From: Oscillospiraceae bacterium
GTDB lineage: Bacteria; Bacillota; Clostridia; Oscillospirales; Oscillospiraceae
Length of the DNA stretch: 34,622 nt
Assembly (NCBI GenBank): GCA_017516925.1
Contig: JAFXAQ010000066.1
Coordinates: 1-34,622, forward strand
Direction: 5' to 3'
Shown: one piece after another, positions 1 through 34,622 of the stretch
Layout of the letters: the number at the start of each line of letters is the position of its first letter
Position numbering within the stretch: position 1 is the first letter of the stretch
The notes under the pieces: generated by a model
Database searches by the model: none
What the model was told of the DNA's origin: nothing
The model's input: only the letters and a program-made list of their open reading frames with translations
Made by a program: the position numbers and the translations under genes

Positions 1-1
1 T

Positions 2-1063
2 CTGGCAGGCGGTGAACTGGAACTTGATGAAGTAAGAGCAATCACTGATTGGGTTGACTATAACGGTACGTTCAAGATTGATCCTAATAATCGCTACGTT
101 GTTTACGCTAAGGTTACCGACAATACTGGCAACATCTTGTATATAAATTCTGACGGTATTGTTTTAGACAACATTGCACCTACGCTTGAAGGTATTGAGA
201 ATGGAAAAACCTATTACGGCGATCTTACCGTTATCAAATCTGACGAGCAGTTCTATGACATTAAGATGGTGACGCTTGACGGTGAGCCGATGGGCTTTGC
301 CGAAGGTACTTACGGTCTTATTCCTGCCGACAATGCAGAGCATATTGTTGTGGTTGAAGATCACGCAGGCAACAAGACCACCTACACTGTGACGGTTATG
401 AAGAACTATACCGTAACCTACAAGGCTGACGGTGAGACTGTTTCCACCGAGACTGTCGGACACGGCAAGGATGCAACCCTTCCGGCTGTTCCTGCAAAGG
501 ACGGATACGTTGGCAAGTGGGACAGCGACGGCAAGAACATCACCGGTGATACAACAATTACGGTGGTTTACACGGAAATTCATGTTGTAAAGCCCAATGA
601 AGTGAAACCGGAGGATAAGACCGACCTTGAGGATACTAAGGCAAAGCTTGAAGAAGAACTGAAGGATGACTCCTACACCGATAACGATAAGAAGGACATC
701 CAAGATGCCATTGACGATATCGACGATGCCCTTGAAGTGATCGGCAATGCAGAAGCAGTCGAAGATCTCATTGACAAACTGCCGGAGAACATCACCAAGA
801 ACGACGAGGATGCAATCAAGGCTGCTGACGATGCCTATAATGCACTTTCCGACTACGAGAAATCCCTTGTAGACGAGGATGCAAAGAAAGCACTTGACGA
901 TGCAAAGGCAGCTCTTGCAGAGCTGAATAAGCCTGCTGACACTGACAGTCCTCAGACCGGCGATAACAGCAATCTTGGATTGTGGGTGTTCCTCTTAGTG
1001 TTGAGTTGCTGTTCAATGATTGCTTTGATCGTTATTGATAAAAAGAGAAAAATCGCAAAATAG
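2..1063 (+). CDS. Sortase-anchored cell-surface protein, C-terminal part (5' truncated by window edge)
   Basis: The frame is open from base 2, so the true start lies upstream; the first ATG at 137 is internal. The visible part contains an Ig-like region with GKTYYGDLTV and DHAGNKTTYTVTV motifs, then an InlB B-repeat-like segment (TVTYKADGETV to the GKWDSDGKNITGDTT region). A long acidic helical Lys/Asp/Glu-rich stretch of FIVAR/coiled-coil type follows. The C-terminus has an SPQTG sortase motif, a hydrophobic membrane segment and a basic KKRKIAK tail, a classical cell-wall anchor. SPxTG-type signals are known in Clostridia. The protein is probably exported and attached to peptidoglycan; its ligand cannot be deduced. 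A strong terminator follows directly. Confidence 0.9.
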   Translation: MAGGELELDEVRAITDWVDYNGTFKIDPNNRYVVYAKVTDNTGNILYINSDGIVLDNIAPTLEGIENGKTYYGDLTVIKSDEQFYDIKMVTLDGEPMGFAEGTYGLIPADNAEHIVVVEDHAGNKTTYTVTVMKNYTVTYKADGETVSTETVGHGKDATLPAVPAKDGYVGKWDSDGKNITGDTTITVVYTEIHVVKPNEVKPEDKTDLEDTKAKLEEELKDDSYTDNDKKDIQDAIDDIDDALEVIGNAEAVEDLIDKLPENITKNDEDAIKAADDAYNALSDYEKSLVDEDAKKALDDAKAALAELNKPADTDSPQTGDNSNLGLWVFLLVLSCCSMIALIVIDKKRKIAK

Positions 1064-1075
1064 CTAATCACTTTA

Positions 1076-1122
1076 CCCCGTTGGGAGCGCAGTAATTTCT
1101 GTATTTCCAACGGGGCTTTTTT
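1076..1122 (+). terminator. Rho-independent terminator of the surface-protein gene
   Basis: A 9-bp stem CCCCGTTGG / CCAACGGGG is followed by C and six T residues, 12 bases after the stop codon. Confidence 0.88.
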
Positions 1123-1349
1123 GCGTTATATCAAGTCTTTTATGGCTTCTTTTAATTTCATAAGTGCCTTTTCACATTTTTTGCGTGCGGTATTGGCAGA
1201 GCTATATTCGGAACACAAGGGGACGTTTCTCTTGTGATAATGGAGGCTAAAAAGCGAGGTGAAAAATCACCTCTCTTTTGCTATGTAAAGGTCAAATTAT
1301 GCCGTTTTTCGCCAAAATTTTTCTTCAAAAATGCTCAGAAACCCAGTAT

Positions 1350-1424
1350 TTATAAGGCTTTATCGCATTTTTGTGTTATTATAACACGAGCCTCGATTCT
1401 TCTAACTATACCTGTTGCTTTCAT
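1350..1424 (-). CDS. Antisense micro-ORF 1, 24 aa, AbrB/SpoVT-like N-terminus
   Basis: ATG at 1424 is preceded by AAGGAG with a 10-base gap. The peptide begins MKATGIVRRIEARVIITQ and ends in KCDKAL before TAA. The first ten residues equal the usual start of SpoVT/AbrB transition-state regulators as I remember it (MKATGIVRRIDDLGR), but the DDLG turn is missing and the frame stops where AbrB would continue. Copies at 2373-2447 and 3384-3458 keep length, start, stop and most residues, with most differences silent. It could be a real small protein, an antitoxin-like or leader peptide, or a relic of an abrB-like gene spread with the repeat. Confidence 0.45.
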   Translation of the reverse strand: MKATGIVRRIEARVIITQKCDKAL

Positions 1425-1495
1425 ATATACATTTCTCCTTAAATTACAAATTGTGTTGTTATTATCTGTATTTCCGGGAGAAATATACCGCAAGA

Positions 1496-1524
1496 TTTAC
1501 TTTTGAAATGAAATATGATATAAT
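1496..1524 (+). promoter_or_regulatory. Sigma-A promoter of the 1546 gene
   Basis: -35 TTTACT (1496-1501), 17-bp spacer, -10 TATAAT (1519-1524). The equivalent promoters of modules 2 and 3 have the same spacing and a similar sequence. Confidence 0.75.
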
Positions 1525-1545
1525 AAATCAAACGAGGTGATTTAG

Positions 1546-2268
1546 TTGAACGAAGAACTTACATTACATATCAAAAAACTTCAAAGGCGAGCCATGCTTT
1601 CTTTAATTGCTATCCTATCGGCGATTGTTTCAATCGGTTTTGGAATCTTGTTTTTGTTTGTTCCGTCTTTTGTTGCTATCATCTTTTTCGCTATTGCTAC
1701 TATTTGCATTGTATATCTCATACACAGTAGTCGTACTGCTAAAAAAGAGGCAAAAGAAAACATTTATAAACCTGTCATTTTTAATGATGATAAGAATTTG
1801 ACTTTTGAAAAAATTGTTAGCATCTTTGAAAATTTGACAAATGAAGAAAATCAACTATCTACATCAGAAGATGTTAGATTTTTCCGACTAAATAAAATTT
1901 TCAAATTGAGAACCATAATTTATAGAACGGATAATTTCAATAAGAAAGATTTTGATAACGCCAAAGACCGCATCAATAAAAAGGCAAATAAAGAGTTGAA
2001 TATATCGCAGTGGGTAAATCGAATGGAAGCAGGCAATATGATGCGTTTTAATATCATTTGCACCGATGTATTAAACGATGCATTATATCAATTTCTTTCC
2101 CAAAATGCCAATCGAAACTTAACCAGAGTTGAGGGTATCATAAATATTGCTATTGTCGGTAATCAAATTATGATTCCACCACTTTATGGCGAATGCGATT
2201 TGGCAGAAATCAGTAGATATAAAGGTGTTGTTAAATTCATAAATCAAGTTTTATTAAACAATAATTAA
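1546..2268 (+). CDS. Hypothetical membrane protein with two N-terminal TM segments
   Basis: The start is TTG at 1546, supported by GAGGTGA at 1534-1540 five bases upstream; the first ATG is well inside the N-terminal segment. The 240-aa product has two adjacent hydrophobic segments near residues 15-60, then a soluble Lys/Asn/Glu-rich domain of about 180 residues. I recognise no catalytic motif. The topology suggests a membrane-tethered cytoplasmic domain. It is the only gene of module 1, with its own promoter and terminator, so it is probably expressed alone. Its strong AT bias sets it apart from the genes right of 5 kb and fits horizontal acquisition. The family is unknown to me. Confidence 0.75.
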   Translation: MNEELTLHIKKLQRRAMLSLIAILSAIVSIGFGILFLFVPSFVAIIFFAIATICIVYLIHSSRTAKKEAKENIYKPVIFNDDKNLTFEKIVSIFENLTNEENQLSTSEDVRFFRLNKIFKLRTIIYRTDNFNKKDFDNAKDRINKKANKELNISQWVNRMEAGNMMRFNIICTDVLNDALYQFLSQNANRNLTRVEGIINIAIVGNQIMIPPLYGECDLAEISRYKGVVKFINQVLLNNN

Positions 2269-2272
2269 CCAC

Positions 2273-2301
2273 AAAAGCGAGGTGAATTTCACCTCGCTTT
2301 T
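2273..2301. terminator. Bidirectional hairpin terminator at the left edge of module 2
   Basis: A near-perfect palindrome, AAAAGCGAGGTGAA / TTCACCTCGCTTTT, begins 4 bases after the stop of the 1546-2268 gene. The A-tract on one side and T-tract on the other suit termination in both directions. Confidence 0.8.
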
Positions 2302-2372
2302 GCTATGTAAATGTCAAATTATGCCGTTTTACGCCAAAAATTTTTCTTCAAAAATGCTCAGAAACCCAGTAT

Positions 2373-2447
2373 TTATAAGGCTTTATGGCATTTTTGTGTT
2401 ATTATAACACGAGCCTCTATTCTACGAACTATTCCTGTTGCTTTCAT
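2373..2447 (-). CDS. Antisense micro-ORF 2, 24 aa, AbrB/SpoVT-like N-terminus
   Basis: ATG at 2447 is preceded by AAGGAG (2466-2461) with a 13-base gap. The peptide is identical to copy 1 except His for Asp at residue 21. The silent differences from copy 1 (GGA/GGT Gly, CGT/AGA Arg, ATA/ATC Ile) are what selection on the protein would leave. The frame stays open upstream to 2591 but the extra part is unlike the other copies, so the conserved ATG is preferred. Confidence 0.45.
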   Translation of the reverse strand: MKATGIVRRIEARVIITQKCHKAL

Positions 2448-2457
2448 AATATATAAT

Positions 2458-2510
2458 AATCTCCTTGCTTTACAAATTTGTACTGTTAGTATCTGTAAAA
2501 CAAGGAGATT
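2458..2510 (-). promoter_or_regulatory. Inverted repeat that can sequester the micro-ORF ribosome binding site
   Basis: The arms AATCTCCTTGCTTTACA and TGTAAAACAAGGAGATT pair at 16 of 17 positions around a 19-nt loop. In a minus-strand transcript the 3' arm contains the AAGGAG of the antisense micro-ORF. Copy 1 has the equivalent structure at 1431-1484 with a different stem sequence (ATTTCTCC / GGAGAAAT). Confidence 0.55.
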
Positions 2511-2523
2511 TATACTGCGTGAC

Positions 2524-2552
2524 TTTACTTTTAATACTAAATATGTTATAAT
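2524..2552 (+). promoter_or_regulatory. Sigma-A promoter of the deacetylase gene
   Basis: -35 TTTACT (2524-2529), 17-bp spacer, -10 TATAAT (2547-2552). Confidence 0.75.
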
Positions 2553-2573
2553 GAATAAAAAGGAGGCAACACC

Positions 2574-3278
2574 ATGTTTTTTCGTGAACAAGCAAAAAAG
2601 AAAGCCATAACCTTCAGCTATGATGACGGCGTAACCCAGGATATTCGGTTGATTGAGCTATTAAACAAGTACGATTTAAAATGCACCTTCAACCTGAACT
2701 CCGAGCTTTTGTCCAAAAAGGGCATGCTTGTTCGAAAGGGTCAGCGGTTATCCCATTATAAAGTACATACAGAAGATGTAAAAACCATTTATGACGGTCA
2801 TGAAGTTGCCGTACATACCTTAACGCATAAAAATCTTACCAAATGTGATGATGCTGAAGTAATTCGTCAGGTTGAGACGGACCGATTGAATTTATCCGAG
2901 CTTGTGGGATACGAGGTTGTTGGTATGGCATACCCTTGCGGTGGTGTGAATAATGATGACCGTGTTGCTAACATTATACAAAAAAGCACTGGTGTTAAAT
3001 ACAGTCGTACCATTACCACAAATAACTGTTTTGATTTGCAAGAAAACCTCTACCGTTTTAATCCCACATCACATCATTTGGATTTTGAAAAAATGATGCA
3101 ATTAGGCAGAGAGTTTTTGGAATTTAAACCTAAAGAGCCAAAGGTGTTTTATATTTGGGGACATTCATACGAAATGGATTGCGGTGCAGATTATTGGGTG
3201 AAATTAGAGGAATTTTTCAAGCTCATCAGCGGTAAAGAGGATATTTTTTACGGAACGAACAAAGAAGTTCTCTTGTAA
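2574..3278 (+). CDS. Polysaccharide deacetylase (NodB homology) family protein
   Basis: The 234-aa product starts at ATG 2574 after AAGGAGG. NodB motif 1 appears as FSYDDG near residue 16, giving the general base and metal Asp. The HTLTH sequence near residue 80 matches motif 2 (HxxxH metal ligands), AYPCGGVNNDD matches the motif 3 region, and a later WGHSYEMD supplies the usual C-terminal histidine. This family removes N- or O-acetyl groups from glycans in a metal-dependent manner. There is no signal peptide or TM helix, so the protein is apparently cytoplasmic, unlike peptidoglycan deacetylases. The substrate is unknown. It is the single gene of module 2 and is AT-rich like its neighbours. 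Confidence 0.87.
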   Translation: MFFREQAKKKAITFSYDDGVTQDIRLIELLNKYDLKCTFNLNSELLSKKGMLVRKGQRLSHYKVHTEDVKTIYDGHEVAVHTLTHKNLTKCDDAEVIRQVETDRLNLSELVGYEVVGMAYPCGGVNNDDRVANIIQKSTGVKYSRTITTNNCFDLQENLYRFNPTSHHLDFEKMMQLGREFLEFKPKEPKVFYIWGHSYEMDCGADYWVKLEEFFKLISGKEDIFYGTNKEVLL

Positions 3279-3383
3279 ACAAAGCAGCGGAGTGAAATTC
3301 ACTCCGCTTTTGTTATGTATCGGTCAAAATATGCTGTTTTTCATCAAAATTTTTTCTCTAAAAATTGCCCGAAAAACCAGTGT

Positions 3384-3458
3384 TTATAAGGCCTTATCAC
3401 ACTTTTGTGTTATTATAACACGAGCCTCCACTCGTTTTACGATATCTGTCACTTTCAT
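3384..3458 (-). CDS. Antisense micro-ORF 3, 24 aa, AbrB/SpoVT-like N-terminus
   Basis: ATG at 3458 is preceded by AAGGAT with an 8-base gap. The peptide begins MKVTDIVKRVEARVIITQ. Its changes from copies 1 and 2 are mostly conservative (Arg to Lys, Ile to Val, Ala to Val; Gly to Asp is the exception), and several codons differ silently (ATC/ATA, GTA/GTT, AAG/AAA twice, TGT/TGC). Length and stop are unchanged despite the overall divergence of the DNA. Confidence 0.45.
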   Translation of the reverse strand: MKVTDIVKRVEARVIITQKCDKAL

Positions 3459-3482
3459 ATATCTTTATCCTTTTTGCAACTT

Positions 3483-3579
3483 AATGAATAATGAATGATG
3501 AAAAATGAAGGATGAATAATTAAGGTGTGCCGCAAGCGGACTATTTTAATCCGTCGGCATAGCCTATTCACTATTCATT
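3483..3579. mobile_element. Small foldback (MITE-like) insert inside module copy 3
   Basis: The ends AATGAATAATGAAT and ATTCACTATTCATT are inverted repeats (13 of 14), with inner arms TGCCG / CGGCA and GGA / TCC. The element is 97 bp with no coding capacity. It separates the micro-ORF from the forward promoter in this copy only. The surrounding 3279-3671 holds no other gene. Confidence 0.55.
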
Positions 3580-3622
3580 GGCGCAGCCTGCACCTACAAT
3601 CGTTTTACAAAATACCGCAGTA

Positions 3623-3651
3623 TTTACATTTTAGCATTTTCGTGCTATCAT
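3623..3651 (+). promoter_or_regulatory. Sigma-A promoter of the 3672-4812 gene pair
   Basis: -35 TTTACA (3623-3628), 17-bp spacer, -10 TATCAT (3646-3651). Confidence 0.65.
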
Positions 3652-3671
3652 AAACAATAGGCGGTGATTTT

Positions 3672-4025
3672 ATGGCAGACCCCATTATAGAACAATTGGA
3701 GAACTTTCAAGCGTTTAGGGTTGACGCATATTGTGAAGATTATCCGGATGTTATTTTTGAAATCATTTTAGACAGGGAACCAACACAAGAACAAATCGTA
3801 ACTGCTGTTCGTGTTTTGGCGCAATTTGTTACCAAATACAACAAACGCCATTTTTTAAAACCGATTCATTATATCTCGGATATTGAAAATTTGCCCGACG
3901 GAGACCACCCCAGAGGCATTTATATACATATCGATTTTGGTAACTGTTCCCCTAAAGCGTTGATTGAAGCGGTATGTGAATTGGAAAAATCGGGACTGCC
4001 TATTTTTAGGGTAGCCTTACAATAA
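3672..4025 (+). CDS. Hypothetical protein, 117 aa
   Basis: ATG at 3672 is preceded by GGCGGTGA. This small acidic soluble protein has no signal peptide, TM helix or motif that I recognise. It lies 16 bp upstream of the DUF4375-like membrane gene, in the same direction and without a terminator between, so the two are probably co-transcribed. Small acidic proteins paired with DUF4375-type proteins can be immunity proteins, but nothing in this sequence shows that. Confidence 0.7.
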   Translation: MADPIIEQLENFQAFRVDAYCEDYPDVIFEIILDREPTQEQIVTAVRVLAQFVTKYNKRHFLKPIHYISDIENLPDGDHPRGIYIHIDFGNCSPKALIEAVCELEKSGLPIFRVALQ

Positions 4026-4041
4026 ATCCGGAGGTTTCTGT

Positions 4042-4812
4042 ATGAAAAAAAGCGGCTTGTTCTGTACGCAACTGTTTCTAAATGCTATTCGCTATGGGCT
4101 GTTGTTTGCTGTAGCGGTCATTGTTACCGTTATCGGCGCAGTATGGATAGATATTTGTTTATATATCGGCTTCGGATTACTCGCCCTGTATGCGATAATT
4201 TGTCTCGGTTCGACAATCTCCATGAATATGATCACAAAACAACTTTCCGAGGAAAACCCGGAATTTAATGCTATTATGGAAAAACTGGCAAACGACCCAG
4301 ATTCGTTTATAGCAGAATCAATGGCTAATTATGATGAGATGAAACAGCTGCACGGGGAGGCACTGTTAGCGCTTTCTGACGATGATTTGTTTGAGGCTGT
4401 TTATTTTCAAAACCTCGATATCGCTGAAAGTGCAGAGGACGAGGATAAGGAACTGGAACAATTTAGTGGTCCTCGCAGAACCGTGTACATATTGAGTATG
4501 TTTGATATGGAAATTCAGAACGGCGGTCTTTGCCAATTCTTCGTAAACTCGTCAAGCGCTGTTGCGCCGTATGTTAGTGAATCGCTAAGATGCGTAGGTG
4601 CAAACGAACATCTAAATCTTTTTGAAGAGTTTATCACAGCAAATAACATCGATATTTCTAATCTCGAATCATTTAAAGTATCCAGCATAAGAGGATTCAA
4701 AAAGCAAACCAAGCGGTTTGACTTTGATGCATTTGACGATGCATATTATGAATTGCCGGCTTTACAGGAAAAAGTAGTTACATACATCAAGAATAATATA
4801 AACGAGTTTTAG
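4042..4812 (+). CDS. Membrane protein with DUF4375 (DMP19-like) domain
   Basis: ATG at 4042 follows CCGGAGG. The 256-aa product has two N-terminal membrane segments (about residues 12-53). The soluble part ends in a domain with the DUF4375/DMP19 signature: EIQNGGLCQFFVNSS, then a CVGANEHLNLFEEFI-like helix and FDAFDDAYYEL. DMP19 of Neisseria was described as a DNA-mimic protein, and DUF4375 relatives also appear among small bacterial immunity-like proteins. Fusion to two TM helices would place this copy at the membrane. Its role is not known. The gene ends at the palindromic element 4814-5126, which provides a terminator. Confidence 0.72.
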   Translation: MKKSGLFCTQLFLNAIRYGLLFAVAVIVTVIGAVWIDICLYIGFGLLALYAIICLGSTISMNMITKQLSEENPEFNAIMEKLANDPDSFIAESMANYDEMKQLHGEALLALSDDDLFEAVYFQNLDIAESAEDEDKELEQFSGPRRTVYILSMFDMEIQNGGLCQFFVNSSSAVAPYVSESLRCVGANEHLNLFEEFITANNIDISNLESFKVSSIRGFKKQTKRFDFDAFDDAYYELPALQEKVVTYIKNNINEF

Positions 4813-4813
4813 C

Positions 4814-5126
4814 AAAAACTGCCCGCCTAAAGGCGGGGCTTCATAAGACAGTATCCGCTTCAAAAGCAATCTTTTATTTCCATACTGCGTAAAAACGCTA
4901 TGGTAGGCGCCGGCCTTACCATAGCGTTTTTTCTTGTCTGGAAGTAAAAATCTTTCCTTTTGAAGTGCTTTGCAGTTTTGCTCCTTGGATTTTCCTCTGT
5001 AACAAAGAATAGCTGCGAAGAAATACTTTGTGTATTTCAAGCAGTTATTCTGAAGTTATGGAGGAAAAGACTGGGGCAAAACCGAATAATGTCTTACGAA
5101 ACCCCGCCTAACGGCGGGCAGTTTTT
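4814..5126. repeat. Nested palindromic element, potential three-way junction, between convergent genes
   Basis: The outer arms 4814-4857 and 5083-5126 are inverted repeats of 44 bp, about four-fifths identical; each is itself a CCCGCC-loop-GGCGGG terminator-like hairpin. They enclose two separate long imperfect palindromes. One is 4858-4965, with CTTCAAAAG / CTTTTGAAG ends and a perfect 15-bp inner stem AAAAACGCTATGGTA / TACCATAGCGTTTTT. The other is 4974-5082, with AGTTTTGC / GGCAAAACC ends and an AAATAC-TTTGT-GTATTT tip. The whole is non-coding. It terminates the DUF4375 gene on one side and the NSS gene on the other. It could be a foldback transposon remnant or two terminators with an insert. 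Confidence 0.75.
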
Positions 5127-5127
5127 G

Positions 5128-6456
5128 TTAGAATGCAACTTGCATAAACAGGGCTACTGCGCACAGGATGATGGCGCAGCCCACATAGGCAAAGCGACCG
5201 GTGTTGTACCAGTATTTACCCAGGGGCCTGTTTCTTCCCTTGTTGATTTCTCCCAGCAAATCATCCTTTTTCATAATCCAGAACCAGGTGACTGCGCCCA
5301 AAGTGGCGCCAATGGGGATGATATAAATGGAAACAATATCCATCCAGGGACCCCAATCGGAAATGGGCTCCATATTAAGACCAATGCCCAGACATACCAC
5401 TGCCAGAATTGCCAGGGTCCAGCCCCGGCTGAGCTTGGGGATACGGGTTTGCAGAGACTCGCCCACTGCCTCGAACATATTCTGCAGAGAGCTGACACCG
5501 GCAAAGACCATTGCCGCATACAAAATGATGGCAAAGAGCCGTCCTGCGGGAATGTCCTGCAAAATCCGGGGGAGGGTCACAAACAAAAGCGAAGGACCTG
5601 CACCCACATCAAGACCGTAGGCAAAGCAGGCAGGAATAATGACCATGGCAGCAACCAAGGCGGCAACGGTGTCAAAAACAGCAGTTTGCACTGCCATTTT
5701 TACCACGTTTTCCTGTTCCTCCATATAGGCGCCGTAAACCACCATCGCACCGCCGGTGATGGACAGAGAGAAAAATGCCTGCCCCATTGCCCAAATCCAG
5801 GTCATTGGGTCTTTCAGCTTACTCCAGTCCGGGGTGAACATGAACCGATAGCCCTCCTCCGCACCGGGCAGCAAAGAAACACGAATTGCCAACACCACAA
5901 ACACAAGGAAGAACACCGGCATCATTATCTTGTTGCTTTTTTCAATGCTCTTTGCGCCCAGAAGCAGGGTCAGCAGCGTGCCTGCCACCACGATGATGTG
6001 AAAAGGCACCACGGAATATTCCTTGCCGGAAAAGCCCTCGAACCAAGCCTTCGTATCCACTGCCATCAGTTCTCCGGTGACAGACTGGAAAAGCGCCTTC
6101 AAAATATAGGCCACAATCACCGCATAGCCCAGAGCGATACACATAGAACCTACCAAAGGCAGCCAGCCAACCAATCCACCGGCTTTGCCCAATTTGGAAT
6201 TACGGGATGCCCACGCCCTTGTGTAGGAGCCAACAGCACCGGTGCGGTACCGGCGACCCACAGCATATTCAGCAGACAAACCCACTACGCTGAAAAGCGC
6301 AATAAAAAACAGGTAAGCCACCAAAAATGCGCCGCCGCCATTTTGCCCCATTTTGGCAGGAAAGCCCCAGACGTTTGCCATACCCACGGCAGAGCCCACC
6401 GCCGACAAGATAAATCCCCAGCGGCTAAAATGCGCCGTATTGTTCTTTTTTGCCAT
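5128..6456 (-). CDS. Sodium-dependent neurotransmitter-symporter (NSS/SNF) family transporter
   Basis: The start is ATG at 6456 with AGGAG 8 bases upstream; the longer open frame upstream of it lies opposite the next gene and is not used. The 442-aa hydrophobic protein begins with the NSS core of TM1 (GSAVGMANVWGFPAKMGQNGGGAF), equivalent to the GNxWRFP sodium/substrate site with Gly instead of Arg, and continues with about 11-12 membrane segments. Bacterial NSS proteins such as TnaT, MhsT and LeuT import amino acids with Na+. A fermenter that also degrades glutamate would use such uptake, but the substrate cannot be read from the sequence. It is transcribed away from the Tet(M)-like gene through overlapping promoters. 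Confidence 0.93.
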   Translation of the reverse strand: MAKKNNTAHFSRWGFILSAVGSAVGMANVWGFPAKMGQNGGGAFLVAYLFFIALFSVVGLSAEYAVGRRYRTGAVGSYTRAWASRNSKLGKAGGLVGWLPLVGSMCIALGYAVIVAYILKALFQSVTGELMAVDTKAWFEGFSGKEYSVVPFHIIVVAGTLLTLLLGAKSIEKSNKIMMPVFFLVFVVLAIRVSLLPGAEEGYRFMFTPDWSKLKDPMTWIWAMGQAFFSLSITGGAMVVYGAYMEEQENVVKMAVQTAVFDTVAALVAAMVIIPACFAYGLDVGAGPSLLFVTLPRILQDIPAGRLFAIILYAAMVFAGVSSLQNMFEAVGESLQTRIPKLSRGWTLAILAVVCLGIGLNMEPISDWGPWMDIVSIYIIPIGATLGAVTWFWIMKKDDLLGEINKGRNRPLGKYWYNTGRFAYVGCAIILCAVALFMQVAF

Positions 6457-6486
6457 ACCCTTTTCTCCTAAACAAAATTCCAAGGT

Positions 6487-6537
6487 ATTATACTGGCAAG
6501 GACGGGATTTGTCAAATAAAATACTTTGTGTTATACT
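6487..6537. promoter_or_regulatory. Overlapping divergent promoters with shared -35 region
   Basis: Plus strand (GTPase gene): TTGTCA at 6509-6514, 17 bp, TATACT at 6532-6537. Minus strand (NSS gene): TTGACA at 6515-6510, 17 bp, TATAAT at 6492-6487, a perfect consensus. The two -35 hexamers overlap by five bases. Confidence 0.8.
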
Positions 6538-6567
6538 AGAGCTATTATGGAAAGGAAGGAGCTTTTT

Positions 6568-8487
6568 ATGGGAAACAGGCATTTGAATATAGGGCTGCTT
6601 GCCCATGTGGACAGCGGCAAAACCTCCCTTTCCGAAGCGCTTTTGTATACCGCCGGGGCAAAACGCACCTTGGGACGGGTGGACCACCGGGACGCTTTTC
6701 TGGACACGGAACCCCTGGAGCAGGAACGGGGTATCACCATTTTTTCCAAGCAGGCACGGTTTTCCCGGCAGAATTGGGATATTACGTTGGTGGACACCCC
6801 GGGGCACGGAGATTTTGCCGCAGAAGCGGAACGGGTACTGCCGGTTTTGGATTGCGCCGTGCTGATTATCAGCGGCACCGATGGCATTCAGCCCCACACC
6901 GTAACATTGTGGCAGCTTTTGGAAATGTATCACGTCCCTACCTTTCTTTTTGTGAACAAAATGGATTTGCCGGGCTTGTCCCGGGAAGCGCTGCTTTCTC
7001 AGCTGCAAAGCCGCCTGCATCCCGGCTGTGTGGACTTTACCCAACCGGACGAAGAGAGCATCGCAATGTGCGACGAGGGCTTGCTCGCCTCCTATTTGGA
7101 AAACGGCAGCCTGACCCCGGAACAAATCTCCACAGCCATTGCCGCCCGGCAGGTATTTCCCTGTCTGTTCGGCTCGGCATTGAAATTAGAGGGTATCGAA
7201 GAATTTTTAGACGCTTTGGCAGATTATGCCCCTGTCCAAAATTATGGCGCGGAATTTGGGGCAAGGGTCTATAAAATTTCCCGGGACCCTCAGGGCAACC
7301 GTCTGACCTGGCTGAAAATCACCGGGGGTACCCTTGCGGTACGAAGCCCTCTGGCAGGCGAAAAGGTGGTGCAAATCCGGCTGTATTCCGGGGAGAAATT
7401 TACCGCTGTTGACACAGCCGAAGCCGGTATGCTCTGCGCCGTTACCGGACTTTCCCAGACCTACATTGGACAAGGGCTGGGCACCGAGCCTGACGGAAAA
7501 ACACCTGCGCTGCAGCCGGTGATGACCTACCGGGTAAAGCTGCCCCAGGGGTACGATACTACCCGGGCTGTGGGGATTTTCCGGGAGCTTGCGGAGGAAG
7601 ACCCCCTTCTGCAGGTGCTGTGGGAGGAACGTACAAAGCAGCTGAAGGTGCGGATTATGGGAAAAATCCAGCTGGAAATTCTGGAAAAGCTGCTGTCTCA
7701 GCGGTTTTCTCTGGAGGTCAGCTTCGATAACGGTCAGGTAGTATATTTGGAAACCATTCTCTCGCCGGTGGAGGGTGTGGGGCATTTTGAACCGCTGCGG
7801 CACTATGCAGAAGCCCACATTCTTTTAGAACCTCTGCCCCTTGGCAGCGGCTTGCAATTTGACAGCGTCTGCTCCACCGACAGCCTGCATCCCCAATACC
7901 GCAACCTGATTATGAGCCATATGCGGGAGAAAACCCATTTGGGTGTGCTCACCGGCTCCCCTATCACCGATATGAAGCTGACGCTGGTGGCAGGCAAAGC
8001 CCACGTCAAGCACACCGAAGGCGGCGACTTCCGTCAGGCAACCTACCGGGCAATCCGGCAAGGTCTGATGCGGACAAAGTCCTGTCTGCTGGAGCCCATT
8101 TACAGTTTTATGTTAACCATTCCGCAAAATCTTGTGGGGCGGGCAATGACGGATATTGAAGCAATGGCAGGTCACTGCCAGCTGCCGGAAGCGGTTGGCG
8201 AATTTGTACGGCTTACCGGCACACTGCCTGCTGCCCGGCTGGGAGATTATCCGGAGCAGGTTGCCGCTTATTCCCACGGTCAGGGACAGCTGCAAATATC
8301 CTTTCTGGGCTACGCACCCTGCCACAATCCGGAGGAAGTCATCGCTGCAGCTGCCTACAACCCGGAGGCAGATTTAGAAAACACCCCGGACAGCGTCTTC
8401 TGCGACCACGGCGCAGGGGTAAATGTCAAATGGAACGAAGTGGAAAACTATATGCACATCCCTTATACAACAAAAGCCCCCCTCTGA
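6568..8487 (+). CDS. Tet(M)/EF-G-like ribosomal-protection family GTPase
   Basis: ATG at 6568 follows GGAAGGAG and gives 639 aa, the same length as Tet(M). The G domain is complete: G1 AHVDSGKT (12-19), G2 ERGIT (53-57), G3 DTPGHGDF (76-83), G4 NKMD (130-133). EF-G-like domains II-V follow, ending in the GAGVNVKWNEVENYMH region. This family binds the ribosome in a GTP-dependent way and releases tetracycline, or acts as an EF-G-like factor. Several residues differ from classical Tet(M) as I know it. I would therefore call it a chromosomal Tet(M)-like translation factor rather than a proven resistance gene. Base composition matches its right-hand neighbours, so there is no sign of recent transfer. 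Confidence 0.87.
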   Translation: MGNRHLNIGLLAHVDSGKTSLSEALLYTAGAKRTLGRVDHRDAFLDTEPLEQERGITIFSKQARFSRQNWDITLVDTPGHGDFAAEAERVLPVLDCAVLIISGTDGIQPHTVTLWQLLEMYHVPTFLFVNKMDLPGLSREALLSQLQSRLHPGCVDFTQPDEESIAMCDEGLLASYLENGSLTPEQISTAIAARQVFPCLFGSALKLEGIEEFLDALADYAPVQNYGAEFGARVYKISRDPQGNRLTWLKITGGTLAVRSPLAGEKVVQIRLYSGEKFTAVDTAEAGMLCAVTGLSQTYIGQGLGTEPDGKTPALQPVMTYRVKLPQGYDTTRAVGIFRELAEEDPLLQVLWEERTKQLKVRIMGKIQLEILEKLLSQRFSLEVSFDNGQVVYLETILSPVEGVGHFEPLRHYAEAHILLEPLPLGSGLQFDSVCSTDSLHPQYRNLIMSHMREKTHLGVLTGSPITDMKLTLVAGKAHVKHTEGGDFRQATYRAIRQGLMRTKSCLLEPIYSFMLTIPQNLVGRAMTDIEAMAGHCQLPEAVGEFVRLTGTLPAARLGDYPEQVAAYSHGQGQLQISFLGYAPCHNPEEVIAAAAYNPEADLENTPDSVFCDHGAGVNVKWNEVENYMHIPYTTKAPL

Positions 8488-8657
8488 AGAGCAATGCCAT
8501 TAAGTTTAGACCGTCATTGCGAGGACCCCGAGCGAAGTCGAAGGGGACGTGGTAATCCGTAATATCCTTTGAGAAACGGATTCCCACGGCTGCTGCGCAG
8601 CCTCGGAATGACCGAGTATTGTTAACTTAATGACATTGCCTCAACAGAGGGGGCTTT
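8474..8657. terminator. Terminator of the GTPase gene, split by a foldback insert
   Basis: AAAGCCCCCCTCTG (8474-8487, covering the last codons and stop) pairs imperfectly with CAGAGGGGGCTTT near 8645-8657. The pairing arms are now about 157 bp apart because the foldback element 8491-8639 sits in the loop. Confidence 0.55.
8491..8639. mobile_element. Foldback MITE-like repeat, about 150 bp
   Basis: The ends GCAATGCCATTAAGTTTA and GTTAACTTAATGACATTGC are inverted repeats. Inner pairs are GTCATTGCGAGG / CCTCGGAATGAC and CGTGGTAATCCGT / ACGGATTCCCACG. Dispersed repeats with the text CCCCGAGCGAAGTCGAAGGG are, to my knowledge, common in gut Clostridia. There is no coding capacity, and the gap 8488-8662 contains nothing else. 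Confidence 0.72.
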
Positions 8658-8662
8658 GCATT

Positions 8663-10336
8663 TTAATCGATGGGTGTTTCTTCTTGCTGCTGTGTTTTCC
8701 GTTTCTTCATTTCCACAACGCCCAGCACTGTCACGCAAACCGCAAGCAGCGCTGTGACACCTACAGCAATCAGCAAAACATACTGATTTTCCGGTTGCTC
8801 TGCTTCTTTTGTTTGCGCCGCAACCGTTACAGGCTCCGTGGTGACTTCCGTCACCGGCTGGGTGGTAGGTTGGGTCATTGGCTCTGTAGCGGGTTCCGTT
8901 TCCACAGCGGTAGTTTCTGCCACCAGCGGCACAAACGGCACATCCAGGTCGCAAACAGCGAGGGTCTGCAGGCTTTCCAGCTCCGCCGTCAGGGTCTTGC
9001 CCTCCACTGTGGCTTCCAGCATTTCCACCGCATCTGCTGACACAGCATACAGCGCTATGTTGGTTCCCAAATCCTCCGGGATTTCCATTTCCAGCGTAAA
9101 CTTGCCCGCCGGAGCTACCGCCTCACCTCCAGCCTCGGCAACCATATCATAGGCCGCAAAGCTGCCGGTTACCTCCTGCAGCGCAAGCTGCAGCTGCGCG
9201 TCTTCCACCTGCGCAATCCGGATTTCCGTGTTTTTTGCGAATACCTTTTCCTTGGCTGTGAGGGTAATCCCGGTGGCTTCATCACAGTAGGCGCAAAGGA
9301 ATTTGGTCTGCTTCACCTTCTGACAGCGGCTGCAGGTTTTTTCCGTAATGCCGGCAGCGTAAATGGTTGCTTCCTGAACCGCCACTGTTTTACCGTAGTC
9401 ATGCCCCAGAGCCTTAAGCTTTTTTGTCTTTGCTTTTCCGCAGACTGCGCAGAGGCTTTCCTCCTTGCCCTTTTGGGTGCAGGTGGCTTCCTGGGTCACC
9501 GTCCAGTCCCCATAGGTATGGTCATCGGTTTTGGCAATAGCCTCCTCCCTGGTTTTTCCGCAGGCAAGGCAGGTGTAGACCTTTATGCCACTTTCCAAGC
9601 AGGTTGCGTTTTGCGTGATGGCGCCAGCGTCCCAGCTGTGGTAGGCGCCCCCTGATGTGCAGGGCACAGGCTGCTTTGACTGCATGGAGCCTGCGGCAAA
9701 ATAGCTGGTTTTCGGCTGGACAATCAGAGATGGGCGGCTATTATAAATATTGGAGCCGGAGCCCCGTGTCCAAGCCTCCCTGCGAATGGCAATCAGACCC
9801 TTTCCGTCACCGTTGCCATCTACATATGTAATGTACTGTTCATCGTATTGCAGCACGATGATGGAGTGATTCCCCTCCCGGATATACACCGCCGCATCGT
9901 TCCGGACACCCCACTTGACAAAATTCTGATACGTGATTTTTCCGGTGGCTTTCACCCGCTGGTGGTTGCCGTTGACACTGTCGTGGGGGCTGAAGCCGTC
10001 ATAGAATTTGCCATAAAAGGCATTGGCATAGGCAAAGCAGGAGGTACCTGCGTGCCCCTCTGCCCAATACTGGTACTTGCCGTTGTTGGGGACATTGCGG
10101 GTGCCCAGAGCAGCATTGACCAGTTGGGTCTTGGCTTTGTCCACATACAAGCCGATATCCCCGGCAAACATACTGTCCAGCTTTGCCGCAATGGAGGATA
10201 TGGCAGAAAACTCACTGCCGGAAACGCTGCTTGCGCTGGTCACGATTCCCGTGCCTGCAGGCAGCGCCGCAAATGCCGGCATTGCCAATGAGAAAATGAT
10301 ACAAACCGTCAAAAGACCGATAAGCCATTTTTTCAT
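8663..10336 (-). CDS. Exported cysteine-peptidase-like surface protein with CxxC repeats and C-terminal anchor
   Basis: The start is ATG at 10336 (MKKWL), preceded by a GGGGGGAG site; an 18-codon upstream extension is less likely. Residues 1-23 form a signal peptide ending AMPAFA. Residues about 90-175 resemble an NlpC/P60- or CHAP-type fold: candidate nucleophile Cys100 in HAGTSCFAYANAF, His157 in GNHSIIVLQYD, and an Asp/Asn near 173. Two to three CxxC/His modules follow (CLACGK, CAVCGK, CSRCQK, each with an ATC-G and GHxY pattern), typical of Clostridial surface proteins. A region without named motifs, a Thr/Glu/Pro-rich linker and a C-terminal TM helix with a KKRK tail complete it. It may hydrolyse peptidoglycan or peptides at the cell surface. 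The catalytic assignment is an inference. Confidence 0.75.
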   Translation of the reverse strand: MKKWLIGLLTVCIIFSLAMPAFAALPAGTGIVTSASSVSGSEFSAISSIAAKLDSMFAGDIGLYVDKAKTQLVNAALGTRNVPNNGKYQYWAEGHAGTSCFAYANAFYGKFYDGFSPHDSVNGNHQRVKATGKITYQNFVKWGVRNDAAVYIREGNHSIIVLQYDEQYITYVDGNGDGKGLIAIRREAWTRGSGSNIYNSRPSLIVQPKTSYFAAGSMQSKQPVPCTSGGAYHSWDAGAITQNATCLESGIKVYTCLACGKTREEAIAKTDDHTYGDWTVTQEATCTQKGKEESLCAVCGKAKTKKLKALGHDYGKTVAVQEATIYAAGITEKTCSRCQKVKQTKFLCAYCDEATGITLTAKEKVFAKNTEIRIAQVEDAQLQLALQEVTGSFAAYDMVAEAGGEAVAPAGKFTLEMEIPEDLGTNIALYAVSADAVEMLEATVEGKTLTAELESLQTLAVCDLDVPFVPLVAETTAVETEPATEPMTQPTTQPVTEVTTEPVTVAAQTKEAEQPENQYVLLIAVGVTALLAVCVTVLGVVEMKKRKTQQQEETPID

Positions 10337-10393
10337 TTTTCTCCCCCCTTCTTTTTCTATCACTTTACCACAGACTGCACAAATTCGCAAGTA

Positions 10394-10422
10394 TTGTCAA
10401 ATGGATAATTTTGTTATATAAT
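10394..10422 (+). promoter_or_regulatory. Sigma-A promoter of the psiE-like gene
   Basis: -35 TTGTCA (10394-10399), 17-bp spacer, -10 TATAAT (10417-10422). A weaker minus-strand promoter for the surface protein (TTGCGA then TAAAGT, 17 bp apart) starts close by. Confidence 0.75.
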
Positions 10423-10456
10423 GGGGACATCCTAATTTTCTAAGGAGGGCCTGTCC

Positions 10457-10906
10457 GTGCCAAACCACACTCACGACCCCAAATTAAAAGAACGTATCCA
10501 GAAGCAGGAAAAGCGGGACCACCGGGTTGAGCATATCTTCCGTCGGATTTTGCACACCATTGAGCGATTGATTGCTGCGGTAACGCTGCTGGTGCTGCTG
10601 TTTTCTCTGGGGCTGGAGGTTTATAAAATCTTAACCACCGCCAATTATCTGGCAAACAGCAGTACATATCTGCACAATGTGCTGACCATCGTGGTGGGTC
10701 TGGAATTTGTCAGAATGCTCATTGACACCACCCCGGCAAGCATTCTGGAGGTGCTGACCGTGGCTATCACCCGCCACGTCATTTTGAGCCACGACGACCC
10801 CTGGAGCAATGTGGCCTGCGTTACCTGCATTGCAGGACTTTTCGCCATCCGTCGTTTCCTCATCCGCCGCACAGAGCTGAAAGAAGAAATGGTCGAGCAA
10901 GAATAA
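10457..10906 (+). CDS. PsiE-like small membrane protein
   Basis: The start is GTG at 10457 with AAGGAGGG 7 bases upstream. The 149-aa product has a charged N-terminus (about 35 residues) and four hydrophobic segments. The VGLEFVRMLID and VAITRHVILSHDDPW stretches recall the FEFIALI and AIVRLIIVDH regions of PsiE, the phosphate-starvation-inducible protein of E. coli. The function of PsiE proteins is unknown. The gene is single, with its own promoter, and converges on thrC through a shared hairpin. Confidence 0.72.
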   Translation: MPNHTHDPKLKERIQKQEKRDHRVEHIFRRILHTIERLIAAVTLLVLLFSLGLEVYKILTTANYLANSSTYLHNVLTIVVGLEFVRMLIDTTPASILEVLTVAITRHVILSHDDPWSNVACVTCIAGLFAIRRFLIRRTELKEEMVEQE

Positions 10907-10910
10907 TTAA

Positions 10911-10943
10911 AAGGAGCTGTCCCGGATTTTGGGACAGCTCCTT
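10911..10943. terminator. Bidirectional terminator between psiE-like gene and thrC
   Basis: A 13-bp stem AAGGAGCTGTCCC / GGGACAGCTCCTT with a 7-nt loop lies between the two convergent stop codons. Confidence 0.85.
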
Positions 10944-10952
10944 ATGGTTTGA

Positions 10953-12389
10953 TTACAGCGCTTCCACGAAGGCAAGCATTTTGTCTTTGGGGATGACGGT
11001 GGTATGCAGCTCTTTTTTCTGCTGCAAGCCTTGCAGGTTCCCGGGGACAGGTACACCGGTCAGCTTAGAAAGATAGTCCATCTGCTGGAATTCATCCATT
11101 TCCGCCACATCCTCCAAGGCAGACAGCACTGCTGCCGGGAACTTATAGGGAGATGCGGTGGACAGCACCACCATGGGGGCAGTATCCCCGGTTGCTGCCA
11201 CGTAATCTTCTGCCACTGCCCAGCCGGCGGCGGTGTGGGTGTCGCAGAGGTATTTCTGCTCCCGCCAGACCTTGCCGATGGTTTCCCGGGTCTTTGCGTC
11301 GTCGCAGTAGCCAGCCCAGAATTCCTCCTGAATTGCCTTTTTCAGGTTTTCAGGTACCCTATAGAAGCCTTCCTTGTTCAGGCTTCCCATCAGGCTTGCC
11401 ACCAAATCGGTATCCTCGCTCATCAGGTACAAAAGGCGCTCCAGATTGGAGGAAACCAGAATGTCCATAGAGGGAGAAATGGTCTTGTGCAAGGGTCTGC
11501 GGCGGTCATAAGTTCCGCTTTCAATAAAGTCCGTCAGCACGTTATTGGCATTGGAGGCACAAATCAGCTTGCCAACAGGAAGACCCAGCTTCTTGGCAAG
11601 GTAGCCTGCCAGAATGTCGCCGAAGTTTCCGGTGGGAACGCTGAAGTTCACCTTGTCACCCATTTGAATTTGCCCACGGCGCAAAAGGTCTGCATAAGCC
11701 TTGAAATAATAAGTAATCTGGGGCGCCAGACGACCGATGTTAATGGAATTGGCGGTGGACAAGCGCTTGCCGGGAACACCGGAGGCAAAGAGGTTTTTCA
11801 CGCCGGTCTGGGCATCGTCAAAGTTACCCTCCACGGCGCAAACGTGGACATTATTGCCCTCCTGGGTGACCATTTGCGCCCGCTGCACCCTGGACACACC
11901 GCCGTCAGGATAGAACACACAAATGCCTACCCCGGGCACATCCGCAAAGCCAGCCAATGCCGCCTTGCCGGTATCGCCGGAGGTGGCGGTGAGTATCATA
12001 ATTTCTTCATCCATACCCTTGAGGGTTTTTGCCTTGGTCAGAAGCTGGGGCAGCATACAAAGGGCTACGTCCTTAAAGGCTGAGGTAGGTCCCCGGAACA
12101 GCTCCAGAACCGTGAATTTGCCGGTGTCTACCGTGGGAGTCAGCTCGTCTGTTTCAAACTTTCCGGTGTAGGCATTGCCCACCAGCGTCCGCATATCCGG
12201 AATATCCGGAAGCATTGCGCCAATGAGCCGGGCTGCCATATCCATGGTATTTTCCTGCAAACAGGCTGCCACATCCACCCGGGGCAGCTGCTCCGGCACA
12301 TATAAGCCCCCATCCGGCGCCAGACCGTTCAGCACCGCCTGGGCGCTGTCTGCAATATTTTCCTTGGAGCGTGTAGAGTGATAAAGCAT
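10953..12389 (-). CDS. thrC: Threonine synthase
   Basis: The start is ATG at 12389 (MLYHSTRSK), preceded by GAGAGGAAATT; the open frame upstream of it overlaps the hom promoter region. The 478-aa product is PLP-dependent and converts O-phosphohomoserine to threonine. The Schiff-base lysine is Lys106 in GPTSAFKDVAL. The LTATSGDTGKAALAGF phosphate-binding loop and a TANSINIGRL motif are present. Length and N-terminal STR-type motif match the long (class I) threonine synthases. It lies divergent to hom-lysC-asd; homoserine kinase (thrB) is not in the window. Confidence 0.96.
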   Translation of the reverse strand: MLYHSTRSKENIADSAQAVLNGLAPDGGLYVPEQLPRVDVAACLQENTMDMAARLIGAMLPDIPDMRTLVGNAYTGKFETDELTPTVDTGKFTVLELFRGPTSAFKDVALCMLPQLLTKAKTLKGMDEEIMILTATSGDTGKAALAGFADVPGVGICVFYPDGGVSRVQRAQMVTQEGNNVHVCAVEGNFDDAQTGVKNLFASGVPGKRLSTANSINIGRLAPQITYYFKAYADLLRRGQIQMGDKVNFSVPTGNFGDILAGYLAKKLGLPVGKLICASNANNVLTDFIESGTYDRRRPLHKTISPSMDILVSSNLERLLYLMSEDTDLVASLMGSLNKEGFYRVPENLKKAIQEEFWAGYCDDAKTRETIGKVWREQKYLCDTHTAAGWAVAEDYVAATGDTAPMVVLSTASPYKFPAAVLSALEDVAEMDEFQQMDYLSKLTGVPVPGNLQGLQQKKELHTTVIPKDKMLAFVEAL

Positions 12390-12465
12390 AATTTCCTCTC
12401 TTTTCTTGCCAAAAAGCACAAAAACAGGCATAAAAAAATACCTATCTCTTGTTTTCTTAGCGGTA

Positions 12466-12494
12466 TTGCATTTTTTGTAGGTATATGATATACT
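12466..12494 (+). promoter_or_regulatory. Sigma-A promoter of hom-lysC-asd
   Basis: -35 TTGCAT (12466-12471), 17-bp spacer, -10 TATACT (12489-12494). A possible thrC promoter on the minus strand (TTGCTT, 17 bp, TATCAT) overlaps its -10. I see no T-box or lysine riboswitch in the short leader. Confidence 0.7.
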
Positions 12495-12565
12495 GTTTCC
12501 GGTAAAAAAGCAAGTGTTTTCCGCCAAGGGGCAAGACATAAAAACGATGAGCGAGGTTGCAAAGA

Positions 12566-13690
12566 ATGAATATTGGACTTTTGGGATTTGGTGTCGTTGG
12601 CAGAGGCGTATATGACCTGACCGCCGAGCGCAGCGATATGCAGGTGAAGAAAGTGGTGTGTCTGGAGGAAATCAACCTGCCGGACGCAGAGGTTACAAAG
12701 GATTTCCAGTCTGTGCTGGAGGACAAGAGCATTGACACGGTGATTGAAGCTATGGGCGGTCTGCACCCGGCTTACGAGTTTGTCAAGGCTGCCATTGAGG
12801 CAGGCAAAAATATTGTCACCTCCAACAAGGCTTTGGTTGCTACATTTTACGATGAGCTGATTCCCCTGGCAAAGGAAAAGGGTGTGCAGTTCCGCTGCAC
12901 CGCTGCAGTCGGCGGCGGCATTGGCTGGCTCAGCGAGCTGGAGCGCGCCCGCCGCATTCAGAAAATCGAGCAGGTTGGCGGCATTATGAACGGCACCTGC
13001 AACTATATTCTTGATTCTATGACCCGGCTCAGCCTGGGCTATGACGAGGCGCTGAAGCAGGCCCAGGCTTTGGGTTACGCAGAGGCCAATCCCACCACCG
13101 ACGTGGATGGCATTGACACCTGGCACAAGCTGATTTTGTCCTCCAACATTGCCTTCGGCATCAGTGTCGAGCACGATAGCGTTCCCGCAGCCGGTATCCG
13201 CCATATTCAGGCGCAGGATGTTAAGAATTTTGCAGAACACAACTTGGTGTGTAAGCTGGTTTCCACCGGCATTTACGACGGCAGCAAGCTGTCTGCCTTT
13301 GTGCAGCCCACCTTGTTCCGTCAGGGTGAGCCGGAAGCTGCTGTCACTGCCAACTATAACCTGATTACCCTCATTGGCAGCGCCTCCGGACGTATGAGCT
13401 TCTACGGTCAGGGCGCAGGTCGTTACCCCACCGCATATAATGTGGTGCAGGACTGCGCAGACGTGCTGGCGCAGAAGGGCTTCTACAGTCCCTACGGCGG
13501 CAAGGTATCTGCTGACAACAGTCTGACCCGTCAGTTCTATATCCGGGGCGACAAGGACCCTTGGCTGGATGAAAACACCCAAGAAACCTGGGGTAACGCA
13601 GTCGTTACCAAGCCCGTGTCCGTGGCCGCCATGCATAAGTGGCTGCAAAACCATCCCGGAACTTTCCTGGCTGCGCTGCCCACTGAATAA
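12566..13690 (+). CDS. hom: Homoserine dehydrogenase
   Basis: ATG at 12566 is chosen because GAGG lies 9 bases upstream; an in-frame TTG at 12557 overlaps that site. The 374-aa product starts with the Rossmann motif GFGVVGRG (7-14), contains SNKALVA, the catalytic-domain motif GGIMNGTCNYIL, and the substrate region YAEANPTTDVDGIDTWHK. It reduces aspartate semialdehyde to homoserine. It is shorter than the 430-aa enzymes with a C-terminal ACT domain, and I see none, so feedback by threonine through ACT is not expected. It is the first gene of the operon, 12 bp before lysC. Confidence 0.95.
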   Translation: MNIGLLGFGVVGRGVYDLTAERSDMQVKKVVCLEEINLPDAEVTKDFQSVLEDKSIDTVIEAMGGLHPAYEFVKAAIEAGKNIVTSNKALVATFYDELIPLAKEKGVQFRCTAAVGGGIGWLSELERARRIQKIEQVGGIMNGTCNYILDSMTRLSLGYDEALKQAQALGYAEANPTTDVDGIDTWHKLILSSNIAFGISVEHDSVPAAGIRHIQAQDVKNFAEHNLVCKLVSTGIYDGSKLSAFVQPTLFRQGEPEAAVTANYNLITLIGSASGRMSFYGQGAGRYPTAYNVVQDCADVLAQKGFYSPYGGKVSADNSLTRQFYIRGDKDPWLDENTQETWGNAVVTKPVSVAAMHKWLQNHPGTFLAALPTE

Positions 13691-13702
13691 AGGAGTTTTT
13701 CT

Positions 13703-15019
13703 ATGCTGAAAGTAACAAAATTTGGCGGTTCTTCTATGGCCGATGCCGGTCAGTACCGCAAGGTCAGAGATATTATTCTGGCTGACCCGGAGCGAAAGGT
13801 TGTCATCGTTTCCGCCGCCGGCAAGCGTTATTCCGACGACCATAAGCTGACAGACCTTCTGTATCTGTGCCACGCCCACACCAAGTACGGCGTTGCTTGC
13901 GACCCCATTTTCGATATGATTACCTCCCGGTACATTGAAATCCGGAATGAATTGGGTCTGCAGGTAGATTTGGAAAGTGAATTTGCCATGCTGAAAAAGC
14001 GGCTGGACGCAAAAGAGGTTTCCGAGGATGAGCTGGCAAGCCGGGGCGAGTATTACTCCGCCAAGCTGATGGCAGCATTCCTGGACTTTGAATTTGTGGA
14101 CGCGGCGGACTGGATTGTTTTCAATATGGACGGCACCGTGGATAAGGAAGTCTCCTATGCCGCCCTGAAAAAACTGGGTCACGGCAAGGGCATTGTCATT
14201 CCCGGCTTCTACGGCGCCATGCCCGACGGCAGAATCCGTACCTTCTCCCGGGGCGGCAGTGATATCACCGGCGCTTTGGCAGCGGCTGCGCTGGATGCAA
14301 CCGTCTATGAAAACTGGACCGACGTTTCCGGTATCCTGATGGCGGACCCCCGGATTGTGGATAATCCCCAGCCTATTCCCGAGGTTACTTATGACGAGCT
14401 GCGAGAGCTGAGCTATGCAGGCGCTCAGGTGCTTCACGAGGGTACCATCCAGCCCGTTCGGGAAAAGGGCATCCCGGTCAATATCCGTAACACCAATGAA
14501 CCTGAGGCGCGCGGCACCTTCATTCAGGAGGATTTCGAAACTGAGACCGACCCGGACCGGATTATCACCGGCATCACCGGCAAGAAGGATTTCTCCATCA
14601 TCACCATGTTCAAGCGCGGTATGACCAGCCAGGTAGGTGTCCTGCGGAAGGTGCTGTCTGTGCTGGAAAAGCGGGGCATTTCCGTGGACTTTGTGCCCAA
14701 CGGCATTGACAACGTATCTTTGGTTGTCCGCACAGAGGCGATTTCCAAGCATCTATACACCATTATGTCCCAGATTGAGCAGGATGTACAGCCGGACCGG
14801 CTGGAGGTTCTGGACAACATCTCCGTCATCGCCGCCGTGGGTCACCGGATGGCCTTCCGTCCCGGTGTTTCCGGTAAGATTTTCGCCGCTTTGGGTGAAG
14901 CGGGCATTAACATTCGTATGATTAACCAGGGTCCGGATGAGCTGAATATCATCTTCGGTGTGGACAACAAGGACTTCGCCGATGCCATCCGGGTTCTGTA
15001 TAACAGCTTTGTAAAGTGA
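13703..15019 (+). CDS. lysC: Aspartate kinase
   Basis: ATG at 13703 follows AAAGGAG. The 438-aa product carries the kinase signature KFGGSS (6-11) and the GRGGSD-like FSRGGSDITGA motif. Two ACT domains occupy the C-terminal third (FSIITMFKRGMTSQVGVLRK and VIAAVGHRMAFRPGVSGK). It phosphorylates aspartate, the entry step to Lys, Thr and Met. The ACT pair is the probable feedback site. It is followed after 10 bp by asd. Confidence 0.96.
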   Translation: MLKVTKFGGSSMADAGQYRKVRDIILADPERKVVIVSAAGKRYSDDHKLTDLLYLCHAHTKYGVACDPIFDMITSRYIEIRNELGLQVDLESEFAMLKKRLDAKEVSEDELASRGEYYSAKLMAAFLDFEFVDAADWIVFNMDGTVDKEVSYAALKKLGHGKGIVIPGFYGAMPDGRIRTFSRGGSDITGALAAAALDATVYENWTDVSGILMADPRIVDNPQPIPEVTYDELRELSYAGAQVLHEGTIQPVREKGIPVNIRNTNEPEARGTFIQEDFETETDPDRIITGITGKKDFSIITMFKRGMTSQVGVLRKVLSVLEKRGISVDFVPNGIDNVSLVVRTEAISKHLYTIMSQIEQDVQPDRLEVLDNISVIAAVGHRMAFRPGVSGKIFAALGEAGINIRMINQGPDELNIIFGVDNKDFADAIRVLYNSFVK

Positions 15020-15029
15020 GGGGTTCCAA

Positions 15030-16034
15030 GTGAGTAAGTTATATACTGTTGCCATTCTGGGCGCTACCGGCGCCGTGGGTCAGGAAATGATGAAAATTTT
15101 GGAGGAGCGCAACTTCCCTGTGGGTAAGCTGATTCCTCTGGCCAGCGCACGCAGCGCCGGTAAGACTTTGAAATTCAAGGGTGAGGACGTGACCATTGGT
15201 CTGGCCTGCGACGAAGCCTTTGAGGGTGTGGATATCGTTTTGGGCGCTGCCGAAAACGATATTGCGGAAAAGTTCGCTCCCGCCATTATTAAGGCTGGCG
15301 CTGTGTTCGTGGATAACTCCTCCGCTTTCCGGATGGACCCCAAGGTACCTCTGGTGGTTCCGGAGGTCAACCCCGAGGACGTGAAATGGCACAAGGGTAT
15401 TATTTCCAACCCCAACTGCTCCACCATCATCACCGTCACCGCAGTCAATGCCCTGAACAAAATCTCCCCCATCCGCACTATGACCGCCTCTACCTATCAG
15501 GCAGTTTCCGGCGCAGGCGCCGGCGGTCCTGTGGAGCTGATGGGCGAAGTGGAAGCCCTGTCCAAGGGTGAAAGCTACGAGCCCAAGATTTTCCCCTACC
15601 AGATTGCCTTCAACCTGATTCCCCAGATTGGCGGCGAGAAGGAGCTGGGCTACACCAGCGAGGAAATGAAGCTGCATTACGAGGGTCGCAAGATTATGCA
15701 CCTGCCGGAACTGAAGGTCAACTGCACCTGCGTCCGTGTGCCCGTTGTCCGCAGCCACTCCATTTCCGTTTCCATGCACTTTGATGTGCCAGTAACTGTA
15801 GAGCAGGCCCGGGAGGTCATTGCCCAGGCGCCCGGCTGTAAGCTGGTAGACGATTTGGCTTCCAAGCAGTATCCCATGCCCTTGGACACCACCGACCAGG
15901 ACATCGTGTTTGTGGGACGTATCCGCCCGGATATCACCGACGAATGCGGTCTGACCCTGTGGTGCTGCGGCGACCAGGTTCGCAAGGGCGCTGCCACCAA
16001 CGCAATCCAGATTGCAGAACTTTTGGTAAAGTAA
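15030..16034 (+). CDS. asd: Aspartate-semialdehyde dehydrogenase
   Basis: The start is GTG at 15030 with GAGGGG 6 bases upstream, overlapping the end of lysC. The 334-aa product has the NADP-binding GATGAVGQEM loop (11-20) and the catalytic Cys130 in NPNCSTI. A later QIAFNLIPQIG region and a VRVPVVRSHS motif carry substrate residues. It reduces aspartyl phosphate to aspartate semialdehyde, the substrate of hom. It is the last gene of the operon, closed by the terminator at 16046. Confidence 0.96.
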   Translation: MSKLYTVAILGATGAVGQEMMKILEERNFPVGKLIPLASARSAGKTLKFKGEDVTIGLACDEAFEGVDIVLGAAENDIAEKFAPAIIKAGAVFVDNSSAFRMDPKVPLVVPEVNPEDVKWHKGIISNPNCSTIITVTAVNALNKISPIRTMTASTYQAVSGAGAGGPVELMGEVEALSKGESYEPKIFPYQIAFNLIPQIGGEKELGYTSEEMKLHYEGRKIMHLPELKVNCTCVRVPVVRSHSISVSMHFDVPVTVEQAREVIAQAPGCKLVDDLASKQYPMPLDTTDQDIVFVGRIRPDITDECGLTLWCCGDQVRKGAATNAIQIAELLVK

Positions 16035-16045
16035 GAGAATAAGAA

Positions 16046-16080
16046 GTTCCCGGAATGCTTGACATTCCGGGAACATTTTT
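16046..16080. terminator. Bidirectional terminator between asd and the uxuA operon
   Basis: A 12-bp stem GTTCCCGGAATG / CATTCCGGGAAC with a 5-nt loop is followed by ATTTTT. It overlaps the stop codon of the converging uxuA-like gene. Confidence 0.9.
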
Positions 16081-17083
16081 ATTGTTCATACAATTCAATT
16101 GCGTTGAGAAGACCTCTCAGGTAGCCCACGGCGTTTGCCCGGGCGGTATGTCCCCAGCGGGTGTCAGTGGTCAGGAAAGGTACGTGGTCGTCCAGCATTA
16201 AGCCGTCGTAGCCTGCCTTATACAGCGCCCGCATAATCCTTGCCGGGTTCATCCGGCCCTCACCCAGGAAGCACTCCTGAAAATCCTCCACGGTGCCCTG
16301 TACATCCCGGAAATGCACCATATGCACCTTGCCCCGGGTGACAAACTCCTCAATCATTTCTAAGACCGTTTCCTCGCCGCCCAGCTGGGAGAAGGTGCCG
16401 ATACAGAAGTTAATGCCGAACGCCTCGCTGCTTGCGATTTTTTCTGCCTTGCGAAAATCGTCCGGGCAAATAAAAATTCTGTCCACACCGGCTACGTTCC
16501 GGATTGGTGGGTCAGAGGGGTGGACAATCAGCTTGATGCCGGCCTTTTCCGCCTCCGGCATAACGGCTTTTACAAAGTACTCGTAGTTCTTCCAAAGTCC
16601 CTCGGCATCCGGGAACTGGTTTTTCATATCCACCATATGCTTGGCGCTGACGGTGTAGGCATTGACACCGGCTTCTGCTTCTTTACTATTGAAAGCGGAA
16701 ACCTTTGCGCCGCCCCGGGCAGGGGCGGTAATGCTGGTGCGCCAAGCCCAGGTGGGGCAGAAATGGTGACCCAGCACCGGGATGCCCACCTGACCCATAT
16801 TGCGGATCGTCTTTATGTAATTTTCAATCTGCTCGTCCCGACCGGGAGTGCCCAGCATAATCTTATCGAAAAACCGCACAGGCACATTTTCGATCATTTC
16901 CAGCTTCAGGTCAAATTTCTCCGTGTACTCCTTCAGCCAGGTCAGGGCACGGACTGTCCAGAAGTCCTCGTCCTCGGTGGCAATGGGGGGTGTATTGAAA
17001 TGAAAGCCCTCAGAGCCCAGCTGCTTTGCCATAATCAGGGCATCGTCGTTAAATTCCTTAATGGCGCCCATAATAATTTTCAT
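16079..17083 (-). CDS. uxuA: UxuA-family mannonate dehydratase (short form)
   Basis: The start is ATG at 17083 (MKIIMGAIK), with AGGAGG 8 bases upstream. The 334-aa TIM-barrel protein has UxuA-type metal-ligand motifs: IVHPSDPP, INFCIGTFSQLGG, VHMVHFRDVQG and GLMLDDHVP. E. coli UxuA is about 394 aa, so this is a short relative. The expected reaction is dehydration of D-mannonate to 2-keto-3-deoxygluconate, but another aldonate is possible. It is the last gene of the operon, starting 1 bp after the SDR stop. Confidence 0.82.
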   Translation of the reverse strand: MKIIMGAIKEFNDDALIMAKQLGSEGFHFNTPPIATEDEDFWTVRALTWLKEYTEKFDLKLEMIENVPVRFFDKIMLGTPGRDEQIENYIKTIRNMGQVGIPVLGHHFCPTWAWRTSITAPARGGAKVSAFNSKEAEAGVNAYTVSAKHMVDMKNQFPDAEGLWKNYEYFVKAVMPEAEKAGIKLIVHPSDPPIRNVAGVDRIFICPDDFRKAEKIASSEAFGINFCIGTFSQLGGEETVLEMIEEFVTRGKVHMVHFRDVQGTVEDFQECFLGEGRMNPARIMRALYKAGYDGLMLDDHVPFLTTDTRWGHTARANAVGYLRGLLNAIELYEQ

Positions 17084-17084
17084 T

Positions 17085-17855
17085 TTAATATCCTCCTGCA
17101 ATCAGGCAGTCCATACCGCCGTCTACAAACATGACAGAGCCTGTCATATTCTGGGAATTCTCCGATGCCAGGAAGAAGGCGATATTGCCCAGGTTTTCCT
17201 TGGTGGTGATGGTTTTCAGCGGCACCAAATTCCGACGCTCCTCCGCTTCCTTGGGGTCCATTTCCTCATACCGGGTGGTCCAGATGGGACCGGGGGCAAT
17301 GCAGTTGACCCGGATGCCGTAGGGGGCAAAGTCGATGGCCAGCGCCTTGGTCATAGAGCGAATGGCACCCTTGCTGGCAACATAAGCGCTGCGCTCCGGA
17401 AGAGCATCCTTATAGTTGACGGAGCCGATAAAGATGACAGTGCCCTCTTTGGCCTTTCCGGTGCGAACCATCTGGGCTGCCGCCTTCCGGGCAGGCAGGA
17501 AATAGCCCACCACGTTGGTCATCAGCACCTCGATCCAGTCCTCTGCCTCCACAGTCAGAGGGTTCATCCAGCGACCCAGGTTGGCAGCGTTGCAAATGAC
17601 GCTGTCCAGCTCCAAGCCTGCTTTTTCAATTTTCTCAAAGAGAACCTCCACATCCTCCTTGGCATTGGCAGGATTGTAGCCAAAGCCATAGCAGGGCACG
17701 CCGAATTCTTCCGTCAGTTCCTTTGCCTTTGCCTGGGCATCTGCCTCCACACGGCTGGTGATGACGGCGCTCCAGCCCTCCTGCAAGAACTTTCTTGCCA
17801 TACCCAAGCCGGAATTTCGCACCGCGCCGGTGACAAGCACACATTTATTGCTCAT
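17085..17855 (-). CDS. SDR-family NAD(P)-dependent oxidoreductase
   Basis: ATG at 17855 is preceded by GAGGTAAGC. The 256-aa classical SDR has a TGAVRNSGLG cofactor loop (9-18), NAAN near 89-92, and the catalytic Ser145, Tyr158 and Lys162 (SAYVASKGA). An IRVNCIAPGPI segment and a C-terminal VDGG complete it. It oxidises or reduces a hydroxyl/keto group. Between a lactonase and an aldonate dehydratase it could be a fructuronate-reductase-like enzyme or a sugar dehydrogenase that supplies the lactone. The operon alone does not decide which. Confidence 0.87.
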   Translation of the reverse strand: MSNKCVLVTGAVRNSGLGMARKFLQEGWSAVITSRVEADAQAKAKELTEEFGVPCYGFGYNPANAKEDVEVLFEKIEKAGLELDSVICNAANLGRWMNPLTVEAEDWIEVLMTNVVGYFLPARKAAAQMVRTGKAKEGTVIFIGSVNYKDALPERSAYVASKGAIRSMTKALAIDFAPYGIRVNCIAPGPIWTTRYEEMDPKEAEERRNLVPLKTITTKENLGNIAFFLASENSQNMTGSVMFVDGGMDCLIAGGY

Positions 17856-17864
17856 AAGCTTACC

Positions 17865-18674
17865 TCATTTGTAATAAAAAATTGGGTTTCCGGACACACC
17901 GGGCTTGCAATAGTAGGTTTTGCCCGCGCCGGGGCTTGGTTCTTCAAAGGCGGCAGAGGTGATAAAGAGGGTTTCCAAATTTTCACCGCCGAAGGCGCAG
18001 CAGGAAACACGCTTACAGGGAAGCTCTATTTTCTCCAGAATGTTGCCGGCGCTGTCAATGTGCAGGACACCGCTTCCGTCCCAAAGGGCTACCCACAAAT
18101 CCCCCCGGCTATCCAGGGTCATTCCGTCGGGCTTGCCGGTTTCCGCCGGGATTTTGGCAAAGCAGCGGCGGTTGGACAGCTGTCCGTTTTCAAAATCGAA
18201 CAGCTCCACCATTCGCTTTGGGGTGTCAATATAGTACATTTGCTTGCCGTCGGCAGTCCAGTCCAAGCCGTTGGAGCAGGTACAGCCATCAAACAATTCT
18301 GTCAGGGTGCCGTCCTTCAGGCGGTAGAATGCGCCCTTACCGTCGGCATCTACAGTTCCTAAGTAGAAGGCGCCGTCAGGACCTACCTTGCCGTCATTAA
18401 AGCGGCGACCTTTGATGGCTATGTCCTGATGGGCTTTTTCCAGAGTGTCCACCCAATAGACACCGTCCTCCATTGCCGCCAGCACTCTGCCATTCTCGCA
18501 AAGCGCCATACAGCCTACCTGCTGGGGCAGTTCGATAGTTTCATATTTTCCAGTAGGATAGTGGCTTTTATAAAGCCGCTTGCCCCGAATGTCTAAAAAC
18601 CACACCGTATCGGTGCGGCTGTCGAAGAGGACACCCTCGCCTACGATACATTTTTCTTCATTCCAAATTTGCAT
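17865..18674 (-). CDS. SMP-30/gluconolactonase/LRE-family protein
   Basis: The start is ATG at 18674, in the overlap TAATG with the upstream glycosidase stop; an ATG 15 bases earlier lacks this coupling. The 269-aa six-bladed propeller has the family signature residues: an early Glu (EGVLFD), an Asn/Asp pair (RFNDGKVGPDG), CSNGLDWTADG and KPDGMTLDSRG, the usual metal ligands. The expected reaction is hydrolysis of a sugar lactone to its aldonic acid. The location fits a pathway in which the released sugar is oxidised before dehydration. Confidence 0.87.
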   Translation of the reverse strand: MQIWNEEKCIVGEGVLFDSRTDTVWFLDIRGKRLYKSHYPTGKYETIELPQQVGCMALCENGRVLAAMEDGVYWVDTLEKAHQDIAIKGRRFNDGKVGPDGAFYLGTVDADGKGAFYRLKDGTLTELFDGCTCSNGLDWTADGKQMYYIDTPKRMVELFDFENGQLSNRRCFAKIPAETGKPDGMTLDSRGDLWVALWDGSGVLHIDSAGNILEKIELPCKRVSCCAFGGENLETLFITSAAFEEPSPGAGKTYYCKPGVSGNPIFYYK

Positions 18675-20287
18675 TATACATTCCCCCATTGGTCAACGGA
18701 CAACACCTTATAATATGCCTTGCCGTCTGCCGGCAAATCGCAAGCGACGGTAGAGGCGATCTGATTTTTGGCACTGGGGCGGAAGCCCTTGGTATCACCG
18801 GCATACACGCGGTAATAACAATGGTTCGGGTCAGCTACCGCATTCCAGGTCAGTTTGCCGTCCTGACAGACGACGTTTTGCGCCTGCACACGTTTTTCCT
18901 TCTCCTGATAATCTGTTGTAAAGAAGGTGATGCTGTTGGGTTTTAAGGTGTACACAAGGTTCTCAGTCTCCAGCACCGCTGCCGTTTCCTGCAAATCGCC
19001 AAAGCGGTTATAGGGCACATTATACGGATCGTACTCATATACACGGACAGCCTTGCGGAACAAATCGCTGTCCAGCTTGATCTCCTTAGGTTCCGTACTG
19101 CGGTTTACGATGCCCATACTGACAGAAGAATCTTTGTTCAGCAGTGCGCAGCTGCGAAGCAGGTCATCTCCGGTGTCCACAGTCAACACCTTGGAATTGC
19201 GCTTAAACAGCTTAATCATCGGCGCAATACCCCACCAGAAGCTCTTGGGAGAATAATCTCCGTCATCCTCCCAGCGGAAAGCACCCCACTTATTGTACTT
19301 GCTATCCGTCGTACCGCTGATAAACTTCTCGCACTCACCCCAGGTCTTTGCGTAACCGGGCTTCTCCGAATAGGCGCAGGAATAGGGGTCGGGATAGTCG
19401 GTAAAGCTCCAGTAAGCCAGGGCATATACGCCGGCATTGATGGCAGCAAATGCCATTTCTACCAGCATCAGCGCACTGTAGGCGCAGGTTTCCGGATCGC
19501 TGTAGTAGTGGCAAGCATCAATAGTCACACCGGGATTGAATAACAGATGGTGGGATTTTGTTTGTACGCCGATTTCGCCCAAAATCAACCGCTTGTTATC
19601 TCTTTTAATGGCTTTGAGGGTTTTTTCTGCGCACTTATCATAGAAGAACTGGTAAAATGACAAATCCTCCAGACCGTGTCCCCGTTCGTAAATATGCAGG
19701 CAGTAATCCTCGGTGATCCGGCTCATATTCTCATAGGCCCAGTCCATCGTGTTCCAGTTTTCATAGCCTGAGGCATCCGTTGCCAAAAGACCGATATCCA
19801 GGTTGCGGTTCTGGAATGCGCGGTAGAGCATTTCGTGGTAGCGCTTAAAAAGCGGCAGATCCCGCATCAGTTCGCCCCAACCTCCCTGGGACATCTCATT
19901 GGAGAAGCAGTAATAGCGAATATGGTTCATACCACGTTCTTTTTTCAGGTATTGCAGACCGTCTGCAACGTTCTCGCAATAGGCTTCCATTTCCTCTTCA
20001 CTGAAATGAATCTGTCCCTTTGCAGATGCCAGATACATTGGTGTGTCTGTGACCTTTTGCATCCGTTCGTAATAATCAGCAAAAGCATCCATAGACTGCT
20101 TTGTCCAGTTCACAAACCCGGCAAAGGTACGCATAAAGCCCGGGGCGATCTCCCGATAGCACTTACAAAGCACCTGGTCAAAATGCTCCTTTTCTGTGAT
20201 AGGATAGAGCATTGCCTCGTTGTTGTGAAAACCCATTCCACCAAAGAGAGGCGGATATTTATCACGCTTAACAATTATACTCTGCAT
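18674..20287 (-). CDS. Putative intracellular clan-A glycoside hydrolase with C-terminal beta domain
   Basis: The second ATG (20287) is chosen because AAAGGGG is 7 bases away; the first (20293) is too close. The 537-aa product looks like a (beta/alpha)8 retaining glycosidase. A probable acid/base Glu131 follows Asn130 (YYCFSNEMSQGG), and a probable nucleophile Glu238 lies in LILGEIGVQT. The C-terminal 150 residues look like beta-sandwich/FnIII modules. No signal peptide is visible, so it acts on imported oligosaccharides. I cannot assign the GH family (39, 30 or 5-like). It is the first gene of the operon. Confidence 0.7.
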   Translation of the reverse strand: MQSIIVKRDKYPPLFGGMGFHNNEAMLYPITEKEHFDQVLCKCYREIAPGFMRTFAGFVNWTKQSMDAFADYYERMQKVTDTPMYLASAKGQIHFSEEEMEAYCENVADGLQYLKKERGMNHIRYYCFSNEMSQGGWGELMRDLPLFKRYHEMLYRAFQNRNLDIGLLATDASGYENWNTMDWAYENMSRITEDYCLHIYERGHGLEDLSFYQFFYDKCAEKTLKAIKRDNKRLILGEIGVQTKSHHLLFNPGVTIDACHYYSDPETCAYSALMLVEMAFAAINAGVYALAYWSFTDYPDPYSCAYSEKPGYAKTWGECEKFISGTTDSKYNKWGAFRWEDDGDYSPKSFWWGIAPMIKLFKRNSKVLTVDTGDDLLRSCALLNKDSSVSMGIVNRSTEPKEIKLDSDLFRKAVRVYEYDPYNVPYNRFGDLQETAAVLETENLVYTLKPNSITFFTTDYQEKEKRVQAQNVVCQDGKLTWNAVADPNHCYYRVYAGDTKGFRPSAKNQIASTVACDLPADGKAYYKVLSVDQWGNV

Positions 20288-20316
20288 AAGCATACCCCTT
20301 TCATACTATCAGTATC

Positions 20317-20345
20317 ATAATATCACTATTGCAAGCGGATAACAA
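20317..20345 (-). promoter_or_regulatory. Promoter of the glycosidase-lactonase-SDR-uxuA operon
   Basis: -35 TTGTTA (20345-20340), 17 bp, -10 TATTAT (20322-20317). The 130-bp gap to araC also holds a weak plus-strand candidate (TTGACT at 20376, TAGTTT at 20399). Confidence 0.6.
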
Positions 20346-20423
20346 GCAATATTATTACAAAGAAATATAAAGATATTGACTTTTTGGGAGTTTTATGGTA
20401 GTTTTGCGTATGAGGTGAGCCTT

Positions 20424-21260
20424 GTGGAAATACAGATTTTGGAATGCCGGCGGTTTGCCACCCATCATCCCCTGTCGTCAAAGTCCCGGATCGTGAAGGA
20501 TTATGAGATTGATATTGAGCTGGGTGAAGAACGTTTTGTGGTCATTGACGGGGTGGAAAGCCCCATTCGCCGGGGCAATGTGTGCGTGCGGAAGCCCGGG
20601 CAGACCATATACGGCATTGGTACCCAAAATTCCATTTTGCTGACCCTGGATTTTTCTTCCCGTCAGTCCCCGGTCCGGTACAGCCGTAATATTGAAGGTC
20701 CCCTGCAGCCCCTGTTTTCCGGGGAACTGCTGGAAAACCTGCAAGGGGTGATTGTCCCTCACGCCGAGCATACCTTCATTCCCATTTATACAGAACTCCT
20801 GGACGTTGCCTTTACCGATGCCGAGGCTGCAAAAATACTGGTGCTGGAGCTGCTGTATAAGCTCAATGCAGAGGTATGCCGCAATCAGTACCAGGGCTTG
20901 AAGCCTGCCAAAACCGCCTGCTCCCTGGCGCTGGGATACCTGAAAAGCAATCTGGAAAAGGAAATTACCCTGGAGCAGCTCTCCCAGCACGTGCACCTGA
21001 ACAAGAACTATCTGGTGCGGCTGTTTAAGCAGGCCTACGGCAAGTCCCCTATCCGGATGCTGATTGCCTTACGAATGGAGCTTGCCCGGGATTTGCTCAC
21101 CTCCACCGATATGCCTGTGGGGGATATTGCCAGCGCCTGCGGCTACACCTCCGCCGCTTACTTTACCGCCGAATACAAAAAGCAATTCGGTCTGACCCCA
21201 AAAGCCCAACGCACTGCCCAGCGGAAAAACACTTTCCCGGTTTCTCCAAAAAAGGCTTGA
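20424..21260 (+). CDS. AraC-family transcriptional regulator
   Basis: The start is GTG at 20424 with GAGGTGA five bases upstream; the longer frame from a TTG at 20376 begins inside the promoter. The 278-aa product has an N-terminal sensing domain and, from about residue 180, two helix-turn-helix motifs (ITLEQLSQHVHLNKNYLVRLFKQ and MPVGDIASACGYTSAAYFTAEYKKQFG). It is divergent from the sugar operon, which it probably controls through the shared 130-bp region. The inducer is unknown. Confidence 0.9.
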   Translation: MEIQILECRRFATHHPLSSKSRIVKDYEIDIELGEERFVVIDGVESPIRRGNVCVRKPGQTIYGIGTQNSILLTLDFSSRQSPVRYSRNIEGPLQPLFSGELLENLQGVIVPHAEHTFIPIYTELLDVAFTDAEAAKILVLELLYKLNAEVCRNQYQGLKPAKTACSLALGYLKSNLEKEITLEQLSQHVHLNKNYLVRLFKQAYGKSPIRMLIALRMELARDLLTSTDMPVGDIASACGYTSAAYFTAEYKKQFGLTPKAQRTAQRKNTFPVSPKKA

Positions 21261-21285
21261 ATTCTACACCCGAGTCTGTTATAAT
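21257..21285 (+). promoter_or_regulatory. Promoter of tRNA-Gly
   Basis: -35 TTGAAT (21257-21262), 17-bp spacer, -10 TATAAT (21280-21285), overlapping the araC stop. Confidence 0.75.
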
Positions 21286-21294
21286 GTGGAAAAC

Positions 21295-21368
21295 GCAGGG
21301 TTAGTTCATCGGTAGAATCTCTGCTTCCCAAGCAGATTAGGCGGGTTCGACTCCCGTACCCTGCTCCA
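21295..21368 (+). tRNA. tRNA-Gly(CCC)
   Basis: Acceptor GCAGGGT / ACCCTGC, D-arm with GGTAG, anticodon stem TCTGC / GCAGA with loop TTCCCAA (anticodon CCC), T-arm with GGTTCGACTCC, discriminator T and encoded CCA at 21366-21368. Confidence 0.95.
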
Positions 21369-21370
21369 GA

Positions 21371-21411
21371 AAAGAGCCATCATTTGTCAGCAGACAAATG
21401 ATGGCTCTTTT
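21371..21411 (+). terminator. Terminator of tRNA-Gly
   Basis: A perfect 18-bp stem AAAGAGCCATCATTTGTC / GACAAATGATGGCTCTTT with a 4-nt loop, ending in Ts, starts 3 bases after CCA. Confidence 0.9.
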
Positions 21412-21420
21412 CAACGAAAT

Positions 21421-21523
21421 AAATCCCTTGCGGGATTTGTGAAATAACGCTACGCGTTGTGAAATAGCTGACGGATATTTCACTGCGCTGCAATATTGAC
21501 TTTTCCTGAAAAGGCTGTAGAAT
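21421..21523 (+). promoter_or_regulatory. Short palindromes and promoter before the AEC transporter
   Basis: Two small palindromes, AAATCCCTTGCGGGATTT (21421-21438) and AACGCTACGCGTT (21446-21458), are separated by the repeated word GTGAAATA. A promoter follows: TTGACT (21496-21501), 16 bp, TAGAAT (21518-21523). Confidence 0.5.
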
Positions 21524-21555
21524 AAAGCTGATTATCAGAAAGGCAGGCAAGAATA

Positions 21556-22494
21556 ATGCTGGATGTATTTATGCTCACGTTTTCCCAGGTGGCGCTGCTG
21601 CTTTTGTTTATTGGGCTGGGTTATTTTCTGCGGCGGCACCACGATTTGCCCGCCCAGGCGGGACGTGTGCTGTCGCTGCTTTGCGTGCTGGTGTTCTCCC
21701 CGGCGTACAGCTTTAAGAGTATCTCCAGCCGGTTCACTATGGATGTGCTGGTGGATAAGCTGCTGCTGGTAGGCGCAGGCGCTGTTTTTGCCATTGCTGT
21801 CATTATTGTGGGCAATCTGCTGGCAAAGCCTCTGGGAAAAGCCGATATGGAGCGAAAATCTCTACAGTATGCCTTTATTTTCCCCAACTACGGTTACTTT
21901 GGCTATCCGGTAATTGAGGGTGTTTTCGGCGCGAATATGCTGGGCGACTTTATTATCTTCCTGCTGCCGCTGAACCTGCTTTGCTATACTTACGGTTTTA
22001 TGATTTTCCAGAAGGAGAAGCGGTTTGAGCCCCTGAAGCTGTTAAAAAAGCCTATTATTCTGGCTGTTTTTGTTGGTGTTGCCTGGGGTCTTTCGGGACT
22101 GAAAATGCCCAGCTTTGTCCAGTCTGCTATCGACAACGCAGCTGCCTGCCAAATGCCTGCTTCCATGCTGCTTGCCGGCTTCCTGCTGGGTAAATTTCCG
22201 CTGAAGAAGCTGCTTACCGGCAGTAAGCCCTATTTGATTTGCGCCATAAGGCTGGTGGGACTTCCCCTCCTGTTCGGCGTCGTGATGTACTTACTGGGCA
22301 TCCGGGAGCAATTGCTGTTTTTGTCGCTGCTGCTGGTATCTCTGCCTCTGGGGCTGAATCTGGTGGTATTCCCGGAAAGTCTGGGCTTTGAAAAGGACGC
22401 GGAAAACAATGCAAAATTGTGCTTTATCTCCTTTTTGATGTCCTTGATTACCCTGCCCTGTATCTTTACCCTGTTGACCGCAATCTGCTTTTGA
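21556..22494 (+). CDS. AEC (auxin efflux carrier) family transporter
   Basis: ATG at 21556 follows an AAGGCAGG-type site. The 312-aa membrane protein has about ten TM helices with the AEC arrangement: an N-terminal TM pair with LGYFLRRH, FPNYGYFGYPV in the first half (the Asn/Gly-rich broken helix), and ASMLLAGFLLG in the second. Bacterial AEC members move malate, malonate or other organic acids. The nearby methylaspartate/citramalate genes make an organic-acid substrate plausible, but this gene is separately transcribed and converges on mal. Confidence 0.9.
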   Translation: MLDVFMLTFSQVALLLLFIGLGYFLRRHHDLPAQAGRVLSLLCVLVFSPAYSFKSISSRFTMDVLVDKLLLVGAGAVFAIAVIIVGNLLAKPLGKADMERKSLQYAFIFPNYGYFGYPVIEGVFGANMLGDFIIFLLPLNLLCYTYGFMIFQKEKRFEPLKLLKKPIILAVFVGVAWGLSGLKMPSFVQSAIDNAAACQMPASMLLAGFLLGKFPLKKLLTGSKPYLICAIRLVGLPLLFGVVMYLLGIREQLLFLSLLLVSLPLGLNLVVFPESLGFEKDAENNAKLCFISFLMSLITLPCIFTLLTAICF

Positions 22495-22575
22495 AAAGGG
22501 GCTGTCTCAGAATGCAGAATAAACGCTTCAGGAATGGCACATAAGCCGTTCCCTACAAAATAATATACATTTTTT

Positions 22576-22611
22576 GGGGTGTCTCATACATTTTGAGACA
22601 CCCCTTTTTTT
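22576..22611. terminator. Bidirectional terminator between the AEC gene and mal
   Basis: A 10-bp stem GGGGTGTCTC / GAGACACCCC followed by seven Ts on the plus strand. The remaining gap 22495-22575 shows nothing recognisable. Confidence 0.88.
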
Positions 22612-23863
22612 AGATATTTTTCTTAGCCTTGCGCATTGCCAGAATGCGGTTCATTTCGTTGTAGACAATCATATAGCCCTCGTCCACACCCATACCGGGC
22701 TTTGCCAAAATTTGCACAGGCTGGGTTGCCATTGCGCAGTGGACACACACCTGGGCACTGCGGTCGGTCTCGTTACAGGTGCCGCCCTGATATGCGCCGA
22801 TGCCCTTCTCCTTGCAGTAGAGCACCGCCTCAATGGTGTTGTTGATGCCACCCAGGTCGGGGGTCTTAATCTGCACCATATGACCTGCCTTATTGTCGGC
22901 AAAGAGCTTGATATCCTCCAGCGTGTTGCACCACTCGTCTGCCACCAGCTCCACGTCACAGCTGCGAGCGTCCAGCTCCGCAGTCAGGGCAGCCAGTGCC
23001 TTGCACTGGGTAGGCACGTCCACATCGCAGTCCATAGGGCCTTCGATGCGCAGATGGAAGGGCTTGGCAAGCTTACCCAGCTCCTCAATGTAATCTGCCA
23101 TTGCCTTATAGTTGTCATTGCCGAAGGCGGCACCGATGGTGCCGTAGACGTCAATGTGGAATACCGGCAGATAGTCCTCACGGCTGCGGTGCTGCAAAAT
23201 CCGGTCCCGGAGCCATACCACATACTCAGCCAGCTTTTCGCCCTTGCGTCCCAGCTTGGTGTCGATGTTGTTAATCAGCGCATGGGGCAGAACCTGGGCA
23301 CCCTTGATAATCATTTTGTCGGAGTTGTCATAGCGGTCATCACCGGACTGGGTGAAGATATCAATGGGGGTTTCGGACACGGTACAGCCGTACTCGTCTG
23401 CTACCACCTCGCACATCATCCGGTTGGTTGCCTTGGCAACCGCATCCAGAATAGCCTGGGAAACACCGTAGCGGATTGCGGTATGCAGCCGCTTGCCGTT
23501 CACCTCAATTGCCTCCATCATCTTACAAAGACCACGGAAGTCGTCGGCCTCCTTGCCCACCAGCTGGGGCTTGATGTATGTTTCAATGACCGGAATGAAA
23601 TCCTCTGCCAAAAACAGCGGGTCACGTCCACCGGCGCCGGAATACTGCACAGCGGCGCAGTCACCAAAGGCAACCTGTCCGTCCTCCAGCACCAGCATTA
23701 CGGAAATAGACTCACCGGCCTGACGGACAGAACGGAAGCCCTCCGTCACAGGCTCGCCAATGTAGAACACACCGTCGTGACCGGCGCCCTGCTTAATGGC
23801 ACGCTGGTCGTCGAAGTAGAAGCCGGTACGTCCGGCAGAGCAAACAACATTTACAATTTTCAT
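22610..23863 (-). CDS. mal: Methylaspartate ammonia-lyase
   Basis: ATG at 23863 follows GGAGGAG. The 417-aa product matches the length of Clostridial 3-methylaspartase. It belongs to the enolase superfamily: catalytic Lys in VQIKTPDLGGINN, His in FHIDVYGTIGAAFG, metal ligands in the HIDVYG, RIEGP and ELVADEW stretches. It removes ammonia from L-threo-3-methylaspartate to give mesaconate, the second step of the methylaspartate route. It is the last gene of the glm operon, 16 bp after glmE. Confidence 0.97.
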   Translation of the reverse strand: MKIVNVVCSAGRTGFYFDDQRAIKQGAGHDGVFYIGEPVTEGFRSVRQAGESISVMLVLEDGQVAFGDCAAVQYSGAGGRDPLFLAEDFIPVIETYIKPQLVGKEADDFRGLCKMMEAIEVNGKRLHTAIRYGVSQAILDAVAKATNRMMCEVVADEYGCTVSETPIDIFTQSGDDRYDNSDKMIIKGAQVLPHALINNIDTKLGRKGEKLAEYVVWLRDRILQHRSREDYLPVFHIDVYGTIGAAFGNDNYKAMADYIEELGKLAKPFHLRIEGPMDCDVDVPTQCKALAALTAELDARSCDVELVADEWCNTLEDIKLFADNKAGHMVQIKTPDLGGINNTIEAVLYCKEKGIGAYQGGTCNETDRSAQVCVHCAMATQPVQILAKPGMGVDEGYMIVYNEMNRILAMRKAKKNI

Positions 23864-23879
23864 TTATGACTCCTCCAAT

Positions 23880-25331
23880 TTAGTATCTGGGACGACCCAC
23901 CAGACGGCCCTTGCCGATGGAATACACATCATCAATGACCATCTGGAAGGAGGGCTTGCGGTTTTCTGCCTGGGCACGCTCGGCAATCTTGCCTGCGTGG
24001 AAGTCCAGAAGCTCTTTGTTAAAGGGCAGATTGCCGGGGTTGAGGATGCGGATTGCGCCGTTATTGTCACGGCAGGGCAGCATCAGACCCCGGTTGAACT
24101 TACAGGGAGCAAAGGGCACATCCAGCACACCGGCTTCCACGCCACGGCATACGCCCAGGGCAATATCGCCGCCACCCAGCTCAAAGCACTTATCCACAAT
24201 GCACCGGGTCTCCTGACGGATGATTTCCTTTTCTTCTTCCACCTTGTCGGACTGCAGCATCTGGTCCGCAAGCATATTGACCACCTGCTTGGTGCACCGC
24301 AGACCTTCTGCATTGGCTTCCATGGTGGGGATACCCACAGCCTCGTGGGGGGTCTTGACAATGACCTTGGTTGCCTTGCTCAAGCCTGCAATCAGGCTGC
24401 CGGTGGAAATCACGCCAAAGGCCTTGGCTTCATCGGCGGGGAAGCCGCCCATCCACTGGTGCAGCACGGTAGTGACCTGCACATCGTCATAGCCATACTT
24501 TTTCAGGTACTCGTCAGTCAGCTCCTCCAGAGTGCGGATTGCCGCCACGTCCTGACGGAGGTTGCCGCACTGACCGTAGCCCACAGTGATATTCTTGACA
24601 CCCTGCTCTGCTGCCAGCAGCGCTTCAATGATGGCTGCTGCGTGGGAAATACAGGGAGGCACCAATGTGCCGGTGAGGGGTCCGTAGGGCTCCCGGTTGA
24701 TGGAGACACCCATTTCCTCGTAAAGGCCGGTAAGGCGGTCCACATACTGCCAGTCCCGGATGGTACGCTCCATGGGCACATTTTTGCAGTAGGGCAGGTT
24801 GTAGGAGATACCGCCGCCCTCATAGCTGGTAAAGCCGCCGGCATAGGTAATTTCCGTCAAAAGTCTTGCATCCGGTGTGCCGTGGCGCACCTGCACAGGC
24901 ACATTGACGCTTTCAATCACCTGACGGCACTTGGCAACACCGTGGTTCACCGCCGGGAAGCCATTCATCATAGCCCGACCAAGACGGATAGACTCGGCAA
25001 TGCCGTTTTCCGCCTCCTCATAGCGGTTCTGGCGGGTATAGGAGTCAATGGTGCTGGGCAGCAAATCCGCCTCGCCCTGCTCCTCCAGGTATTTCAACAG
25101 CTTGATATGCTCCTCCACCACCGGAACACCGGCACGGGGCTGAACCAGCGTATGGTTTGCCTTTTTTGCATCCAACAGCTTCTTGGAAAAATTCCGGCTC
25201 TGGGGCATTGCCTTATGGTAGGCAACCGCCTCCTCCAGGTCCACATCCTTACCGGTGTGCCACTGGGAAAGTACCTCCTGACGCTCCTTGAAAAACACGT
25301 CCTCTGAAAGCTTCTTATTCTGAATATCCAT
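23880..25331 (-). CDS. glmE: Methylaspartate mutase (glutamate mutase) epsilon subunit
   Basis: ATG at 25331 is chosen with AGGAG 10 bases upstream; an in-frame TTG at 25340 sits against the binding site. The resulting 483 aa equals the known Clostridial GlmE length. This TIM-barrel subunit binds adenosylcobalamin and glutamate. The glutamate-binding region with [10 protein letters not shown] and the [13 protein letters not shown] stretch are clear. With GlmS it converts L-glutamate to L-threo-3-methylaspartate by a radical carbon shift. The start overlaps the end of glmL by 17 bp, so translation is coupled. Confidence 0.97.
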
Positions 25332-26706
25332 GGAATTCAAGCTCCTTTTTCAGTATTGTCAGTGCCGCCTGGGGATAATGGGATGAAAGCAGACCCATAG
25401 CGGCTAATATATAAGTTCTGTCCACCCAGACATCTGCCTGCAGCGGTCGCAGTGACTGGGGCTGCAGGGGGCTGTACAGGGCATGGCGGGCAATCTCCTC
25501 GGTTTTCTCCGTGTGAATCAAGCTGCCGCCGGTAACCACAAGCTGGCGCACCTTAGTCAGGTTTTTTCCCTCCTGCACATAGGCCTTTCCCATCATGGTG
25601 TAGGTTTCCTCGATGGTACCTGCGTGGCGGCGAACCGCCTCCTCCACTGCGCCGCAGGCCAGAGCATAGTCCAGCCTTTCCAGCTCCGCATCCCCGTCAG
25701 GTACCGTATCGGTGTGGGCTTTTAAGTACCCGGCAAGCTCTTCTGTCCGTTCCGGGGTCAGGTCTGCCCGCCGGGCAATGACCTCCAAACCGATGGCATC
25801 CAAAATGCCCTGCAGAGAGTATCGCATACCGATATCTCCCTCCACGGTCCGCTTCACATAAGGCTCCGGCAGACCCTTGCACACGGTGTTGCCGTGCTCC
25901 GGGGCGCCCTCTGCCACGGAATAAATATCCGTGGTAGCGCCGCCCACATCCACCGCAATCAGGTCTCCAATACCAAGCTGACCTTCCAATCCGTCTGCCA
26001 GCAGCTTCACACCCTGCAGTACCGCAGAGGGTGTGGGCATAATGATGTCGGACAGCAGCGCTGTGGCTTGGGAAAGCCCCTTGGCCTTAATAATCCGGTT
26101 CAGGAAAATCTCCCGGATTTGCTTTTGCGTCTGCTCCGTTTGCAGGACCCCAAACCGGGGCATCACATTGGGGCAGATATAAGTCTCCCAGTTAGAAAGG
26201 ATTCTCTCACATTCCTTGACAGCGGTGCGGTTACCGGCAATGACCACCGGGAAGCTGGGCTCCAGCGTAGCAAGCATTTTGGCATTGTGCAAAATACACT
26301 CGGTATTGCCGCCGTCGGTGCCGCCTACCAGAAGAAAAATATCCGGCTTTTCCCGGGCGATTTCTTCCAAATCGTCGTCAGTCAACTGGAAGGCATAGAC
26401 CTTAATAACCTTTGCCCCGGCGCCGAGGCTTGCCTGTTTGGCAGCTTCTCCGGTCAGCTCCGGCACCAGACCGCTGGTAATCATCCGCAGGCCTCCGGCA
26501 GCAGAGGAGCAGGCATAGGTTTCCTGAAAATCCAGCTTTCCCAGCTTCGCCTCCAGACGGCGCAGCCCTTCACTCAGACCCTCGTTGATATCCGTCTGTA
26601 CCGTAGTGTATGCTGAGGCTGTTCCCAGCAGACAGGCATTTTCCACATCCACCGCCGTCAGCTTGGTATAGGTGCTTCCGAAATCAATCAGCAAAACCGG
26701 CTTCAA
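25315..26706 (-). CDS. glmL: Glutamate mutase reactivating protein GlmL/MutL
   Basis: The start is TTG at 26706, overlapping the glmS stop as TTGA; there is no suitable ATG. The 463-aa product is an ASKHA-fold ATPase with phosphate-1 motif DFGSTYTKL (8-16), the second phosphate motif [12 protein letters not shown] and the adenosine motif VVTGGSLI. MutL/GlmL proteins are thought to reactivate cobalamin-inactivated glutamate mutase with ATP. It lies between the two mutase subunits, as in Clostridium. Confidence 0.95.
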
Positions 26707-27137
26707 GCGGTCTCACCGTCCATATGTAAAATCTCCCGGAGGGCTTCAATGGTGGTTTCCGGAGCAGTGCCGGGGGGGAAGGCTCTGTCAAAGCCCATAT
26801 CCCGGAAGCGCTTTTCCACGTCCTCAAACTTCTGCTTGCCGATGACGATGTTGCCGCCTACCAGCAGCGGAATGCCCTTTAAGCCTGCCTCGTCGCACTT
26901 CTGGCGCATACCACGGCAGTCCAGCTCTCCCTGTCCGTACAAAGAGGACACCACAATGGCATCTGCAGCGGATTCAATGGCAGCGGCGATGTACTCCTCC
27001 TGGGAGACCATCACACCCAGATTGACCACCTCGAAGCCTGCCTCCGTAAAGGCGTGGTACAGGATTTTATTACCAACCGCATGAACATCGGCACCGATGA
27101 CGCCAATCACCAGTACCTTTTTCTTCTGGTTCTCCAT
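26703..27137 (-). CDS. glmS: Methylaspartate mutase (glutamate mutase) sigma subunit
   Basis: The start is ATG at 27137 with a GGAGAT site; an upstream in-frame extension crosses the promoter. The 144-aa product is the cobalamin-binding domain. It has the DxHxxG motif (Asp17, His19, Gly22 in DVHAVG; His19 is the axial cobalt ligand), SSL at 64-66 and GG at 94-95. It forms the mutase with GlmE and is the first gene of the operon glmS-glmL-glmE-mal. Confidence 0.97.
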
Positions 27138-27151
27138 TCGCTTATCTCCTT

Positions 27152-27167
27152 TTGCAAAAATTTGCAA
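27152..27167. promoter_or_regulatory. Inverted repeat in the glm leader, possible operator
   Basis: The minus-strand sequence TTGCAAATTTTTGCAA has 7-bp arms around 2 bases. It lies between the promoter and the glmS ribosome binding site. Confidence 0.35.
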
Positions 27168-27182
27168 TTGTTCTACTCCTAT

Positions 27183-27211
27183 ATAGTATAATGTGCTAGT
27201 CTTTTTGTCAA
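27183..27211 (-). promoter_or_regulatory. Promoter of glmS-glmL-glmE-mal
   Basis: -35 TTGACA (27211-27206), 17 bp, -10 TACTAT (27188-27183); a TATACT at 27190-27185 is alternative with 15-bp spacing. No cobalamin riboswitch fits in the short leader. Confidence 0.7.
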
Positions 27212-27231
27212 GCAGCAAACGATATATTTTC

Positions 27232-27272
27232 AAAAAATGACGGTCCGTTTTTACAACAGACCGTCATTTTTT
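27232..27272 (-). terminator. Terminator after the gntR gene
   Basis: The stem AAAATGACGGTC / GACCGTCATTTT has a 13-nt loop and flanking A/T tracts, starting at the gntR stop codon. It separates the cit-gntR and glm transcripts. Confidence 0.85.
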
Positions 27273-28242
27273 ATTTCTTATCCTGAATGTTTTTAATCTT
27301 GGTTTCCAGATATAAAAGGGAGCCCTCGTCCATCCGGTAGCTGCACAGGATATGCTGACCGGGGAAGCCTTCCACCACCTGCACTGTTTCCGGGGCGCAG
27401 TATTTCTCCCAACCTACCGGCAGCAGCACACAATCCAGCCCCTGCAGATAGGCGTGGGTTTCCTCCGGCGTACCAAAAAGCATCCCCTGCTCTACCGTCA
27501 CATCCTCAGCATAGACACGGCAAGCCTCTCTTTGCAGCTTTTCAAAGCGCTGGGAGTAGCTTAAAATACCTACCTTTTGGGTGGGACGCAGCCGAATCAG
27601 CTCCATCAGGCACTCCGGGGACAGCCGCAGCGCTACCCGGGCCAGCTTTTTGGGGTTTGCCAGACGCTGCTCCAGATAAGGTGCGTGGCTGGCGGTGGTA
27701 ATCACCAAATCAAAATCCTCCTCCAGCTTATAGGGATACTTCTGTACCTCGTCAAACAGGAAGGAATACAGCTCAATCTGCTTCAGCTGGTGCACCTGCT
27801 CCGCCATCTGGCTCAGCGCCTCCGGGTTGCATTCCACCAGCGCCACCTTGACCATCGCCTCTGCCTCTTCCCGCTGCCGAAGCTTCAGGTTGAGGAAAAT
27901 ATTGATTTCCGTTGCCGTCAGACCAATTTCCTCCATTTTTTGGAACATCTCGTCAATGGCAGCCATTGCCCGTTCCTTCCGGCTGGCAGAATCCCCCGGC
28001 TGATACCGGACAAAGGTGCCTCTGCCCTGGGTCTTTTCCACCAGTCCCTTATGCTCCAGCTCATCGTACACACGCTTAATGGTGCCCCGGGCAATTTTCA
28101 GCCTTTGGGAAACCTCTTGCACCGTGGGCAGCTTTTGCTCCGGCTGCAGCACACCCTTTTTAATTGCCAGGGTAATGCTGTCCACCAGCTGCTGGTAAAT
28201 GGGAATTTCCGCACTGGGGTCAATATGAAATACTTTATCCAT
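27271..28242 (-). CDS. GntR-family regulator, likely regulator of the cit/glm genes
   Basis: ATG at 28242, 3 bp after the citF stop, with GGTG(AAG) as binding site. The 323-aa product has an N-terminal winged helix (about residues 12-80: IPIYQQLVDSITLAIKKGVL, the VSQRLKIARGTIKRVYDELEHKG helix-turn-helix and a GRGTFV wing). A long C-terminal domain resembles none of the usual FadR, HutC or aminotransferase partners that I recognise. Its place at the end of citDEF and before glmS suggests that it controls one or both operons. The ligand could be glutamate or a pathway acid; this is inference. Confidence 0.87.
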   Translation of the reverse strand: MDKVFHIDPSAEIPIYQQLVDSITLAIKKGVLQPEQKLPTVQEVSQRLKIARGTIKRVYDELEHKGLVEKTQGRGTFVRYQPGDSASRKERAMAAIDEMFQKMEEIGLTATEINIFLNLKLRQREEAEAMVKVALVECNPEALSQMAEQVHQLKQIELYSFLFDEVQKYPYKLEEDFDLVITTASHAPYLEQRLANPKKLARVALRLSPECLMELIRLRPTQKVGILSYSQRFEKLQREACRVYAEDVTVEQGMLFGTPEETHAYLQGLDCVLLPVGWEKYCAPETVQVVEGFPGQHILCSYRMDEGSLLYLETKIKNIQDKK

Positions 28243-28245
28243 TGT

Positions 28246-29652
28246 TTACTTCACCACATTATAAATTGTATCCTGAATTTCCCCGTCCCTGCCGATGATA
28301 TGCGCCACAGGCCGGTCTCCACGAACCAACTTTTGGGGAACGCCTGTGATTTTCTCGGTTTTTTCCTTCAGTGTCTGGATATCCGTCACCGGCAGACCGG
28401 CATCCAGCAGGCGCTGCTTCAGTTCCTTGTTCCGGGGATTGACCGCAATGCCGCCCTGGGTCACCAGCACGTTCACATCCCTGCCGGGGGTGGAGATGGC
28501 ATTGACCCGGTCTGTCACAATAGGCAGTCTTGCCCGGAACATCGGCGCAATAATCATACACAGCTTACTGCCTGCCGCCACGTCCGTATGACCGCCGGAG
28601 CCGCCCATAATATAGCCGTTGGAATCGGTGTGCACATTCACATTGAAATCCGTATCGATTTCCGTTGCGCCCAGAATGACCACATCCAGATTGTCCGCCA
28701 CCGAGCCTCTTGCAGAAGGTGCGGCATAATGCAACGCAGAAATTTCCCTGTGCCGGGGGTCCGTCCGGATAGATTCCACCGCCTTCAAATCAAAGCACTG
28801 CACGTCCATTAAGCTTTGGAAGCACCCTGCCTGCAGCATATCCACCATATAGCCGGTAATGCCGCCCAGACCAAAGCTGCCCCGGATGTTCTTCTCCAGC
28901 ATAATGTCCTTGAGGAATTTCGCCGCCGCCAGAGATGCGCCGCCGGCGCCGGTCTGGAAGGAAAAGCCGTCCTTCAAAAGCCCGGAGGCTTCAATGACCT
29001 TTGCCGCGTGGGATGCCATCACAAGACCCACCGGGTCCCGGGTAATCTGGGTGGTACCGGATACAATGCCCTTGGGGTCACCGATGGCATCCACCTGCAC
29101 CACATAATCCACATAATTTTCCGGGATAGAGAAGTCCTGCAGGGGGTAATCCACCAGGGTATCGGTGATGACCACCACTTTTTTGGCAAACATAGCGTCT
29201 GCCATTGCGTAACCCAGACTGCCGCAGGCAGACTTGCCGTATTTTCCGGTGCAGTTACCCATGGGGTCCGCAGCCGGGGCGGCAATGAAGGCCACGTCAA
29301 TGGGGGTTTTGCCGCAGGCAATGTCCCGGGGACGTGTGCCGTGGCTGCGGAATTCCACCGGCTTTTCCAAAATGCCCTGAGAAATGGCGCTGCCCACACC
29401 GGCAGCCATATAGTTACACTGGATGCCGGTAACTACCCGGTTTTTGATATGTCCGATAAGGGGGGTATGGCAGTCAAACACAGAGCTGGCATTTACATTC
29501 AGCTCCCGAATGCCCATATTTGCCGCCTGCTCCAGCACCATATTCAGCACAAAATCGCCGTTACGCAGATGATGGTGGAAGGAGACGGTCATACCGTCGG
29601 TCAGACCTGCCAGACGGATGGCTTCCTCCAAGGATTTTACCAGCTTTTGCAT
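28246..29652 (-). CDS. citF: Citrate/citramalate lyase alpha subunit (CoA-transferase)
   Basis: ATG at 29652 adjoins the citE stop (TAAATG). The 468-aa product, slightly shorter than typical CitF (about 510), has CoA-transferase motifs: SFHHHLRNGDFVLN, SHGTRPRDIACGKT, SFQTGAGGASLAAAKFLK and IMGGSGGHTDVAAGSKL. It exchanges acetyl on the acyl carrier protein for (3S)-citramalyl or citryl. The methylaspartate genes next door make citramalate the more likely substrate. Confidence 0.94.
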   Translation of the reverse strand: MQKLVKSLEEAIRLAGLTDGMTVSFHHHLRNGDFVLNMVLEQAANMGIRELNVNASSVFDCHTPLIGHIKNRVVTGIQCNYMAAGVGSAISQGILEKPVEFRSHGTRPRDIACGKTPIDVAFIAAPAADPMGNCTGKYGKSACGSLGYAMADAMFAKKVVVITDTLVDYPLQDFSIPENYVDYVVQVDAIGDPKGIVSGTTQITRDPVGLVMASHAAKVIEASGLLKDGFSFQTGAGGASLAAAKFLKDIMLEKNIRGSFGLGGITGYMVDMLQAGCFQSLMDVQCFDLKAVESIRTDPRHREISALHYAAPSARGSVADNLDVVILGATEIDTDFNVNVHTDSNGYIMGGSGGHTDVAAGSKLCMIIAPMFRARLPIVTDRVNAISTPGRDVNVLVTQGGIAVNPRNKELKQRLLDAGLPVTDIQTLKEKTEKITGVPQKLVRGDRPVAHIIGRDGEIQDTIYNVVK

Positions 29653-30531
29653 TTAGTCTTCCTCCCTTCCCAGTCCCAGCTGCCGGGCCATTGCCACGGT
29701 TTGCTTTGCCCGGTTTACAATGGGGGCATCAATCATTTTGCCGTGGAGGGCAATGGCGCCCTTGCCCTGGCGCTTTGCCAGTTCAATCGCCTCCAGCACC
29801 TCGTAGGCATAGTCAATTTCCTTTTCTGTGGGGCTGAAAATCCGGTTGATTACCTCCACATGCCGGGGGGAGATTGCGGCTTTTCCACTAAAGCCCAAGC
29901 CCTTGGCATACTCGGTGTCCACAACAATTCCCTCGTCGTCATTCACATCGGTAAAGGGGGTGTCATACACCTGCACACCGGCTGCCCGGGCAGCCATCAC
30001 CATACGGCTCCGGGCATAGGCAATTTCTGCGCCACCCTTGGTGCGCTTGCACTGCAGGTCGGCAGTAAGGTCCTCTGCGCCCAGGAAAATCGCCTGGACA
30101 CGCTGGCTTACAGAGGCAATCTGATAGGCATTTTCCACGCCCAGCGCTGTTTCAATCAGGGGCATCAGCCCCACCGTGTTTTGCCCAAAGCCCAGCTTTT
30201 CTTCCAAAGCTGTCATATATGCATCCACCGCCAGCACATCCTCTGCCGCGTTTGTCTTGGGAAGCAAAATCATCTCCGGCTTTTGAGGAACGATTTCATC
30301 CAAATCCGCCTGCCAATAATCAGTATCGGCAGAATTGATACGGACAATCCGTTCAACACCTCCAAAGTCCATATAGCGCATGGTGTTGCGCACCAGCAGC
30401 CGGGCAGCATCCTTCTGGTCCGGCGCCACCGCATCCTCCAAATCGAAAATCACCGCATCTGCCCCCAGGCAGCTGCCGTTAATAAGCATATTGGGGTTGT
30501 TACCCGGCAAAAAAAGCATACTCCGTCGCAT
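29653..30531 (-). CDS. citE: Citrate/citramalate lyase beta subunit
   Basis: ATG at 30531 overlaps the citD stop (TGATG). The 292-aa TIM-barrel lyase starts RRSMLFLPGNNPNML and has the DLEDAVAPDQKD metal/CoA region, LMPLIETALG and FLGAEDLTADL. It cleaves citramalyl-ACP to acetyl-ACP and pyruvate, or citryl-ACP to oxaloacetate. Which of the two cannot be read from the sequence; the context favours citramalate. Confidence 0.95.
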   Translation of the reverse strand: MRRSMLFLPGNNPNMLINGSCLGADAVIFDLEDAVAPDQKDAARLLVRNTMRYMDFGGVERIVRINSADTDYWQADLDEIVPQKPEMILLPKTNAAEDVLAVDAYMTALEEKLGFGQNTVGLMPLIETALGVENAYQIASVSQRVQAIFLGAEDLTADLQCKRTKGGAEIAYARSRMVMAARAAGVQVYDTPFTDVNDDEGIVVDTEYAKGLGFSGKAAISPRHVEVINRIFSPTEKEIDYAYEVLEAIELAKRQGKGAIALHGKMIDAPIVNRAKQTVAMARQLGLGREED

Positions 30532-30797
30532 CAGTTTGCCTCCCTTCCCCGCAGGATGGCAGTTTCCATCCGGGCCCGGAGCACACACTCCAGCGCGCCT
30601 CTGTCCATCACCCGGACACAAGCCGAGGTGATATTCTGCTCCTGCAAAACTGCCTGCGCCACGCTGCGGATGCTCTCGCCAAACTGGCCCTGCACCACAG
30701 ACTCTACAAAAATTTCCAGCCCCTCCCCGGGAGCAATTTCCACATAAACGTCGCTGGACTCCAGCGTGCCTGCTGTCGCAAGCTTTTTAATTTCCAT
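30531..30797 (-). CDS. citD: Citrate/citramalate lyase acyl carrier protein (gamma subunit)
   Basis: ATG at 30797 is preferred to a GTG at 30806 that overlaps the AAGGAG. The 88-aa product has the conserved Ser14 (GTLESSD) that carries the phosphoribosyl-dephospho-CoA group added by CitX. It is the first gene of citDEF-gntR and overlaps citE by one base. Confidence 0.95.
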   Translation of the reverse strand: MEIKKLATAGTLESSDVYVEIAPGEGLEIFVESVVQGQFGESIRSVAQAVLQEQNITSACVRVMDRGALECVLRARMETAILRGREAN

Positions 30798-30827
30798 ATC
30801 CCTCACTCCTTACAAATGTGTCAACCC

Positions 30828-30840
30828 GATTGGTACAATC
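30828..30840. promoter_or_regulatory. Palindrome at the citD transcription start, candidate operator
   Basis: GATTG-GTA-CAATC is a perfect 5-bp inverted repeat with 3-bp centre, placed 7 bases downstream of the citD -10 box. It is a good site for repression, possibly by the GntR protein encoded in the same operon. Confidence 0.45.
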
Positions 30841-30847
30841 TGTGGAC

Positions 30848-30876
30848 ATTATATAATACCTTTTTTAGAATTGCAA
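30848..30876 (-). promoter_or_regulatory. Promoter of citDEF-gntR
   Basis: -35 TTGCAA (30876-30871), 17-bp spacer, -10 TATAAT (30853-30848). Confidence 0.78.
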
Positions 30877-30887
30877 TCACTTTCTGC

Positions 30888-30917
30888 TTTACTTATGCGC
30901 CTTGGGTGATGTATAAT
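30888..30917 (+). promoter_or_regulatory. Promoter of citC and the following genes
   Basis: -35 TTTACT (30888-30893), 18-bp spacer, -10 TATAAT (30912-30917), back to back with the citD promoter. Confidence 0.68.
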
Positions 30918-30937
30918 AAGAAAAAGGAGTTGGATGT

Positions 30938-31915
30938 ATGGACTTAGAGCTGGTTTTTTCCCCTAAGGGCAGAAAAAGAGCGCTTTGGCAGCAGCTGCTG
31001 CAGCAGGAGGGCTTAACACCGGAGGAAGCTGCGGATGTTACGGCGCTTTTGTGGGACGGCGAAATATTGGCAGGCACTGCATCCCGGCTGGGCAATCTTA
31101 TCAAATGTGTGGCTGTGGACAGCCGCTATCAGGGGCAGGGTCTGACTGCCCAGCTGCTGACAGCTTTGCGCCAGGATTGCGCCAGTCAGGGTATTTCCCA
31201 TCTGTTTTTATACACCAAGCCCCAAAACGAGCACCTGTTTCGTCCTTTGTTTTTCTATCCGGTCGCCCAAAGCCCGGATGTTCTTTTAATGGAAAACCGC
31301 AAAGACGGCATTACAGAATTTCTCCGGAGGCTGCCCAAGGCAGAGGTCCGGGGCAAAATCGGCGGCATCGTTGCCAACTGCAATCCCTTCACCCTGGGAC
31401 ACCGGTACTTAATGGAAACTGCCAGCCGGCAGTGCGACCATCTGTATGTATTTGTGCTCAGCGAGGACAAAAGCCAATTTTCCTGTGCAGACCGATTGGA
31501 AATGGTAAAGCTGGGTACCGGGGACCTGAAAAACGTCACAGTGCTGCCCACAGGTCCGTACCTCATCTCCCATGCGACCTTCCCCACTTATTTTCTCAAA
31601 GAAACCGCCCCCGCAAGCACTATTCAATGCGCCTTGGATTGTGAGATTTTCGGCAAGCATTATGCAAAGCATTTTGGAATCACCACCCGCTTCGTGGGAA
31701 CGGAACCCAATTGTCAGGTTACCGCTGCCTACAACGAAGCAATGAAGAAAGCACTGCCCCCCTTGGGCGTGGAGGTGGTGGAAATCCCCAGAATAACCCA
31801 GAATCACCAGCCCATCAGCGCCAGCCGTGTACGGCAGCTTCTGCAAGCCGGTGCCTGGGATTCGCTGGAAACGCTGGTGCCCCCCACCACATATACATAC
31901 TTAAAAAACCGATAA
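30938..31915 (+). CDS. citC: [Citrate/citramalate (pro-3S)-lyase] ligase
   Basis: ATG at 30938 follows AAAGGAG. The 325-aa product has an N-terminal GNAT-like region (to about residue 110: CVAVDSRYQGQGLTAQLL) and a nucleotidyltransferase domain with NPFTLGHRYL (149-158, a HIGH-type motif) and an ISASRVRQLL motif at the end. It acetylates the thiol of the CitD prosthetic group with ATP and acetate, activating the lyase. It is the first gene of the divergent operon citC, P-loop gene, citXG. Confidence 0.95.
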   Translation: MDLELVFSPKGRKRALWQQLLQQEGLTPEEAADVTALLWDGEILAGTASRLGNLIKCVAVDSRYQGQGLTAQLLTALRQDCASQGISHLFLYTKPQNEHLFRPLFFYPVAQSPDVLLMENRKDGITEFLRRLPKAEVRGKIGGIVANCNPFTLGHRYLMETASRQCDHLYVFVLSEDKSQFSCADRLEMVKLGTGDLKNVTVLPTGPYLISHATFPTYFLKETAPASTIQCALDCEIFGKHYAKHFGITTRFVGTEPNCQVTAAYNEAMKKALPPLGVEVVEIPRITQNHQPISASRVRQLLQAGAWDSLETLVPPTTYTYLKNR

Positions 31916-31930
31916 ACAGGAGGTTTTACT

Positions 31931-32866
31931 ATGGCAAAGAGCAGACCTACACACCTACTTAGCAGTTACTACGCTCCCCGAGGCGCCCACCGTATGCTGG
32001 ATTTGGGTCAGCAGCTGGCGCAGATGTATCTCAACCCCAACGACAAGCTCATCGGCATTGTGGGCGAAGCCGGTTCCGGCAAAAGCGCCCTTATTCGTGG
32101 TATGTTTCCCGGTCTGGAGCTGACCAATGACGATAACGGCGTATATGTCCGCCCTCTGCCCATTTTGGAGCAGGACCAGGGCTTTGCATTTTTCGCGCCC
32201 CACACCTACCATTTGGATATCCGCTTTGAAAACGGTTTTACCCAGATGCAGGAGCTGGCAGACGCCATTTCCGAGGCGCTGAACAAGGGACGTCGTGTGG
32301 TGGTGGAGCATTTCGACCTGGTTTACCCGTTTTTGGGCGCAAATGCCAATCTGCTGATTGGTGTTGGAGAGCAGGTGCTGGTTGCGCGACCCAGAATTTT
32401 CGGACCGGAGCCGGACGAAATTAAGGAAGAGGTTTACAAGTCCCTGCCTTTCCGGCTGATGGCCCATACCGCCGAGGACATTTGCGGTATGTTTATTTCC
32501 GACGAGGATAACGAGCGTTGCGGTCACTCCGACCTGCGCCACGGCTTTGTGATTACCTTCCCGGAGCATGCGCCGAACCTGGATATCAAAGAGCTGGAGC
32601 AAAAGGTCAACGAGGTAATTGCTCAGGATTTGCCGGTGACCTATGTGGATGAGCATCATATCAGCATCGGTGACAGTATCCAACGCTGTGACGGTCCCCG
32701 GGTACATGTGCACCGCACCGGACAGATTGAAAACTTCCGGCTGCTGGACCACCTGCTTTACGACCGTTTCAAGCGCCGTTATATGCTGGTGGGCTGTGTT
32801 GGCGAGAAGTCTGACGAATTGCTGCTGAAATTGGATAACCGCCGCCAGATGCCCGGTTGGGAATAA
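31931..32866 (+). CDS. P-loop protein of unknown function in the citramalate lyase operon
   Basis: ATG at 31931 follows AGGAGG, 15 bp after citC and 2 bp before citXG. The 311-aa protein has a Walker A motif GEAGSGKS (45-52) and a hydrophobic strand RVVVEHFD (122-129) that could serve as Walker B. A central Cys/His-rich stretch follows: His179 in LMAHTAEDICGMF, then Cys197, His199 and His204 in RCGHSDLRHG. I recall similar proteins annotated as alanine-tRNA synthetase second additional domain proteins, whose real role is unknown. No synthetase core is present. Possible jobs are assembly, metal or nucleotide supply, or control of the lyase. Function unproven. Confidence 0.87.
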   Translation: MAKSRPTHLLSSYYAPRGAHRMLDLGQQLAQMYLNPNDKLIGIVGEAGSGKSALIRGMFPGLELTNDDNGVYVRPLPILEQDQGFAFFAPHTYHLDIRFENGFTQMQELADAISEALNKGRRVVVEHFDLVYPFLGANANLLIGVGEQVLVARPRIFGPEPDEIKEEVYKSLPFRLMAHTAEDICGMFISDEDNERCGHSDLRHGFVITFPEHAPNLDIKELEQKVNEVIAQDLPVTYVDEHHISIGDSIQRCDGPRVHVHRTGQIENFRLLDHLLYDRFKRRYMLVGCVGEKSDELLLKLDNRRQMPGWE

Positions 32867-32868
32867 GT

Positions 32869-34173
32869 ATGGACGTTACGCTGCAGGAAATTTTGCAAGC
32901 CCGGGAACAACGGGTACAGCGGCAGAATGTCTTTTTGCAAAAGGGGCTGCCGGTGGTGTGTCTCACAATGAATATCCCCGGGCCGGTCAAAAACAGCCTG
33001 TCTATTCAAAGAGCCTTCCTTCTGGGCGCCAAAATGCTCCGAAATGCCCTTTGTGTTGCCGAAGAAGAAATCCTTACGGAAAACACCGGCTGTGAGGCGC
33101 TTTTTTCCGTAGAGGGTGATAGCCGGGATATTAAACAAATCTGCACCGACCTGGAAGAACGTATTCCCCTTGGGCGGCTGTGGGATATGGATGTGCTGAC
33201 CCCATCCGGGGAAAAGCTGTCCCGGGAAGAGCCCCGCAGCTGTCTGGTCTGCGGCAAGCCGGGCAGGCTTTGCGCCGCCACCAGAGCCCACAGTGTTTCC
33301 CAGCTACAGGCTGCCACCCGGCAGCTGATTTGGGCGCACTTTGCCCCGGGGGACTGCGCAAGCATCGGACACGCTGCTGTGGAAAGCCTGATTTATGAGG
33401 TAAATGTCACCCCCAAGCCCGGTCTGGTGGACAGGCGAAACAACGGCAGTCACAAGGATATGGACCTGCCCCTGTTCCTGAAAAGCGCCCGGACGCTGGA
33501 GGGCTACTTTACCGAAGCCGCCGCAATCGGCATCCACACCCAAGACCGGGAAAGCTGCTTTCAAAAGCTGCGGCAGGCAGGCCTTGCAGCAGAACAGGCA
33601 ATGCTTGCCGCCACCGGTGGGGTTAACACCCATAAGGGCGCCATTTTCACATTGGGGCTTTTGTGCGGCAGCATTGGAAACCTCTGGACACCGGGGCAGC
33701 CCTTTGCAGGTATCACGCAGGTACTGGACAACTGCAAGGCGCTGTGCAAAACGCTTACCCGGGATTTTTCCCGGACAGACCTGCCCCAGACCTACGGAAA
33801 ACAGCTTTACGCATCTCTGGGTATTACCGGCATCCGGGGAGAGGCGATGGCAGGCTTTCCCAGCATCGCCTCAGGCTTGCAGGTGTATGCGGACAACCTG
33901 GCTTTGGGAGAAAACGATGCCGGCGTGCACACCCTTTTGCACCTGATTGCCCGGGTGGAGGATACCAATCTGTATCACAGGGGCGGCACCCAGGGCGCTG
34001 AATTTGCAAAAACCAGCGCTGAGCAGCTGCTGAAAAATCCAAAAAAAGAAGACATCCTCCGTCTGGACGATGTCTTTATGGAAAAAAATCTTTCACCGGG
34101 AGGCAGCGCGGATTTGCTTGCCGCCATTCGGTTTTTGCACACCCTTCACACCGGGGTGAAAATGAATTTCTGA
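32869..34173 (+). CDS. citXG: CitXG fusion: apo-ACP transferase and triphosphoribosyl-dephospho-CoA synthase
   Basis: ATG at 32869, 2 bp after the P-loop gene; only a weak GGGA site is visible, so coupling is likely. The 434-aa fusion has a CitX part (about 1-155: NIPGPVKNSLSIQRAFLLG, then RSCLVCGKPGRLCAATRAH). A CitG part follows (about 160-434: VTPKPGLVDRRNNGSHKDM, AATGGVNTHKGAIFTLGLL). CitG makes the prosthetic-group precursor from dephospho-CoA and ATP, and CitX transfers it to Ser14 of CitD. Fused CitXG proteins are known in other bacteria. The 3' end overlaps the opposite-strand gene by 28 bp. Confidence 0.93.
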   Translation: MDVTLQEILQAREQRVQRQNVFLQKGLPVVCLTMNIPGPVKNSLSIQRAFLLGAKMLRNALCVAEEEILTENTGCEALFSVEGDSRDIKQICTDLEERIPLGRLWDMDVLTPSGEKLSREEPRSCLVCGKPGRLCAATRAHSVSQLQAATRQLIWAHFAPGDCASIGHAAVESLIYEVNVTPKPGLVDRRNNGSHKDMDLPLFLKSARTLEGYFTEAAAIGIHTQDRESCFQKLRQAGLAAEQAMLAATGGVNTHKGAIFTLGLLCGSIGNLWTPGQPFAGITQVLDNCKALCKTLTRDFSRTDLPQTYGKQLYASLGITGIRGEAMAGFPSIASGLQVYADNLALGENDAGVHTLLHLIARVEDTNLYHRGGTQGAEFAKTSAEQLLKNPKKEDILRLDDVFMEKNLSPGGSADLLAAIRFLHTLHTGVKMNF

Positions 34174-34373
34174 ATCAGACCGTCGCAGTCAGCGTAGACT
34201 GTGACGGTCCCATTTTCGCCATTTTCAGCGTTGACGGACACAGCACGACCCTTGAGCATTGCTTTGACATATGCCACAGGGTCGTCGGTCTCCACCTCTT
34301 CAAAAAAGATATCCCGCATCTGATTATTGGGACACTGGTTTTTAATCTCCCGCACCATCTCATATTCTGCCAT
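34146..34373 (-). CDS. Small acidic hypothetical protein, 75 aa
   Basis: ATG at 34373 follows a GGGGGC site and a good promoter (34403-34431). The acidic product begins MAEYEMVREIKNQCPNNQMR and continues with FFEEVETDDPVAYVK and a Gly/Asn turn before a short beta-rich tail. I know no function. It overlaps the end of citXG on the other strand by 28 bp, so the two genes converge without a terminator. The own promoter, binding site and ordered protein-like composition argue that it is real. Confidence 0.65.
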   Translation of the reverse strand: MAEYEMVREIKNQCPNNQMRDIFFEEVETDDPVAYVKAMLKGRAVSVNAENGENGTVTVYADCDGLIQKFIFTPV

Positions 34374-34402
34374 ATTTTCAAGCCCCCTGTTCCATTTTTT
34401 CT

Positions 34403-34431
34403 GTTATAACATAATAAAAAAGATTTTTCAA
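34403..34431 (-). promoter_or_regulatory. Promoter of the small acidic protein gene
   Basis: -35 TTGAAA (34431-34426), 17-bp spacer, -10 TATAAC (34408-34403). Confidence 0.6.
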
Positions 34432-34440
34432 GAAAAACCC

Positions 34441-34469
34441 TTGACAAATGCCCCCACTTTGGCTATAAT
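34441..34469 (+). promoter_or_regulatory. Consensus promoter of tRNA-Val
   Basis: -35 TTGACA (34441-34446), 17-bp spacer, -10 TATAAT (34464-34469): both hexamers match the consensus exactly. Confidence 0.9.
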
Positions 34470-34482
34470 CACTCTTGCCTTT

Positions 34483-34559
34483 GGACGATTAGCTCAGCTG
34501 GCTAGAGCATCCGCTTGACGTGCGGAAGGTCATAGGTTCGAGTCCTATATCGTCCACCA
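34483..34559 (+). tRNA. tRNA-Val(GAC)
   Basis: Acceptor GGACGAT / ATCGTCC, D-loop AGCTCAGCTGGCTAGAGC, anticodon stem TCCGC / GCGGA with loop TTGACGT (anticodon GAC), T-arm AGGTTCGAGTCCT, discriminator A and encoded CCA at 34557-34559. Confidence 0.95.
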
Positions 34560-34565
34560 TACATG

Positions 34566-34610
34566 AAAAATCCGAACTACTTCACGATAGGAAGTGCGTT
34601 CGGATTTTTT
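34566..34610 (+). terminator. Terminator of tRNA-Val
   Basis: A 12-bp stem AAAAATCCGAAC / GTTCGGATTTTT with a 20-nt loop, ending in a T run, starts 7 bases after CCA. Confidence 0.85.
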
Positions 34611-34622
34611 GTTTATATCAAA

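Follow-up and report, generated by a model that had tools for sequence, protein, structure and literature searches.

Truncated copies of spoVT border a putative array of exchangeable genes in Clostridia

A block that occurs three times near the start of a contig from an Oscillospiraceae bacterium (the window, 34,622 nucleotides, being the whole stretch of DNA analysed) consists of a 5' fragment of the sporulation gene spoVT joined to one end of a mobile element. Blocks of this kind separate swappable genes directly upstream of the intact spoVT in several Clostridia, most of which are known from samples of the gut. Our preferred explanation, in which confidence and doubt are about evenly balanced, is that serine-recombinase elements left scars at spoVT on which an array of exchangeable genes was built, with cargo swapped by homologous recombination. 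An earlier note on this DNA had proposed a cassette array; this is largely right, but the origin of the blocks in spoVT and an element had gone unseen.

Both a repeat search and BLAST over the whole assembly recovered the three blocks, with the order of parts that the earlier note had given (terminator hairpin, antisense micro-ORF, leader hairpin, ATACYGC, forward promoter). Repeat family D1 lies at 1314-1425, 2337-2448 and 3348-3459, the later copies being 96% and 79% identical to the first, and is accompanied by a second family, D2; the blocks are spaced by ~1,022 and 1,010 bp. Block 2 (280 bp) matched block 1 (E 3.6e-84, 86%) and block 3 (E 5.3e-33, 78% over 174 bp). The other two BLAST rows were its own hairpin on the opposite strand and a 22-nt match to the genuine spoVT start (G000:C61), from which the window's array lies apart in the same genome. 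The antisense micro-ORF is indeed present (24 amino acids, MKATGIVRRIEARVIITQK...), but it consists of the first ten codons of spoVT with the leader, cut at codon 11. Blocks 1 and 2 have this truncated start in undamaged form; in block 3 it has decayed (MKVTDIVKRV...), and an insertion of ~130 bp, seen by eye at 3460-3600, separates it from the promoter. The forward promoter of blocks 1 and 2 reads TTTACT-N17-TATAAT. Neither the repeat search nor model R1 found a further block in the window beyond the gene previously named DUF4375, whose Pfam match is DMP19. Rfam gave nothing credible over the window's initial 6 kb, its three matches all falling under the gathering score. The features of the array are as follows.

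2..1063, +, surface protein with Flg_new repeat (Pfam PF09479, 1.3e-6), partial at the contig start; probable cargo gene of one more cassette at the left edge, judging from its orientation, convergent to the spoVT fragment of block 1
1249..1280, no strand, terminator-like hairpin of block 1, AAAGCGAGGTGA/TCACCTCTCTTTT (sequence)
1350..1424, -, truncated spoVT start of block 1, MKATGIVRRI plus arm GAGGCTCGTGTTATAATAACAC (model R1, 71.4 bits)
1425..1493, -, spoVT-derived promoter/leader of block 1, with paired TTACA...TGTA element and ATACCGC (by eye, resembles the spoVT leader of its own genome, L036)
1496..1524, +, forward promoter of cassette gene, TTTACTTTTGAAATGAAATATGATATAAT (sequence)
1546..2268, +, cargo gene, 240-aa membrane protein (same cargo in L134 and L161)
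2273..2302, no strand, terminator-like hairpin of block 2 (sequence)
2373..2447, -, truncated spoVT start of block 2 (R1, 67.6 bits)
2448..2518, -, spoVT-derived leader of block 2, ending at ATACTGC (sequence)
2524..2552, +, forward promoter of the NodB cassette (sequence; repeat family D13)
2574..3278, +, cargo gene, NodB-type polysaccharide deacetylase (Pfam PF01522, 3.9e-17)
3283..3313, no strand, terminator-like hairpin of block 3, AGCGGAGTGA/TCACTCCGCT, compensatory to block 2 (sequence)
3384..3458, -, decayed truncated spoVT start of block 3, MKVTDIVKRVEARVIITQK (R1, 50.5 bits at 3391-3469)
3460..3600, no strand, insertion between spoVT fragment and promoter of block 3 (by eye)
3623..3650, +, forward promoter of block 3, weaker (by eye)
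3672..4025, +, 117-aa gene beyond block 3 (relative in L264)
4042..4812, +, DMP19/DUF4375 gene adjoining the array edge (Pfam PF14300, 2.9e-20)

The 240-aa gene recurs as cargo in L134 (91% identical in DNA) and L161 (84%), with other neighbours. The relative of the 117-aa gene, 79% identical over 117 aa, is the sole cargo of a 659-bp cassette.

In each block spoVT breaks off at codon 11, its leader and first ten codons running into a conserved arm, and the same junction is found at the left end of elements that encode TnpX-like large serine recombinases. The sequences show that these elements insert between codons 10 and 11, at GA, thereby splitting spoVT; the left end keeps the leader and codons 1-10, joined to the arm as GA...GTTATAATA. 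The arm is retained in the aligned copies, although the search pattern itself favoured it. When the flanks of the element at L070 were joined in silico, a SpoVT of 180 amino acids resulted. Both ends of this element share GACGAT, the GA included, and a short crossover there would be predicted to restore the target. The ORF adjoining the junction carries the Resolvase and Recombinase domains (Pfam PF00239 and PF07508) and matches TnpX in the PDB (2mhc, 1.3e-19). Both domains, encoded next to an attachment site, are what is expected of a large serine recombinase element.

In a sample of 26 genomes picked for element-like ends, codon 11 was preceded by the element arm instead of codons 1-10 in 14; a recombinase ORF adjoined the junction in nine of these, the contig end was too near in four, and other ORFs lay there in one (L184). 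In the other 12, spoVT was intact (three), matched from residue 25-28 (four), matched only over a short length (two) or gave no match (three). The cassette block has the same kind of left junction followed by a tail of ~100 bp and a terminator-like hairpin. Upstream of an intact spoVT, blocks of this make-up and cargo genes follow one another in alternation. That cassettes and elements have this junction in common supports the origin of the arrays on element scars.

The comparison covered one genome per species. Among 18 genomes chosen for having arrays, all 25 strong truncated copies on a contig with an intact spoVT lay upstream of it, in tandem on the same strand, with genes between. At least two strong copies were present in 16 of the 18, in support of arrays with several copies, and orientation was consistent in 37 of 37 pairs from 29 loci. 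Truncated copies resemble the intact spoVT of their own locus more than others (5.88 versus 4.74; 0 of 2000 permutations). Copy number also differs, in line with the cassette proposal: in the window's genus, three species have, respectively, two strong copies plus a decayed one, two copies and one copy, and seven others sampled have none. A block found only once per genome had been named as an outcome that would speak against cassettes, and this was partly the case: at a strict cut-off, a single match was obtained in 12 of 14 positive genomes in a family census and in nine of 10 in a class census, some of these matches being the ends of large elements and not cassettes.

Copies too close to a locus end were excluded before counting, leaving 121, 145 and 167 truncated copies in successive sets; 65 cassettes were extracted at first and 88 when more loci were included. 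The 88 cassettes hold 116 cargo families, 23 of which recur, several with different neighbours. Thus the genes between conserved blocks are variable, and the second adverse outcome, a gene order that is always the same, did not occur. Cargo includes restriction systems, methionine genes, genes for the breakdown of sugars and numerous proteins that fall in no known family. The longest ORF is convergent to the spoVT fragment in 57 of the 88 cassettes; 77 have a tail hairpin of at least 8 bp, most of these being of the same family as that of block 1 and showing compensatory stem changes, and 33 have a promoter pattern at the gene-start end. The block gave no match in phage and plasmid collections and matched one contig in IMG/VR.

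Exchange is seen in a metH/metF-like cassette that is 98.9% identical over 3.8 kb in two genomes with different flanks; identity ends inside the terminator hairpin on one side and in the spoVT promoter on the other. Together with the recurrence of cargo beside different neighbours, this supports cargo exchange. The flanking spoVT codons mostly do not accompany the cargo. In 13 fully bounded same-cargo pairs (both ends available, the tail comparable in all but six, and not every pair independent of the others), agreement at the nine wobble positions of codons 2-10 was 5.2 on one side and 5.1 on the other. In larger sets it was 5.5 on the left (25 pairs) and 4.8 on the right (35 pairs), where random pairs give 4.3. 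Right breaks, which the estimator placed in only 8 of 18 pairs, range from -100 to +29 relative to GA, two of them extending past it, and in the pair L124/L162 all spoVT codons are shared. Since breakpoints vary and the spoVT codons mostly stay behind, cargo appears to be exchanged by homologous recombination within the block that the genomes share. The earlier proposal that promoter, gene and terminator travel as a unit is only partly true, because breakpoints fall within the block, of which promoter and terminator are equally a part.

We envisage that cargo would be swapped between genomes through homology in the shared block, with boundaries at the terminator/tail on one side and at the gene promoter and spoVT leader on the other, and that no dedicated recombinase would be needed. 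Because each block has the spoVT promoter and start, recombination between copies would leave one working spoVT, making the site tolerant of cassettes being gained, lost or exchanged. Unequal crossing over is one probable route by which arrays grow longer; repeated insertion of elements, with spoVT then restored from DNA that enters the cell, is probably another. Several observations count against this explanation: most positive census genomes have a single copy, the window's array lies away from spoVT, no gain or loss was seen at strain level in this set of one genome per species, and the homology is short, often 80-90% identical. The left breaks that fit a serine recombinase, set out below, and the right breaks that extend past GA also weigh against it. 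Furthermore, where tail types differ, left breaks cluster at TATACATAGC/terminator (5 of 9 pairs listed), more sharply than free homologous recombination would give.

Possible, though we think it unlikely, is that a TnpX-like recombinase acting in trans from visiting elements inserts circular cassettes at the codon-11 GA in the manner of an integron, each cassette supplying its own spoVT promoter with codons 1-10; in this way the gene would remain whole and the site would form anew. The retained arm and the position of truncated copies upstream of intact spoVT are consistent with this. So are the left breaks. In 18 pairs with the same cargo, whole elements among them, three lie within 5 bp of GA and six more at -31 to -37, indistinguishable from GA because the codons are conserved, such that half fit a serine recombinase. 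In PMC5704250, moreover, the Tn4451 recombinase is reported to be active at 2-bp GA sites without a directionality factor. However, this mechanism would carry codons 1-10 on the right along with the cargo, which is mostly not what is seen, and the same cargo often has different tails. As to exact ends at a fixed site, the right breakpoints vary, but half of the left ones fit GA and the right breaks of 10 of 18 pairs could not be placed. The wobble positions of the flanking codons speak against insertion of cassettes at codon 11 by a large serine recombinase, which is kept as a rival.

The enzyme required by this alternative was sought directly. The window contig gave no match to Phage_integrase (PF00589) or Recombinase (PF07508) at E 0.001, in agreement with the earlier remark that the window holds no integrase. 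On the array contigs of the 18 genomes the nearest match listed was a serine-recombinase end fragment (G114:C29:36-287), ~16.5 kb from the block of that genome. None of 149 cargo ORFs matched the L070 enzyme at E 1 (phmmer), and a motif search of 116 cargo-family representatives found no tyrosine recombinase. Nor did the searches made reveal a site-specific recombinase or transposase among the commonest cargo families listed; the Pfam, PADLOC and PHROG tallies give the 25 commonest of 113, 86 and 64 families and cover 102 of 116 cargo families, so that the cargo may include a rare recombinase. Against this alternative, in eight of 30 array genomes nothing matched the L070 enzyme, and the best long match elsewhere was 39% identical. 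Eleven recombinases of array genomes are at most 34% identical to the spoVT-splitting group (eight members, mutually 37-81% identical); the only one resembling that group is a contig-edge fragment in array genome G444 (45-59% identical over 56-104 aa), which favours the integron-like alternative. PF07508 is absent from two of the 18 genomes and PF00589 from two, one lacking both, these assemblies being incomplete. It is doubtful that we are dealing with a new Clostridia cassette system in which the spoVT 5' end is the entry site and the serine recombinase of conjugative elements mobilises recombinase-less cassettes, each carrying a replacement spoVT promoter and start with which the gene is rebuilt at every insertion.

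Rather improbable is movement of cargo by a site-specific recombinase or transposase at imperfect inverted repeats, TTTATACATAGC on one side and TTTATACTGC on the other. ATACATA occurs in 60 of 88 cassettes and TATACYG/TATACAGC in 58, the 98.9%-identical transfer ends near both motifs, and the clustered left breaks fall there; but the right motif is also found, in similar form, in cassette-free spoVT promoters (L036), other right breaks lie elsewhere, and the cargo searches described above yielded no such enzyme. Simple tandem duplication of a segment beside spoVT and its subsequent decay, the cargo being inherited vertically, would suit the tandem, diverged repeats and the decayed block 3, but is very hard to believe, being contradicted by the same cargo in different orders and neighbourhoods and by the 98.9%-identical cargo in foreign flanks.

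Homologous exchange at element scars has a close parallel in the minimal mobile elements of Neisseria, in which different genes between conserved neighbours are exchanged by homologous recombination, a RecA-dependent process that follows DNA uptake. Here too, different genes lie in the same homologous flanks, the same cargo occurs in foreign flanks and units have no enzyme of their own; unlike them, the flank is a single block, truncated sporulation gene plus element end, repeated in tandem to give arrays. Integrons are arrays of gene cassettes with an integrase beside the array and attC sites recombined as folded single strands; to our knowledge they are scarcely known from Clostridia. The arrays upstream of intact spoVT may be likened to an integron without an integrase: as in chromosomal cassette arrays, units of unrelated function, often single genes, are bounded by repeats beside a fixed site. 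However, no integrase gene lies near the array, the block provides double-stranded homology, its hairpins are those of the spoVT leader and of a stem resembling a terminator, and many cassettes have their own promoter and terminator-like hairpin. The locus would give Clostridia a gene-sampling site equivalent to an integron, a mobile-element target in a sporulation gene could become a lasting site of gene exchange, and the region upstream of spoVT would be a place to seek accessory genes in other genomes.

SCC elements of staphylococci use a large serine recombinase and a single housekeeping target gene, rlmH, whose end is regenerated, and form composite islands. The enzyme class, the single target gene and the composite islands with a regenerated gene end are shared, but the target here is the 5' end of spoVT, units are as small as 0.7 kb and no recombinase was found in the array. 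Tn4451 uses numerous GA sites (PMC5704250, PMC3158075); the spoVT-splitting elements likewise carry TnpX-like recombinases and join at GA, but share one site in spoVT. The skin, gin and SPbeta elements intervene in sporulation genes that become intact upon excision (PMC5025042, PMC5595907, PMC4191935). Putative excision would likewise give an intact gene here, but the gene is spoVT, and the cassettes leave it uninterrupted. Finally, three genomes were examined for element insertion followed by rescue; their contigs end too early for events to be ordered. G407 carries an element with three recombinases and a split spoVT, and G408 and G410 carry element fragments, a GNAT gene and an intact spoVT.

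The earlier note had described an intergenic module repeated three times with a period of about 1 kb, and this is borne out by repeat analysis of the window, in which the three copies (hereafter blocks) start approximately 1,022 and 1,010 bp apart:

1249-1524, block 1
2273-2552, block 2
3281-3651, block 3

When block 2 was compared by BLAST with the whole assembly (1.65 Mb in 67 contigs, 84% complete), the matches were blocks 1 and 3, its own hairpin on the opposite strand, and a stretch of 22 nt that is the beginning of the genuine spoVT gene on contig C61. The block's antisense micro-ORF has the N-terminus of SpoVT (MKATGIVRRI), and the DNA upstream of it is similar to the leader of the same genome's genuine spoVT. 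Past codon 10, the micro-ORF departs from spoVT into an element arm (GA...GTTATAATA...), which is followed by roughly 100 bp of tail and then by a terminator-like hairpin. Stem changes between copies of this hairpin are compensatory (e.g. GCGAGGTGA/TCACCTCGC, GCGGAGTGA/TCACTCCGC and GCGAGGGG/CCCCTCGC), and of the 88 cassettes (the stretches between consecutive blocks) 77 have a hairpin of 8 bp or more. By eye, palindromic repeat elements also seem to have been inserted in the spoVT leader of several copies (L041:5970-6030, L088 and L036:820-950).

At the level of sequence comparison, the block junction can be shown to stem from serine-recombinase elements at spoVT. A similar truncated junction forms the left end of large elements, carrying what we take, by eye, to be DUF5348-like, RepA, ParA, ParB and VirD4-like genes, and of a 2,896-bp element at locus L070. 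The large serine recombinase encoded by the latter is 523 aa long (Pfam Recombinase, 3.2e-25; Resolvase, 7.7e-17; PDB match, TnpX), and joining the element's flanks gives an uninterrupted 180-aa SpoVT. Among 26 genomes picked for element-like ends, the element arm (TTTTGCACCTACTTGACACAATGG and variants) replaces codons 1-10 before spoVT codon 11 in 14, and on manual reading a recombinase gene adjoins the split junction in 9 of these. Together with the joined L070 flanks, this indicates that the insertion point of the elements is a GA between codons 10 and 11. Eight recombinases beside split spoVT share 37-81% identity (28 of 28 pairs). Loci split at codons 10/11 are:

L070, 3895-6821
L173-L178
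L180-L187

A split spoVT at L277 is directly preceded by a tandem run of three distinct genes for large serine recombinases (reverse strand, 11182-16208; 591, 564 and 519 aa; about 30% identical). In four of the 26 genomes (L188-L191), the spoVT match begins at residue 25-28. The predicted circular form of the L070 element would have joined ends reading TTGACA, 17 bp, TATAAT; this junction would be a full promoter existing only after excision. The Tn4451 recombinase is reported to act at 2-bp GA sites (PMC3158075, PMC5704250), which the spoVT elements resemble in their insertion at GA, and the skin element splits sigK (PMC5025042), a likeness in that a sporulation gene is split by an inserted element. 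Element-split spoVT is a possible skin-like developmental switch in Clostridia.

Among the loci listed by a pattern scan of a genome collection, truncated copies that share a locus with intact spoVT lie upstream of it in the same orientation in 37 of 37 pairs (29 loci). Eighteen genomes, picked because their truncated copies are tandem or close to spoVT, were searched whole; at a cut-off of 47 bits they yielded 54 strong copies, with at least two in 16 of the 18. All 25 on contigs also holding intact spoVT were upstream and on the same strand; the remaining 29 were on contigs without it, two of them from genomes with the main array on another contig. At L260, L257, L271, L039 and L045 no more than about 100 bp separates a block from the contig end, so that the assembly probably cuts some arrays short. 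The window is the entire contig C66 and the intact spoVT of its genome is on a separate contig, meaning that the array is either detached or adjoins a missing piece of the assembly. Further along the window (22610-34373) are genes resembling, by eye, methylaspartate mutase/ammonia-lyase and citrate-lyase parts (glutamate fermentation).

The 88 cassettes span 659-5,817 bp (median 1,864 bp), and 51 contain exactly one ORF of at least 100 aa; the longest ORF is antiparallel to spoVT in 57 cassettes and codirectional with it in 31. Their 149 ORFs of at least 90 aa fall into 116 families, of which 23 have two or more members (22% to 100% protein identity within families). Cargo is shuffled: family F0 follows F103 (L065), F7 (L150) and F10 (L273) and precedes F48 (L264), while F8 adjoins intact spoVT in L267 and precedes F9 in L276. 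Cassettes of L134 and L161 contain the window's 240-aa gene beside different neighbours, and a relative (79% identical) of the window's 117-aa gene at 3672 is the sole cargo of the 659-bp cassette in L264. Annotation of 102 representatives, with the 25 commonest annotation families listed, revealed varied cargo, including AraC-type regulators, N6 methylases, type I specificity subunits, homocysteine methyltransferase, MTHFR, GH125, GH123 and pyruvate-formate-lyase-like proteins.

How might cargo be exchanged? Homologous recombination within the shared block fits the sequences better than exact insertion, judging by wobble agreement, tail exchange, breakpoints and one clean case taken together. 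If the same serine recombinase inserted cassettes at GA, the right end should bring its own codons 1-10, but mostly these do not accompany the cargo. Across 13 fully bounded same-cargo pairs, the 9 wobble positions of codons 2-10 show 5.2 agreements on the left side and 5.1 on the right, close to the 4.3 of random pairs; exceptions with all ten codons in common are L124/L162, L041/L089 and L072/L106. Truncated copies are nearer to their own locus's intact spoVT than to others (5.88 versus 4.74; 0 of 2000 permutations). Tails are swapped too: of the nine pairs shown, five regain homology at TATACATAGC and the terminator, with unlike tail types. Right breakpoints, placed by the estimator in 8 of 18 pairs (10 unplaced), lie at -100, -52, -34, -19, -19, -13, +18 and +29 from GA, and left ones range from -93 to +196 (18 pairs). 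Three of the 18 left breaks are within 5 bp of GA and six, at -31 to -37, are indistinguishable from it, which keeps recombinase insertion alive as an explanation. The cleanest case is a metH/metF-like cassette in L258 and L271 (98.9% identity over 3.8 kb), where identity starts within the terminator hairpin and ends in the spoVT promoter, and the flanks differ.

Recombinase searches gave a match to the L070 enzyme in 22 of 30 array genomes, the best long match being 39% identical. A contig-edge fragment in genome G444 is 47% identical to it over about 105 residues, and 45-59% identical to the spoVT-splitting recombinases over 56-104 residues; 11 other array-genome recombinases reach at most 34% against that group. 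Among the 149 cargo ORFs there were no relatives of the L070 recombinase at E 1 or better. As the earlier note had it, the window is without an integrase, insofar as a profile search of its contig gave no PF00589 or PF07508 match; elsewhere in the genome there are seven and one, respectively.

The array is best seen as an exchange site resembling a minimal mobile element, in which genes are exchanged at shared flanks, here present in tandem copies built on scars that serine-recombinase elements left at spoVT. The suggestion of a cassette array was largely right. The sequences show the structure of the arrays, their position, the shuffling of cargo and the recombinase origin of the junction; the exchange route, homologous recombination, and the manner of array lengthening are what we infer. 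A literature search, mostly outside subscription journals, found no description of such arrays or of a spoVT attachment site.

Occurrence is patchy. The 188 bp of block 2 matched 40 of 400 family genomes (BLAST), many only at intact spoVT starts. The pattern scan of the genome collection (described as comprising 84,980 species) found at least 118 stretches with truncated copies; on manual reading, the 80 matches listed are all titled as Clostridia families, Bacillota or uncultured bacterium, and 79 have MAG in the title. With R1, a sequence model built from 56 truncated junction copies (E 1e-13 or better, strict filters), a copy was found in 14 of 400 genomes and 11 of 106 genera of the family, and, counting the window genome, in 10 of 391 genomes, 10 of 223 genera and 9 families of the class. 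There was a single match in 12 of the 14 and 9 of the 10 positive genomes, respectively, and some single matches are ends of large elements. In the window's own genus, 3 of 10 sampled species were positive.

Finally, the same arrays contain a second type of truncated spoVT. In it the gene breaks off after codon 33 (GDP) and is fused to another sequence, which perhaps marks a second attachment site in spoVT:

L037, 497
L044, 385
L067, 365
L133, 6475
L120, 1276
and others
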